Shown one piece after another: positions 1-52,635 of a DNA stretch of 52,635 nucleotides. Below the pieces are notes generated by a model, which did not search any database, had not been told where the DNA came from, and saw nothing but the letters and a program-made list of their open reading frames with translations. The position numbers and the translations under genes are program-made. How positions within the stretch are numbered: the stretch's first letter is position 1; each line of letters starts with the position of its first letter. The DNA comes from Peptostreptococcaceae bacterium (lineage in GTDB: Bacteria > Bacillota > Clostridia > Peptostreptococcales > Anaerovoracaceae), in the NCBI GenBank assembly GCA_016650175.1, contig JAENWG010000008.1:1-52635 (forward strand), in the 5' to 3' direction.

Positions 1-137
1 GACCAGAGATTTGCCTAATGCTTCCTTCAGATTCTACCTCACGATAGACACCCTTGCCTTCGGCTATATGCTTATTGTTTCAACTACTTCCGCACTTGGG
101 ACTTTCACCCTTGAGATTATGCCCATGCTGGGCGAAC
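1..137 (-). mobile_element. Group II intron, 5' end only (cut by window edge)
   Basis: Read on the minus strand from 137 down, this stretch begins GTTCGCCCAGCATGGGC and carries elements I recognise from the 5' part of bacterial group II introns: GGGTGAAAGTCCC, then GGCAAGGGTGTC, then GTGAGGTAGAATCTGAAGG and a GGCAAA block near position 10. No protein is coded here; the reverse transcriptase/maturase, if present, lies beyond the left edge. The intron start sits immediately after a rho-independent terminator (138-174), the kind of site used by hairpin-targeting introns. The exact 5' boundary is inferred from the GTTCG resemblance to the GUGYG consensus. Confidence 0.7.
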
Positions 138-174
138 ATAAAAAGATCATTTGTACACTTTCATACAAATGACC
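138..174 (-). terminator. Terminator of the UPF0316 gene
   Basis: On the minus strand GGTCATTTGT (174-165) pairs with ACAAATGATC (154-145), followed by TTTTTAT. It lies about 80 bases after the stop of the UPF0316 gene. The group II intron begins directly after its T-run. Confidence 0.7.
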
Positions 175-255
175 TATCTATATATATTTTTGTTTATCTT
201 TTTTTATATCAAGCCCCAATGCCTTAGCAGGCAAAATATGTTACCAAATCAAAAT

Positions 256-789
256 CTATTTTCTAATAAATCCACCATTAACAATTTTGGAATCATTTAT
301 AACAACTACAGCATTTTCCATGTTGGCTTTTATAATTTCTAACGCTTTGGAAATACGCTTACGTTTAATATGAAGGTACATAACATCACGGTCACCATCC
401 TTGCCTTTTCCCTTAACCGACGTAACGGCAAAATTGTTTGCTCGTAGTTTTACCATAAGTTCTTGGCTGTCTTCGCTCTCAGGGACTATTAACTGAAGTG
501 AACATAGACCGAAAGCTAGTTTATCTTCCATCCATGATCCTACATAATTACCGACAGCAAATGCTATTGCAAAAACGAATAGTCTAAGAATATCGTCCTG
601 ACAACCAACTAATACCGTACCGGTAATAAATAGCCATAGAAGCATTTCAAAAACAGCAATAATTGAGCCTTTTAATCGTTCTCCCCTATTTATCAATACA
701 AGTCTTATTGTCGAAACTGAAACCTCAAAAATCTTACCAAAAAAAATAAAAACATAAATCCATATACTACTTGTTTGAAAAATATCCAT
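256..789 (-). CDS. UPF0316 / DUF2179-DUF5698 family membrane protein
   Basis: A 177-residue protein with about three N-terminal membrane segments (roughly residues 10-30, 43-62 and 68-85) and a soluble C-terminal half of beta-alpha character, the layout of the YebE/UPF0316 family (DUF5698 plus DUF2179). The segments FEVSVSTIR and GNYVGSWMEDKLAFG are typical. No biochemical role is established for the family. A diverged paralogue lies at 45629-46264. It stands alone, followed by its own terminator and, in the other direction, a 366-base gap with no gene. Confidence 0.85.
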   Translation of the reverse strand: MDIFQTSSIWIYVFIFFGKIFEVSVSTIRLVLINRGERLKGSIIAVFEMLLWLFITGTVLVGCQDDILRLFVFAIAFAVGNYVGSWMEDKLAFGLCSLQLIVPESEDSQELMVKLRANNFAVTSVKGKGKDGDRDVMYLHIKRKRISKALEIIKANMENAVVVINDSKIVNGGFIRK

Positions 790-1155
790 TTTAAAATCTC
801 TCCTATCTATCTCTGCTTGTTCTTAAAAAACTCCTCATTTTGCTACCAATACTTATCTCATATAGCATTCTTGGCACAAATATAAAGATTAGCGTCTGTA
901 AACCACACATCAACTTTATACATGAGTTTCTTTGTCTAATTGGCGCTTTGTTTGTCGACCCATTCTAGCATAAAAAGCCTCTTTTTAATAGAGAAAAAAC
1001 ATGTTTTTTCTGTGCTAATATTATGGTTAATCGATGAATTAGTCACAAACCTAATTACATGGTACCTTTTTCTTTATCAAAGGGAATATTGAATAGACGG
1101 GAAGTCCCTAAAGTCTTCCCGTCTTAAGTGTTTTTGTTTAAAATCCACATATCAT
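790..1155. other. Intergenic region with a strong hairpin
   Basis: No coding gene seen. It holds an AAAAAACATGTTTTTT palindrome near 995-1010 and the hairpin listed at 1095-1140. The minus-strand part near 790-830 is expected to hold the promoter and ribosome site of the UPF0316 gene, but no clear consensus was found. Confidence 0.5.
1095..1140 (+). terminator. Ten-bp-stem hairpin, terminator-like on plus strand
   Basis: AGACGGGAAG (1095-1104) pairs perfectly with CTTCCCGTCT (1115-1124), and the plus strand continues TTAAGTGTTTTTGTTT. It lies 32 bases after the stop of the minus-strand ABC exporter gene, so it may also end that transcript, although the minus-strand T-run is poor. No plus-strand gene precedes it. 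Confidence 0.55.
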
Positions 1156-2904
1156 TTATTTATTTAAATGCTGCGTTTTATAAAGCTCAGCATAGACACC
1201 GTTTTTTTTCATTAGACATTCATGATTTCCATCTTCAATAATATCTCCGTTATCAAACACAAGGATTCTATCTGCATTTCTAACAGTAGATAATCTATGA
1301 GCAATAACAAAAGTGGTTCTACCAATTATTAAACTATCAAAAGTTTCTTGAATTTTAGCTTCAGTAACACTATCTAATGCAGAAGTTGCTTCATCTAAAA
1401 TTAGGAATGGTGGATTTTTTAGGAATATACGTGCTATAGAAATACGCTGTTTCTGTCCACCAGAAAGCATTGCACCACGTTCTCCAACAAATGTATTAAA
1501 CCCATCAGACATAGCAAGAATATCATCATAAATCTCAGCCTCTTTTGCTGCTATTGCCACTTCCTTAGAAGTAGCATCAGGTCTACCATATCTAATGTTT
1601 TCCAGAATGCTATCCGCAAAAAGGAATACTTCTTGGTCTACAACTCCAATGTTTTTATGCAAAGATTCTTGTGTAACACCACGTATATCTATGTGATCAA
1701 GTAAAATTTTCCCTTCATCAACATCATAGAATCTTGGAATCAATTTACATAGTGTTGATTTTCCTCCGCCTGATTGACCTACAACTGCAATTGTTTCTCC
1801 TGGTTCAACGTGAAGATAAATATTATGTAATACTTCTATTCCTTTTTTATATGAAAAACTAACATTTTCAATATCTAATTCGCCCTTTACTCTGGATAAC
1901 TCTATCGCATCAGGAGCATCTTTCATTTCAGTTTCAGTACGCATCATATCTACAAAACGGACGAGCCCTGCTCCGCCTTTCGCAAACAGTTCTGCGAAGT
2001 TTGACAGTTTTCTAATCGGGGTTATAAAAGTAGCAATATATAGGCTGAAAGTGATTAAATCAATTTGATTCATCTCTCCCTTCATAATCAATATACCACC
2101 CACTAAAATAACTGTTGCTGGCAAAATACAAAGGAAAAATTCCATTGTAGCAACGAAATGTCCCATAGCCCTATAAAATGCGGTTTTAGATGTTTTGAAA
2201 GCATCATTTGATTCGCTAAACTTATCAAATTCTGAATCCTCGTTTGCAAACGCTTTAGCTGTTTTCATACCCGAAAGTCCTGATTCAATATTTACATTTA
2301 TAGAAGCTGTTTTTTCTTTCACTTCCAAAGAGGCTTTTGCCATTTCGGAACGTCTAAACCATATAACTATTAAAAATATAGGCAAGATTAACGCAATAAC
2401 CAAAGTTAGTTTCCATTGAATAGTAAATAAGATGCCTAGTGATCCTATTATTGTCAGTGTAGATATAAAGACATCTTCCGGGCCATGATGAGCAAGCTCA
2501 GTTATATCAAATAAATCTGCTGTTAATCTACTCATTAGTTGACCTGTACGATTTTTATCAAAGTATCCATAAGACAATTCCTGCATATGCTGAAATAAAT
2601 CGCTTCTAATATCCGCTTCTACTAATACACCAAACGCGTGTCCATAGTAGGTTATTATATAGTAAAAAAAGGCTCTTAATGTATAGGCGCCTAGCATAAT
2701 TGCCATGATAATTATAAAAGTTTTATACGCATTAACCGGTAGTAGCTCATATAGTGAGTAACGCGTTATTGCTGGAAATGATAAGTCAATAACTGCAATT
2801 AAGAATGCACATGTCATATCTAATATGAATAAATTTTTGTGTGGTTTAAAATATGAGAAGAATATTGAAACCAAAGATCTTTTTTTAAATTCTTGTGTAT
2901 CCAT
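1156..2904 (-). CDS. ABC exporter, fused permease and ATPase
   Basis: A 582-residue half-transporter of the MsbA/LmrA type: a six-helix membrane domain (about residues 15-310) followed by an ATPase domain. Visible motifs are Walker A GQSGGGKST, signature LSGGQKQR, Walker B FLILDEATSALD and the switch histidine in VIAHRLS. Such proteins act as homo- or heterodimers in the cytoplasmic membrane and export lipids, drugs or peptides; the substrate cannot be read from the sequence. No partner half-transporter is adjacent, so a homodimer is likely. It has its own promoter candidate at 2946-2975 and is separated from the upstream operon by a terminator. Confidence 0.9.
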   Translation of the reverse strand: MDTQEFKKRSLVSIFFSYFKPHKNLFILDMTCAFLIAVIDLSFPAITRYSLYELLPVNAYKTFIIIMAIMLGAYTLRAFFYYIITYYGHAFGVLVEADIRSDLFQHMQELSYGYFDKNRTGQLMSRLTADLFDITELAHHGPEDVFISTLTIIGSLGILFTIQWKLTLVIALILPIFLIVIWFRRSEMAKASLEVKEKTASINVNIESGLSGMKTAKAFANEDSEFDKFSESNDAFKTSKTAFYRAMGHFVATMEFFLCILPATVILVGGILIMKGEMNQIDLITFSLYIATFITPIRKLSNFAELFAKGGAGLVRFVDMMRTETEMKDAPDAIELSRVKGELDIENVSFSYKKGIEVLHNIYLHVEPGETIAVVGQSGGGKSTLCKLIPRFYDVDEGKILLDHIDIRGVTQESLHKNIGVVDQEVFLFADSILENIRYGRPDATSKEVAIAAKEAEIYDDILAMSDGFNTFVGERGAMLSGGQKQRISIARIFLKNPPFLILDEATSALDSVTEAKIQETFDSLIIGRTTFVIAHRLSTVRNADRILVFDNGDIIEDGNHECLMKKNGVYAELYKTQHLNK

Positions 2905-2945
2905 TTTCGGTATTTTCCTTTCTTTTGTAAGGCTTTATTCACCTT

Positions 2946-2975
2946 ATAATATCACATATTTATTGAAACGGTCAA
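2946..2975 (-). promoter_or_regulatory. Sigma-A promoter candidate of the ABC exporter
   Basis: Minus strand TTGACC (2975-2970), an 18-base gap, then TATTAT (2951-2946). It lies about 45 bases before the ABC exporter start and just after the terminator of the preceding operon. Confidence 0.5.
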
Positions 2976-2996
2976 AACTTTTGCTCAATTTGTTCG

Positions 2997-3024
2997 GAAA
3001 ATAAAAAAGCACGCCCAGCGTGCT
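2997..3024 (-). terminator. Terminator of the Ehr-type operon
   Basis: Minus strand AGCACGC, loop TGG, GCGTGCT, then TTTTTATTTT. A textbook rho-independent terminator 77 bases after the last gene of the hydrogenase-like operon. Confidence 0.9.
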
Positions 3025-3101
3025 CTATTGACCTCGATTTGACTATCCTGTTTTTCTAATTTTTGTTTTCATAAAGTAATAATCTTAATATTTAAATCAA
3101 A

Positions 3102-3869
3102 TTATAAGTCCTTTATCTTTCCTGTTAATCTTAGTAATCCATCTAATATTGTTATCGGATTTGGCGGACATCCTGGAACCCATAAATCAACGGGGAATAT
3201 TCCTTCAACTCCAGCCTCTGTTTCGGGATTTAAAGCAAATAAACCGCCTGACAACGCACATGTACCAACTGCTATGACAATTTTATCCTCAGGAATGGCA
3301 TCATAAGTTTTCTTAAGAGCCAATACCATGTTCTTCGTAACTGGCCCTATTATCAGCAAGCCATCTGCATGCCTAGGTGATGCTACATATTCTATGCCGA
3401 ATCGTCCCAAATCCCAACCTATCGTACCAAGCACGTTAACATCTGCTTCGCATGCATTGCAACCACCTGCACTAACTACTCTTAGCTTCAGTGATCTTCC
3501 AAACATTTTTTTAAGTTCCGTTCTCATTTCTGCAACTGTCTTAAATTCTTCATCTGTAGATACTATTAAGTCTTCTCGTCGACTTGTAGACATGCTAAAC
3601 TCATCTGAGAAGTGTATAGCTTTTGACTCACATACATTTTCGCACTCTCCACAAAACACACATTTACCAAGGTCCAACTTTAATTGAGGTTCTTTGCTTA
3701 TAGCTCCAGTTGGACATATTTCGACACATGCATTACAATCTTTTTTGCATAAGACTTGATTAACAATAGGACGTCCACAATAATGTTCTGTCATCTTTGG
3801 TCGTTCTCCTGCAGGAAACTTGATTGTTTTATATCCTTGCTTCATACGTGTTGTAATTTCTTTTAGCAT
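3102..3869 (-). CDS. Fused 2x[4Fe-4S] ferredoxin and NuoB/HyfI-like small subunit of an Ehr-type complex
   Basis: A 255-residue fusion of what are normally two subunits. Residues 41-80 hold two [4Fe-4S] motifs (C41, C45, C48, C52 followed by P; C70, C73, C76, C80), as in HyfH/NuoI. Residues about 125-255 are a NuoB/HyfI-type small subunit with the four ligands of the proximal cluster: C137 and C140 in GGCNAC, C204 in VGTC and C234 in VPGCPP. All cluster ligands are intact, so electron transfer is expected. It follows the large-subunit gene by 14 bases and is the last gene of the operon, acting on the cytoplasmic face of the membrane. Confidence 0.88.
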   Translation of the reverse strand: MLKEITTRMKQGYKTIKFPAGERPKMTEHYCGRPIVNQVLCKKDCNACVEICPTGAISKEPQLKLDLGKCVFCGECENVCESKAIHFSDEFSMSTSRREDLIVSTDEEFKTVAEMRTELKKMFGRSLKLRVVSAGGCNACEADVNVLGTIGWDLGRFGIEYVASPRHADGLLIIGPVTKNMVLALKKTYDAIPEDKIVIAVGTCALSGGLFALNPETEAGVEGIFPVDLWVPGCPPNPITILDGLLRLTGKIKDL

Positions 3870-3883
3870 TTTGTGGCTCCTTT

Positions 3884-5428
3884 CTATAAATCATGTCCGC
3901 AATAAGATAAATTAAAGCTTTTGTTGCAAATAGGGAAATCAGATATTTCCTCATTTCGAAGAGCGACAGCTACGCCCATCCAATTATGAAAGGATGGATC
4001 CACTATTTTATATCGTTCAAATTTACCTTCATTGTCAGTTATAGCAACATGGCAAATTTCACCACGCCAGCCTTCATTGACAGTTACGATAAAACTATTG
4101 GCTTTTATTGAATCTGAAGAGACTATTTGCGATGCTTTATTTGGTGCATTCTTTAGTAACTCTCCTAATGCTTTCTTAATAAACTCAACGGAGGTCTTAA
4201 TTTCAAGTCCTCTAACATAAGCTCTGGCATATACGTCGCCACTTTCTGCTGTTCTAATTGATATTGGCATTTTCTTATACACTCCAGAAGGCATCGTTGT
4301 TCGTATATCTCTGCCTAGGCCTGTAGCTCTTGCTGCAACACCGACTAATCCAAGTTCCTCTCCTTGCTTCCTTGACAAAATACCAGCTTCTTCAAATCTA
4401 GCAAGCACGGACTGATTGTCCCAAAGTAATGAAATTGCGTCTTCAGTTTCTTTTTCCAAAAGCTTAATTTTATTAAGCATAACTACTATTTGATCCTTAG
4501 TTAGATCATAAGACGTGCCTCCCGGGATTAGAAAGTTTCTACCAAATCTATTTCCTGTTATTAATGCAGTCAGATTTAACCATTCGCCTCTGATTCTCCC
4601 ACAAAAGCTAGCCGTAGGTAAATAACCTATATCATTCGCAAGTGAACCTAAGTCACCTACATGATTGGCCATTCTTTCTAGTTCAAGGGCAATGCCACGA
4701 AGCACTTTGCTTCGTTCTGATATTTCAGTACTCATAAGGCCCTCTATATTTTGACAATACGTGAGGCAATGTCCTATGGTCGTATCACCCGCTAGCACGT
4801 CCATATAATGACGTGTCTTCTTATCGGGTCTACCGATAAGTGCCTTTTCAATTCCCCTGTGCTGATATCCTAATGCAATCTCAAGGTGCAAAACTTCTTC
4901 TCCTTGACACTGAAATCTAAAATGACCTGGTTCAATAACCCCTGCATGAACAGGGCCTACAGCCACTTCATGTACCTGATCGCCTTCAATCTTGAAATAA
5001 TCCCCTACACCTGGAAGTATGGCTTCTTCTTCTTTTCTGTTCCACGCATCTTGATCGGTCCATGAATGATGGTAACGAACTGGCTTTAGCCACGGGTGTC
5101 CTACAGGTATACAACCATATTGTTCTGCAATCTCACGCTCAAAAAGTTGTAACTGAGGGCAAACAGTTGCTAAGCTCGTGAATTTGTCACTATTAATCTT
5201 TGTTTGAGTCACCATAAACTGTTGATTTTCATCATCTAACAGTACCGCATAAAGCTTTAAAAATCCTTGTTCTTTTGACGAGCATGCAAAATATGATGAA
5301 ACTCTTTTACCCTCTCCGATGGATTGTTTTATAGCCTCCATAAAAGCTTTTTCTTCCAATAAAGGAATTTTATTTAAATCAATGGGTTTCCCATTTTTTA
5401 TATTAATGAAACTTTGATGACTGTGCAT
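3884..5428 (-). CDS. Large subunit of an Ehr-type complex: HyfG/HycE-like, lacking all [NiFe] ligands
   Basis: A 514-residue fusion of a NuoC-like domain (about 1-130) and a NuoD/HycE-like large subunit. True group 4 hydrogenases bind Ni and Fe with a CxxC near the start of the large-subunit domain and a second CxxC near its end. Here the first site reads AGDTTIGHC (213-221), with no CxxC before the conserved histidine, and the second reads DPSFHNWMG (477-485) where HycE has DPCxxC. All four ligands are therefore gone, while the surrounding fold signatures (GHFRF, YQHRGIE, LGLVGVAARATG, SFNLSY) are kept. This matches energy-converting hydrogenase-related complexes, whose catalytic reaction is not settled; H2 chemistry at a NiFe centre is excluded. 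Confidence 0.88.
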   Translation of the reverse strand: MHSHQSFINIKNGKPIDLNKIPLLEEKAFMEAIKQSIGEGKRVSSYFACSSKEQGFLKLYAVLLDDENQQFMVTQTKINSDKFTSLATVCPQLQLFEREIAEQYGCIPVGHPWLKPVRYHHSWTDQDAWNRKEEEAILPGVGDYFKIEGDQVHEVAVGPVHAGVIEPGHFRFQCQGEEVLHLEIALGYQHRGIEKALIGRPDKKTRHYMDVLAGDTTIGHCLTYCQNIEGLMSTEISERSKVLRGIALELERMANHVGDLGSLANDIGYLPTASFCGRIRGEWLNLTALITGNRFGRNFLIPGGTSYDLTKDQIVVMLNKIKLLEKETEDAISLLWDNQSVLARFEEAGILSRKQGEELGLVGVAARATGLGRDIRTTMPSGVYKKMPISIRTAESGDVYARAYVRGLEIKTSVEFIKKALGELLKNAPNKASQIVSSDSIKANSFIVTVNEGWRGEICHVAITDNEGKFERYKIVDPSFHNWMGVAVALRNEEISDFPICNKSFNLSYCGHDL

Positions 5429-5440
5429 CTTTCATCCTCC

Positions 5441-6874
5441 TTAGAATGGTTTTTCCATAAATGAAACTGCTTCATTTATTAATTGCGTCAATGGTGTCGG
5501 AATAGCTATTCCTAGAATTAAAATCATCAATAAAAACAACACTAATGGCATAGTTGTCATAATACCCTCATGATAAGGTGTATCCATTGCATCTTCTGGT
5601 GCTTCTCCGTATACCACCTTTACAACAGTTATGCCCATACCCATAAATACTATTAACATAAACAAAATATAAAGGCTTCCAGCAACTAAATGGCCTGCTG
5701 TAAACGCATTTGTTAAAATCATAAATTCACTCACAAAAGGTGCAAAAGGCGGTGTACCTGTTATTGCCAGAAATCCTATTAAAAATAGTGTTCCTGATAT
5801 CGGCAACCTTCTTATAGCTCCAGTTACCTGTCTTGTATTTTTACTCGCATAAGCTCTATGAATATTCCCTGAGGATAAAAACAGCATTCCTTTTGTCAAA
5901 GTACTAGCAATCACATGAAAGAATGTTGCAAACAAAGCTGTCGTTCCAACACTTAATCCTAGAATTAAGATACCCATATGCTCGACACTTGAATAGGCCA
6001 ACATACGTTTAAAATCTCTTTGATTCATCATAAAGATACTAGCTGTCAACATTGAAAAAAGTCCAATGCCCATTAATATTTTTGATGTAAACTCTGTTTC
6101 TCCTGCAACATTACAAATCTGCCATATTCTAGTAATAGCCAAAAACGCACCACTTGTTACTCCACCCGATAATAGTGCACCAACAATACCTGGCGCTTCA
6201 CCATATGCGTCTGGTTTCCATGTATGCATTGGAGCAAGCCCCATCTTAGTACCATATCCTATTAGTAAAAGAATAAATGCAGCTTGTAACCAACTTTTAT
6301 TAAGAGTCGCACCATTTTCTAGTAGATAATAGAAATCCATAGAAGCATCTGCGCCTCCAACAAGTGACGAATATGCTAAGAAAAAGGTTCCCAGTAGTGC
6401 CAAAGCGATGCCCACCGATCCAACTATTAAGTACTTCCAAGTTGCTTCAATGCTTTTCTTGGATTTATTAAAATAAATTAGCGGTGCTGTTATCAAAGTA
6501 GTCCCTTCAATTGAAATCCACATTACCCCAAGGTTATGTGACCAACATACCATGCTAAAAATTCCGATAAAAGCTGCTAAACATGCCACAAATATTTTAT
6601 TCTGTCTTTCTTGGCGATATTGCAAATATCCTGCTGCGTAAAAGGAACAGATTAAATATAGAAGGCTTACATTAAACAATATAATTTTGCCAACAGGATC
6701 CAATATTAACCAACTGTTTACATAGCATTGCTCTGGATCAAATAAAAGCCAAAGAGTTAAACAAAAATGAAATACTCCAGCGATAGGAACTAACCAAGGC
6801 CTGATACGATTCGATTGAACAACTAGGGCAATCAATGCCAACGCTATTGGAATAATGACTTGAAAATAGACCAT
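5441..6874 (-). CDS. hyfF: HyfF-like antiporter-type membrane subunit
   Basis: A 477-residue membrane protein of the ND5/NuoN/HyfF (Mrp antiporter-like) family with about 13-14 helices. Residues that carry protons in this family are visible: glutamate in WISIEGTT and lysine in GTKMGLAPMHTWKPDAYGEAP, plus histidine and lysine in HVIASTLTKGMLF. It should translocate H+ or Na+ as part of the membrane arm of the complex. It lies four bases after the HyfE-like gene and 12 bases before the large-subunit gene, consistent with translational coupling. Confidence 0.88.
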   Translation of the reverse strand: MVYFQVIIPIALALIALVVQSNRIRPWLVPIAGVFHFCLTLWLLFDPEQCYVNSWLILDPVGKIILFNVSLLYLICSFYAAGYLQYRQERQNKIFVACLAAFIGIFSMVCWSHNLGVMWISIEGTTLITAPLIYFNKSKKSIEATWKYLIVGSVGIALALLGTFFLAYSSLVGGADASMDFYYLLENGATLNKSWLQAAFILLLIGYGTKMGLAPMHTWKPDAYGEAPGIVGALLSGGVTSGAFLAITRIWQICNVAGETEFTSKILMGIGLFSMLTASIFMMNQRDFKRMLAYSSVEHMGILILGLSVGTTALFATFFHVIASTLTKGMLFLSSGNIHRAYASKNTRQVTGAIRRLPISGTLFLIGFLAITGTPPFAPFVSEFMILTNAFTAGHLVAGSLYILFMLIVFMGMGITVVKVVYGEAPEDAMDTPYHEGIMTTMPLVLFLLMILILGIAIPTPLTQLINEAVSFMEKPF

Positions 6875-6877
6875 ATT

Positions 6878-7519
6878 TTACTCCTTCAAAGTAGTTAATC
6901 GTCGAGTATCTAATGACGAAAATGCATTATTAATGTGATTAGTAATGATTGTGATAATAAAAATACTTACGAATAAATCAAGCAACATACCCATTTCAAC
7001 GATTAGCGGTATGGCTTCAATAAGCAATAAACTAAATATATATATTCCATTTTCCAAAACCAAGTATCCCATAACTTGGGATATGGCTTTGTACCTAGTC
7101 ACAAGTAGGATAAACCCTACAAGGATTGTTGTTATAGCTGCTGGAATAATCATGTTCACATAATTGCCATTGCCAGCAGTAATCTGATTAGTCAATAAAA
7201 AAACACTACCTGTAATTACTGCGCCAAGAATACTCGATGGTACAAACCCTATAGTAGGTTCAACTTCCCTTTTAATACGTATATTTTTCATAGCATGTAT
7301 CATAACCATCGGTATGACAACACCTTTTATTGATATTGCAGTAAGTGAGGCAATTAATTGTGGAATAGATAATCCTTCGTTTAATACCAACGGAAGAATA
7401 CCTAATAAAATACCTTGAAGTGCAATAATTCGAATGACAGACAAAATGCTTCTACTCCCAAGTGCTAAAAGATTAAGAGCAAGAATCATAACTAAAAGAC
7501 TATTAAATATATTGATCAT
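6878..7519 (-). CDS. hyfE: HyfE-like membrane subunit
   Basis: A 213-residue hydrophobic protein with about six helices, matching hydrogenase-4 component E. The segment YLVLENGIYIF carries the NuoK-like buried glutamate, and the C-terminal LDTRRLTTLKE is typical. It is expected to contribute to ion translocation next to the HyfC-like subunit. Gaps to both neighbours are only 3-4 bases, so it is co-translated with them. Confidence 0.87.
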   Translation of the reverse strand: MINIFNSLLVMILALNLLALGSRSILSVIRIIALQGILLGILPLVLNEGLSIPQLIASLTAISIKGVVIPMVMIHAMKNIRIKREVEPTIGFVPSSILGAVITGSVFLLTNQITAGNGNYVNMIIPAAITTILVGFILLVTRYKAISQVMGYLVLENGIYIFSLLLIEAIPLIVEMGMLLDLFVSIFIITIITNHINNAFSSLDTRRLTTLKE

Positions 7520-7523
7520 AACT

Positions 7524-8438
7524 TCACCTCACGAATATTATAAGTGCTGAACCGCATAGTAAAAATGCGGAAAATAACAAAACGGTTACTCTAGACATTC
7601 TGAGTCTTGCCATGATTGATTCAACAATACCAACACCAACAGCAATAAGTATAATTCCAATTAAAAACCCAACCCAGGATAGTCCTCCATCGCTCGTAAA
7701 AGTCGGTAATATAATTGTGCAAAGAAATGAGCTCAGAATAAAGAATTTAACATTAGCTGCATATTGTATTAGACCTAAAAGTGGTCCGCTATGATCAAGC
7801 ACCATAACTTCATGAATCATCGTCAACTCTAAATGAGTATTAGGGTCATCAACTGGCATTCGACTATTTTCTGCTAACAATATTATAGCTAATCCTATAA
7901 TTACCATAACAATAGGTGCAAATCCATTTTGATTTATAATTCCATACAAGTTTCTCTGTAGCATAACTGTAAGGGACATCGAACCTGATAACTTAACAAA
8001 GACTAAAAAAGCAAAGAACAATCCTGGTTCTGTAATCGCTGAAAAAGTCATTTCTCTAGCAGCACCCATACCTTCAAATGCTGATCCCGTATCCATTGCT
8101 GCTATCGTTGTGAAAAATCTTGCCAATCCAAATAAGTAAGCAAATAATATAAAGTCACCAGTAAAAGAAATGACCGCTTGAGATTGTCCTAGAGGCATTA
8201 AAAGCCCGGCAACCATTACTGATATAAATGTTACGATAGGTCCAGCATAAAACACCCAAGTTGTTGTTCCGCTAATGACCATTTTTTTCTTAAATAGGCG
8301 TATCAAGTCGTAATAAGGTTGCAATAATGGTGCTCCTTTACGTCCAGCTAAATATGCTTTTGTTTTATTAATGATACCAAACAATAATGGAGGCATCAAA
8401 ATGTATATACTCATATGGATAATTAGATCAATCATCAC
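7524..8438 (-). CDS. hyfC: HyfC/NuoH-like membrane anchor subunit
   Basis: A 304-residue membrane protein of the complex I subunit 1 (NuoH/HycD/HyfC) family. The N-terminal GRKGAPLLQPYYDLIRLFKK is diagnostic, and acidic residues in the MNE/EHELTM-like segment (HLELTMIHEVMVLDHSG) are kept. This subunit anchors the soluble arm to the membrane and forms the entry of the coupling path. It is separated from the HyfB-like gene by 56 bases. Confidence 0.88.
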   Translation of the reverse strand: MMIDLIIHMSIYILMPPLLFGIINKTKAYLAGRKGAPLLQPYYDLIRLFKKKMVISGTTTWVFYAGPIVTFISVMVAGLLMPLGQSQAVISFTGDFILFAYLFGLARFFTTIAAMDTGSAFEGMGAAREMTFSAITEPGLFFAFLVFVKLSGSMSLTVMLQRNLYGIINQNGFAPIVMVIIGLAIILLAENSRMPVDDPNTHLELTMIHEVMVLDHSGPLLGLIQYAANVKFFILSSFLCTIILPTFTSDGGLSWVGFLIGIILIAVGVGIVESIMARLRMSRVTVLLFSAFLLCGSALIIFVR

Positions 8439-8494
8439 TTTACAACCTTTCCTATATTTCTAAATAAATTTAGTATTCGACAAATTTTTTAATT

Positions 8495-10474
8495 TTAATT
8501 TTTAATAAAAGGTACAAACCATTCCTTATAAGGAACTAGCGTCGCCATTAGAATAAGTACAGCAATCAGTATATAAAGAATATAGTTCTGTGATGCTCCT
8601 TGTTGAAAGCGTCCAAACCATGAAGAAGCATTCTGTGTCCACCTAAATACTGGTTTTAAAAGTCTGTCTAAAACCAATTCATTGACATGACTTTCAAAGT
8701 TTACTCTATCTGGCATTACAGCATTAAGCTTTGTTCTATGGACTTTAGAATGTAATACCCAGTCGAACATGATGGCAAATCCATTGCCAAAAGATGCAGC
8801 TGTATACTGCATTCGACTGGTTGGTTTTGCATAACCACAATCCCATGTCAAAACTTCTTTTGGTTTCTTTGATCGAAACTTCATCCAAATATATAACCCT
8901 ACAATACTTATTAGAAAGCCAAACGAAAAGGCACTATAAGTCTTAAGAGGTACTATGCTTAATAATATGTCTTGATGTATAACAGATTCTAAAACAAGGG
9001 TAACGTACTGTGGTAAAACGCCTATCGCAACACAAAGTACTGCTAATATACCCATTGGAATTAACATGATTTTAGGTGATTCATGAACGGGTTTAAGATC
9101 CTCGCTTCTCTGAGAACCAAGAAAAACTGCAGAGTACACTTTTACAAAGCAAGCAGCAGCTAGTGCCCCAATCATAGAAAGTACCGGAGCGACCATCGCA
9201 AGCCCAATAGCATTTGGATCCCCAAGAGCAATCGGTCTAATCAATCCTATATAAATAAACAGCTCACTAATAAATCCATTTAATGGTGGAATGCCACTAA
9301 TAGCTACAGCGCCTATTAGGAAAAGCAGTGCAGTTGTTGGCATTTTTTTACCTATCCCACCCATAATATCAAGGTTTCTTTTACCCGTTGAATGAAGAAC
9401 AGATCCTGCTCCAAAGAATAATAAGGATTTGAATAAACTATGGTTCCATACGTGAAGCAAACATCCTGCCATACCAAGCGCAATCCATTCTGGTTGATTA
9501 TATGTTCTGCCAAGGTATGCAATTCCTAGTCCGATTAATATAATCCCTATATTCTCAACGCTATGATACGCAAGTAATTTTTTAATATCGTGTTGAGCGA
9601 TTGCAAAAACAACACCCAAAAGACCACTGATTGCACCGATTGTTAAGATTATTCCTCCCCACAAAGAAGGTGGTGTCGGTAACAGTAAGCCTACTCGTAT
9701 CAGTCCATAAATTCCCATCTTAAGCATAACTCCTGAGAGAATCGCGGAAACGTGACTTGGCGCACTAGCATGAGCACCCGGCAACCAAAAATGTAACGGC
9801 ATCATTCCTGCCTTTAGTCCAAATCCAATGAGGGCAAGAAAAAACAATGCATTTAGCATGCCAGGTTGTAAAGCACCTTCAGCAATTGGCTGAAATACAT
9901 ATGATCCTGTCGCATAATGCCAAAGTGCAAAAAAGACAAACAACGTTAATGTGCTGATATGTGTAGCTAACAAATATACCAAACCACTCTTGCGGCATTC
10001 TTCTTCCTTATCTTCAGTCATAACAAGGACAAAAGCAGAAATAGCCATAAGCTCCCAGCCCATAAAAAACGAAAAGACATGTCTTCCAATAAGTAACAAT
10101 CCCATTCCTGCTACAAGAAATCCCCAAAATAGTTGGAGTTTCTGGCTACTATCTCTATGTTCACTTGATTTCCAATAACCCATTCCATATAGTGCCCCTA
10201 GGCCACCTATTAAAAATACTGGAATTAAAAAAAAGGCGCTTAATCCATCTAACCCAATTAATGCCCCGCCAATGGTTGGCCAATAAAAAAGTTTCAACGT
10301 CGTCGCCTCTGAAAATATACCTATAGATGCCCCTATAAGGCCAAGTACTGAACTTATAATGACAATGGTGGTAGTTATGGCCTGTTCCCACTTAAATCCT
10401 TTTCCAAGCAGTATTCCAACTACACCGCTTAGGGTTATGCCAATAATTGCAACTATGATTAATTGAAGTGCCAT
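8495..10474 (-). CDS. hyfB: HyfB-like antiporter-type membrane subunit, first gene of the operon
   Basis: A 659-residue Mrp/NuoL-type membrane protein close to hydrogenase-4 component B. Visible family residues are the helix-5 glutamate in MGWELMAISAF and the lysine in GLKAGMMPLHFWLPGAH; the C-terminal WDCGYAKPTSRMQY segment is typical of HyfB/HycC. With the HyfF-like protein it gives the complex two antiporter-type modules; no HyfD-like third module is present. It is the first gene after the promoter at 10623-10651, with a leader of about 140 bases. Confidence 0.9.
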   Translation of the reverse strand: MALQLIIVAIIGITLSGVVGILLGKGFKWEQAITTTIVIISSVLGLIGASIGIFSEATTLKLFYWPTIGGALIGLDGLSAFFLIPVFLIGGLGALYGMGYWKSSEHRDSSQKLQLFWGFLVAGMGLLLIGRHVFSFFMGWELMAISAFVLVMTEDKEEECRKSGLVYLLATHISTLTLFVFFALWHYATGSYVFQPIAEGALQPGMLNALFFLALIGFGLKAGMMPLHFWLPGAHASAPSHVSAILSGVMLKMGIYGLIRVGLLLPTPPSLWGGIILTIGAISGLLGVVFAIAQHDIKKLLAYHSVENIGIILIGLGIAYLGRTYNQPEWIALGMAGCLLHVWNHSLFKSLLFFGAGSVLHSTGKRNLDIMGGIGKKMPTTALLFLIGAVAISGIPPLNGFISELFIYIGLIRPIALGDPNAIGLAMVAPVLSMIGALAAACFVKVYSAVFLGSQRSEDLKPVHESPKIMLIPMGILAVLCVAIGVLPQYVTLVLESVIHQDILLSIVPLKTYSAFSFGFLISIVGLYIWMKFRSKKPKEVLTWDCGYAKPTSRMQYTAASFGNGFAIMFDWVLHSKVHRTKLNAVMPDRVNFESHVNELVLDRLLKPVFRWTQNASSWFGRFQQGASQNYILYILIAVLILMATLVPYKEWFVPFIKN

Positions 10475-10599
10475 GTTTGAGCCTTTCTATTGTAATTTTT
10501 TATATTCTTAAAATTCAAGACTAACCTTCAAGTATTCAGTTTTTCACTTCACTGAGATACTTAGTAAAGCATATAACCTGCTAGTTAATGTCAAATTCT

Positions 10600-10611
10600 C
10601 GTAAATTTACG
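10600..10611. promoter_or_regulatory. Perfect palindrome just after the Ehr promoter
   Basis: CGTAAATTTACG is a perfect 12-base palindrome located at about +5 to +16 from the predicted transcription start of the Ehr-type operon. The position suits a repressor operator; the regulator is unknown. Confidence 0.4.
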
Positions 10612-10622
10612 CACGAGTTATT

Positions 10623-10651
10623 ATTATACATTTTATTGAGTTTTATGTCAA
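10623..10651 (-). promoter_or_regulatory. Sigma-A promoter of the Ehr-type operon
   Basis: Minus strand TTGACA (10651-10646), a 17-base gap, and TATAAT (10628-10623): both boxes match consensus exactly. It is the only promoter I see before the six genes. The rest of the 10475-10961 gap is AT-rich with no gene; the terminator of the RNA helicase lies at its far end. Confidence 0.85.
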
Positions 10652-10888
10652 GTATGATGTCGACCAATTATAGCTAATCCATACAAATTTCAACCTATCT
10701 AAGAAACGTTTTTTAAGTAAAAAATCACTTTACACATTATAATTCAAAAGAAAATTAACTTATTACATGTATTTAAAACTTTTAAAATTGACAAGGTTAT
10801 TCTTAAACTATGGAATAATCCCAAATTGTAAAATTGTAAGTTTATACATTTTAACAAAATACTAAGCTATATTTACTTTTCTTTCACA

Positions 10889-10942
10889 TAAAAAATCCCC
10901 TTATGATAAACAGTTTCTTCAACTGTCAGTCTCAAGGGGATT
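10889..10942 (-). terminator. Terminator of the DEAD-box helicase gene
   Basis: Minus strand ATCCCCTT pairs with AAGGGGAT and is followed by TTTTTATG. An inner hairpin ACAGTT-GAAG-AACTGT lies in the loop. It sits 20 bases after the helicase stop. Confidence 0.88.
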
Positions 10943-10961
10943 ATATTATTTATTATTAATG

Positions 10962-12227
10962 CTATTTAGATCTTTTTTTCGGACTGTTATTTTTCTGAGC
11001 ATTATAGCTACTACTTCTCTTGTGATTTGATTTGTTTTTTCCTGCTGAATATTTATGAGTTTGCACTTCTTTAATTTCATTAGGCATATCTACTAATGGG
11101 AATGGATGATCATCTACAACAGATATTTTTTTCGATATTAGTTTTTCAATATCTTTTAATAATCCTTTTTCTTCTTGATCACAAAATGCAATAGCGATTC
11201 CGCCAAGTCCTGCACGTCCAGTACGACCTATTCTATGAACATAGGTTTCTGAAACATCTGGTAAATCAAAATTGAATACATGAGATAATTCATTTACATC
11301 TATACCACGAGCCGCAATATCAGTGGCAACTAAGACCCTGGTTTTTTTATCTTTAAAGTTCTTTAAAACTAATTGTCTTTTGTTTTGTGATTTATTTCCA
11401 TGAATTGCTTCCGCATGAATTCCATCTTTTTCTAATGCTTTTACTATTTTATCCGCTCCGTGCTTTGTTCTTGAGAATACCAAAGCGGAAACAACAGCTT
11501 TGTCATCTAACAAATGAGATAACAAACGTATTTTATTCTTTTTATTAACATAATAGACTGCTTGTTCTATTATATCAACTGGAGAAGATACAGGTGTTAT
11601 TGCAACCTTAATTGGATCATTTAGTAAACGATCTGCTAAGTTTGAAATTTCAGTTGGCATAGTAGCAGAGAAAAACATCGTCTGCCTAACCTTTGGAATG
11701 AATTTAATGATTTTTTTTACATCCTGAATCATTCCCATATCAAGCATATAATCTGCTTCATCAAGTACAAAGTATTTTACATTATCCAAGCGAACATATC
11801 TTTGATTTATCAAATCAAGTAATCTACCTGGTGTTGCAACTAAAATGTCTACTCCAATACCCAGTTGTTTAGTCTGAGGGTTTTGGGATACTCCACCATA
11901 TATAACTAGTGTTTTAAGATTTAAATTTCTTCCGTATGTTTTAAAACTATCTCCTATTTGAATAGCAAGTTCTCTTGTTGGAGCTAGAATCAATGCTTTA
12001 ATTTGTTTTTTCCCTTTAACTTGTTTGTTTTCAGTTGAAAGACCTTGTAAAATCGGAACAGCAAAAGCTGCTGTCTTTCCAGTACCTGTTTGAGCACATC
12101 CTAATAAATCCTTACCTTCAAGTAATTTCGGAATAGCCATCTCCTGTATAGGTGTGGGTTCAGTATATCCTTCAGATTTTAAAGCCTTCTGAATGGGCTC
12201 AATTATGTTTAAATTTTTGAATTGCAA
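10962..12227 (-). CDS. DEAD-box ATP-dependent RNA helicase (RhlE/CshA type)
   Basis: A 421-residue two-domain RNA helicase. Motifs in order: Q motif with PTPIQEMAIP, motif I AQTGTGKT, GG and PTRELA, motif II DEAD, motif III SAT, TDIAARGID and motif VI HRIGRTGRAG. The last 40 residues form a basic, low-complexity tail that should bind RNA. These enzymes unwind structured RNA in ribosome assembly, mRNA decay and cold adaptation. The start is a TTG codon with a GGAG ribosome site about eight bases before it. It is monocistronic, with its own terminator. Confidence 0.93.
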   Translation of the reverse strand: MQFKNLNIIEPIQKALKSEGYTEPTPIQEMAIPKLLEGKDLLGCAQTGTGKTAAFAVPILQGLSTENKQVKGKKQIKALILAPTRELAIQIGDSFKTYGRNLNLKTLVIYGGVSQNPQTKQLGIGVDILVATPGRLLDLINQRYVRLDNVKYFVLDEADYMLDMGMIQDVKKIIKFIPKVRQTMFFSATMPTEISNLADRLLNDPIKVAITPVSSPVDIIEQAVYYVNKKNKIRLLSHLLDDKAVVSALVFSRTKHGADKIVKALEKDGIHAEAIHGNKSQNKRQLVLKNFKDKKTRVLVATDIAARGIDVNELSHVFNFDLPDVSETYVHRIGRTGRAGLGGIAIAFCDQEEKGLLKDIEKLISKKISVVDDHPFPLVDMPNEIKEVQTHKYSAGKNKSNHKRSSSYNAQKNNSPKKRSK

Positions 12228-12620
12228 TTATGTTTCTCCTTTTAATTTTTCTGTTGTTATTTTAGATAGTACTTTTTAATTTATTACTAATCAATATAAC
12301 TGTTTTATGATTTTATTTAACTTATACGAGTTTATAAGCTTTTTTTAGATTGCACATTCTTCTTAATTATGCTTGTTTTTCTATCTAGCAACATAATCAC
12401 CTCAACACGTATAGCATGTACAAATACATATGTTACTATACCACACTTCTACCTATATTGTATGTGGAAATACTTCACATGCAATTTCACACCATCAAAA
12501 TAACAACAAAATTTGCATATTTAGTATTTAATTTCTAAGTAGTCCATTAATGTTTTTTAGAAAACACCAAAACCCAAAGTTTAACAAAGTAATTTTGTAT
12601 ACATCGGCTTTGTTTAATAT
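12228..12620. other. Leader region of the RNA helicase
   Basis: No gene seen. On the minus strand an extended -10-like TGGTATAGT lies at 12443-12435, which would give a leader of roughly 200 bases before the helicase. Long leaders are common for cold-induced helicases, but no specific element was identified. No clear terminator was found for the downstream end of the GGDEF/HD-GYP gene. Confidence 0.35.
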
Positions 12621-14429
12621 TTATATTTTATTTACCACTTCCTCGATGAATATTCTGGCAATATTTGGCTCAAACTGGGTACCACAGCATCTTTTTATTT
12701 CTAAGATAGCCTCATCACTACTTAAAACGGTTCCATATGGTCTTTGATTTGTCCTTGCCGCATATGAATCAGCCACTCTTATGATTCTTGCTTCAATTTT
12801 TATTTCTTCACCTTTAAGACCCTGAGGATACCCTGTCCCATCCCAGTTCTCGTGATGTTCCAAAACATATTCTGCTATTTCAGAGAAATCATTTAGTGAG
12901 CTTAGTATTCTATAGCCAATTTCAGCGTGCCTTTTCATTAATTCATATTCTTGATTGCTAAATCCCCCCATTTTGTTCAATATTTCGTCTTTGACTCCAA
13001 TTTTACCAATATCATGCATTAGTCCAGCAAGTTTAATCCTTTCAACGACATCATCTTCGAAACCCATCTTAATACAAATTGCTTCGCATAGATCGCTGAC
13101 TCTTTTCGAATGAATTTGTTCTCTGCTTGATTTAGCAAACAGAGTGCTAGAAATCATGCCTATTGTTTTGCTTCTCATGCTTGTGCTTTCATAAAGCTTG
13201 TGCTTATACATGCTATCTTCAGCAACTTTAAATAGTTTCATAATACTTTGCTTATATTCGCTTTTTGTACAGTACCCAAAGGAGACCGAAACATTAATGC
13301 CTTCAACAAATTCTAGTGCCATGTTACTTTGGATACGTTCAATAATTTCCTGGGTTTCTTTCGAATCCGACTTGGTCAATATTATTATAAATTCGTCTCC
13401 CCCAATTCTTGCAATTACATCATCACTACGACATCCCTTTTTAATAGCTTTTGCGGTTTTAACAAGTGCCTGATCTCCTGCATTGTGTCCAAAGGAGTCA
13501 TTAATCAATTTTAAACCATTTACATCGCCCATAATCAAGCTGATTGGTAAATTTCGCTTTGTATCAATTAGCTTTAATTCCTCTTCATAAAATCTACGGT
13601 TATATAACCCTGTAAGTTTATCATGTAAGCTAAGATATTTGATTTTTTTAAGCTGTTTTAATTTTTCTGTAACATCTCTAAAAATAACGACAACTCCCAA
13701 AACAACATTTTTTTCATCTAAAATCGGTGCTGCACTGTCTTCAATCCAGATTTCTTTTTTATCTTTGGTTATCAACAAAGTATTATCGGTCATAACCTGT
13801 GTATTCTTACTTATCATCACTTTTTTAATTATATCTTCTGCTTTTTTTCTGGTAGACCCGTCTATAACGTTAAACACCTCATAAATTGATATTCCCATAG
13901 TTTCAACAAATGTCCAACCAGTTACCTCCTCAGCAGCCCGATTCAAAAATATGATATTACTATTAATATCTGCCGAAATTACCGCATCCCCAATTGACAT
14001 CATTGTTTTTTCTAAAAATTGCTTTTCAATATATAAAACGTCTTTTAAAACCAGCAGTTCAGCCGCACGCTTCGCCTTTTCTTCATTTTGAAACAACAAT
14101 TCCTTATTTGCTAGTTCAAGTTCAGCCGCACGCTTCGCCTTTTCTTCATTTTGAAGCAACAACTCCTTATTAGCTAGTTCAAGTTCAGCCGCACGCTTCG
14201 CCTTTTCTTCATTTTGATACGACAACTCCTTATTAGCTAGTTCAAGTTCAGCCGCACGCTTCGCCTTTTCTTCATTTTGATACGACAATTCCTTATTCGC
14301 TAGTTCAAGTTCAGCCGCACGCTTCGCCTTTTCTTCATTTTGAAATAACAAGTCCTTATTCGCAAGTTCTAGTTCAGCCGCTAATTCATCAATTTTTTTC
14401 TTGCAATTATTATTATCCATAAACTCCAC
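12621..14429 (-). CDS. Coiled-coil PAS-GGDEF-HD-GYP c-di-GMP enzyme
   Basis: A 602-residue signalling protein. Residues 17-121 are five perfect-phase 21-residue repeats (three heptads each) containing AAELELANKEL and QNEEKAKR, forming a coiled coil. A PAS domain follows (about 135-260), then GGDEF with an intact IGGDEF and an RSDD inhibitory site five residues before it. Last is an HD-GYP domain with HDIGKIG and HHENWDGTGYPQG. Both active sites look intact, so it could both make and degrade c-di-GMP. No membrane segment is seen, so it is probably cytoplasmic. A second PAS-GGDEF gene lies on the other side of the IS at 14827-16504. Confidence 0.92.
   Translation of the reverse strand: MEFMDNNNCKKKIDELAAELELANKDLLFQNEEKAKRAAELELANKELSYQNEEKAKRAAELELANKELSYQNEEKAKRAAELELANKELLLQNEEKAKRAAELELANKELLFQNEEKAKRAAELLVLKDVLYIEKQFLEKTMMSIGDAVISADINSNIIFLNRAAEEVTGWTFVETMGISIYEVFNVIDGSTRKKAEDIIKKVMISKNTQVMTDNTLLITKDKKEIWIEDSAAPILDEKNVVLGVVVIFRDVTEKLKQLKKIKYLSLHDKLTGLYNRRFYEEELKLIDTKRNLPISLIMGDVNGLKLINDSFGHNAGDQALVKTAKAIKKGCRSDDVIARIGGDEFIIILTKSDSKETQEIIERIQSNMALEFVEGINVSVSFGYCTKSEYKQSIMKLFKVAEDSMYKHKLYESTSMRSKTIGMISSTLFAKSSREQIHSKRVSDLCEAICIKMGFEDDVVERIKLAGLMHDIGKIGVKDEILNKMGGFSNQEYELMKRHAEIGYRILSSLNDFSEIAEYVLEHHENWDGTGYPQGLKGEEIKIEARIIRVADSYAARTNQRPYGTVLSSDEAILEIKRCCGTQFEPNIARIFIEEVVNKI
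14067..14381 (-). repeat. Five tandem 63-bp repeats inside the GGDEF/HD-GYP gene
   Basis: Five consecutive in-frame 63-bp units, each coding 21 residues, nearly identical in DNA sequence (differences mainly at the LLF/SYQ/LLQ positions). The unit length of three heptads preserves the coiled-coil phase when copies are gained or lost. Confidence 0.9.
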
Positions 14430-14817
14430 CTACCTTTTAATACAAACATTTAACGAAAGGTTTTTATGTGTGCTTTAACGCATCACTACTGATAGTTCAA
14501 TGGTGTTACTTCGAAATTTTAATATATCCTCTAGACATCCCTCTGAATTTAACATTTACCTTCACACTTGATTTACTTCTCATTATCTGCGAGAATTCCC
14601 TCTAGCCTTATCTATATCACTATTAAATAATCATTCATTGTAATGTATTTCATCTAATTATCATCCTGATTATTAAAATATTCTTTTTATTGCATATCTC
14701 GCTATTTTTTCTTCTTAAATGTATTTTGTGTTATTGGTAGTACGGACCTAATTAGCAAGTCGCTTTATATACTACAATATAATTATACTCTTATGCTGTT
14801 AGTATTTCAATATTTGC
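14430..14817. other. Intergenic region before the GGDEF/HD-GYP gene
   Basis: No gene, terminator or clear promoter recognised in this AT-rich stretch. It is the natural upstream region of the GGDEF/HD-GYP gene, and the IS has inserted about 390 bases before that gene's start. Confidence 0.4.
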
Positions 14818-14826
14818 TTCATCCAG
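14818..14826. repeat. Left 9-bp target-site duplication
   Basis: TTCATCCAG, repeated directly at 16505-16513 on the other side of the insertion sequence. Nine bases is the usual duplication length of the ISLre2 family. Confidence 0.88.
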
Positions 14827-16504
14827 GATAGTGTCAATATACTTTCGGGAATTAATAATCAGAGTATCCCTATATAATATGTCGTTATTTAGTTACATGA
14901 ATTAATTTATATATTACTTAACTTAAAACCACTGTTTATCATTTCTCTCAACCAACTCATATTACTATGATCTATTCCAGGAATATCTACGTTTAATGTA
15001 TCAATAGCGCTATAGGCTTTCTGTTTTACCTTTAAAGTCTTTATTGTAAGTTTATCATTTTCAACTTTCGCTAATTCTACTAAACCTTTTTTCTGCTCTT
15101 TTAATAAATCAAGTATTTTTCCACCGTTATTTATATATACTCTAAGCTTTGTTATTTGGTCACAGCCATGCTTGCTCCATCCCATAGGCCTACTACTCAT
15201 TCGTTTGCTTAGGATATGGCTTACTTGTCCTTCTGCACAACAAGGCCAGCAACCGCCTTTATCAACGTTTCGTATACTTATACCTTCCCAGTTGTTGATT
15301 AGGTATCTATACATATTCTTTACTTCTATAGCCTTTTTATCAGACTCAGTTACCCTTAGTATTTCTTCCGTAACAGCCTCTAGCGCATCTTTATCTGATG
15401 ATTCAATTGCATCCCAAATCAATTCTTTTGCATCCTCTACGCTGTCCCAAAGATGCACTGTTGCCGTATTTATATATTTCATCATATGAAATTTATCTAA
15501 TACAAATACCGATTTATCTACTACAGTTGTACCTGTTTTTATCCAGTTAGCTCCGTCTCCCGATATGTATACTCTTTCAAGGAATTCTTCGTCATATACA
15601 TCGTCTATGTAATCCTGTACCTCTTGCCATAGCTCTTCATTTTTAACGGTACCTTCATATACTCCACCGAAGTAATGCTTTCCAATGAGTTTGTTCCTAT
15701 GATTTCCTGAACCTTCTTTTCCTAAATCTATTACATCTTCATAAAGGCATATGACTTTAGGCATTATGGTATTTTGTTTTCTTCCTGATTTATCTATACT
15801 TAAATCACCACGCTTATCCCAAAATTGAGCTGATACATGATCTTCATCTGCTACCATATGTAAATATCTTATTTTTTTCTTTTCAACCAATTCTTCACTT
15901 ATCGGTTTGATTTCAAGCCCATGAATTAATTCCTTAACTGCCTGTTTACTTGTATTGTCAACAATGCTTGCGTTACTTCCTCCCTTGGAATAGCTAGTTT
16001 CAGCAGCTTCTTCAATAGTTCTTGCTGCAGCAGCCAAGGTTAATCTTTGATGAGGAGATATGCCCATGATTCTATCTACTAAGTAAATATATTTTCCAGT
16101 CTTCTTGTCTTCATAGCCTGTTCGCGTATAGTTAATGCTACCCATAACATCTAATAGTTGTTTAGGTTCATTCTTCTTTTCAACTGTATAGTATTTTTTC
16201 CTATCAATTGCCGCGTTGAGTTCTCTATCCACTTTTTCAATCACTTCTTTAACTATACCGGTTCCCAATTTTAAGACTTCGTTTTGAACGCTTTGAGTTA
16301 AATCATTAATATCGCCTTCACTATTTAGAATTAATCCCACAATATTTTCTAATTTTTCACTGCACTGTTCATTAAATTGTAGTATACTATTATACACAAG
16401 AGATCACCATCCTTATCATTTTTGTTTAGTAACTATATGATAACATATTGGAGTGGTCTCTTGTATTTTCTTATTTATTTTCCCGAATGTAATTGTACGC
16501 TATA
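14827..16504 (-). mobile_element. Complete ISLre2-family (UPF0236) insertion sequence
   Basis: A 1678-bp element bounded by imperfect terminal inverted repeats of about 25 bases (14827-14851 and 16480-16504, sharing GTA-related bases and the block TTCGGGAA) and by the 9-bp direct repeat TTCATCCAG. It carries one intact transposase gene. Matching target duplications and an intact gene imply a fairly recent insertion. It separates two c-di-GMP genes without breaking either. Confidence 0.88.
14907..16397 (-). CDS. ISLre2-family transposase (UPF0236)
   Basis: A 496-residue protein of the UPF0236 transposase family, full length for the group. Recognisable segments include YISGDGANWIK, VLDKFHMMKYI, a cysteine pair in GGCWPCCAEGQVSHI and RMSSRPMGWSKHG. 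It is expected to catalyse movement of the surrounding element. The only gene inside the IS, with its stop 80 bases from the left end and its start 107 bases from the right end. Confidence 0.93.
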   Translation of the reverse strand: MYNSILQFNEQCSEKLENIVGLILNSEGDINDLTQSVQNEVLKLGTGIVKEVIEKVDRELNAAIDRKKYYTVEKKNEPKQLLDVMGSINYTRTGYEDKKTGKYIYLVDRIMGISPHQRLTLAAAARTIEEAAETSYSKGGSNASIVDNTSKQAVKELIHGLEIKPISEELVEKKKIRYLHMVADEDHVSAQFWDKRGDLSIDKSGRKQNTIMPKVICLYEDVIDLGKEGSGNHRNKLIGKHYFGGVYEGTVKNEELWQEVQDYIDDVYDEEFLERVYISGDGANWIKTGTTVVDKSVFVLDKFHMMKYINTATVHLWDSVEDAKELIWDAIESSDKDALEAVTEEILRVTESDKKAIEVKNMYRYLINNWEGISIRNVDKGGCWPCCAEGQVSHILSKRMSSRPMGWSKHGCDQITKLRVYINNGGKILDLLKEQKKGLVELAKVENDKLTIKTLKVKQKAYSAIDTLNVDIPGIDHSNMSWLREMINSGFKLSNI

Positions 16505-16589
16505 TTCATCCAGTTAGGCAACCTTATGGATCTAAATCATAATAGCTTAAATACGAATGCATAATCTGTTCGCTGATAGGTGCATTTTA

Positions 16590-16661
16590 TTTTTATAATA
16601 AAATCCCACCTCCATAGATAAATGAAATTTAATTATTTCATATGTCTACTTAAGTGGGATT
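16590..16661 (-). terminator. Terminator of the PAS-GGDEF gene
   Basis: Minus strand AATCCCAC pairs with GTGGGATT over a long imperfect inner stem (TAGACATATGAAAT with ATTTCATTTATCTA), followed by TTATTATAAAAATAAAA. It is 40 bases after the PAS-GGDEF stop. Confidence 0.7.
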
Positions 16662-16701
16662 GTATCAACTGCGACTTCTTTTTTAAAAACCTTGATCAAG
16701 T

Positions 16702-17580
16702 TTATACCTTAACTATGTTTTTACCTTCTGCTTTTGCCTCGTATAACTTTTTATCAGCATTCTTTATGAGTTCATCAAGTGTCATTTCATTTTGGAGGCA
16801 TCTCACTCCAATGCTTACCGTAACATTTACTTGCACTTCATTGGAAACAACTATCTCTGCTTCTGCAATAGCGGTCCTAATACGTTCTGCAACCATACGT
16901 GCTGCTTCAGCATTTGTATGAACCAAACCAATTAAAAATTCATCTCCACCATAACGCCCAAGGATATCCAACTCACGCATTTCACTCTTTACAGCAGCCG
17001 CAACTTTAGTCAGTACAACATCTCCAGCACTATGTCCATATTTATCATTAATGTTTTTAAATTCATCAATATCCATCATCAAAATACTGAGTGGTAAACC
17101 AGCTTCACGTGCTTGGTTGTAAACTTCTTCTAATAATTCATGAGAATATTGTCGATTATATGTTTGACACAATGCGTCATTTTGTGCCATTTCCTTTAAT
17201 CGTTGGCCTTCAATTTTCTCTGTAACATCCATACAGCTCCCTATGAAGCCAATGAAAGTTTTATTCTTGTCATAAAAAGGAACCCCTCGGTCATTGATCC
17301 ATCGGTATTGGCCATCATGTCTTTTAAGTCTATAATCCATTTCAAACGGGTGCTGTATTTTAAAATTTTCAAGGTAAGTCTTCACACATCTATCGTAGTC
17401 ATCTGGGTGAATACCTTCAGTCCATCCAAATCCATTTTCTTCTTCCATAGTACGACCAGTAAAATTAAACCATGTTTTATTAAAGTAATCACATTCGGTA
17501 CTAAGATTGGATCTCCATATCATGTTTGGGGAAAACTCAAGAATTTGTTTATACTGCTCCAAATCCATCATATTCATCAA
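16702..17580 (-). CDS. PAS-GGDEF diguanylate cyclase
   Basis: A 292-residue protein: an N-terminal PAS domain (about 8-125, with FNKTWFNFTGR and WINDRGVPFYD) and a GGDEF domain (about 130-290). The catalytic motif is YGGDEF, and an RELD inhibitory site lies five residues before it, so product inhibition is likely. It makes c-di-GMP from two GTP in response to an unknown PAS ligand. No membrane segment is seen. It has its own terminator. The neighbouring larger GGDEF/HD-GYP gene suggests a local c-di-GMP cluster split by the IS. Confidence 0.92.
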   Translation of the reverse strand: MMNMMDLEQYKQILEFSPNMIWRSNLSTECDYFNKTWFNFTGRTMEEENGFGWTEGIHPDDYDRCVKTYLENFKIQHPFEMDYRLKRHDGQYRWINDRGVPFYDKNKTFIGFIGSCMDVTEKIEGQRLKEMAQNDALCQTYNRQYSHELLEEVYNQAREAGLPLSILMMDIDEFKNINDKYGHSAGDVVLTKVAAAVKSEMRELDILGRYGGDEFLIGLVHTNAEAARMVAERIRTAIAEAEIVVSNEVQVNVTVSIGVRCLQNEMTLDELIKNADKKLYEAKAEGKNIVKV

Positions 17581-17698
17581 CTCCTTTGTTAAGCTTTAAT
17601 TTGACATGTACTCAAAATAACTAAATATACTAATTTCATTATATAGGAATATGGCACAATATAAAAGTATTTTCGCTTGTTAGCCAGAATGCTATGTT

Positions 17699-18265
17699 TC
17701 AGATCTTTAGTGCAGCACGAAATCCTCTGGTACCGTAATAAGACTCAGCACTGTTATGATATACAAAGACTGTGTCATAACGGCAATCACAAAAAACGGC
17801 TCCACCGAGTTTTCTTATATTATCAGGCGTTTTTATCCAACTCGATGTTTTTGTATCGAATTTCCCAAATTTCTGCAACTCTCGGTATTTTTCTTCCGTT
17901 AATATTTCAACACCCATATCAGTTGCCATATCAATTGCGTTGTTAAGGGGTTTATTTTTTTTTCTTCCTTCCAATGCTTCACGATCATAACAGAGACTTC
18001 TGCGTCCTTTCGGACTTTCCGTTGAACAATCAAAAAAAATGTATTCATCTATATTGTTATCATAAAGAATAATATCCGGCTCACCGCCTGACATCTCCAT
18101 TTCATACAATGCTCTAAGTTTTTCATTATTGACTATTAGTTTTCTTCTTATATCATCCCATCTCATCCCTTTGTGACGAACCATGTTATCCTCAAAACGT
18201 GCTTTCAATATTCCAAGTATTTGATCACACTTTTCCGATAAAAGGAGCTTTTTTTCTTTGTCCAT
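17699..18265 (-). CDS. DUF4256 family protein
   Basis: A 188-residue soluble protein matching DUF4256. Family-typical segments are MSGGEPDIILYD, FDCSTESPKGRRS, CYDREALEGRKKNKPLNNA and the C-terminal YHNSAESYYGTRGFRA. The function is unknown. Its start codon lies directly beside a decayed fragment of another gene (18268-18355), so the original upstream region may have been replaced by a rearrangement. Confidence 0.88.
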   Translation of the reverse strand: MDKEKKLLLSEKCDQILGILKARFEDNMVRHKGMRWDDIRRKLIVNNEKLRALYEMEMSGGEPDIILYDNNIDEYIFFDCSTESPKGRRSLCYDREALEGRKKNKPLNNAIDMATDMGVEILTEEKYRELQKFGKFDTKTSSWIKTPDNIRKLGGAVFCDCRYDTVFVYHNSAESYYGTRGFRAALKI

Positions 18266-18267
18266 AC

Positions 18268-18355
18268 CACTACCTCCACTTTACTATAACTAGTACCCAA
18301 TGAGCCAGTTTAAACAGTACAATTCTTTCCTCTATATTTATAGCTTGTTATCAAT
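18268..18355 (-). pseudogene. Decayed fragment related to the 22448-22774 gene
   Basis: The minus strand, read just before the DUF4256 start, codes YRGKNCTV, then a TAA stop, then TGSLGTSYSKVEVVV. This matches the CRGKVCTISTGSLGTSYSK and VEIVEVV segments of the intact protein at 22448-22774. The stop and the missing ends show it is a remnant, perhaps from a duplication of that gene. Confidence 0.7.
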
Positions 18356-18374
18356 GCGTAACAACTCTGTTTGA

Positions 18375-19532
18375 CTATATTCTGCTTCCAGCAATACTTA
18401 GCTCTTCCTCAAATATGCTCATATAGTCAATTCCTTTTATGAATAAATCATCATATGAATATTTTCTCAATATAGATTGCTCATTCTTGAGTGCGTATTC
18501 AATTAGATATTCCCTTTGGTTTTCTTGAAAATTAAGAATATGTGTATACTCCTTCTTCCCTTCAATATACTTTTGAGTATCTAAATGAATTTCTCCGAAT
18601 TTCATGTAATCTTTCTCTAAGTTCTTTTTTTTACTCATATAAACGGCATCTTCACGTTCACGCCTATTTAATATTAACTCATCGTCTCTTGAAAGAAGCA
18701 CAGTTATCCCTTCATTTTGTTGAAAGCAACTTTCCCAATTATCTGGAAGTGATAAGGTAGTAAAATAGTCCTTCAAAACTGTTCCTTTATGAAATCCATG
18801 GATAATCGTCAGTTGCGTACGGTAATATTTGCAGATTTTCATTATTCTGGGCATTGCCTTCTCGGCTTCTGCAGCATACATCTGATGAAAATCAACAGTC
18901 AATTCTATTTCAAAATCCGGTGAATCTTTTGCTATATAATACGTTCCTTCCGAAACCTCATTTTTTAATTTCTTAATCTTTTGGATATAATTTGGATATA
19001 ATTTAATTTCTTCACAATAACTTTTAGGACCTATCTCTTCTATCGTTATGTATTCCTTAATCATTTTAAGTTTTAAGATATCATTTGCTTTTATTTCTTC
19101 ATCCAGTTTATCTTTTATCTTTTCTCTTAAACTTTCAACTTCAAGTTCAAGTTTCCTTTTTTCTTCAAGTTCTTTTGCATCTTCCTGTCGCCTTGCTTCT
19201 TTCTGTCTTCTTGTTTCTTCTTGCTGTTCTAATTTCTCATGTTGTTTTATTTCTTCCTGTCGCCTTACTTCTTCATGTCGTTTTGATTCTTTCTGTCGCG
19301 CAGCTTCTTTCTGCTGCCCAACTTCTTTTTTACGCTTTGATTCTTTCTGCCGCCCAGCGTCTTCTTTTTGTCTTGCTTTTTTCTTTCGTCTTGCTTCTTT
19401 CTTTTGTCTTATTTCTTTCTGCTCCTTTAAGTGCTTTTGCTTATAATATAATACTGTAAAAATTTTATATATTGCTATTATCATTACTATTAATAAAAGT
19501 ATATAAATTAAATTATCCTTTGTCATCTCCAC
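18375..19532 (-). CDS. Membrane-anchored coiled-coil protein with a Smr-like domain
   Basis: A 385-residue protein. Residues about 8-29 are a membrane segment; residues 31-135 are an extremely charged K/R/E/Q-rich coiled coil built from RQKEARRQEE-type units. Residues about 205-260 resemble a Smr (small MutS-related) domain: VDFHQMYAAEAE (213-224) corresponds to the LDLHGMTxxEA motif and TIIHGFHKGT (242-251) to the IHGxxxGT motif. The final 125 residues are unrecognised. Smr domains are often nucleases or nucleic-acid binders; a membrane-tethered version is unusual. The Smr assignment is by motif only. Confidence 0.6.
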   Translation of the reverse strand: MEMTKDNLIYILLLIVMIIAIYKIFTVLYYKQKHLKEQKEIRQKKEARRKKKARQKEDAGRQKESKRKKEVGQQKEAARQKESKRHEEVRRQEEIKQHEKLEQQEETRRQKEARRQEDAKELEEKRKLELEVESLREKIKDKLDEEIKANDILKLKMIKEYITIEEIGPKSYCEEIKLYPNYIQKIKKLKNEVSEGTYYIAKDSPDFEIELTVDFHQMYAAEAEKAMPRIMKICKYYRTQLTIIHGFHKGTVLKDYFTTLSLPDNWESCFQQNEGITVLLSRDDELILNRREREDAVYMSKKKNLEKDYMKFGEIHLDTQKYIEGKKEYTHILNFQENQREYLIEYALKNEQSILRKYSYDDLFIKGIDYMSIFEEELSIAGSRI

Positions 19533-19588
19533 GTACCCACCTCACTGTCATAACATCTTATATATTTGATTAAATTAGTATGTCACAA

Positions 19589-20461
19589 CTAAATTTGTTT
19601 GCACTTATCCCCTTTGACAAGCATATTGATTTCAGCACCTATTAAAATAATCATACTACTCATATTAATCCATAAAAGTAGAGCAATTATACTACCCAAA
19701 CTACCGTACACACGCGTATAGTTAGCGAAATTATTAATATAGAAGGAAAACAGCATTGATGTCGCAATCCATCCAAAGGTGGTAAATATCGATCCAATAA
19801 ATATCTTTCTAAACGAAATACGCAAATTAGGAACAAATTTATAAAATAATGTAAAGTAAAACAGTAGCATAAAAATTGACACACCATACCGTAAAACGGT
19901 AATCATCAACTGGACGTCCATTGGTAAGTTAAACCAAACTGTAACTTGATCTAGCAATAGTTTACCTATGGCGATAAGCAAAAAACTCATTATCGCAAAA
20001 AACGGTATGCTAATGGTTACAAATATTTTGATACCGCTAGTCACCAGAAATGGTCTAGTCTCCGTAACCCCATATGCACGATTAACACCTTTAATGAGTG
20101 CATTCGCTCCTCTTGTCGAAATCAAAATTGTCACTAACATTGCAACTGAAAAGAGCGCCGTATTATTATCATTTAATACTTCTTGCACCGTTACTAATAT
20201 TAAATCAACTGTTTCCTCTGGCAATATGGATGATAGTGCATCCGAAACCTCAACAATTGACAGGGGTGTATATGAAAATACTCCTAGAAGAAAAATTAAA
20301 AACGGGAAGAGTGCCAAAAGAAGATAGTAGGCCATATTGGCGGCCAGTTCAGACAATCGGTCGTTTTTTATTTCATTAATCAATGAAAATATAAAACAGC
20401 CAACACGATTCGCCTTGATCCTATCACTTATCGATTCAATTACATTTTTTAAATATTTCAT
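19589..20461 (-). CDS. YihY/BrkB family membrane protein
   Basis: A 290-residue integral membrane protein with six predicted helices, matching the YihY/virulence factor BrkB family (once misnamed RNase BN). Typical segments are SELAANMAYYLLLALFPFL near the N-terminus, STRGANALIKGVNRAYG in the middle and YGSLGSIIALLLWINMSSM near the end. The transport or structural role of the family is not settled. It appears monocistronic. Confidence 0.9.
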   Translation of the reverse strand: MKYLKNVIESISDRIKANRVGCFIFSLINEIKNDRLSELAANMAYYLLLALFPFLIFLLGVFSYTPLSIVEVSDALSSILPEETVDLILVTVQEVLNDNNTALFSVAMLVTILISTRGANALIKGVNRAYGVTETRPFLVTSGIKIFVTISIPFFAIMSFLLIAIGKLLLDQVTVWFNLPMDVQLMITVLRYGVSIFMLLFYFTLFYKFVPNLRISFRKIFIGSIFTTFGWIATSMLFSFYINNFANYTRVYGSLGSIIALLLWINMSSMIILIGAEINMLVKGDKCKQI

Positions 20462-20510
20462 CTCTTTGACCTTCCGGTTTTGTGCCTAATTATGCTAGTA
20501 AAACAGTGAT

Positions 20511-21275
20511 TTATATCTGTTTTTTATTAAATATCATAATTGCGGAACCTATAGACGCTATTATTGTAATAACACATATAACAATAGGCATTGTAAAATC
20601 CGATACAAACATGTTATTTGTAAGCAACGCCATATTACTTGATGCTAATGTAATCGGATTATACTTTTGTATTGTTGATGAGAGGTTTAGTAGCATTAAT
20701 GCTACCACAAATCCACCCGTAAAAAGTAAGACTCCATAATTGTTCTTAAATAGAACTCCACCAAGCAGAATAATCGCAAGAAGCAGAATTCCAAATAGCC
20801 ATAGACTAAAGACAGACAACAGAATATTACTAACACCTTCACTGCTCCAAAAATATATAGTGTATGCATAGGTTGCTGCAAAGCAAAGTGCATAGCTAAG
20901 TGTCCATATTATTGTTGTCATTGTAAATTTAGAAAGAATTACAACTTTTCGAGATAATCCTTTAGTAAGCATATTTATTAGTGTGCCACGGCTAAACTCG
21001 TTTGCCATTATCCCGCTAAATACGATAACAAGTACACTCAGGCCCATTTGTGGAACATTCTTAAAAAACTGAGCCCACGAGTCAAGTGCGGTTGGTTCCA
21101 TTATTGTAATATTCATTCCTTCTGGCATCAAAGACTTCAGCAGTTGAGGTGTAATTTTTGCCGTAATAGGATTCATCAAGCCCAGCAGCAAGAAAACACA
21201 CAGCATTATAAAAAGCTTGTAAGTACGAAGATTTTCGCAAAATTCTTTTTTTGTAAAAGCAATATAGGCTTTCAT
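20511..21275 (-). CDS. ABC-2 type transporter permease
   Basis: A 254-residue membrane protein with six predicted helices, of the ABC-2 permease type; the segment FSGIMANEFSRGTLINMLTKGLSRK is characteristic. Its start overlaps the stop of the ATPase gene by four bases (ATGA), so the two are translationally coupled. With the ATPase and PLDc_N-type protein it forms a three-gene unit. Such units often act in drug or peptide export or lipid handling; the substrate is unknown. Confidence 0.88.
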   Translation of the reverse strand: MKAYIAFTKKEFCENLRTYKLFIMLCVFLLLGLMNPITAKITPQLLKSLMPEGMNITIMEPTALDSWAQFFKNVPQMGLSVLVIVFSGIMANEFSRGTLINMLTKGLSRKVVILSKFTMTTIIWTLSYALCFAATYAYTIYFWSSEGVSNILLSVFSLWLFGILLLAIILLGGVLFKNNYGVLLFTGGFVVALMLLNLSSTIQKYNPITLASSNMALLTNNMFVSDFTMPIVICVITIIASIGSAIMIFNKKQI

Positions 21276-22189
21276 TTTACCACCTCCATAAAAAGACTTT
21301 CTAGAGTTGGTTCAAGTACTTCAAATTTTATAGGCAAGAGATGTCTTTCTGAAATAATTGCAATTACCGCCACTTCTAGCTTTTGAACATCCTGCGTGTG
21401 GAGAATAAGTCTTGTGTTATTTTGTTCTACATTAGTTATATAAGGAACTAGTTGCGGTGCATCTAAAAAAGCTCTTGTGTCCGTTTGTGATGCAAATTCA
21501 ATTAATAAACCATCTTGCTTATGCTTTGATTTGACATCAGATAATGTACCAGAAAGCGCTATTTTGCCACCATGCAGTAAAGCAATATGATCACATATGC
21601 GTTCTACATCAGAAAGAATATGTGTAGAGAAAACTACAGTTGTTTTGCCTTTCACTTGGTAAAGTATGTCTAGGATTTCCTTTCGTCCAATTGGATCAAG
21701 TGCAGAAGTTGGTTCATCACAGATGAGTAATTTAGGTTCGTTTAATAATGCCTGCGCAATGCCAAGTCTTTGCTTCATACCCCTTGAAAATCCTCCGATT
21801 TTCTTGTTTGCTTTATCAAGGTCAACCAGTGTTAACAATTCTTCACTTTTACTTTTAATTTTTTCAGATGATAGTCCGGTAATCTCACCACACAATTTCA
21901 AATATTCATAAGGCTTCATATAACCGTAAAATTCGGGAATATCCGGCAAATATCCAATATATTTATTCGTTTTGGTTTCACCGTAAGTAACATGCTCCCC
22001 ACAAACAGTAATGTTTCCGCTTGTAGGTTTTAACAACCCTAAGACCATTTTCATCGTCGTTGTTTTACCCGCACCATTTTGACCAATGAAACCAAAAATC
22101 GAATGTTCTTGAACAGAAAAAGTCAGGTCTTCGATAATTTTATTTGCTCCAAAGTTTTTTGACAAATGTTCAACACTCAGGATATCCAT
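21272..22189 (-). CDS. ABC transporter ATP-binding protein
   Basis: A 305-residue ATPase of the CcmA/drug-exporter type. Visible motifs: Walker A GQNGAGKTT, signature SRGMKQR, Walker B LLICDEPTSALD and the switch histidine in VVFSTHILSD. A C-terminal extension of about 90 residues follows the ATPase core, as is usual in this subfamily. It overlaps the PLDc_N gene by one base and the permease gene by four. Confidence 0.92.
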   Translation of the reverse strand: MDILSVEHLSKNFGANKIIEDLTFSVQEHSIFGFIGQNGAGKTTTMKMVLGLLKPTSGNITVCGEHVTYGETKTNKYIGYLPDIPEFYGYMKPYEYLKLCGEITGLSSEKIKSKSEELLTLVDLDKANKKIGGFSRGMKQRLGIAQALLNEPKLLICDEPTSALDPIGRKEILDILYQVKGKTTVVFSTHILSDVERICDHIALLHGGKIALSGTLSDVKSKHKQDGLLIEFASQTDTRAFLDAPQLVPYITNVEQNNTRLILHTQDVQKLEVAVIAIISERHLLPIKFEVLEPTLESLFMEVVK

Positions 22190-22389
22190 TATTCCTCACC
22201 TCTACCAAAGACAAAATAAACAACTGGACCTACAATTTGTATAAACAAAACAATTAAAATCCACATCAGTTTATTACCAACGCGATAGTTAGGATGCCTC
22301 AGTACATGAACTAACGCAGTTATTGCAAGCGCCATTTCAATAATCACTATAGGAATTAAAAAGGGTAAGTATTCAATAAGTTCTTCCAT
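22189..22389 (-). CDS. PLDc_N (PLD nuclease N-terminal) small membrane protein
   Basis: A 66-residue protein with two membrane helices and the family-typical end NKLMWILIVLFIQIVGPVVYF followed by FGRGEE. This small domain often stands alone beside ABC-2 transporter genes, as here; it lacks any nuclease part. First gene of the overlapping three-gene ABC operon. Confidence 0.88.
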   Translation of the reverse strand: MEELIEYLPFLIPIVIIEMALAITALVHVLRHPNYRVGNKLMWILIVLFIQIVGPVVYFVFGRGEE

Positions 22390-22447
22390 CTTAGTTACCT
22401 CCTAATTTCATTTTCATCATTTAAATAATATTGTTATACTTTAGTTA

Positions 22448-22774
22448 TTAGTCGTGAATTTTTATGCTTTGTATAAAATCAATATTTACAATATCCCTCT
22501 TGCCTTTACTTTGAATTTTAATCCAATTATCAACCACTTCCACAATTTCCACTTTACTATAACTAGTGCCTAAAGACCCTGTTGAAATAGTACAAACCTT
22601 TCCTCTGCATGCTTTAATCAATTCATTAGACATAACTCTTTCTCCTCTTCGCTTCTTTAATTTTCTAACTACAAACATGTGTCTGCGATTCGTCGGCAAT
22701 ATTACAAACAGCACAATAAATATTGGTAAATAAATCGCTATATATGTTCCAGCATTCATCTTACTTGCCTCCAC
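22448..22774 (-). CDS. Conserved small membrane-anchored protein of unknown function
   Basis: A 108-residue protein with one N-terminal membrane helix (about residues 8-25), a short basic stretch (KLKKRRGER) and a C-terminal domain of about 60 residues. That domain reads like a small beta-barrel (GKVCTISTGSLG, IVEVVDNWIKIQSKG, DIVNIDFIQSIKI) and resembles an Sm-like fold, but I cannot name the family with certainty (possibly DUF6897). It may be co-transcribed with the ABC operon 58 bases away. A broken relative lies at 18268-18355. Confidence 0.6.
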   Translation of the reverse strand: MEASKMNAGTYIAIYLPIFIVLFVILPTNRRHMFVVRKLKKRRGERVMSNELIKACRGKVCTISTGSLGTSYSKVEIVEVVDNWIKIQSKGKRDIVNIDFIQSIKIHD

Positions 22775-22792
22775 TCTTTTTATATACTATAT

Positions 22793-23785
22793 TTAGCTAA
22801 GACTCTTGATTGCCTTTTCAGCCCAATTAGAATCTTTATATATAGCTCTAGCAACGCCAATTAGATCAGCTTTACCTGTAGAAAGTAGTGTTTCAGCAGC
22901 ATCGGCCTCCGTAATTCCACCAACTAATATAACTGGAATTGACACAACGGCTTTTATTGCTTCCGTCAGTGGAGAAAAATATCCTTGACCTGTAAGACCA
23001 GGTACAAGGTAACCACAAAAGCCACCTGAAATATCAAGAATATCTACTCCTGCTTTTTCAAATTCTACTGATGCAATTTTACTGTCTTCAATTGAAGTTC
23101 CGCCATCCATGTAATCAGACGCACCTAATCTAAGAAGAATTGGGAATTCATCACCAACTGCGCTACGCACTGCCTTGATAACCTCTAAGTGAATTCTGAT
23201 TCTGCTTAATACGTCACCACCATATTCATCAGTCCTCTTGTTTGTGAGTGGAGAAAAAAATTGATTTAGCATATATCCGTGCGCTGAATGAATCTCTACT
23301 CCATCAAAACCAGCTTCTTTTACACGTCCTGCCGCCTTAGCAAAATTTTCAATTATATCCTTAATTTCCTTTATACTAAGTTCCTTTGGAATCTCACCTT
23401 TACGTGGATTAGCGATAGGTGATGGACCAACCGGTTCATATCCTGTAACATTTTCACTTGCTGCACTTCCAGCATGACTGATTTGCATTACTGCCTTAGA
23501 CCCATTTTTATGAATAGTATTAGCTAATTTTTTTAATCCTTCTGTGTCACCATCATCCGCCACAGAAAGTTGACCTTCACTAGCTCTTCCTTTCTGCGTA
23601 ATAAAACTATGTTCTATAATGATTAAAGAAATATAGCCACCTTTAGATTTCTCATCATAATAATCTAATAGTTCTTTACTTACACGTCCACCATTTTCAG
23701 ATTTTTCTGTAGCCATAGGTGGCATAACCAATCTATTCTTCAAAGTTAATTTGCACTTATCTAACGGTTTAATTAAATACGACAT
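22793..23785 (-). CDS. Old yellow enzyme family NADH:flavin oxidoreductase
   Basis: A 330-residue TIM-barrel flavoprotein of the OYE family. Visible markers are NRLVMPPMAT near the start, QISHAG, the catalytic-site segment EIHSAHGYMLNQFFSP followed by NKRTDEYGG, and the phosphate-binding GGITEADAAE near the end. It lacks the C-terminal FeS/FAD extension of 2,4-dienoyl-CoA reductases, so it is the short form that reduces activated C=C bonds with NAD(P)H. A nitroreductase-type flavoprotein is the next gene upstream, 57 bases away, suggesting one redox operon. Confidence 0.93.
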   Translation of the reverse strand: MSYLIKPLDKCKLTLKNRLVMPPMATEKSENGGRVSKELLDYYDEKSKGGYISLIIIEHSFITQKGRASEGQLSVADDGDTEGLKKLANTIHKNGSKAVMQISHAGSAASENVTGYEPVGPSPIANPRKGEIPKELSIKEIKDIIENFAKAAGRVKEAGFDGVEIHSAHGYMLNQFFSPLTNKRTDEYGGDVLSRIRIHLEVIKAVRSAVGDEFPILLRLGASDYMDGGTSIEDSKIASVEFEKAGVDILDISGGFCGYLVPGLTGQGYFSPLTEAIKAVVSIPVILVGGITEADAAETLLSTGKADLIGVARAIYKDSNWAEKAIKSLS

Positions 23786-23842
23786 TTTATATCCTCCTTA
23801 TAATTATATTATCTATTTAGAATCAAAGCTTCACTTCAGGCT

Positions 23843-24343
23843 CTACCATTTATCATAATGTATTCTTGTTTTATTAAATCTATCTGTTGGTTCTCTTTGC
23901 TCATCTGGATATCCAACTGGTACTATTGATAAAGGAATTATAAAATCAGGTAAATTCAACAGCTCTTTAATCGCATTTACTCTATCATCTAACGGATAAA
24001 TTCCTAACCATACAGCTCCTAAACCTTTGTCTTCAGCAGCCAACAATATATTTTCAGTAGCAGCCGAACAATCTTGTACCCACAAGCCTTTAACTATTTC
24101 TTTTTCTACATTTCCGCAAACTACAATTGCAACATCTGTATTAAGTAGCATTTGTGAATACGGATTTACTTTTGTTATCTTTTTCACAATCTCTTTATCC
24201 CTTAAAACAACGAATTCCCACGGTTGTTCATTCACTGCTGAAGGTGCCTGCATTCCTGCTCTAAGTAATTCTTCAATAATTTCATCACTTACTTTTATAT
24301 CCTTGTACTTTCTTATACTTTTTCTATTTAATATTGCATCCAT
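23843..24343 (-). CDS. Nitroreductase family protein
   Basis: A 166-residue FMN enzyme of the nitroreductase fold. It opens with the typical ILNRKSIRKYKD motif, followed by MQAPSAVNEQPWEF (FMN-binding region) and GLGAVWLGIYP. The reaction is NAD(P)H-dependent reduction of nitro, quinone or similar groups; the substrate is unknown. The start is set by a TAGGAGGA ribosome site. It is likely co-transcribed with the OYE gene that follows it. Confidence 0.92.
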   Translation of the reverse strand: MDAILNRKSIRKYKDIKVSDEIIEELLRAGMQAPSAVNEQPWEFVVLRDKEIVKKITKVNPYSQMLLNTDVAIVVCGNVEKEIVKGLWVQDCSAATENILLAAEDKGLGAVWLGIYPLDDRVNAIKELLNLPDFIIPLSIVPVGYPDEQREPTDRFNKTRIHYDKW

Positions 24344-24380
24344 ATATATTCCTCCTAATTGATATTTTTATATAACTGAA

Positions 24381-24980
24381 TTAGTCTATCACTTCAACAT
24401 CTGTTACATACATTATTTCACACGCACCATCGCCTGTGTCCATTCTGGTCAAACTGCTTTTTCAAGGTCCATTTTCAAAATTTACACTAACCAAATATCC
24501 GGTAAGCTTAATATGATCTTTAACGTCTAATTTTTTAATTTCTTTCAGCACTGAACTGTCTTGATTTATCAGATGCACATTAGCAGAGTGTTCTGCAATA
24601 TATGATTCATTGACTGAACTATCACTATCCCAAGTATAGTAATACCATCTTCCTCTTTGTGAATATTTAATATGTTCATCTATATCGTTCTGGTTCAAAT
24701 CACCCCAAGCTAATGCAACATCATATTTTGCAACTTGAGAAGAATAATCTGAATATTTCTTTTTGCTTTTAATTACTGCTTCAATCGTATATTCTGCTAA
24801 AAGGTCTATTTTAATATCACTATCTTCACCCGAAACATAGACAACATCTGGGCTAATTAAATCAATTTGCACAGGATCAGGAATGCTCCCTTGATACGCC
24901 CTAGGTGCAAACGCAAATTTCCCTAATATAATTAAAAAGATTATTACTCCGGCAATTAATATCTTATCTAATTTACTCAT
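24381..24980 (-). pseudogene. Exported conserved protein interrupted by an in-frame TGA
   Basis: A 172-residue reading frame begins at 24980 with a signal-anchor (residues 6-24) and a conserved domain (AWGDLNQNDIDEHIKYSQRGR, WYYYTWDSD, HLINQDSSVL). It ends at a TGA (24462-24464) after NFENGP. In the same frame, without any other change, the sequence continues KSSLTRMDTGDGACEIMYV and TDVEVID before a TAA at 24381-24383. From memory, relatives of this family end with a segment like this. A single nonsense change, most simply TGG to TGA, would explain it. The cellular function is unknown. Confidence 0.75.
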
Positions 24981-25622
24981 TAATACAATCCTCTATTAAA
25001 ATCAGGTTTATTTACTTTCCATCAAGCTTAAAATTCTGTTATATGTAGAAATCAGCCAAATAAAACTTTAAGCTATAATTTAAATTTTCTATTTATATAA
25101 TTATAACATGTATTTTCATATCAATACTATTACTTTATTATAAAACATTTTATAACGTTTTTCTATGTGCATATTGCTCCTTCAAGAGAACGAAAGTAAT
25201 AAATCTATTTTATTCTTTATATCACTACTTTTTTGTAAAGCTAAAGCTTATCAATTCCCGGTACATAGAACGAATTGTTCTTTCATATAGCAAATGCCCT
25301 TGCGGTAATCCGCGAGGGCATCATTTCTATCTTCTATCTGTTCTAATTTGCATCTCTTACAAGTAATGAATAATTATCAATTATTGCTCAGGTAGTAGAC
25401 TGAGATTATAGCCATTTCAGTAACTCTTTCTTCGTTAATAAACTACAACTATGCCGATTGATCTATAATATAATACCTTCTTTGCTATCCGGAATTGACA
25501 ATAAGATTGTACCTTAGGTTCTGACGAATTCATTAAGACTTGTTGTATTAATAATATATCCAATAACCATTTCTTGAATCGAGAAAAACAAAAAACACCC
25601 ATATATATCATATGAATTTGTT
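24981..25622. other. Gene-poor region with the first direct-repeat copy
   Basis: No convincing gene. It contains repeat copy 1 (25091-25382), including a terminator hairpin at 25294-25321, and in its last 40 bases a 3'-end scrap of a DUF1566 gene coding IDNYSLLVRDAN. The stretch 25383-25622 shows only a 67-codon frame with no family features or ribosome site. Confidence 0.6.
25091..25382 (-). repeat. About 290-bp direct repeat, copy 1
   Basis: Nearly identical to 27873-28157 over its whole length, with scattered substitutions and small indels. It spans the 3' untranslated region, a terminator hairpin (25294-25321) and the last 13 codons of a DUF1566 lipoprotein gene, but the rest of that gene is absent here. 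Together the two copies bracket the XRE/ImmA/PIN module. Confidence 0.9.
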
Positions 25623-26264
25623 CTATTGGACTTTCCATAGAACAGTATCAAACGTGTTTTTCAAACTATTTCTAATACCCTCTAATTTTTTCTTTTCGAT
25701 TGGATTCCTCCCCCTGTTTGGGTTAGCTCCATAAAGATAAAGATTCTTTGCCATTTTTCTACTAATATCTAGTTCATATCTATGATCTCTTATGTGAGTT
25801 ATTATGTCATCCATTCTGATAGTTTCTAAATAACTACCATCAATTTTTTGTAAATGCAATTTTGCTGCAACTCTTGCGCCTTTATCGTCCGAAATAAAAT
25901 ATTGAAAATCTTTTGCAAATGCCATAGCCATAGATCTTACTTCACCAGCGTTACGATCTCTAGGTTTACCCAAATCCACATCCATTTCAGTGGCTAATAG
26001 CTGTAAAGCGGAGTTATATTCTAATGACTCATCCTCATTTAATTCTGATTCCTTCATAATATCTATTTTATGTGAACTTATCATTTCCTTTAGTTGTTCT
26101 CTGGCATCCCCCTCGAATATTAATTCCTCATTAAGTAGATATTCGTGCAAAAACAAATTATATCCAAAGCTACATAATACCTTTTCCAATAACTTATCTC
26201 CATTGAATCCACCAATTTTCATAACAATATCCGTATCTATAAAAGAATTACACTTATCATTCAT
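25623..26264 (-). CDS. PIN-like domain protein, putative toxin nuclease
   Basis: A protein of about 213 residues with acidic residues placed as in PIN nucleases: FIDTDIVMKIGG near the N-terminus, an acidic residue in RNAGEVRSMAMAFA, and FISDDKGAR. PIN toxins cleave RNA with Mg2+. The start at 26264 is preferred because a GAGG lies seven bases before it; an upstream ATG at 26273 is also possible. The start overlaps the ImmA-like gene's TGA, so translation is coupled. Third gene of an XRE/metallopeptidase/PIN unit; the family assignment is by pattern only. Confidence 0.65.
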   Translation of the reverse strand: MNDKCNSFIDTDIVMKIGGFNGDKLLEKVLCSFGYNLFLHEYLLNEELIFEGDAREQLKEMISSHKIDIMKESELNEDESLEYNSALQLLATEMDVDLGKPRDRNAGEVRSMAMAFAKDFQYFISDDKGARVAAKLHLQKIDGSYLETIRMDDIITHIRDHRYELDISRKMAKNLYLYGANPNRGRNPIEKKKLEGIRNSLKNTFDTVLWKVQ

Positions 26265-27120
26265 CATCCTCATCCTTCCAATCGGGATTTCCAGATGAGT
26301 TTCTTAATAATTCATATAAATCAAAGCTATCATCATGAATGTTAAATTCTTCTGGCGTTTTCTTAATTAACTCCAATTTTTTTTCGAGCGTTTTGTATGT
26401 ACTTAATTCATTTTCATAAAGCAATAACGCTTTGTTTACGTAACCACCAAGCTTAGTTTCTTTATTAATTTCATAATTTCTTCTACATGATTCATGTCTA
26501 TCTGCGATTTCTTTAACTTCTTTTTCTTTTACACTAAGCAATTCTTCGATAATAAATTGATCTTCTAAAATTCCAATTTCAGCAAATCTCTTTATAATCG
26601 TTTTATACGGTACCAAAAAGATATCTGATAACAATACTGCTTTAACTCGTTCGTTATATGTTTCTGGTAGCTCTTCGAACTTTTCCAACAATTTTTTTGT
26701 ACCAACTAGTAACTCTGCAGCAAAACGATTAGCAATCATATCCGCCCTTTTAAGTGCTGGACCAAATTCCTTACTATCAACATATTCCGTCATTAAGTCT
26801 GCAGTAACAATTTCAAAATTTACTTTCGCTAAATCAAATGAATGTGCCAGCTCATGCGCCGCTGCAAATACTTGCTTTTCAATTTCTATTGAAGTATTAA
26901 TGATAAAATAATTTTTTTCGTTTTTACATACATAAATACCCCAAAAATCAGTTTCTTCAAAAGGAAAAAAAATCAATGTCCCTACCCTTTCTAGTAAATC
27001 AAAAATTCCCTCTTTCAAGTGTCCTGGGGTATCGATCGAGTAATCTTGATTAATCAAGGCTACTTCACGCTTAATTGATTTTATTTCTTCTTTGCTTAAT
27101 TTACTATTCAAGTAGTCCAT
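26257..27120 (-). CDS. ImmA/IrrE family metallopeptidase
   Basis: A 287-residue protein of the COG2856 group. The zinc site AAHELAHSFD gives the HExxH motif (His-Glu-Leu-Ala-His), and NRFAAELLVG is the usual downstream helix carrying the third-ligand region. Such peptidases cleave a partner repressor, as ImmA cleaves ImmR, or act as part of antitoxins. A C-terminal segment of about 110 residues is unassigned and rich in charged helix. Its start overlaps the XRE gene by 17 bases, and its end overlaps the PIN-like gene. Confidence 0.87.
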   Translation of the reverse strand: MDYLNSKLSKEEIKSIKREVALINQDYSIDTPGHLKEGIFDLLERVGTLIFFPFEETDFWGIYVCKNEKNYFIINTSIEIEKQVFAAAHELAHSFDLAKVNFEIVTADLMTEYVDSKEFGPALKRADMIANRFAAELLVGTKKLLEKFEELPETYNERVKAVLLSDIFLVPYKTIIKRFAEIGILEDQFIIEELLSVKEKEVKEIADRHESCRRNYEINKETKLGGYVNKALLLYENELSTYKTLEKKLELIKKTPEEFNIHDDSFDLYELLRNSSGNPDWKDEDDE

Positions 27121-27457
27121 GTGCAGCCAACTCCTCTTCCATATACGAAAGATTACTAACCAAGTTCAAAATATAATCAGCAGTTTTACGATTTTCAATA
27201 GTACCATATAAATGAACTGCTTCTAATTCTTCTATCTCAACCTCCCGTTTACCATTTACTAATTTATCAAATTCAATGTTGAGATATTGAGATATTGCAA
27301 TCAATTCCTCCATTTTTAAAGCTTTTTTACCTTTTACTATTTTATTAACAACTTGTTTTGATGTTCCTAAACCAGTAGCTAAATCTACCTGTGTAAGTTG
27401 CTGATCTTTTAAATAGTAAAGAATGTTTTGTCCTATTTGATTAATATTCATATTCAT
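27104..27457 (-). CDS. XRE family transcriptional regulator
   Basis: A 117-residue protein with an N-terminal Cro/C1-type helix-turn-helix (residues about 10-65, QVDLATGLGTSKQVVNKIVKG) and a short C-terminal tail. It is the first gene of the XRE/ImmA/PIN unit, so it is the likely repressor or antitoxin of the module and the likely substrate of the ImmA-like peptidase. The ribosome site AGGGAGGGA precedes the ATG. A 13-bp inverted repeat in its promoter is the probable operator. Confidence 0.88.
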   Translation of the reverse strand: MNMNINQIGQNILYYLKDQQLTQVDLATGLGTSKQVVNKIVKGKKALKMEELIAISQYLNIEFDKLVNGKREVEIEELEAVHLYGTIENRKTADYILNLVSNLSYMEEELAAHGLLE

Positions 27458-27502
27458 CCCTCCCTATATCTATTATAACCTAACCGTTCATAAAAGTAAA
27501 CA

Positions 27503-27576
27503 AAACGTTGACTTTATACGTTTATCCTGCCGTTATTGGCTATTATACATCATAACATTACGAAAAGTCAACGTTT
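27503..27576 (-). promoter_or_regulatory. Promoter and inverted-repeat operator of the XRE/ImmA/PIN unit
   Basis: The arms AAACGTTGACTTT (27503-27515) and AAAGTCAACGTTT (27564-27576) are perfect inverted repeats 48 bases apart. The distal arm overlaps the -35 of a promoter TTGACT (27571-27566), gap 18, TATAAT (27547-27542). A second candidate, TTTACT-17-TATAAT, ends at 27472 but would leave almost no leader. Two half-sites suit looping or cooperative repression by the XRE protein. Confidence 0.65.
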
Positions 27577-27724
27577 CATTGTCTATGATTTTATTTACAA
27601 ACAAATAATTCTTACAAGCAACAACCATCACACCTAATTCATTAGTCACTTATATTCCACATGTGTAAAGTGTTTTTATGATTTTACCATCAGTTTTTCT
27701 ATTTGTCTTTAAACTTTTGTATAT

Positions 27725-27800
27725 TTTACCAGAAATTTTTTGCTAATTCATAAACCCTTTTGTTTTGATAATATACAAAGGCTTTTATACAACTCCCTTC
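27725..27800 (-). pseudogene. 3'-end fragment of a Fic gene
   Basis: Minus strand codes VYYQNKRVYELAKNFW then TAA, matching the end RIYQNKQLYELVKSFE of the intact Fic protein at 31723-32790. No upstream Fic sequence is visible. The rest of 27577-27872 holds nothing I can identify. Confidence 0.65.
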
Positions 27801-27872
27801 TATCTCTCTATATATTTTTTGATTATCTATCTTTAATTAACAATTTTCTAAAGTCATTACTGCTAATATATC

Positions 27873-28157
27873 ATTTATATAATAATAACATGTATTTTCA
27901 TATCAATACTATTGCTTTATTACAAAACATTTTATAACATTTCTCTGTGCATATTGCTCCTTCAAGAGAACGAAAGTAATAATCTATTTTATTCTTTATA
28001 TCACTTATTTTGTAAAGCTAAAGTTTATCAAGTCCTACTACATAGAACGAATTGTTCTTTTATATCAAATGCCCCTGCGGTAATCCGCAAGGGCATCATT
28101 TCTATCTTCTATCTGTTCTAATTTGCATCTCTTACAAGTAATGAATAATTATCAATT
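27873..28157 (-). repeat. About 290-bp direct repeat, copy 2
   Basis: Matches 25091-25382. This copy is in its natural place, covering the 3' end and terminator of the intact DUF1566 lipoprotein gene. Confidence 0.9.
28066..28098 (-). terminator. Terminator of the DUF1566 lipoprotein gene
   Basis: Minus strand ATGCCCTTGCGG, loop ATTA, CCGCAGGGGCAT, with one internal mismatch. The T-run is weak, but the stem is strong and it begins 20 bases after the stop. The same hairpin recurs at 25294-25321. Confidence 0.65.
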
Positions 28158-29332
28158 CTTACCAAGTCCTCTGCATTTTCAGATGCCAACTCGTATTCCT
28201 CAACTGTACCAGATTTCGGGTCACTTCTTTGCGCTCCAGCACCGTGATAATCTACATATTCTCCGTCTTCACTGCCAGTCGGAATCGACCAACCATAGCC
28301 AAAGGTTATATAGCACGCCTGTGCTTTGGCATCTCCAAGTGTTGTACCCGTCCAGAAATAACTGTCTGCTTCACTTATAGTAAAGAAGCTCTCGTCTACT
28401 GCTGGAATCGTCGTCTTTGAATAATCTATGATACTCTGAAGCTCTTTTGAATTCGGCAAACGCCAATCGTCATATCCACCGATTTCTGCATCTGCTGCAT
28501 AGCTAAGTGTTTCTTCCCAGTTGCGTGTCTGTCCATCATCTGCTTGCTGCCACATCAGATCAGTAGCTTCATCTGTTACTGTTTCATCACCATTGTCCAC
28601 GAAATCGTTGACTCCGTAAACATTTTCATCACCGCGTACGCAACGCACAAACATACCAACTGCAAACCCATCGCTTGATGATTCGCCATCTACCGTTCTG
28701 CCTGTTCCGTAGCCTTTGATATGACCATCTGCGAAGTTAAAGCCAAAAGCTTTCTCGCCGTCACCGTCTTCTTCGCCATCGTCAACTACATATACCGTAC
28801 TACTCCAATACTGCCCAGCATATTCACGTCCATCTTGATATTCGAATTCAAAATAATCCGTATCTATATATGGTGTGCTATCTCCATCAAGTAATAACTC
28901 ACCGTTAAAGTCTGCTAACGAATATAGTTCTTTGATTGTCGGCAAACGCCAATCATCATAGCCGCCTACATCCAAGTTCTCTGCGTATTCAATAGCATCT
29001 TCATAACTCATTGTATCCGACACTTCTTGTTGCCATATAAGACCAGTATTCATGTCCGTTATCGTTCCATCTTCGTTATTGGTATACTCTGTTGCTATTC
29101 CAGTATACTGTGCGTCTTGTCCATAAAACGCTTCGCCTTCTTCCGGTAAATCAATTACATTACCTTCATCGTCGTATGCGTCCGCTTGCATCGTATCCGT
29201 CAATGTGAAAGATATCTCCGACGTCGCTTCACTTTCCGTATCTGATGTATCTGCGGTATCAGTTGTATCACTACATGCTGTTACCGTAAATATAAGAACC
29301 AAGGCTAACGCCATAGTCAATATTTTTTTCAT
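28118..29332 (-). CDS. Lipoprotein with two DUF1566 (Lcl C-terminal) domains
   Basis: A 404-residue exported lipoprotein. The signal peptide ends in a lipobox FTVTAC (Cys at residue 20), followed by an acidic T/D/S-rich linker. Two DUF1566 domains follow, each with a GGYDDWRLP core: residues about 95-235 (WRLPTIKELYSL) and about 245-400 (WRLPNSKELQSI, YFWTGTTLG). DUF1566 occurs in adhesins such as Legionella Lcl. It should sit on the outer face of the cytoplasmic membrane. Short 3' scraps of related genes lie at 25343-25382 and 45538-45626. Confidence 0.88.
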   Translation of the reverse strand: MKKILTMALALVLIFTVTACSDTTDTADTSDTESEATSEISFTLTDTMQADAYDDEGNVIDLPEEGEAFYGQDAQYTGIATEYTNNEDGTITDMNTGLIWQQEVSDTMSYEDAIEYAENLDVGGYDDWRLPTIKELYSLADFNGELLLDGDSTPYIDTDYFEFEYQDGREYAGQYWSSTVYVVDDGEEDGDGEKAFGFNFADGHIKGYGTGRTVDGESSSDGFAVGMFVRCVRGDENVYGVNDFVDNGDETVTDEATDLMWQQADDGQTRNWEETLSYAADAEIGGYDDWRLPNSKELQSIIDYSKTTIPAVDESFFTISEADSYFWTGTTLGDAKAQACYITFGYGWSIPTGSEDGEYVDYHGAGAQRSDPKSGTVEEYELASENAEDLVRIDNYSLLVRDAN

Positions 29333-29470
29333 GCCTGTTCCTCCTATCTATCTATAACTAATTGTTAAATATTAACATTTTAAGCTTAAAGAAAGCTTGA
29401 ACTATTTAATAATATGCTTACTCTTACATCAATATTAATCTCGTGTTATTTCATATTTTTCTATCAATCA

Positions 29471-29932
29471 TTACTCCCAGAGATCATCATCTTGTTCTTC
29501 CAATTCAATCATAAAATTAATTAGCTGAATTCTAAGCTGCTCTACAGAAAGACCATTTACATAATTTTCTATATCGTCGTATAATTGCTCCTCTTCTTCC
29601 TCTTTTCTTCGTTTTTCCTCTTCTATAGCTTTTCTAAAGTCCTCTGCCTCCTTAGGAAAAACTGTAAAAAATAACGCAACCTTATGTTTGCATACTCTTC
29701 GTGTTCCTTTTGCATGAGGACAATTGCAGACAGACCTTTTAGGATGTTCGATGTCAATTGTTACAAAATATGGTTCTTTTCCGCTGCCACTAACATAACC
29801 CTCATATTTGAAGTCATCTATTTGACTCCAAGAAAGAACTTTCTTTTCTTCAAAATAATCAAGCCCTCTAAATACAGACGGTCTACTTGCTGCAGTTATA
29901 ATACTCATACTATTATCCTTCCTTATAGACAA
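29471..29932 (-). CDS. SWIM zinc-finger-like protein
   Basis: A 153-residue protein with a SWIM-type zinc motif in the middle: CNCPHAKGTRRVCKHKVALFF, giving Cys-x-Cys then Cys-x-His. An acidic coiled segment (EEEKRRKEEEEEQ) and a short C-terminal helix follow. SWIM domains bind DNA or proteins, often beside SNF2 helicases, but none is next to this gene. The N-terminal SRPSVFRGLDYFEEKKV is typical of stand-alone SWIM proteins. Cytoplasmic; role unknown. Confidence 0.82.
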   Translation of the reverse strand: MSIRKDNSMSIITAASRPSVFRGLDYFEEKKVLSWSQIDDFKYEGYVSGSGKEPYFVTIDIEHPKRSVCNCPHAKGTRRVCKHKVALFFTVFPKEAEDFRKAIEEEKRRKEEEEEQLYDDIENYVNGLSVEQLRIQLINFMIELEEQDDDLWE

Positions 29933-30006
29933 TTTATATCATCTCACAAAAGCACTAATTTAGTGACTAAGCTGTATTCATACCGGGTAGCAACGTCAGT
30001 AATTTT

Positions 30007-30231
30007 TCATAATCCTAGTTCCTTTTTCGCTTTATTATGACTTACACTTTCTAGACCTTGCTCTTCTTCCCAAACCTTATTAAATAATGTAAAATCATAT
30101 TCATCTTCAATTTTTTCAATAATTGTTTGCCTAATGAATGTAGATAGCTCCATATGATGTAACTCAGCATATTTTCTTATCAAAGTATCCTCTTTTTCAT
30201 TCAATCTCAATGAAATTGTGCTCATCATCAC
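30007..30231 (-). CDS. Ribbon-helix-helix antitoxin, DUF6290/RelB type
   Basis: A 74-residue protein beginning STISLRLNEKEDTLIRKYAELHH, an RHH DNA-binding fold, followed by an alpha-helical toxin-binding tail (FTLFNKVWEEEQ). Such proteins are antitoxins of RelE-type toxins and repress their own promoter. A toxin gene would be expected directly after it on the minus strand, but the next 75 bases code no RelE-like protein, so it looks orphaned. Promoter candidate at 30242-30270. Confidence 0.8.
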   Translation of the reverse strand: MMMSTISLRLNEKEDTLIRKYAELHHMELSTFIRQTIIEKIEDEYDFTLFNKVWEEEQGLESVSHNKAKKELGL

Positions 30232-30241
30232 AACTCCTCAC

Positions 30242-30270
30242 AATATATTACTTCATCATACTACCGTCAA
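30242..30270 (-). promoter_or_regulatory. Promoter candidate of the RHH antitoxin gene
   Basis: Minus strand TTGACG (30270-30265), 17-base gap, TATATT (30247-30242), 11 bases before the start codon. The proximity suggests a very short leader. Confidence 0.45.
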
Positions 30271-30344
30271 TAGTTGAAACTAGAATAAAAATAGTGTTTT
30301 TTTCAAATTAATCAGATTGGTATTCTCAACACCATATTTTATGC

Positions 30345-30581
30345 CTATTCTTTAAGACCATATAAATCAAGTAGTTGCTTTGCTTTTGCAATACCCTCAT
30401 TTGTAATAGCAACAGATTTTGATTTCTTACTATCAATAATCAAATCTTCATCAGATAGCTTTTTCAAAAGTTCAAAATTATACCCTTTCCAACTACGGTC
30501 ATATATCATTCCACATTCACTTTCTTTCCACGAGGTAAGATACAATAACATTAGAGTTAATTCCTTTATTTTCTCTTCCAT
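30345..30581 (-). CDS. DUF6429 family small protein
   Basis: A 78-residue protein matching DUF6429: LTLMLLYLTSWKE at the start, RSWKGYNFELLKKLSDEDLI in the middle and VAITNEGIAKAKQLLDLYG at the end. The shape is a winged helix, so a DNA-binding role is possible but unproven. It lies 31 bases after... the start side of the pRiA4b-type gene's neighbour space, in the same direction as its neighbours. Confidence 0.8.
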   Translation of the reverse strand: MEEKIKELTLMLLYLTSWKESECGMIYDRSWKGYNFELLKKLSDEDLIIDSKKSKSVAITNEGIAKAKQLLDLYGLKE

Positions 30582-30612
30582 ATTTTTGCCTCCTTTAAAC
30601 TTAACTACTTTA

Positions 30613-31692
30613 TTATATATTCTTCAAGCGACGATTCACCAAGTCCATGTCAAAGCTTTTATACCATTGGCTTTCTGCCCATAATTTTGTGTTTTCATAT
30701 TCTTCACAGGTTGGATCGTCCATTATTTTAATAAACTCAGCATATCCATCCTCACCACCAACATTCTCTGGCGGTGTATTTCCTTCCCCATCCAAGCAAT
30801 AGGCATAGTTTTTATTATAATCAAAACTTAAGTTTTCAACTTTAATTATATGTTGCCAACCATCTCCAAAATCATACCTATAATTAACTTTTTTATACTT
30901 AGGTAGATAATTTGCTATTTTAATATTTTTATTCAATATCACCGGAATATCTATTTCAAAGACTAATTCTTCTTCACTTTCTACAATATCAATATACGGC
31001 TGATTGTTGTCTAGAATTATAAAATCATGTAAGTGATAATCTTTCCAGTCGAAAATGATTTGCATTACTTCATGTAATTCCTCGAAGGTAAAATTCAAAG
31101 GCACCATCACTTTGCGCCATACATCAAAATTTTCTAACTCCATTGTCACTTTTAATTCCAGCGCCTTACACCTTATTGTAGGAAGATTAAAGTTTTCCTC
31201 CAATTGCTCATAGAAGCATTCATAAGGATATTTATGTTCACCTCCATACTCAACAAATATAGATCGGTTAATCTTCTTAGATACTGAAGTCTGTATTGTA
31301 CTTTCCTCTATATAGTAACTATAAAAAATCTCAGCAGCTTCACTGCTTTTGTTTAGTTTAGCTACATTAGATCTGCTTTGTGTTTTTGAAAATATGATAT
31401 CTCCTGCATTCTTCATATACTCATTTATCATTTTTATGCTTACACCATCATCGAGAAGAGTTTGTTTAATCGCATATATAATTAGTTCTTTTATATTTTT
31501 CAAGTCTTTTGCTTTTAAACCATATAGAATAACAGTATATCGACTAGCATCGTTTACAAGAACAATTGTTTTTCTCCTATTTATTCTCAAAATATTAGTA
31601 TGCCAAGAAAAAAGAGGGTTTTCAACTGGCATCAGCATTGGCTTTATTCCTATTTCATCCTGCAATTTTTTTGTACAATTTATTATCATCAC
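30613..31692 (-). CDS. DUF6933 and pRiA4b ORF-3-like fusion protein
   Basis: A 359-residue two-domain protein. Residues 1-130 fit DUF6933 (INCTKKLQDEIG, LFSWHTNILRINRRKTIVLVND). Residues about 180-355 fit the plasmid pRiA4b ORF-3 / IS1096 passenger family: VWRKVMVPLNFTFEELHEVM, WKDYHLHDF, YRYDFGDGWQHII and GEGNTPPENVGG. Both families are common on mobile elements and have no established biochemical role. It follows the Fic gene by 30 bases and precedes the DUF6429 gene, so the three may form one operon. Confidence 0.85.
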   Translation of the reverse strand: MMIINCTKKLQDEIGIKPMLMPVENPLFSWHTNILRINRRKTIVLVNDASRYTVILYGLKAKDLKNIKELIIYAIKQTLLDDGVSIKMINEYMKNAGDIIFSKTQSRSNVAKLNKSSEAAEIFYSYYIEESTIQTSVSKKINRSIFVEYGGEHKYPYECFYEQLEENFNLPTIRCKALELKVTMELENFDVWRKVMVPLNFTFEELHEVMQIIFDWKDYHLHDFIILDNNQPYIDIVESEEELVFEIDIPVILNKNIKIANYLPKYKKVNYRYDFGDGWQHIIKVENLSFDYNKNYAYCLDGEGNTPPENVGGEDGYAEFIKIMDDPTCEEYENTKLWAESQWYKSFDMDLVNRRLKNI

Positions 31693-31722
31693 TTATCTCC
31701 TTTTTTAACACTCTTTTATATT

Positions 31723-32790
31723 TTATTCAAAACTTTTTACTAATTCATAAAGCTGTTTGTTTTGGTATATACGTTCTTTGCCTATTTTTTCAGAAGAGAT
31801 AAATCCTTTTTCTTCTAATGCAGCCAAATAACTAACTGCTGTTTTTCTAGTTACAGATAAACCTTCTTGAATATATACAGTTTTTGTATAAAACTCATAA
31901 AACAAAAGTTCGATAAGCTTCTTGGAATAAATTTTAGGTAACTCTTTTTTTATTTCTAAACGCGTCTTTTCAATTTCATTATTAATTTTTTTAACCATCT
32001 CTAAAGTTTCTAATGATGTCTCTTCTACAGCTTTAAGAATATAGATAACCCACTCTTCCCATTTGTTGTTATGAACTTCTTGAAGTAGTTTGTAATACTC
32101 ATCCTTATTCTTAATTATGTATTTACTCAAATATACTATAGGTGTATCTATAAGGCATTTTAACACTAAGTACAGAACATTAATAATTCTTCCAGTTCTT
32201 CCATTGTCGTCATAAAAAGGATGTATACTCTCAAACTGATAATGAATTACAGCTAGCTTAATCAGAGGATTAATACTATCATCGTCAATGTTAACATACT
32301 TTTCCAAGTTACTAAGTAGTTCAATTATTTCTCTTTCACTTACAGGAGGAGTATACACGGTTTCCCCCGTACTTTCATTTCGTAATATATTATCAGGAAG
32401 TTTCCTTATGCCTGCTCCATTTTTTTCTAAAATGCTCTGAATTTCAATAATTGCATTTGTTGTCAAAATTTCATTTTCTTTAACATTTTCATAACCATGC
32501 CAAAGTGCAGCCCTATAATTCATGACTTCCTTAGCCTCAGGGCTTCCATATTTTTCTGAACTCATCGCCCTATATATATCATCGTGCGTTGTAACAATAT
32601 TTTCCACTGCAGAACTATCTTTAGCTTCATTAATCAGAACTGCATTAATAAGCATTTTTTTATTAGGAATAGTATCCGCATATCCCTTTAGTTCTGCCAA
32701 TGCTCTATTAGATAATGCTACTTGTTTTAATATAGCTTTGGTTTCCAAATCTACATTAGGTGGCAACATAGGTGATTTTTCATCAACCAT
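31723..32790 (-). CDS. Class II Fic family protein
   Basis: A 355-residue Fic protein. The N-terminal inhibitory helix carries SSAVEN (S/TxxxE/N type), whose glutamate blocks ATP in the active site, so it is autoinhibited. The Fic motif is HPFYDDNGRTGR with the catalytic histidine, and the flap TGETVYTPP is present. The C-terminal 60 residues look like a winged helix (TRKTAVSYLAALEEKGFI). Such proteins AMPylate target proteins; the DNA-binding tail suggests self-regulation through the repeats at 32831-32877. A 3' scrap of a second Fic gene lies at 27725-27800. Confidence 0.92.
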   Translation of the reverse strand: MVDEKSPMLPPNVDLETKAILKQVALSNRALAELKGYADTIPNKKMLINAVLINEAKDSSAVENIVTTHDDIYRAMSSEKYGSPEAKEVMNYRAALWHGYENVKENEILTTNAIIEIQSILEKNGAGIRKLPDNILRNESTGETVYTPPVSEREIIELLSNLEKYVNIDDDSINPLIKLAVIHYQFESIHPFYDDNGRTGRIINVLYLVLKCLIDTPIVYLSKYIIKNKDEYYKLLQEVHNNKWEEWVIYILKAVEETSLETLEMVKKINNEIEKTRLEIKKELPKIYSKKLIELLFYEFYTKTVYIQEGLSVTRKTAVSYLAALEEKGFISSEKIGKERIYQNKQLYELVKSFE

Positions 32791-32813
32791 AACCGCACCT
32801 CCCTTATATCGGT

Positions 32814-32877
32814 ATAATATCTCTCCTTTTTACCTATGTCAATACAACGTAGGTAATATTGCTTTGTTTTTTACCTA
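32814..32877 (-). promoter_or_regulatory. Promoter and TACCTA repeats of the Fic gene
   Basis: Minus strand TTGACA (32842-32837), 17-base gap, TATTAT (32819-32814), 24 bases before the start codon. Plus-strand TACCTA at 32831-32836 and 32872-32877 and its inverse TAGGTA at 32850-32855 surround the -35, a pattern expected of an operator. The rest of the gap to 33122 holds no recognised gene, only the terminator of the DUF362 gene. Confidence 0.65.
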
Positions 32878-33081
32878 TATCATTTCAGCTCCGCCTGCTA
32901 GCATTTCTAATACATGCACTTGTAAGGTTTACAAATTGCCATCGCAACGAATCTATTTTAAACAACTTTTGTCGCGGCTATCAATGCATCAATTACAATC
33001 TAGCTAAAACACTTATGAAACTTCTCTTACCGTTATGCAACTAAAATGATTTAGTCAATTTCCTATTTACTTTTATTACAA

Positions 33082-33114
33082 TAAAAAATCCATTTATACA
33101 AGTTCGCATAAATG
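33082..33114 (-). terminator. Terminator of the DUF362-ferredoxin gene
   Basis: Minus strand CATTTAT pairs with ATAAATG over a 10-base loop, followed by GATTTTTTATT. It lies just after the gene's stop. Confidence 0.6.
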
Positions 33115-33122
33115 ACCTATTC

Positions 33123-34271
33123 TTAACTAGTTTTTTTACTGAAAATTCTACGAATTAACGGCTGCTTTATGTGAATTGCACCTTCAGGGCAAAGTTCTTG
33201 ACAGCAATAACAACGAATACACCTGTCATATTTATATCTAGGTGGCTTATCTTTATTGCCGTCATGCCAATCAACCGCTTTAGGATCTACTGGACACATG
33301 TTAACACAAACACCGCATTTAACGCACTCTTCTGCTACGATATACGGTCTAGGCGTAATTGCATTTTTTATAAACTTTATTCCACCGCTCATTTTTAGTG
33401 GTTTTTCGAGTTCTCTATTTACATCAAAATCCTTAGCTATGAAATCTTCTATCGGATCACCTAGTATTTCAATATCTTCTTCCAAGAATGTTCCTGCTCC
33501 CATTTCCATTCCTGCTTTGTTTGTAAGAAGCAGTGCAGGGTCTAAATCCATCAGTCTACATTCTGTAGCATCAAGGGCAATTGGATCAGTTGAAAAAAGA
33601 AGTACATTCATCTTTTTAGGAGTTCCTCCCTTAGGACCATTTCCTTCCATAGCATAGATACCATCCATTACATATAATCTTGGATGAATATATGAGTTTA
33701 GGTCAACTAGCATTTTAGCAAAGTCATATGCATCAGGTACTTTTACATGAAATTCACCTTTTAATGTTCCAGGTACGCATCCGAATTGGTTTTTCACTGC
33801 GCCAGTAACTCTTTGAAATCCGTGTGTCTTCATTTTAGGCAAACTAATGACTCCATCGTTTTCTAGGACAGCATTAGCAACAGTGAATTTCTTATTCTGA
33901 TACCCTTCATTATAGTGAACTTCTTTACCTGACTTAAAATCAGCAAGGGGAATTTTCAATTCCTCTGCGATAGCCGATACTCCTGTCTTTTTACTTGCTG
34001 ATTCCGGGCTTTGAAAAGCCGGAGAATCACCATATGAAAGATTAGCGCCCGCACTTTGAAGCACTTCCGCTACAGCCTTAAATACAGTTGGATGTGTCGT
34101 TACACATTTTTCTGGAGGATCTGCTGATAACCAATTTGGTTTAAGGAGAATTTTTTCATTTGGCTTTACAAAAGTTGATGCCCCACCCAGTAATTCAATC
34201 CCTCTTTCAACAGCTTTTTTTACTTCACTATATTCATAACTTCCGCAGTATATTATAGCTGCTTTAGACAT
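33123..34271 (-). CDS. DUF362 domain protein with C-terminal 2x[4Fe-4S] ferredoxin
   Basis: About 382 residues. The N-terminal 300 residues fit DUF362 (EKILLKPNWLSADPPEKCVTTHP region, SLPKMKTHGFQRVTGAVKNQ, DGIYAMEGNGPKGG). The C-terminal domain binds two [4Fe-4S] clusters: CVKCGVCVNMCP and CIRCYCCQELCP. An iron-sulphur redox role in the cytoplasm is likely; the reaction is unknown. The start at 34271 (MSKAAI) is chosen because AGGAGG lies eight bases before it; a longer frame to 34340 lacks a ribosome site. Confidence 0.88.
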   Translation of the reverse strand: MSKAAIIYCGSYEYSEVKKAVERGIELLGGASTFVKPNEKILLKPNWLSADPPEKCVTTHPTVFKAVAEVLQSAGANLSYGDSPAFQSPESASKKTGVSAIAEELKIPLADFKSGKEVHYNEGYQNKKFTVANAVLENDGVISLPKMKTHGFQRVTGAVKNQFGCVPGTLKGEFHVKVPDAYDFAKMLVDLNSYIHPRLYVMDGIYAMEGNGPKGGTPKKMNVLLFSTDPIALDATECRLMDLDPALLLTNKAGMEMGAGTFLEEDIEILGDPIEDFIAKDFDVNRELEKPLKMSGGIKFIKNAITPRPYIVAEECVKCGVCVNMCPVDPKAVDWHDGNKDKPPRYKYDRCIRCYCCQELCPEGAIHIKQPLIRRIFSKKTS

Positions 34272-34502
34272 ATTAATTTCCTCCTTTGGTCTGGTCAATA
34301 TTGTTTCTGTTATTTTAACACAATTATTATCTATTACCAATGTTTAAACTTATTTAATGCAAATACCCTATAATAAATATTCCCTAAGCATCTTTATAAT
34401 TAAGTCAAAAGCTATACTAACATTTTGAATTCAAGAAAATAACGGTTCAACTATCTTTGTTTAAACTTTTAATTACATAATACTAGTCAACTCATTCAAA
34501 TA

Positions 34503-34545
34503 CATAAAAAAGGAATACTGCAAACACGCATTATTCCTTTTCCTT
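34503..34545 (-). terminator. Terminator of the PASTA protein gene
   Basis: Minus strand GGAATAATGC pairs with GCAGTATTCC over the loop GTGTTT, followed by TTTTTT. It lies within 20 bases of the stop. Confidence 0.85.
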
Positions 34546-34554
34546 AATTATCTT

Positions 34555-35367
34555 TTATTCTTCACTCTTGTCCTCAATCGCTTTTTTCTTTGTAAATAGT
34601 TTTTTAGTATTTTTAGGAACGCTTCGGACAGTATCTACAGCTACAGTGCTAATTCCTTTTGTAACTTTACCAACTTTCTCAATTTTATCTTGCCTGTTTT
34701 TATCTTTTTTATCTTTTATATCTTGCTTGTCATTATCTTTTTTATCTTTTATCATTTTACTCTCTGTTATGACTTCTTCATTGACATAATAGATCCAAAC
34801 TCGATCACCCGTTTTAAGTTTTGAACCAATCTTTTTATTATTCGGATATGTAACCCTAGTAACCTGACCATCTTCTTTCCTGACGAATCTCAAACTTGGT
34901 TTTTCTAATTTTTCGGCGGCCTTCAAACCTAAGCCTTCTAAATCTTCTCGTGCTTCATAGATATTAAGTCCAATTACAATAGGAACTTTAATTTCTTGAA
35001 TTTCATTTCCTAACAGCTCTTTGCTCTTATCTATTACTTCCTGTGTTAAATAGTAAACCTTGACTATCGTTCCTGGATTGACCCTTGAACCAAATCTTGG
35101 TTCAGAATACATAACATCTTTTTCGCTTTCATCAGCATATGCTAAACTAGGATTTGCAATAGCCGCGGTCGGAGTTAAGTTAAGCTCATCTTTTAGAACT
35201 CTTAACGCCTCATCAATGTTAACATCTATTAAATCAGGTATTTTAACGAGATTTTTTTGCTTTTCAATAAGTTCACTTCCCATTTTTGCCCCAAATTCCA
35301 AAACTTCAGGAGCAATCATTCCAGCTACAACTTTTCCGCCATCCATTAACATCTTTTTCTTTCCCAT
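34555..35367 (-). CDS. PASTA-domain protein without a kinase or membrane part
   Basis: About 270 residues. Two PASTA-like repeats are visible: VKIPDLIDVNIDEALRVLKD to VNPGTIVKVYYL, and VPIVIGLNIYEAREDLEGLG to LKTGDRVWIYYV. A lysine/aspartate-rich linker (KDKKDNDKQDIKDKKDKNRQ) leads to a basic C-terminus. PASTA domains normally sense peptidoglycan on Ser/Thr kinases or penicillin-binding proteins, but no kinase, signal peptide or membrane helix is seen. The start at 35367 (MGKKKML) follows a GAGGAG site. The gap 35368-35657 holds no gene. Confidence 0.8.
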   Translation of the reverse strand: MGKKKMLMDGGKVVAGMIAPEVLEFGAKMGSELIEKQKNLVKIPDLIDVNIDEALRVLKDELNLTPTAAIANPSLAYADESEKDVMYSEPRFGSRVNPGTIVKVYYLTQEVIDKSKELLGNEIQEIKVPIVIGLNIYEAREDLEGLGLKAAEKLEKPSLRFVRKEDGQVTRVTYPNNKKIGSKLKTGDRVWIYYVNEEVITESKMIKDKKDNDKQDIKDKKDKNRQDKIEKVGKVTKGISTVAVDTVRSVPKNTKKLFTKKKAIEDKSEE

Positions 35368-35657
35368 AATACAAATTCTCCTCTTTACGTTGCTTCTTTT
35401 TAATTGCTTTATTCCCTTGCTAAGCATTTCAACAATAAGTACATAGTCTTTGGTTTGTTTTCATCTTCCTGCTTTTTACTATTTAAGAAAGTCTAAATAA
35501 ACAGTGTTTTTTACTAGGCAAAATAATTCTCGAATACAGCGCTACCCATTTGCATTTTATTATACCATAAATCTTTAAACTTTAAGCTGTCTACTTTTAA
35601 TGGTGGCTCTATTTAAAATCCGACATAGCTAAGAAATTAAAACATCTACTATTTAAA

Positions 35658-36758
35658 TCAATATATTCCTTTAATTATCCTTGTAATATCTTCTCCATAC
35701 TTTTCAACTTTAATTTCGCCAAATCCTGCTATATTTTTTAATTCTTCTTTACTTTTCGGCAACTTAAATATTAAATCTTCAAGTTGCTTATTACTGAAAA
35801 TCCAGTATGCCTTAATCTGTTCTTCCTTGCTCTTATCTAATCTATATTTCTTTAAAGCCATAAACAGTTCTGTTTCTTCTACCGGTACCACTTTAATGCT
35901 TTCATCAGTAACCGGTACTTTATTCTTAGTCTGATCTTCACTTTTTGTTTTTCTTCGCAATTCTTTTATACTTTTATTGGTGATTGGTTCTTTATCCCTG
36001 CTCAGCATTAATCTGTATTTTTCATATTTCGCTGTATAATCCTTTTCTACGTTTTTATTTAAATCTAAAAACCATTTTGCTCTTTTAAGTAAAGCACTTT
36101 CCGAGTCTGCGATTTCCTCAGATTTATTATCCATATCCTTTATATACCCAACCAACTGATCCGCACGTATCACTTTCTCTCTAATTTCTTTTTTAGCATA
36201 CTTTGCATTCAATACTGTTTTGCTATTGGCTAGTACTACTACTGATTTATGAAAATTCCCAAAGTATTTTCTAGCACCAAGCTTTAAAAGTCCATTGCTC
36301 TTACTATCAATCCTAATATTTTTTAATAGCTCCAAGTGACGTTCATTCTGAGTAATCGGAGAATAGATTCCTTCTTTTATCTTCTTCCTACCATACTCCA
36401 TAGTACGAATAAAGTCCCCATTTTTCGTAATTTCAATATTCCCATATAGGTTTTTGCATTCTATTACAAAACATAATTTTTTAGTAATTACAAGATAATC
36501 TATCTGAGCATTTAAATCTCCGTCCTCTAAGTAAATATCATGTAATATATACATAAGCATATGACTGTTCTGAAGTTCAAACGCAATAGCCTTCTCTCCT
36601 GCTATACCATATTCTAAGTACTTTATATCCCGCCTAATAACTTCTTGCCCCTCGCTATTTAATAAAGGTTCCATCGCCTTCAGCTTTTCTAATTGTAATT
36701 CTGCGTCACTGCTCTCTTTTAGAAACACAGGTTCTGTCATCGTATCAAATATTCCCAT
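35658..36758 (-). CDS. NERD nuclease domain and HRDC domain protein
   Basis: A 366-residue protein. Residues about 50-175 form a NERD (nuclease-related) domain with PD-(D/E)xK-like residues: aspartate in LNAQIDYLVIT and E-x-K in FVIECKNLYG. A basic linker follows (ELRRKTKSEDQTKNK). Residues about 295-366 are an HRDC nucleic-acid-binding domain (AYWIFSNKQLEDLIFKLPKS, IAGFGEIKVEKYG). DNA or RNA cleavage is expected. It lies next to a lipoprotein pseudogene and a helicase-nuclease gene, a defence-like setting. Confidence 0.85.
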   Translation of the reverse strand: MGIFDTMTEPVFLKESSDAELQLEKLKAMEPLLNSEGQEVIRRDIKYLEYGIAGEKAIAFELQNSHMLMYILHDIYLEDGDLNAQIDYLVITKKLCFVIECKNLYGNIEITKNGDFIRTMEYGRKKIKEGIYSPITQNERHLELLKNIRIDSKSNGLLKLGARKYFGNFHKSVVVLANSKTVLNAKYAKKEIREKVIRADQLVGYIKDMDNKSEEIADSESALLKRAKWFLDLNKNVEKDYTAKYEKYRLMLSRDKEPITNKSIKELRRKTKSEDQTKNKVPVTDESIKVVPVEETELFMALKKYRLDKSKEEQIKAYWIFSNKQLEDLIFKLPKSKEELKNIAGFGEIKVEKYGEDITRIIKGIY

Positions 36759-36808
36759 TTACCTTTTGCCTCCTACTAACATTACATAAAATTATCTTTT
36801 AATAAAAT

Positions 36809-37351
36809 CTATTGTTCTAATCCATCTATTATTTCTATAAAGTATTCTCCGATTTCAACCATTCTTTCATCGGTTAGATTTATAACTTCTTCACTGTGTT
36901 CAGCAAATTCAATAACACCTAATTTTTCATAGTATGATGCAGGTTCAAATTCTTTCTCTATAATATGTTTTGTAGTAATATCCATTTTAAAATATACTAT
37001 TGGACCGTCAAGAGTTCCTGTAACAGATCCTGTGGCCTTTGTAATACTAGAAGTAAACGAATTTTCTGCTTTATTTATTCGAACAGTACCTTCGTTTGAA
37101 GTTCCAAATTCTTCAAAACCTTTAAGTCCCACGATATACATTGTGCCGTATTTTTGATTATAACTTAAAAAGGTAGCAACATCCCCATCAGTTACTTCAT
37201 AAAGGTCTTCATCTTGTATATTTCCCTCTGAAATATTGATCGCATCTTCTAAAACGCTATCATTCTCATCATATTGTTTAGAACATCACGTCAATACAAT
37301 AACCTCTATTAGAAGAATACAGATTAATAATAAATAACACTTCTTTTTCAT
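36809..37351 (-). pseudogene. Lipoprotein gene interrupted by TGA at the lipobox
   Basis: A 180-codon frame starts at 37351 (MKKKCYLLLICILLIEVIVLT) but meets TGA at 37288-37286, immediately before the Cys of a lipobox (LT-stop-CSKQYDEN). The frame then continues without further stops to 36809. A glycine codon GGA mutated to TGA would restore LTGC. From 37141 on, an internal ATG could still give a 110-residue cytoplasmic product. The domain (GTVRINKAENSFTSSITKAT, EVINLTDERMVEIGEYFIEI) is not recognised. Confidence 0.78.
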
Positions 37352-37383
37352 TCTTCGCCTCAATTACAAATTCCATCAATACG

Positions 37384-40098
37384 CTAAGCAATTACTTTAT
37401 TCAATTTATTAATAATCAAATCTTTCTCTCCACTATTGTTGGTTTTTATTCGTAAATACTGAACTTCATATTTATCTAAAATTGCATTTTTGATCAGATC
37501 TCTTTCAAACTGTTTAGTTCCTTCCTTATGATAATGATACCCGTCCACCTCCATTACCATAATAACTTTCTTACTTATCTTTGAGTATATAAGAAAATCC
37601 ACATGTGTCCCTGATGCCATTAGATACTTTATTTCAATATCATCAAGTTCTTTTACATCACGTATTATCATCCTTAGAGGCACCCTAACCGCTATACCTA
37701 GCTTTGAATAGTTTTCGTTTGATTGTAAAACTTCTTCAAGTAACGCATACATCAAGTTTTCACTATCATATTCTGATATTCTTTTTTTGCTTTTTAAATA
37801 CTCCATTCGTCTATTGTTATATGACTTATATAAGTAATCAAATGTAGAATATATCTTACTATCAATTAATTCATAATTGTTATAATCAATATATTCTACT
37901 AAATCCTTCATGTTAGATTCCTTAGTAGAGTTATTACCATCTGTGATGACTATTAACTGTTTAACTGCTCTAGAAACGGCAACATTTAATCTATTTGCAT
38001 TATCCGCAAATTCTGTAATCTCATCATCAACTGTAGATAAAATTATAATATCACGTTCTTGACCTTGGAATTTATCTACAGTATCTGCTTTTACTTTAGT
38101 TCCAGCGAATTCATTCTGCAGACAATTCGTTTGATTCCTGTATGGCGTAACAATTCCTACCGAATCATCATCTAAGCATAAACCTTGCTCTGGTATTACC
38201 TCTTTCTTAATGACATCAATTTGCCTTTGGTTCACCCTCTCACGGCTATGATTGCCTTCTACCGTCTTATATACAATAAGAGGTTCTTTATCAGTTTTAT
38301 TATCCGTTAAAATAATAAGCTCTCCATTATAGAATTTTTTATTACAAAATTCTATAATCTTAGGATGACTTCTATAATGTTCTCTAAGTAGAGTATGCGG
38401 TAATTCATCAAATATCTGGCTAACTGATAACAACAAACTATGATCTGAATATCTATATGCCTCCTCAATAAAGTATTTATCAAAGATTAAATCAGTTCTT
38501 GTTTTTACTTTTTCTGTAACAACATTAGGTAATTGTTTTAAATCACCTACTATGACAGCTCTCTTAGCACATGACAAAGCTAAGGCCCCTGTTGCTACAT
38601 CAACTTGAGATGCTTCATCTACTATTACATAATCATATATAAATCGAGATGATAAACTGCTTCTAAGCGAATCTGTAGTGCTTAAAATTACTGGGTAATC
38701 TTTAATAAAGGAATCCGAATTCTTCCATAAATCATCTAACTCATAAATCTTTCTTGATTTAGACTTTATGTATTTCTGTGCTAACTTAGCTTTTAATAGT
38801 TTAAGTGATTTCTGCGAGTATATACTCATTTTTTCTTCAAAACTATATCCTTCTAATTTTGCCATTATTTCAGAAATCTCCAAACTAAGTTCACTTATTC
38901 TTAATTTATAAAACTTCTTCTGGCAAATTGCTATTTTTACTTCTTTAGAATACTTATAAAATCCTCTGTCTTTAATTCCATATCTTATATAATTTAATAT
39001 AAAATTCAAAAAATTGTTATCTGTCTTCTCCTCTTCACTAGCAACTAATAGTTTAAGTATTGAATTCGACTTAATATTACTTTTTAGCGATATATCTGCA
39101 TCTGCAGTATTAGTTTCGTTATAGTATTCCATATAGTATTCTTGTTCCGTTATTACAGCTTCTATTTCTTGTTTTAATTTAGATAAGTTATTCTTCAATT
39201 CGAGCATATAGTCTAATTTCTTAGCCATAGGAATCATTTCATTATATGTTCTTTCATATTCTGCGTTTTCTAAATGCCAACCACCAAAATCAGGCAATTC
39301 ACTATTCTGACTTTCTATAAATGTTTTCTTGTTAATACCACTGCCTAAGTATGCTGCAACAAAGCTTACTCCATATTTCTCCAGTTTTTCTTTTACATTC
39401 TTAGTCGCAGAATTATTACTAGAAACTACTGCTATGCTCTGATTTTTCATTAATGCATTTGCAATAATGTTTAATATGGTTTGAGTTTTACCTGTTCCTG
39501 GAGGTCCTTCAATAACACTAAGCGGATTTCTCAAAGCATTTTCAACTGCCTTCTTTTGGCTTAGGTTAAACCCAAAAGGATATATTATCTGGTCAGGAAG
39601 TCTTACTGCTTTTAACGACTCTCCAGATAAATAGCTGGCTAATATACTATCCTTACGTATAAAATCTATCCTGCTATATCTAGCTTCTAATATATTAGTC
39701 CCATCCTCTGATCTTAGACCCACTTCACTAGCTATCTGCTTTAAGTAATTAAAAACATTCTTAGATTTTGACTTGTTTAATGCTGAACCAATGTATGTTA
39801 CTTCACTGTTTTCTATAAGCTCTCTATATCCATTTACGTATATAATCTTAGTATGACTTTCAAATTTGAGAACTTGCACAACGCCATAAAGAGCTACTCC
39901 GTTTTTCATCACCATATTAATTTTAAGATTAATATCTTTTGGGTCTTTATAGAAGACTACATTAGTATATCCATATTTATATGTTTTCCCACCAGAAAAA
40001 GTGATAGCATACCTACCATCACTGTATTTCCATTTCACTATATTATCTGTTTTGTCTTCACCTTTAATTAGAATAAGGTTCTTGTTAGGATTTATCAT
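37384..40098 (-). CDS. SF1 helicase with C-terminal DUF2726-type nuclease domain
   Basis: A 904-residue protein. An N-terminal beta-rich region (1-110) precedes a Upf1/DNA2-type superfamily 1 helicase: Walker A EGPPGTGKTQT (about 197-207), motif II VDEASQVD, LREHYRSHPKI, and DKFQGQERDIIILS with LNVAVSRA near the end. Residues about 770-904 resemble DUF2726: SGTHVDFLIY and VMEVDGYHYH give the D...E-x-D pattern of an endonuclease-like fold. A helicase-nuclease fusion beside a NERD nuclease and a GIY-YIG helicase suggests defence against foreign DNA; this is inferred. Confidence 0.88.
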   Translation of the reverse strand: MINPNKNLILIKGEDKTDNIVKWKYSDGRYAITFSGGKTYKYGYTNVVFYKDPKDINLKINMVMKNGVALYGVVQVLKFESHTKIIYVNGYRELIENSEVTYIGSALNKSKSKNVFNYLKQIASEVGLRSEDGTNILEARYSRIDFIRKDSILASYLSGESLKAVRLPDQIIYPFGFNLSQKKAVENALRNPLSVIEGPPGTGKTQTILNIIANALMKNQSIAVVSSNNSATKNVKEKLEKYGVSFVAAYLGSGINKKTFIESQNSELPDFGGWHLENAEYERTYNEMIPMAKKLDYMLELKNNLSKLKQEIEAVITEQEYYMEYYNETNTADADISLKSNIKSNSILKLLVASEEEKTDNNFLNFILNYIRYGIKDRGFYKYSKEVKIAICQKKFYKLRISELSLEISEIMAKLEGYSFEEKMSIYSQKSLKLLKAKLAQKYIKSKSRKIYELDDLWKNSDSFIKDYPVILSTTDSLRSSLSSRFIYDYVIVDEASQVDVATGALALSCAKRAVIVGDLKQLPNVVTEKVKTRTDLIFDKYFIEEAYRYSDHSLLLSVSQIFDELPHTLLREHYRSHPKIIEFCNKKFYNGELIILTDNKTDKEPLIVYKTVEGNHSRERVNQRQIDVIKKEVIPEQGLCLDDDSVGIVTPYRNQTNCLQNEFAGTKVKADTVDKFQGQERDIIILSTVDDEITEFADNANRLNVAVSRAVKQLIVITDGNNSTKESNMKDLVEYIDYNNYELIDSKIYSTFDYLYKSYNNRRMEYLKSKKRISEYDSENLMYALLEEVLQSNENYSKLGIAVRVPLRMIIRDVKELDDIEIKYLMASGTHVDFLIYSKISKKVIMVMEVDGYHYHKEGTKQFERDLIKNAILDKYEVQYLRIKTNNSGEKDLIINKLNKVIA

Positions 40099-40107
40099 AG
40101 ATACCTC

Positions 40108-40281
40108 TTAAATAAAAAGTTTGTTATACTCCTTTACAAATTCCAAAGCATATTTGCTTATGTTATTCATGTCTGAGGGTTCCATTTCAATTAGAACAAA
40201 GAAATCAATCCAGAACCAATTCAGCTTACTGTCATCAAATATTTCTATCAATTTTTCAGGTGTATCTATATTGGAATATTT
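40108..40281 (-). pseudogene. 3' remnant of an unidentified gene
   Basis: The minus strand codes 57 residues (YSNIDTPEKLIEIFDDSKLN, WFWIDFFVLIEMEP, SDMNNISKYALEFVKEYNKL) ending at TAA ten bases before the helicase start. There is no start codon or ribosome site, and a TAG lies just upstream in frame. The composition is protein-like, so this is likely the tail of a lost upstream gene. The gap 40282-40377 shows nothing. Confidence 0.5.
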
Positions 40282-40377
40282 CTAAAATAGGTCTTTACCA
40301 TTAATCTCTCATTTTATAATTAACTCCATCATTAGACTTACTTAAACTTATTTACTAATCAATCTATGCATACTAAC

Positions 40378-40674
40378 TCATACTTCTGTCGGAAAGTCTT
40401 CATAGCCTGCATACATTGCATAACCAGCATAGTTACTAAATTTATTGTATCTAGCTCTCTTTACATATGGACTAAACCCATTTTTCCTGTTACTCCGTTT
40501 ACTTTTATCTCTAATTAATCTGTTATCACTTATTATCTCACCCAGATATTTACCGTTCATATCATAAATTTCATCATTATAAAATTCACCTATATGCTTC
40601 CCCTCATATGTCCATAAGTTGTCTCCGTCTCTATATCCGAAGAATATTCCTTTCCAAGTCCATAACCATTTCAT
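40378..40674 (-). CDS. 4-fold beta flower family small protein
   Basis: A 98-residue protein whose first 55 residues hold four short beta repeats: FGYRDGDNLWTYEGKHIGEF, then YDMNGKYLGEI. This pattern matches the small family called 4-fold beta flower protein. A basic linker and a tyrosine/glycine-rich end (SNYAGYAMYAGYED) follow. The function is unknown. A possible 21-codon frame overlaps its start by ATGA, hinting at coupled translation. Confidence 0.75.
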   Translation of the reverse strand: MKWLWTWKGIFFGYRDGDNLWTYEGKHIGEFYNDEIYDMNGKYLGEIISDNRLIRDKSKRSNRKNGFSPYVKRARYNKFSNYAGYAMYAGYEDFPTEV

Positions 40675-40736
40675 ATTTCATTCTCCTTTATTATATCCGC
40701 AATTAATTGCGTAGACATTTCATTAGGTAATTCCAC
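40671..40736 (-). CDS. Possible 21-residue leader-like frame
   Basis: A GTG start preceded by AGAGG codes VELPNEMSTQLIADIIKENE plus I, and its TGA overlaps the ATG of the beta-flower gene. The ribosome site and the overlap support translation; the lack of any relatives I know argues against it. It could also be the tail of a lost gene. Confidence 0.3.
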   Translation of the reverse strand: MELPNEMSTQLIADIIKENEI

Positions 40737-40747
40737 AATCCGCCTCT

Positions 40748-40933
40748 TTAGTTATCTTCTTTAATTTTCAAAATGTTTTTAGTTTCTTTGATCAATAAAT
40801 TATAGCTGCCATGCTTCAATCTGTCTTTTCTTTTGTAATTACTATTTCTCTTTCTGTTATTTTTGAGTTCATCAACAAGAGAAATGACATCAATCAAGAA
40901 ATTTCCTTCGTTAATTTTTGCCAACGCTTTCAT
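40748..40933 (-). CDS. Small basic hypothetical protein
   Basis: A 61-residue lysine/asparagine-rich frame (NEGNFLIDVISLVDELKNNR, then HGSYNLLIKETKNILKIKED). No family recognised. It is in line with its neighbours, 12 bases before the possible mini-frame. The coding nature is uncertain. Confidence 0.4.
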   Translation of the reverse strand: MKALAKINEGNFLIDVISLVDELKNNRKRNSNYKRKDRLKHGSYNLLIKETKNILKIKEDN

Positions 40934-41020
40934 TAATTATTACATCTCAAATTTGTGTTTTCATATATACTTTTATCTTTTAATAAGGGTTCAAATAAGA
41001 TTAAATCTGATGTTTTTATT

Positions 41021-41461
41021 TTATGCACATACATATGCATTTAGCCAATATTTCTTTCTAATTTTCTCAATGCGCCTGAAATTCATACTATAATTATTCA
41101 AGTTTATATGAGAATCAGTCTTAGCAATTTCAGCAAGCATCATCATTTTATACAATATAACCCGGTGATTCCCATTACCATCCACAAAATATTTTCCGTT
41201 TTCCAAACGCGATAATTTAATTATACTCATATCTCCATAGTCACGATAACTTGTGCCTATAATATCACTCAACATTATTTTTTGCTCTTTATACGATTCT
41301 TTATTCTTTAAGCTGTCAAAACAATCAAATCGCTCATTAAAAATGGTTTGAATCTTTTCTAAGCTAATTTCTAAAGTAGTAAGCCAACACCCTCTAATAG
41401 CTTTTTGATTTTCATCATACGGAATGTAAAAATCCGAATATGTTAAATCTGACCAGTTCAA
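41021..41461 (-). CDS. ParB/Srx-like hypothetical protein
   Basis: A 146-residue protein with KYFVDGNGNHRVILYKMM (about residues 90-107), the DGNHR-type box of ParB/sulfiredoxin-like domains. The fit is to the box only, so a DNA-binding or nuclease role is tentative. The start is a TTG codon with GGGAGG six bases before it. No membrane segment. It lies between the GIY-YIG/DUF2075 helicase and the small proteins of the defence-like stretch. Confidence 0.6.
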   Translation of the reverse strand: MNWSDLTYSDFYIPYDENQKAIRGCWLTTLEISLEKIQTIFNERFDCFDSLKNKESYKEQKIMLSDIIGTSYRDYGDMSIIKLSRLENGKYFVDGNGNHRVILYKMMMLAEIAKTDSHINLNNYSMNFRRIEKIRKKYWLNAYVCA

Positions 41462-41476
41462 ATCAAGCCTCCCTTT

Positions 41477-41559
41477 CTATAACGGCTCTTCGAAACAACC
41501 CGCCATTCCAAAAGCCAAACTTGTGCTAGTATCTACGCTTTTAATTCTTTAATCGACAT
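41477..41559 (-). other. Short peptide frame in two phases (possible broken peptide gene)
   Basis: A good ribosome site (TAGGAGGAAATTTAAT) precedes ATG at 41559, coding MSIKELKA then TAG. One base back in phase, the DNA continues KSVDTSTSLAFGMAGCFEEP plus L and a stop at 41477. Joined by a -1 shift or a one-base correction, this gives a peptide of about 26 residues with a short charged leader and a small hydrophobic core with one Cys. No family can be named. Confidence 0.3.
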
Positions 41560-41612
41560 ATTAAATTTCCTCCTATTTAATATGGAAATATTTGTGAAAT
41601 TATTTAATCAAA

Positions 41613-43289
41613 CTAAATATATTGTTTTAAATATTCTCTCAATCTATCATTGCACACATACACATATGCCCCTTTAATTCCCCTAGTAAACAACGTAATA
41701 TAAATGTTTAATATGTAATTCCTGAATTCTTCACCATCAGTAGAAGTTTTACCAGTTTGATCTTTGTATTTTTTCTTTTCAACTTCAATCCTGTCAGTAA
41801 TAGGGTTATAATCTATTTCTTTTCCTATTATTATACCTACATAATTAAGATCATATCCTTGTACTGTATGTATGCATCCTATTTCATTGATTGAATTTTC
41901 AGAATTGACCCAATCTACATTAGTAGTATTCCAAATATACTTATTACCATCTATTTCTATATCATGATCTTGCTTGTTGCTAGGATGTTTTTTTGTATAT
42001 GTGGGATTTGTTACCCATTTCCAAGAATAGCCAGCTACCACTCTACATAATCCATAATCATTTTCTTTTTCTTTAATGGCTATTACCATCTCGTTTACAT
42101 CTTTAAACATCTTCAAATCATAACTTTCAAAACTTCGTTTCTTCTCTGGCGGATTATCACTAAATATATTTTTTATGTAATCAATATAATAATCGCCTGC
42201 TTCACATCTTAGTTGAGAAGTTAATTCATAATTCCAATAGTTTCCGCTATTTATAAGCTTATAAAATTCCTTACGATTTATATCCGAAGGTTTTACTGAT
42301 TGAAATGCATCATAAAAAAACAGCTGAGATTTACTACACATTAAAATCCAATCTAGTTCTGTTCCGCTTTTATCTAAGCCAAGCTTATTGTTGTTTTTAT
42401 CAAAAGCAGGGTATTGTGATAATGCTCTTCTTTGTCTTAACCTGTGAGCTTCATCGACTATTAATAAATCATAGCTATCATTAGGAACTTGTAAAGGGGA
42501 AATAATCATATCAGCTGACAAACCTCTGATATTATTAAATACTGATTTAAGGGTTTTTCGTAAAGACTGCTGCGGTATTACCAAACCAATTTTTAATTCT
42601 CCTAATTTATTGGAAGCTTCGTTGATATATTTAACCCCAGGATCATCAATTTCTTCATAGCTTATAACATGTTCTTTTGCTTCTGTCAAAAACTTCATAA
42701 GATATACAGCTAATACTGTTTTGCCAGTACCAGCACAACCATTTATCATAAAGGTGTTTCCTTTGCCTTCTTCTCGGCCTTCTGCTAATTTAACAATAAT
42801 ATTTTCAACTACTTTGTACTGATCATAAGTCAATTCTTTATATGGTGAATACTTAAATAAATCAGAGTTTTCAATAATATCTAAATCATTGACCACCAAA
42901 TCATTATTTTTCAATTGTTCCCATATACCTGTAAACCCTTTTTCATAATAATCTCTATTATAGTAGTTATGGATACTAATACCATTATTCCCATTTTGCA
43001 GTTTATATTTTCCATCTGCAGACATATACTTTATTAAAAAAGCCTCCAAATCTTGTATTACAGATTTATTAAAAGTATCATCACTGATTATCGATATATT
43101 ATCTAATGAAGACTTTTCTTTGTTCTGTAAATGTTGTTCAGTTCTTCTAGTGGCATCAACAGTTTCTCCAATATAGGCTTCCTCGTGATTGTTAATCACA
43201 TAAACAACGGGCCATTTGCTACCGTACGTTAATTCAGACACCTTTTTAGAAGCTTTTTCATCAAATTTTGTACTTTCAATAATAGCCAT
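41613..43289 (-). CDS. GIY-YIG nuclease and DUF2075 helicase fusion
   Basis: A 558-residue protein. Residues about 27-110 resemble a GIY-YIG endonuclease: WPVVYVINNHEEAYIGET with DATRRTEQH, and a catalytic-type glutamate in QDLEAFLIKYM. Residues about 160-555 are a DUF2075 (superfamily 1-like) ATPase: Walker A GCAGTGKT, motif II LLIVDEAHRLRQRR, TSQLR and IGCIHTVQGYD. It should couple ATP-driven movement on nucleic acid with cleavage. The next gene upstream is a MazG-like pyrophosphohydrolase only one base away, then an XRE regulator: a compact three-gene cassette of defence type. Confidence 0.88.
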   Translation of the reverse strand: MAIIESTKFDEKASKKVSELTYGSKWPVVYVINNHEEAYIGETVDATRRTEQHLQNKEKSSLDNISIISDDTFNKSVIQDLEAFLIKYMSADGKYKLQNGNNGISIHNYYNRDYYEKGFTGIWEQLKNNDLVVNDLDIIENSDLFKYSPYKELTYDQYKVVENIIVKLAEGREEGKGNTFMINGCAGTGKTVLAVYLMKFLTEAKEHVISYEEIDDPGVKYINEASNKLGELKIGLVIPQQSLRKTLKSVFNNIRGLSADMIISPLQVPNDSYDLLIVDEAHRLRQRRALSQYPAFDKNNNKLGLDKSGTELDWILMCSKSQLFFYDAFQSVKPSDINRKEFYKLINSGNYWNYELTSQLRCEAGDYYIDYIKNIFSDNPPEKKRSFESYDLKMFKDVNEMVIAIKEKENDYGLCRVVAGYSWKWVTNPTYTKKHPSNKQDHDIEIDGNKYIWNTTNVDWVNSENSINEIGCIHTVQGYDLNYVGIIIGKEIDYNPITDRIEVEKKKYKDQTGKTSTDGEEFRNYILNIYITLFTRGIKGAYVYVCNDRLREYLKQYI

Positions 43290-43290
43290 A

Positions 43291-43611
43291 CTAATCCTCT
43301 AATTCGTTATATTTCTTACAATTGCCTTTACATTTCTCAACAGGATACTTTTCCCTATTAATATTTAACTTTTCTTTAATTATAGTGTTTATATCTAAAT
43401 CAGTAGCATCAGCCATTAAAATGCAATAAATTAATACATCTGCTAACTCTTCCTTTACTTGTTGCTCGTCGAACTCATTGTTCCATTGAAAGCATTCTAA
43501 GAGTTCAGCAGATTCTATTGATATGGATTTAGCTATATTTACAGGTGTATGAAATTGTTTCCATTCTCTTTCATCTCTAAATGCTAATATTTCTTTAATT
43601 AATTTTTCCAT
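43291..43611 (-). CDS. MazG-like nucleotide pyrophosphohydrolase
   Basis: A 106-residue all-alpha protein of the MazG/RS21-C6 group. The metal-binding pattern ExxE...ExxD is visible in SIESAELLECFQW and VKEELADVLIYC. These enzymes hydrolyse (d)NTPs to monophosphates and pyrophosphate. The gap to the GIY-YIG/DUF2075 gene is one base, so both are made together. In this setting it may deplete or alter nucleotides during infection; that is inference from context. Confidence 0.88.
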   Translation of the reverse strand: MEKLIKEILAFRDEREWKQFHTPVNIAKSISIESAELLECFQWNNEFDEQQVKEELADVLIYCILMADATDLDINTIIKEKLNINREKYPVEKCKGNCKKYNELED

Positions 43612-43698
43612 TAGTTCTCCCTTAATTTATTGTATTAAGCCAATCATAACTTGATATTAATTATAGTACTTAAAAAGTCATATAATTCTTTCTCTTAT

Positions 43699-43902
43699 TC
43701 AATCTTTTATTACTTCTATAACATCTCCAAAATCACAATCTAGGAATTTGCACAACTTTAATAGCACATCTAATGACACTAGTTCATTTTTCTTTAATTT
43801 GGTAAAAGTAGCAGGGCTGATACCAGTAGCTTTTCTTACTTCAACACTTGTCATATCCTTGTCAATTATTAGTTTCCATAATTTCTTATAGCTTATGTTC
43901 AT
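43699..43902 (-). CDS. XRE/Cro-type small regulator
   Basis: A 67-residue single-domain helix-turn-helix protein (MTSVEVRKATGISPATFTKL) of the compact Cro/C1 type. It is the first gene before the MazG-like and GIY-YIG/DUF2075 genes, 87 bases away, and probably controls them. The 242-base gap before it (43903-44144) contains AT-rich promoter-like DNA and the terminator at 44101-44137, with no clear consensus boxes. Confidence 0.85.
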   Translation of the reverse strand: MNISYKKLWKLIIDKDMTSVEVRKATGISPATFTKLKKNELVSLDVLLKLCKFLDCDFGDVIEVIKD

Positions 43903-44100
43903 AGTGGCACCTCATACTCCTTTTTATAAAATTTTTAAACTTCTCCCATATAAGTGTGTTAATTTACTTTCAACTAACTACTATATAAATTCATTATCTC
44001 AAAATATCTAATGCTAATTGGCGAGTTAGTAATACAATCTAAAAATTTAATCAATCATATTATATCACAAAATACTATTAATTTAATTTTATTTCGTTAC

Positions 44101-44137
44101 AAAAAAAGGGCCATTTGTGCGTTTAACTACAAATAGC
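44101..44137 (-). terminator. Terminator of the methyltransferase gene
   Basis: Minus strand GCTATTTGT pairs with ACAAATGGC (one G-T pair) around AGTTAAACGC, then CC and TTTTTTTG. It starts eight bases after the stop. Confidence 0.75.
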
Positions 44138-44144
44138 TAATAAA

Positions 44145-44693
44145 TTATTGCTTTTTTATTATATACATATGAAACTTCCCATCATATTCAGGATACTCCG
44201 TATAATCGTCTACCATGACTTCAAACTTGATATTAGACTCCTCAATAATTCGCTTAAAGTCGGCCTCTCTTTTTTTGCCCTTCATAATGAAATTACATAA
44301 AATGGCGCCTTGCCTTAATTCAGTTATTACTTTAAGCAATAACTTCTTTTCATTTTCATAATCTCTTTTATAGAAATGAAATATAGAATCCATAAGCACT
44401 ATATCAATCTCATCCGTAATTTTAAACTCATGTATATCGTCAACTATACCTTTTACATTAAGGTTTTCTTTTATTGCTACTTTATTAAGTTGCTTTATGC
44501 CAACATCAGAAACATCTATACCTAATACCTTGTAGCCAAGTCTCCCAAGGAAGATGCTATCTCTGCCTTGTCCGCAACCTAAATCAAGCACATAGTTATT
44601 CTTAGGATATTCCTTAAAGAACTCTACTAATCCATGATATGAATTTCCGAAATAGTTTTCCTTTTTATAGTGTTCGTTATATCTATTAATCAT
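44145..44693 (-). CDS. Class I SAM-dependent methyltransferase
   Basis: A 182-residue methyltransferase. Motif I is VLDLGCGQGRDSIFLG and is followed by KVLGIDVSDVG (acidic residue binding the SAM ribose) and the motif IV-like IDIVLMDSIFHF. It resembles TehB-type small-molecule methyltransferases; the substrate is not evident. It is monocistronic, with its own terminator, next to the XRE/MazG/DUF2075 cassette. Confidence 0.9.
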   Translation of the reverse strand: MINRYNEHYKKENYFGNSYHGLVEFFKEYPKNNYVLDLGCGQGRDSIFLGRLGYKVLGIDVSDVGIKQLNKVAIKENLNVKGIVDDIHEFKITDEIDIVLMDSIFHFYKRDYENEKKLLLKVITELRQGAILCNFIMKGKKREADFKRIIEESNIKFEVMVDDYTEYPEYDGKFHMYIIKKQ

Positions 44694-44792
44694 AATTAAC
44701 TCCAGTCAGAATTATTAGTAATTCAGCATCAGTACATCCATCACTTCATATTATTTAGTATATCATAATATTAAATTAATATTTATAATCAC

Positions 44793-44838
44793 CAAAAACA
44801 AAATACTGAGAAACCATCTAATGGCTTCTCAGTATTTC
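44793..44838 (-). terminator. Terminator of the small exported acidic protein gene
   Basis: Minus strand AAATACTGAGAA, one mismatch, CCAT, loop, ATGG, TTCTCAGTATTT, then TTGTTTTTGG. A strong stem of about 17 pairs, 40 bases after the stop. Confidence 0.8.
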
Positions 44839-44877
44839 TATATGGTTTTGTTACATTTATGGATTAACTCCCCACAG

Positions 44878-45279
44878 TTATTCCATTGCACTTTGTAATT
44901 CTGCTTCTGTTACACCAAGGGTTTCTGCTGCTGCTGCAAAATCAGGCAGCTCGCCAGCAGTAGGTTCTCCAAATGCAGCAATCAGCTCATCTTCAGTAAC
45001 ACCTAGCTTTTCAGCTATTGCAGCTGTATCAATCACCGGCTTTTCTCCTGCTTCACCTTGTCCTGCGGGAGCAGCTCCTTCAGGAGGAACAACTTCCTCT
45101 CCATCTACCACAGTACCCTCAGATCTTGCAGGCAAGCTCTCATCGCCTGCCTCCGTCGCAGCTACACTTTCTACAGTATCAGATGCTAAATATTTATTTG
45201 CATTATAGTTTTCTAAAGCGAAGCCACCAATACCAGCTAGTATAAGTAAACTCGTTACTATTATAATTGTTTTTTTCAT
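44878..45279 (-). CDS. Small exported acidic protein with a repeated LGVTE motif
   Basis: A 133-residue protein. Residues 1-22 form a signal peptide or membrane anchor (KKTIIIVTSLLILAGIGGFA). The middle is a low-complexity A/E/G/P-rich linker. The C-terminus has two copies of a helix motif: AEKLGVTEDELIAAFG and AETLGVTEAELQSAME. No enzymatic motif is seen. It probably sits outside the membrane; the family is not recognised. Confidence 0.7.
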   Translation of the reverse strand: MKKTIIIVTSLLILAGIGGFALENYNANKYLASDTVESVAATEAGDESLPARSEGTVVDGEEVVPPEGAAPAGQGEAGEKPVIDTAAIAEKLGVTEDELIAAFGEPTAGELPDFAAAAETLGVTEAELQSAME

Positions 45280-45503
45280 TTTTCTCTCCTTTTAAAATGT
45301 TACTTTAACTATCTAACTTCTATATTAGGATTATAGTAATCCTACCTTAAAATAAACTTGAAGTTTTTAAACATTTTAAAATTTAGAAAAATAGTTTTTT
45401 ATCTTATCTAAATATCCTTGATGGTATCAGATAAAGCAAACCATATATAGCTCATCAATAGTAAAATCAAAACATGCAATGCATCATTTTGATTCAATTA
45501 TAA

Positions 45504-45525
45504 AAGCCCTTCTTGCGAAGGGCTT
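45504..45525. terminator. Bidirectional-looking hairpin terminator
   Basis: AAGCCCTTC (45504-45512), loop TTGC, GAAGGGCTT (45517-45525). On the minus strand it is followed by TTTATAATT, so it probably ends the UPF0316/DUF1566-remnant transcript. The remaining gap 45280-45503 holds no gene. Confidence 0.7.
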
Positions 45526-45537
45526 AATTTATTCTAC

Positions 45538-45626
45538 TTAATCTAAATCTCTTACTATTCTAAACATATCATATACATGCTGTTCATCACTTTGAGGTGC
45601 ATTTCCATCGGAGAAAGGATACTCAT
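45538..45626 (-). pseudogene. 3'-end fragment of a DUF1566 gene
   Basis: Minus strand codes KDEYPFSDGNAPQSDEQHVY then DMFRIVRDLD and a TAA at 45538. This fits the tail of DUF1566 proteins (compare RIDNYSLLVRDAN at 28118). It touches the stop of the UPF0316 gene, with no upstream part of the domain present. Confidence 0.6.
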
Positions 45627-45628
45627 CT

Positions 45629-46264
45629 TTATTTCCAGTTTTTACCTAACTCTTTACTTTCTTTTTTTATTTCTAGTATTGATTTTTTTAGAAAGCCTCT
45701 ATTGTTGCTGTTAGCATCAATAATTTTCTTTCCCACAAGTTTAATATTTGTTTGTTTTTTCATTATGGTAGTAAGGTAACCACCTTTAAAAGTTTTAGGT
45801 TCATATGCTACTATAAAAGCTGCCGGTTCATAAAAATGAATTAACTTTATTAAGTCATTTTCACATTTTCTTTTAGTCAATATTTCTAAACTTTTCCTTT
45901 TACCATTTTTACCTTCACCTTCATAAACCGTAACTCCATAACCTTGCACTCTTAAAACACTAACCATTTCTTCGTTACTCTGATTGATATTCACATTTAA
46001 ACATAAATAACCAATAGCAAGTTTTTGTTCTATGTATATACCAACTACTAAGCCCATAGAAAAACCTGCTGCATACACAATCATCTCTAGTATACTTTTC
46101 TCTCCAGATAAAACTATTGCTAAGCCAAAAATATACATTAATGTTTCTAAAAATCCGAATAGTGCTGTAAATAGCTTAAGATTCTTAACCATGCTTATCG
46201 TACGCAAAGTAAGCATCGGCACATAAAGTAATTGAATAGCTATAATGAGAATTAGTGTATACAT
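45629..46264 (-). CDS. UPF0316 / DUF2179-DUF5698 family membrane protein, second copy
   Basis: A 211-residue paralogue of the 256-789 protein: N-terminal membrane helices (LILIIAIQLLYVPMLTLRTI, LFGFLETLMYIFGLAIVLSG) and a soluble domain with SVLRVQGYGVTVYEGEGKNGKR, matching the family. It has about 30 extra C-terminal residues rich in lysine. The function is unknown. The fragment of a DUF1566 gene abuts its stop, which suggests a deletion joined the two. Confidence 0.8.
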   Translation of the reverse strand: MYTLILIIAIQLLYVPMLTLRTISMVKNLKLFTALFGFLETLMYIFGLAIVLSGEKSILEMIVYAAGFSMGLVVGIYIEQKLAIGYLCLNVNINQSNEEMVSVLRVQGYGVTVYEGEGKNGKRKSLEILTKRKCENDLIKLIHFYEPAAFIVAYEPKTFKGGYLTTIMKKQTNIKLVGKKIIDANSNNRGFLKKSILEIKKESKELGKNWK

Positions 46265-46508
46265 GTTGTTTCTCCATTTATCTGTGTTGATTACTCTCTT
46301 TGTAGGAATACCCGTTCAATATCTAATTGTTAATCGAACACCACTTTCTTTAATATCTGTATATAAAATGGGCGTCAATTTATTGTATATTTTCGTGAAG
46401 CGCTCTTTATTTGCTTGCTTACACGTTCAGTTGTGATCTCTGTATCATTACTCACAATATCAAGTATACACGCTTAATCCGTTTTTTCAAAATTAAATAC
46501 TAAAATAA

Positions 46509-46730
46509 CTATAATTCTTTTTTTACATAAGCAATTAAGTCCTCAACATAAATGAGTTCTGTTCCATCTTCTTCAAACTTTACACCAAAATATTCTTCGA
46601 TATCATTTAGAATATCAATTACATCATTTTCATCTAACATCAAATCATCCTCTAAATGCATGCCGCCATGAATCGTCCAATAATCTACTCCCGTATATTC
46701 GCCTAAAAGTTTTTTGATAACTTGAATCAT
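46509..46730 (-). CDS. Acyl carrier protein-like small protein lacking the phosphopantetheine serine
   Basis: A 73-residue acidic four-helix protein with ACP spacing: LEDDLMLDENDVIDILNDIE, then FGVKFEED and YVEDLIAYVKKEL. In carrier proteins the box reads LDSL with the modified serine; here the matching positions are D33-E34-N35-D36, so no attachment serine exists. It may have a structural or regulatory role, or be an unrelated helical protein. It stands alone without synthase genes. Confidence 0.65.
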   Translation of the reverse strand: MIQVIKKLLGEYTGVDYWTIHGGMHLEDDLMLDENDVIDILNDIEEYFGVKFEEDGTELIYVEDLIAYVKKEL

Positions 46731-47235
46731 TTTTAAATTCTCCTTTTTTTAGTTAAGTACTACATATAATTCCAAACCTGATAACTTGCTGCGACATGTT
46801 TTAGCATAAAAAAAGCACCCCACTTCTATGTGAACTCAAATACAACAATAGACGCAATAACTATTTAAGTGCTAAATTCTTAGCTTAATAGTGGAAATGA
46901 TTTAAACCCTCTTTATGACAAAAACTGTGCCTTAATAATTTAATTGATTATTTATTATACGCCATTTCAATAATTAGTCAAGTAGTTTTCCCTAATTTTT
47001 AAAAGCGCTAAAACTCCTAGTTTCACTGTGTTTAAAATGATTTTTAAGATATGAAAAACAGCTTCTTCAAATCGTATAGTTATTGTTTAAAATATTAGCA
47101 TAGCAATGACTTATATATTTTATCAATTCATACTTCATCTATAAAAATCTACCAAAACAATTAACTTTTATTTGTATTATAAAAGTTCTTTAAATTGCCA
47201 TTTGTTTAGAAACTTCAAAAGCAGATTATTAAAAG
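46731..47235. other. Intergenic region, possible hairpin only
   Basis: No gene identified in about 500 AT-rich bases. On the minus strand near 46875-46808, AGCACTT and AAGTGGGGTGCT could pair over a long loop and are followed by TTTTTTTATG, giving a weak terminator candidate. Nothing else stands out. Confidence 0.4.
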
Positions 47236-47772
47236 TTATATTTTCCAACCATCTCTATTTAGACACGATATATGTTCAGTCCTTATGTCACCCATTCGAG
47301 GCCATGGTATGTCTTTTTCCGTATGGTGATATTTAAATCCACATTTCTCCTGCACACGTTTAGATTTCGTGTTACTTTCAAAATATCCACACCAAAGCTT
47401 TTCCAAATTTAAATCCTCAAAAGCGTGCCTAATAAGTTCATTAACTGCTTCAGGCATAATACCCCGTCCCCAATAAGGCACACCAACCCAATATCCAATT
47501 TCACCTTCATTATCAGGTAATTTGATATTGCTAGCGTCTCCTATCATAAGACCTATGCTACCTATTGCATTATCTTCTCCCTTTAGTGTCACTGCATAGA
47601 CTTCAGGCTTTGATAGTACGTTTTTAATTATCTCAAGGCTGTTATCCATACTAGTATGCACAGGCCAACCAGATATTGGTCCTATCTTAGGGTCACTTGC
47701 ATATTTATATAACTCCTCTGCATCCGTCTCTTTCCAAGGTCTTAAAACCAAACGTTTAGTTTTTAGTATCAT
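47236..47772 (-). CDS. GNAT family N-acetyltransferase (RimJ/RimL type)
   Basis: A 178-residue acetyltransferase. It begins LKTKRLVLRPWKETDAEELY, the usual RimJ/RimL opening, and has the acetyl-CoA-binding segment VGVPYWGRGIMPEAVNELI, then the SNTKSKRVQEKCGFKY motif. It acetylates an amino group on an unknown target, using acetyl-CoA. Divergent from the DUF2202 gene, with a shared 119-base promoter region. Confidence 0.93.
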   Translation of the reverse strand: MILKTKRLVLRPWKETDAEELYKYASDPKIGPISGWPVHTSMDNSLEIIKNVLSKPEVYAVTLKGEDNAIGSIGLMIGDASNIKLPDNEGEIGYWVGVPYWGRGIMPEAVNELIRHAFEDLNLEKLWCGYFESNTKSKRVQEKCGFKYHHTEKDIPWPRMGDIRTEHISCLNRDGWKI

Positions 47773-47794
47773 TTTGTATCTCCTTTATTATTGC

Positions 47795-47823
47795 TTAACT
47801 TTTTACTTAAAATACTATATAAT
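47795..47823 (+). promoter_or_regulatory. Promoter candidate of the DUF2202 lipoprotein gene
   Basis: TTAACT (47795-47800), 17-base gap, TATAAT (47818-47823). The leader of about 60 bases contains an inverted repeat GATTAT-ATC-ATAATC just before the AAGGAGGA ribosome site. Confidence 0.55.
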
Positions 47824-47891
47824 TAATCTAGACACAATTTAGCAACATCCTCAGGATATGATTATATCATAATCTAAAAGGAGGATAATAT

Positions 47892-48530
47892 ATGTCAACA
47901 AATAAAAATTCATTAAAACTCAATCACCATTTAAAAATCAGTATACTAGTATTAACACTAATAACTTTTTCTATATTTTTCATGGTAGGTTGTAGTAGCT
48001 CAACAGATGATCAAAGCGCTACTGCTGATACGTCAGAAGAAACAACTCAAGATATTGACCATAACGTTGATCCAGATCCAACGCCACTAAGCGAAGATGA
48101 TGAAACTACATCTCTCGAAGGATATGGGGCAGTAGGTGCATTATCTGATGATGACCTTAGTATTATGGATATGTTAACCTATGCAGTTGAAGACGAATAC
48201 TTAGCACATGGTGAATATGTAGCAATAATGGATAAGTTCGGAGAACAGAAACCTTATTCTAATATAGCTGAGGCTGAATTAACACACCTTGCATATTTAG
48301 AAGAAGTATATGTTTCATATGGATTAGAATTTCCAACCGATGCTTCTGCAGACCATATAGTTGTACCTGAAGACTTGCTTGAAGCAGCAGAAACGGGTGT
48401 TCAAGCAGAAATAGATAATATTGCAATGTATGAGATTTTCTTGTCATATGATTTGCCAGAAAACGTGTCCGATGTATTCACTGCTTTAATGAATGGCTCT
48501 GAAAGCCATCTACTGGCTTTTCAAAAATAA
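47892..48530 (+). CDS. DUF2202 ferritin-like lipoprotein
   Basis: A 212-residue protein and the only clear plus-strand gene. The signal peptide ends in a lipobox FMVGC (Cys at about residue 34), then an acidic S/T/D linker. The C-terminal domain (about 95-210) matches DUF2202: EDEYLAHGEYVAIMDKFG, NIAEAELTHLAYLEEVY and EIDNIAMYEIFLS carry Glu/His pairs as in ferritin-like four-helix bundles. It should be anchored outside the membrane, perhaps binding iron or handling oxidants. The AAGGAGGA ribosome site lies seven bases before the ATG. Confidence 0.88.
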   Translation: MSTNKNSLKLNHHLKISILVLTLITFSIFFMVGCSSSTDDQSATADTSEETTQDIDHNVDPDPTPLSEDDETTSLEGYGAVGALSDDDLSIMDMLTYAVEDEYLAHGEYVAIMDKFGEQKPYSNIAEAELTHLAYLEEVYVSYGLEFPTDASADHIVVPEDLLEAAETGVQAEIDNIAMYEIFLSYDLPENVSDVFTALMNGSESHLLAFQK

Positions 48531-48657
48531 GTTGATAAGTTGTCAGATTAATAATTAAGTCAAAGTTTTAGTAACTAAAAATGGGGTCACATCAAAACGC
48601 AATTTTCCAGCCCATTTTTTGCTCAATTTTCACTTCAAAACCACGACCTATTGTGCT

Positions 48658-48760
48658 CTAGCTCTCCTTTCCGTCCTCCAAACCACATTTCGTCATCAGC
48701 ACAACAGTCTCCACGTGAGCAATTTGTTGAAACATGTCGAATAGTAAATAACGATATGCA
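48658..48760 (-). pseudogene. 3'-end scrap of an rRNA uracil methyltransferase gene (rlmD/rumA type)
   Basis: The minus strand codes FDMFQQIAHVETVVLMTK, close to the usual RlmD/RumA ending DMFPqTxHVETVxLLs. A shifted frame nearby gives FDMFPYT. No upstream gene is present. The 3' end of this gene is a known integration site for conjugative elements, so this is probably an attachment-site scar. Confidence 0.55.
48729..48741. repeat. 13-bp direct repeat, copy 1 (possible attachment-site core)
   Basis: GAAACATGTCGAA, identical to 48781-48793, 52 bases apart. It covers the DMF-coding part of the rRNA methylase tail. Confidence 0.5.
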
Positions 48761-48780
48761 CTCGCCCCTGCTCGTGTAGG

Positions 48781-48793
48781 GAAACATGTCGAA
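48781..48793. repeat. 13-bp direct repeat, copy 2 (possible attachment-site core)
   Basis: GAAACATGTCGAA, identical to 48729-48741. On the minus strand it reads into a second FDMFP-coding stretch. Confidence 0.5.
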
Positions 48794-49152
48794 AATGGTG
48801 AAATTTCTGCATGTAGCATCTCGAATATAATTACGACACAATATATTGTGATTAAATCCTTGTTATCAATACCACGCACTCAACGTGGCTCGAGAGGATG
48901 GTATTGATGTCTTTTATTAATTTTATGACCTTACGTCTGCGGGAACATATCAATCGGTTTTTGGCTACTTTTTAGGAACCCAAGATCTAAGGGAATATAT
49001 CTATTAAGACCAAACATGAGATTATTGGAGTAATTATTCCACTTATCTTTACTAGCTAATCTAGTACCAAATTATATAATGAACACCCAATCTTCAAATG
49101 TCAAACAATATAATGTGAAAGGTACATTTTGCCCCGCCAACAAAACTGCCTT

Positions 49153-49920
49153 TTATACCCGCCTTTTATAAGCCCTCATCGCAAAGAAATAAGCCACAAC
49201 CATAATTCCGACGCACCAAGCGAGTGCAACCCAAATATCATTTCCTACTGGTTGACCTGACAGCAGTGCACGGATGGAGTCCACTATTGAGGTCACTGGT
49301 TGGTTTTCAGCAAATGCACGAACGCCTAATGGCATCGAATCGGTAGGCACAAACGCCGAGCTGATAAATGGCAGGAAGATAATCGGGTAAGAAAAGGCAC
49401 CTACTCCATCCACCGATTTTGCCGATAATCCTGCAATTACTGCAATCCATGTTAAAGCCAACGTAAACAGTGCGAGTATACCAGCCACGGCAAGCCATGA
49501 CAATACTCCTGCCGACGAGCGGAAACCCATAATGAATGCTACAAGAATGATTACAACAACTGAAATTGTATTGGATACCAGTGAGGTCAGCACATGCCCC
49601 CACAGCGCGGCCGAACGCGCAATCGGCATGGAGTTGAATCGTTCAAAGATACCGCTTTGCATATCCATAAATAGGCGGTAAGCCGTGTAGGATATGCCGC
49701 TTGCAATTGCCATTAATAGGATGCCAGGCAACAGGTAATTCACATAGTTATCCGTGCCAGTTTGAATCGCACCGCCGAGCACATAAACGAACAGCAGCAT
49801 CATCGCGATTGGTGTAACGGTGACCGTGATAATGGTGTCCATGCTGCGGAAAACATGGTGCATGGAACGTCCGAGCATCACGCCCATATCACTGAAAAAA
49901 TGTTTCTTCGTGGTTTCCAT
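49153..49920 (-). CDS. ABC-2 type permease (DrrB-like)
   Basis: A 255-residue membrane protein with six helices. The segment SGIFERFNSMPIARSAALWG and the end FVPTDSMPLGVRAFAENQPV followed by TSIVDSIRALL are typical of DrrB/daunorubicin-resistance permeases. With the ATPase whose stop adjoins its start, it should export a drug or lipid-like molecule. Last gene of the PadR-controlled operon; its base composition is richer in G and C than the rest of the window. Confidence 0.92.
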   Translation of the reverse strand: METTKKHFFSDMGVMLGRSMHHVFRSMDTIITVTVTPIAMMLLFVYVLGGAIQTGTDNYVNYLLPGILLMAIASGISYTAYRLFMDMQSGIFERFNSMPIARSAALWGHVLTSLVSNTISVVVIILVAFIMGFRSSAGVLSWLAVAGILALFTLALTWIAVIAGLSAKSVDGVGAFSYPIIFLPFISSAFVPTDSMPLGVRAFAENQPVTSIVDSIRALLSGQPVGNDIWVALAWCVGIMVVAYFFAMRAYKRRV

Positions 49921-50679
49921 TTACTTTTCCTCCTTGTTGCCGATGATTGCGAGAAATATATCCTCTAATGTTGGCTGTTTTTCAACATATTCCACCTTTA
50001 CGGGCGGGAACAGCTTTTTCAGTTCCGCGAGTGTACCGTTGGCTATAATTCTGCCCTCATGAAGAATTGCAATTTGATCGGCGAGCTGCTCTGCTTCATC
50101 CAGCATCTGTGTGGTCAGAAATACCGTTGTGCCATTAGCCGCAAGCTCTTTGACAGTATTCCAAACCTCAATGCGTGCCTCTGGGTCAAGCCCGGTAGTC
50201 GGCTCGTCGAGAAAAATGAGCTGTGGTTTTCCAATCAGGCTCATGGAAATGTCGATCCTGCGGCGCATACCGCCAGAATAGGTGGAAACCCTGCGGTCGG
50301 CGGCGGCGGTCAGGCCAAAGCGTTTTAGTAAATCAGCTGCAACTTGATGCGGATTTGTGACATGTCGCAGCTTGGCGATCATGATCAAATTTTCTCGCCC
50401 GGTCAAGATATCGTCTACGGCGGCAAATTGCCCAGTTAAACTGATGGACTGCCGCACATTATCAGGCTTTGACGCAACATCAAAGCCGTTGACAGCGGTG
50501 GTTCCTCCATCCGATCTGAGCAGTGTGGTGAGGATTTTGACAATCGTTGTCTTGCCCGCGCCGTTGGAACCGAGCAAGGCAAAAATGTTACCTTTTTCCA
50601 CCTCGAAATCCACGCCCTTTAGAACATGGAGTTTCTTGTAGGACTTTTGCAGCCCTTTCACTTCAATTGCTTTTTCCAT
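49921..50679 (-). CDS. ABC transporter ATPase (DrrA-like)
   Basis: A 252-residue ATPase with Walker A GSNGAGKTT, signature YSGGMRRR, Walker B LIFLDEPTTGLD and TTQMLDEAEQLAD with the switch residue as Gln (TTQ), as in DrrA-type drug exporters. It pairs with the downstream permease: the two coding regions are directly adjacent. Part of the five-gene PadR operon with GC-rich codon use. Confidence 0.94.
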   Translation of the reverse strand: MEKAIEVKGLQKSYKKLHVLKGVDFEVEKGNIFALLGSNGAGKTTIVKILTTLLRSDGGTTAVNGFDVASKPDNVRQSISLTGQFAAVDDILTGRENLIMIAKLRHVTNPHQVAADLLKRFGLTAAADRRVSTYSGGMRRRIDISMSLIGKPQLIFLDEPTTGLDPEARIEVWNTVKELAANGTTVFLTTQMLDEAEQLADQIAILHEGRIIANGTLAELKKLFPPVKVEYVEKQPTLEDIFLAIIGNKEEK

Positions 50680-50695
50680 CCCGATGTCCCTCCTT

Positions 50696-51046
50696 TTACT
50701 TTGTTTTATCCGTAACCTTTTTCATGGCCTTTTTAACTTCTTGGCCAACGGATTTTTGATAGATGTCAACGTAAGTTTTTGAATCTTTAATCAGCTCATC
50801 GCAGAAAGTCGCTACGTCACTGCCAGTCACTTCGAGCACGCCCTTTCCCAAGGCCGCGCCTTCTTCAAAAAGATCGATGATCCCCGAGAACAAAACCATC
50901 CCGTCGGTTAGCTCGCCAGCGCCGCCCTTAAAGAGATATTTTTGAATCTCTTTATAAACAATCTGATAATCTTGCGGGAGCGCTTTGACACGCGCCATGT
51001 GCGCTCGCCACTCTTTTTTGCCTTCGATGACATCTTGTATTTTCAT
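50696..51046 (-). CDS. DUF1048 family protein, copy 2
   Basis: A 116-residue helical protein of DUF1048 (KIQDVIEGKKEWRAHMARVK, ALPQDYQIVYKEIQKYLF, GVLEVTGSDVATFCDELIKD). It is related to the next gene upstream, showing tandem duplication. DUF1048 genes regularly lie between PadR regulators and ABC exporters; the role is unknown. It lies 16 bases before the ATPase gene. Confidence 0.88.
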   Translation of the reverse strand: MKIQDVIEGKKEWRAHMARVKALPQDYQIVYKEIQKYLFKGGAGELTDGMVLFSGIIDLFEEGAALGKGVLEVTGSDVATFCDELIKDSKTYVDIYQKSVGQEVKKAMKKVTDKTK

Positions 51047-51055
51047 TTCATCCTC

Positions 51056-51403
51056 CTATTTACCTAATTTTTTAGCAATATTATTGTTGAGTTGCTCGTG
51101 CCACTTGTCGCGAAAAGACTTTGCCCCTTCTTCACCGGCCAGCGCTGAACAGAAGCCTTTGATATCATCACCCAAAGCCTCCCTGACACTCTGACCGTCT
51201 GCTGCCGTTTCTTCGAGCAGGCCAAGCGCACCGTCAAGAATTGGCATAAGGTTGCGACCGGTAAAATCTGAGCATGCCCAAAGATTGGCATTGATTTTTT
51301 CCCATGCCACTTGATAATCAGCCGGCAGTTTTTTAACACGTGATTCAAAACTCTTCATTTTCTTAGTCATGTCGTTACCTGTGACTTTTTCCCAAAAATT
51401 CAT
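51056..51403 (-). CDS. DUF1048 family protein, copy 1
   Basis: About 115 residues, starting MNFWEKVTGNDMTKKMKSFE, with KKLPADYQVAWEKINANLWA and VREALGDDIKGFCSALAGEE, matching DUF1048. The start at 51403 is chosen because its ATG overlaps the PadR stop as TAATG with an AAGGAGGAAA site inside the PadR end; a longer frame to 51451 has no such site. Helical and soluble; it may modulate PadR or the exporter. Confidence 0.88.
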   Translation of the reverse strand: MNFWEKVTGNDMTKKMKSFESRVKKLPADYQVAWEKINANLWACSDFTGRNLMPILDGALGLLEETAADGQSVREALGDDIKGFCSALAGEEGAKSFRDKWHEQLNNNIAKKLGK

Positions 51404-51726
51404 TATTTTTCCTCCTTTAATTGATTGATTTTCGACGAAACAAATTCCCACTTTTCCCAGAACCTCAGCAATTCCTCGCGTCCCGCGTCGTTGAGTGCGA
51501 AGAACTTCCGCGGCGGTCCCATATCCGAAGGCTTCTTCGTAATATCTACTAATTTATTTTTTTCAAGCCGAATCAATATGGTGTACACCGTTCCATCTAC
51601 AACATCTGTGAAGCCGAGAGCCTTCAGTTGCCGAGTGATCTCATATCCGTAGGTTTCTTTGCGGCTTATAATTTCAAGGACACAGCCCTCAAGCACACCT
51701 TTGAGCATTTCCGTTAGGTTTTCCAA
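51403..51726 (-). CDS. PadR family transcriptional regulator
   Basis: A 107-residue winged-helix repressor of the PadR family: GVLEGCVLEIISRKETYGYE with ITRQLKALGF, GTVYTILIRLEKNKLV and KKPSDMGPPRKFFALNDAG. It typically represses a drug-efflux operon until a toxic compound binds; here it is first in the operon with two DUF1048 genes and an ABC exporter, so self-regulation is likely. An AAGGAGG site lies before the start. Confidence 0.94.
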   Translation of the reverse strand: MENLTEMLKGVLEGCVLEIISRKETYGYEITRQLKALGFTDVVDGTVYTILIRLEKNKLVDITKKPSDMGPPRKFFALNDAGREELLRFWEKWEFVSSKINQLKEEK

Positions 51727-51755
51727 AATAATGCCTCCTTATCTATTTTGTATGA

Positions 51756-51791
51756 CTTATATGCAGTGCTACTCACTACTACTACTACTAC
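51756..51791 (-). promoter_or_regulatory. Possible PadR operon promoter with a triplet repeat
   Basis: Minus strand TATAAG (51761-51756) could be a -10; the matching -35 position lies inside five copies of an ACT/AGT triplet (51775-51791). The repeat is directly visible; its role as promoter is a guess. Confidence 0.3.
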
Positions 51792-52059
51792 ACAGTATCA
51801 CATATTAGCAAGGTTGTAAAGAGGTATATTTTTGAGGAACCAAAACATCTCCATAATTAATATATTCAAGCATTCCATTATGATTAAGAGTACGGTACTC
51901 AGTCTTTGCTGTTTTGCAAATGAATTGCATCAATCTATGAAGACAAGTCAACCATGGAATCCAACTGCAGCCTAATAATAGTTGTAAATACACAAAAATC
52001 AAGGCATTTTACGTAATTGTACCGTAATATGCCTTGCTCTATTATATTAAATCCGATTT
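51792..52059. other. Region with unidentified coding-like remnants
   Basis: No intact gene is supported. On the minus strand, short frames such as FICKTAKTEYRTLNHNGMLE followed by YINYGDVLVPQ (about 51810-51930) look protein-like, but I cannot name a family. The plus strand 51998-52035 contains CAAGGCATTTTACGTAAT and its inverse near 52018-52037 (ATTGTACCGTAATATGCCTTG), an imperfect inverted repeat that could be a transcript end or an element end. Confidence 0.35.
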
Positions 52060-52325
52060 TTACAGATTATGTAAATCCCTTGGGATGATTGCCTCGTGGC
52101 TGTTTTCCACAGAATACTGAGGCACAATCTCGCTATTAATAACTCACTTCTTTTCAAGAAAATCAATGGCATAGGTCTTTTGAAGCAAAGCATCGCCGAC
52201 GTATTTCTCGTTTTGAAGCATCTTTTTTACGGTCTCTGGTCTCCACTTCGGAAGCCCGCTTCTGTCAATATTCCATCAACCTCCAGTCCTTTACAAATAT
52301 CTTTGCATATAGAGTAGGAATTTGA
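52060..52325 (-). pseudogene. Large serine recombinase fragment, frameshifted and stopped
   Basis: The minus strand codes KDICKGLEVDGILTEAG in one frame, then after a frameshift GLPKWRPETVKKMLQNEKYV, GDALLQKTYAIDFLEKK, a TGA stop, and VINSEIVPQYSVENSHEAII. This is the zinc-ribbon-side region of large serine recombinases (Tn4451 TnpX type: NEKYxGDALLQKTYxVDFL, VPQYYVENSHEAII). Both ends of the gene are missing, so it is dead. It marks the edge of a former mobile element beside the GC-rich PadR operon. Confidence 0.8.
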
Positions 52326-52330
52326 TGCAA

Positions 52331-52597
52331 TTATGGTCGCTTGACATCGTCTGACGGTGACGGAATTATGCCCAGACCTTTAATCAGCGTTTCTCCTCCT
52401 TCACATGTTCCAGTGAAGATATTTAAATTGTTGCTTAAAAAATAGGTCTCTAAAGCTCCTTTAGGCCGCAAGTGATCAAAAGGTACAAGATATTTGTACG
52501 TTGTGGTTGTGATTTTTTCATTGTCTGCTCCAGCTGTTCCCATCAAACCAAATACTGCGCACCTCGTCGCATAACTGGGCATTGGCGGGCACTCCAA
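52331..52597 (-). CDS. Unidentified frame at the window edge
   Basis: An 88-residue frame (TTYKYLVPFDHLRPKGALET, NNLNIFTGTCEGGETLIKGL). An alternative frame upstream reads GGKTWAKFDLDLVWSARQ up to the window end. No family recognised. It may be a remnant of a mobile-element gene cut by the window; coding is uncertain. Confidence 0.3.
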   Translation of the reverse strand: MECPPMPSYATRCAVFGLMGTAGADNEKITTTTYKYLVPFDHLRPKGALETYFLSNNLNIFTGTCEGGETLIKGLGIIPSPSDDVKRP

Positions 52598-52635
52598 ACC
52601 AGGTCTAAATCAAACTTTGCCCACGTTTTGCCGCC

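Follow-up and report, generated by a model that had tools for sequence, protein, structure and literature searches.

The window analysed here comprises 52,635 nucleotides of contig JAENWG010000008.1 from Peptostreptococcaceae bacterium (assembly GCA_016650175.1). On its minus strand, on which all features described below are located, six co-directional open reading frames extend from position 10474 to position 3102 in the order B-C-E-F-L-S. The original prediction of a six-gene operon at this place is borne out by the reading frames and their family matches, and the operon is real and intact. Gene B (8495..10474, 659 aa) encodes a HyfB-like antiporter subunit with a Proton_antipo_M domain. It is followed by gene C (7524..8438, 304 aa, GTG start) for a HyfC/NuoH-like membrane anchor (NADHdh, PF00146, E 3.1e-31), gene E (6878..7519, 213 aa) for a HyfE-like membrane subunit matched by NCBIfam only (NF008556, E 1.9e-24, with a score below the model's own cut-off), and gene F (5441..6874, 477 aa) for a HyfF-like antiporter subunit, again with Proton_antipo_M. 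Gene L (3884..5428, 514 aa) encodes the large subunit, a fusion of Complex1_30kDa and Complex1_49kDa, while gene S (3102..3869, 255 aa) combines a ferredoxin domain for two [4Fe-4S] clusters (Fer4) with a NuoB/HycG-like small subunit (Oxidored_q6). All six genes are under purifying selection, with dN/dS values against the congener G001 of 0.118 (B), 0.128 (C), 0.085 (E), 0.134 (F), 0.12 (L) and 0.107 (S).

A sigma-70 promoter (TTGACA-17-TATAAT) is predicted at 10623..10651, about 150 bases 5′ of gene B. It is the sole 12/12 match among 27 promoter-like sites between positions 2900 and 11000, a class that as a whole is not enriched (shuffle mean 31.6), and its hexamers and spacing are also present in the congener. 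Downstream, an intrinsic terminator consisting of a 9-bp stem and a T run is predicted at 3006..3026, about 75 bases 3′ of gene S; 8 terminator-like sites were found in the same region versus a shuffle mean of 4.7. A possible structured leader RNA in the stretch from the promoter to gene B was considered and rejected (z-score -1.13), and Rfam at the gathering threshold yielded no match in this interval.

Of 54 loci whose flanking sequence suffices for a comparison, 53 have this gene order. An HTH-EIIA regulator gene is located upstream of 37 of 51 type-1 loci and is absent at the operon described here. Among 601 neighbouring open reading frames of 80 loci, no downstream family occurred in more than 7 loci, and the largest one (7 loci) is a regulator/kinase as judged by its sequences. 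We also rejected an adjacent partner oxidoreductase, as there was no recurrent downstream candidate over the 80 loci and none beside this operon.

Iron-sulfur chain and antiporter modules

Gene S contains all 12 Fe-S cysteines, eight for the ferredoxin clusters and four for the proximal cluster (C137xxC140, C204 and C234), and both antiporter modules retain their Glu/Lys residues (Glu141, Lys221, Lys298 and Lys349 in gene B; Glu123, Lys210, Lys289 and Lys328 in gene F), all in agreement with the original prediction. Across 77 small subunits, each of these cysteine columns is conserved in 73 to 77 sequences. The proximal spacing in gene S is CxxC (CNAC) as in HycG, whereas NuoB has CC. The fusion of ferredoxin and small subunit had been counted in favour of an energy-converting hydrogenase-related (Ehr) complex; it adds nothing to this case, because several NiFe-bearing relatives (L101-L104, L107 and L108) are fused likewise.

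The large subunit and its former NiFe site

In the alignment with HycE, the columns of the four ligands C241/C244/C531/C534 are occupied in gene L by A213/T216/S508/G511. The first pair, CGIC in HycE, is lost at AGDT (codons 213-216, 4781..4792), where Ala213 and Thr216 replace Cys241 and Cys244, so that AGDTTIG (213-219) indeed stands in place of the first CxxC. The second pair had been sought at the wrong place. DPSFHNWM (codons 477-484, 3977..4000), taken for the former DPCxxC, aligns with AATYANWP of HycE and is a conserved motif of its own, identical in 81 of 81 large subunits. The true site is about 30 residues downstream at NLSYCG (codons 506-511, 3896..3913), within the C-terminus NLSYCGHDL (residues 506-514), where Cys531 and Cys534 are replaced by Ser508 and Gly511. 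The conclusion that the large subunit lacks every NiFe ligand stands nevertheless: A, T, S and G take the place of the four cysteines, no CxxC pair is found in the right places, and gene L thus differs from group 4 [NiFe] hydrogenases with their four cysteine ligands. The replacement is not due to chance, since GD at 214-215 and SYCG at 508-511 are each fixed in all 81 aligned large subunits. Equally invariant (81/81) is the pocket glutamate Glu166, corresponding to HycE Glu193. At the columns of the quinone His and Tyr, both present in NuoCD, gene L has Ile165 and Gly214.

An AF2 single-chain model of gene L reached a pLDDT of 82.4, with low confidence in the pocket loops 151-179, 492-504 and 507-514. 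Among the PDB matches listed, the best was HycE (7z0s_E, Z 35.0, rmsd 4.0, 464 aligned residues), and complex I subunits reached Z 32.6-34.3. Chains of MBH and MBS were not among the 50 VIA-align matches listed, which says nothing against kinship.

The gene L product stops where HycE has Arg537 and carries no C-terminal extension. Such a 'born mature' C-terminus was rejected as a mark of Ehr, as the same end is found in the NiFe-bearing sister clade and in the Ech/Mbh-type sequences L089-L092, L124, L127 and L128; tails are present in the Hyc/Hyf-type rows and in L125/L126. A new four-cysteine cluster within the large subunit was rejected as well. In the first 81 sequences, Cys174, Cys501 and Cys510 are present throughout, Cys276 in 80 and Cys459 in 76, but in a wider sample with 16 further sequences (12 of them new, as L129-L132 repeat L016, L017, L004 and L032) some have Gly/Phe at 276, Thr/Ile at 501 or Ala at 510. 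In that sample, only Cys174 and His481 stay invariant and Cys510 nearly so (96/97). These three residues of type 1 are absent from its relatives.

Descent of the NiFe-less branch and gene content of the host

In a tree of 68 rows, the large subunits without NiFe ligands group together on a single branch (bootstrap/SH-aLRT 100/96) that adjoins NiFe-bearing sisters (99/93); the Hyc and Ech types fall outside. For this tree, type 1 was reduced to 28 of its 81 sequences, the truncated sequences L088 and L123 were dropped, plasmid sequences were absent and the midpoint root serves for drawing only; long branches are those of type 1 and of the L086/L087/L116 group. The NiFe-less branch persisted when each subgroup was omitted (SH-aLRT 98, 97 and 97), and the NiFe-bearing clade was unsupported (SH-aLRT 0) upon omission of type 2, in a run from which NuoCD was omitted as well. 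A small FastTree calculation including five plasmid sequences again separated the NiFe-less rows, all together, from the rest (0.947). The NiFe-bearing sisters resemble the Ehr proteins in the HAGIIEPGHFRF loop, the DFPL.NKSF C-terminus, the missing extension and, in some members, the fusion, but they keep all four cysteine ligands (C/C/C/C in 11/11 sequences), of which Ehr has none. They may represent HydDB group 4f, a label we guess from the part of PMC10284858 that bears on it. A single NiFe-less branch beside four-cysteine hydrogenases suggests that the NiFe site was probably lost during descent from a group-4-type [NiFe] hydrogenase, perhaps in a single event.

The host genome is 78% complete and that of the congener 97%; absences therefore rest mainly on the latter. 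HypD, a marker for the Hyp maturation genes, was found in neither genome, so the predicted lack of maturation genes holds for the one gene checked. As a test for NiFe hydrogenases, PF00374 (0/1 in the host) was discarded because it missed the Ehr large subunit too, and the A1 profile and HypD were used instead. In the host genome, the large-subunit profile matched one protein only. [FeFe]-hydrogenase domains were found in host and congener. No UbiA-type prenyltransferase was detected in either, and no UbiA-family match in G037 and G047 (same order, NiFe-less large subunit, both 100% complete), with 14 of 14 search controls positive. Of 6 other Ehr carriers from the family or order, 4 do possess UbiA-family genes, as do the other type-1 genomes (48 of 48). 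The UbiA family also includes non-quinone enzymes. As many other carriers possess such genes, the argument against a quinone is valid for some carriers only. PF00384 gave one match per genome. The host protein (1166 aa) resembles the subunit of an Stn-type transhydrogenase and is adjoined by NuoE- and NuoF-like genes; the congener match has a NuoF-like match nearby on the same contig. With no HypD or UbiA found in either genome and an Stn-like protein as the host's sole molybdopterin-family gene, hydrogen, quinone and formate are therefore unlikely partners here.

Assignment to the Ehr class and possible electron acceptors

The relevant sections of PMC6349859, PMC10284858, PMC4378227 and PMC7304191 describe Ehr as group-4-like complexes without NiFe ligands in which the Fe-S chain and the antiporter modules are retained. 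The operon combines such a large subunit with proximal and ferredoxin-type clusters in the small subunit and with antiporter-like and NuoH-like membrane subunits. The label Ehr given in the original prediction fits, and the assignment is supported by these defining features; the operon adds one more member to an already known class. By their described features, it can be likened to the Ehr of Geobacter sulfurreducens (GSU0739-45), Sulfobacillus and comammox Nitrospira, which in the accounts given in parts of PMC7894505, PMC4378227 and PMC10284858 share hydrogenase-like large and small subunits, NuoL/HyfE/NuoH-like membrane subunits and the lack of NiFe motifs. It has six genes, compared with seven locus tags in Geobacter, where the role of Ehr had never been investigated according to the pertinent passage of a 2020 paper (PMC7894505). 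E. coli hydrogenases 3 and 4 (HycE/HyfG, HycC/HyfB, HyfF) are similar in fold, subunit types and antiporter residues; in contrast to them, the operon has no NiFe ligands, HyfD, separate HyfA or C-terminal tail, and its ferredoxin is fused to the small subunit.

We consider it fairly likely that the operon encodes a six-subunit, Ehr-class machine of the complex I superfamily, derived from a group-4-type [NiFe] hydrogenase and working as a ferredoxin-linked ion pump. Electrons of reduced ferredoxin would enter via the fused ferredoxin domain of gene S and reach, by way of the proximal cluster, a small acceptor that occupies the former NiFe pocket, and the reaction would drive H+ or Na+ across the membrane; the reverse direction is conceivable.

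An unlikely alternative is a redox-silent or ligand-gated cation/proton antiporter with the hydrogenase-like arm as structural element or sensor. The regulator gene upstream of many type-1 loci would suit this role, and so would a sample of eight plasmid-borne Ehr operons, two of which (Allomeiothermus silvanus and Mycobacterium branderi) lack the proximal-cluster ligands and four others the ferredoxin domain. Some members of the wider family therefore do not depend on electron transfer. In this operon and its subfamily, however, the Fe-S cysteines are almost invariant, a conservation that is difficult to account for unless electrons are transferred.

We regard a sulfane-sulfur (polysulfide) reductase with the proximal cluster as catalyst, as in Pyrococcus MBS, as quite improbable. 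MBS/MBX, which likewise lacks a NiFe centre, is also a ferredoxin-linked relative of complex I; MBS has lost two of the four cysteines, and the host is presumably anaerobic. Yet a shorter loop in MBS creates the three-cysteine proximal cluster on which its chemistry depends, and the pocket glutamate is absent, as stated in the pertinent part of PMC7684303; here, the CxxC spacing and the invariant Glu166 are both hydrogenase-like.

Very improbable in this host is a ferredoxin:quinone oxidoreductase like NDH-1/complex I, in which the former NiFe pocket would serve as a quinone site, quinone being the usual alternative electron acceptor. The superfamily and the 49-kDa/30-kDa fold, which like the modular plan are shared with complex I, and the UbiA-family genes of other carriers would favour it, but the operon has neither the quinone His/Tyr nor the tandem CC of NuoB, and the UbiA searches were negative in host, congener, G037 and G047.

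That a formate dehydrogenase feeds the complex, as proposed for Margulisbacteria, is most improbable here: fdhA and NuoE/NuoF-like genes are described in Ehr carriers (in part of PMC6349859) and the Geobacter Ehr was commoner on formate than in hydrogen conditions (in part of PMC7894505), but no formate dehydrogenase gene occurs among the examined neighbours of the operon, and the sole PF00384 match in the host is the Stn-type subunit; the congener also has one match.

For the ferredoxin-linked pump, protons at a NiFe site, quinone and a formate dehydrogenase are all improbable as acceptor or partner in this host. More tentatively, type 1 in general could be a ferredoxin-driven pump whose acceptor, bound in the vacated NiFe pocket, is of a kind new to the complex I superfamily, that is, neither protons nor quinone nor sulfane sulfur. 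Judged by their conservation, Cys174, His481 and Cys510 may be involved in binding it.

Ehr complexes occur in many lineages, and this host narrows the question of their electron acceptor. With [FeFe] hydrogenases and an Stn-type transhydrogenase, and with no HypD, UbiA or other molybdopterin enzyme found, it keeps the full Fe-S chain from ferredoxin to the pocket, which renders the question testable within one genus. The succession from NiFe-bearing over NiFe-less large subunits to a few members in which Fe-S clusters are lost as well provides a natural series for the change of acceptor in complex I-like machines.

Operon layout and the lost NiFe site

Six open reading frames run head to tail on the minus strand of the window from 10474 to 3102, and their common direction and subunit families bear out the original prediction of a six-gene operon. 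In the order of transcription they encode a HyfB-like antiporter subunit (B), a NuoH/HyfC-like subunit (C), a HyfE-like subunit (E), a HyfF-like antiporter subunit (F), a fused 30-kDa/49-kDa large subunit (L) and a small subunit (S) in which a two-cluster ferredoxin is fused to a NuoB-like part. A promoter-like site with full consensus, kept in the congener G001, lies about 150 bases 5′ of B and a terminator-like hairpin lies 3′ of S. The dN/dS values between host and congener (0.085 to 0.134 over all six genes) indicate that the operon is not decaying. The leader between promoter and B (10478-10622, minus strand) is conserved in part with the congener; a structured leader RNA was rejected because the segment folds no better than shuffles (z -1.13).

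Elsewhere in the window, a group II intron fragment (Rfam RF02001, 41.4 bits) occupies positions 1-48 of the minus strand, truncated by the window edge. A UPF0236-family protein of 496 aa is encoded at 14907-16397, with an adjoining PAS-GGDEF gene at 16702-17580, and a mobile/defence-flavoured gene run at 30613-43289 contains PRiA4_ORF3/DUF6933, Fic, NERD-HRDC, a large AAA helicase with DUF2726 and a Schlafen-group-3 helicase.

The predicted loss of every [NiFe] ligand from the large subunit was confirmed by alignment with E. coli HycE, in which the columns of Cys241, Cys244, Cys531 and Cys534 are occupied by Ala213, Thr216, Ser508 and Gly511. The element DPSFHNWM, initially taken for the second ligand site, was misplaced: it aligns with HycE AATYANWP, another conserved element. 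Across an alignment of 81 large subunits, position 213 holds Ala in 74, Ser in four and Cys in three, position 216 is Thr in 78, Ser in two and Ala in one, and positions 508 and 511 are Ser and Gly throughout; the lone cysteine at 213 occurs in L059, L062 and L065, and none of the 81 has a cysteine pair. The last residue of the protein falls in the column of HycE Arg537, the residue at which HycE is cleaved. Residues that are kept with few or no exceptions in type 1, the Ehr subfamily of the window, and are absent from 14 sister sequences include Cys174, His481 and Cys510. Position 291 is Thr in the window and one other sequence and Cys in 79 of the 81 type-1 sequences. Glu166, in the column of HycE Glu193, is found in all 81 large subunits; excerpts of the FHL structure paper suggest proton exchange between Glu193 and Cys531 (PMC9474812). 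L as modelled by AlphaFold2 (pLDDT 82.4, with pocket loops of low confidence) matches HycE best (7z0s_E; Z 35.0, rmsd 4.0, 464 residues aligned), followed by complex I subunits (Z 32.6-34.3).

Maturation genes had been expected to be missing from the rest of the genome, and a genome search for HypD gave no match in the host assembly (78% complete), nor in the congener (97%) or in five of six further genomes with Ehr from the host's family or order. In 48 other type-1 genomes, HypD was found in 35 and had no match in 13.

The eight ferredoxin-domain and four proximal-cluster cysteines are all present in S, as predicted, and across 77 small subunits these twelve columns hold Cys in 73 to 77 sequences each. 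The proximal motif CNAC resembles that of HycG/HyfI (CNGC/CNAC), unlike the CC of NuoB. Alignment with HyfB and HyfF likewise upheld the retention of the Glu and Lys columns common to these proteins in both antiporter subunits. The assignment to the energy-converting hydrogenase-related (Ehr) complexes is thus supported by the defining features: this is a known kind, NiFe-less with Fe-S chain and antiporter modules kept, which according to excerpts of four papers lacks NiFe and has a function that is unknown or unproven (PMC6349859, PMC10284858, PMC7304191, PMC4378227).

Distribution and descent of Ehr operons

Scanning genome contigs yielded 256 relatives that were confirmed. The best 80 of these 256 belong, by record labels, to Planctomycetes, Verrucomicrobia, Omnitrophota, deltaproteobacteria, Hydrogenedentes, Lentisphaerae and Riflebacteria, among others, and reach 49-56% identity in their best segment, the sole close one being a Clostridiales MAG (L001, 82%). 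The order B-C-E-F-L-S is found in 53 of 54 loci with sufficient flank, and a second B is present in 11 of these 53; the exception, L003, has L-S only. Large-subunit profile matches occur in 23 of 61 near genomes, at type-1 level only in the host and its congener. Ten of the other matches from near genomes were examined and comprise five without ligands (L083-L087), a partial sequence with ISGDE at the first ligand site (L088) and four retaining CGIC and DPCxSC (L089-L092). Among 149 sampled genomes of the host phylum, only the host has a type-1 level match; among 149 from the phylum of the relative L016, 18 passed E 1e-90, 15 of them with type-1 sequences, one without ligands (L144) and two with all four cysteines (L145, L146). 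This patchy spread suggests possible horizontal transfer into the host genus.

Sequences having (nearly) HAGIIEPGHFRF and DFPL.NKSF were sorted by their ligand columns into a set with all four cysteines (n = 11), type 1 (n = 81, window included), type 2 (n = 8; S, E, S, G) and a third NiFe-less set (n = 3; A or S, S or C, S, E). In a 68-row tree the three NiFe-less sets form one branch (100/96) adjoined by the four-cysteine set (99/93), with the Hyc/Hyf and Ech/Mbh types outside, in agreement with the placement of Ehr near group 4f in excerpts of PMC10284858. The NiFe-less branch survives when any one of its three sets is omitted (SH-aLRT 98 without the third set, 97 without type 1 and 97 without type 2), and support for the four-cysteine set is lost once type 2 is omitted. 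A single loss of the NiFe site is the simplest reading, with the caveat of long branches.

Of 51 loci whose upstream sequence could be used, 37 have a same-strand gene for an HTH-plus-EIIA (PTS) protein upstream (one is a fragment at the locus edge), and in 29 this gene is found at -60 to +120 bases from the operon. In these proteins, usually with a PH.R motif, HTH_17 is fused to PTS EIIA_2, as verified in four of them; examples upstream of type-1 operons are L005:3283-3999 and L043:1159-1905. No such gene adjoins the window operon, and a profile from 20 of these proteins had no match in host or congener. A literature search combining EIIA/PtsN, hydrogenase-4, operon and antiporter returned nothing naming hydrogenase-4 among the matches listed.

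Ehr operons also reside on plasmids of Variovorax, Rhodococcus, Burkholderia, Caballeronia, Rhizobium, Mycobacterium branderi and Allomeiothermus, which are aerobes. Two different operons stand in tandem in Variovorax sp. PBL-E5 (L148:6890-25033), separated by a universal stress protein gene, and the Allomeiothermus plasmid carries its operon in two near-identical copies. Of eight plasmid small subunits, two have all 12 cluster cysteines and four keep the proximal four and have no ferredoxin domain. The remaining two, from Allomeiothermus silvanus (L149:13308-14180) and M. branderi (L159:8848-9642), have lost the four proximal cysteines and retain one of the four that belong to the first ferredoxin cluster, and their complexes are possibly redox-poor. 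These mixed losses caution against a single function for all Ehr. The Rhodococcus sp. ZPP operon (L150:6023-13311) has the order S-B-C-E-F-L, with S lacking the ferredoxin domain. Judged from gene names, the mycobacterial rv0082-rv0087 locus, termed a putative NiFe hydrogenase in excerpts of PMC6901956, seems to resemble it.

Candidate electron acceptors in the host

The conserved Fe-S chain favours genuine electron transfer, and the presence of antiporter modules favours movement of ions. Reduced ferredoxin is the likeliest donor; electrons would pass along the Fe-S chain while the antiporter modules move ions, and the acceptor step is one that we infer. RnfC passes the cut-off in the congener and falls below it in the host (best match 208 bits vs 246), and each genome has three matches to [FeFe]-hydrogenase domains.

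A quinone is an unlikely acceptor in the host, since Ile165 and Gly214 replace the quinone His/Tyr in L and the UbiA family (MenA, UbiA and kin) had no match there. The family was found in all 14 controls and had no match in the congener or in the two 100%-complete genomes G037 and G047. As all 48 other type-1 genomes searched and four of six other carriers of the family or order (G023, G026, G032, G036) have it, quinone may be an acceptor outside the host. Sulfur chemistry as in MBS, the ferredoxin-driven sulfane reductase of Pyrococcus, is disfavoured by Glu166 and the proximal motif: excerpts of PMC7684303 give MBS a proximal-cluster loop three residues shorter, with three ligating cysteines only, whereas S has the hydrogenase-type CNAC.

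A formate dehydrogenase partner would agree with G. sulfurreducens, in which, according to excerpts of PMC7894505, every Ehr subunit is more abundant on formate than under hydrogen-containing conditions and, as of 2020, no study had addressed the role of Ehr. It is disfavoured because such an enzyme is apparently absent from the host. Host and congener have one PF00384 match each. The host protein (1166 aa, molybdopterin family) is encoded beside NuoE- and NuoF-like genes in a Stn-like set (L167:3834-9601, contig 11) and matches PDB 9bov_A and 8oh5_C; the latter was named 'Formate dehydrogenase-O, major subunit' by its depositors, and 8OH5 appears in excerpts of the Stn transhydrogenase paper (PMC10482914). 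From these neighbours and matches, the sole host gene that might be mistaken for a formate dehydrogenase probably encodes a Stn subunit. The congener copy (contig 53) lies near a NuoF-like match and was judged by position alone. Where a genome carries Ehr, Stn-like gene sets might be taken for 'FDH', as in the FDH-Ehr proposal for Margulisbacteria. The missing ligands rule out protons at a NiFe site.

The worth of this case lies in offering a host in which several candidate acceptors of an Ehr complex can be struck out or made unlikely.
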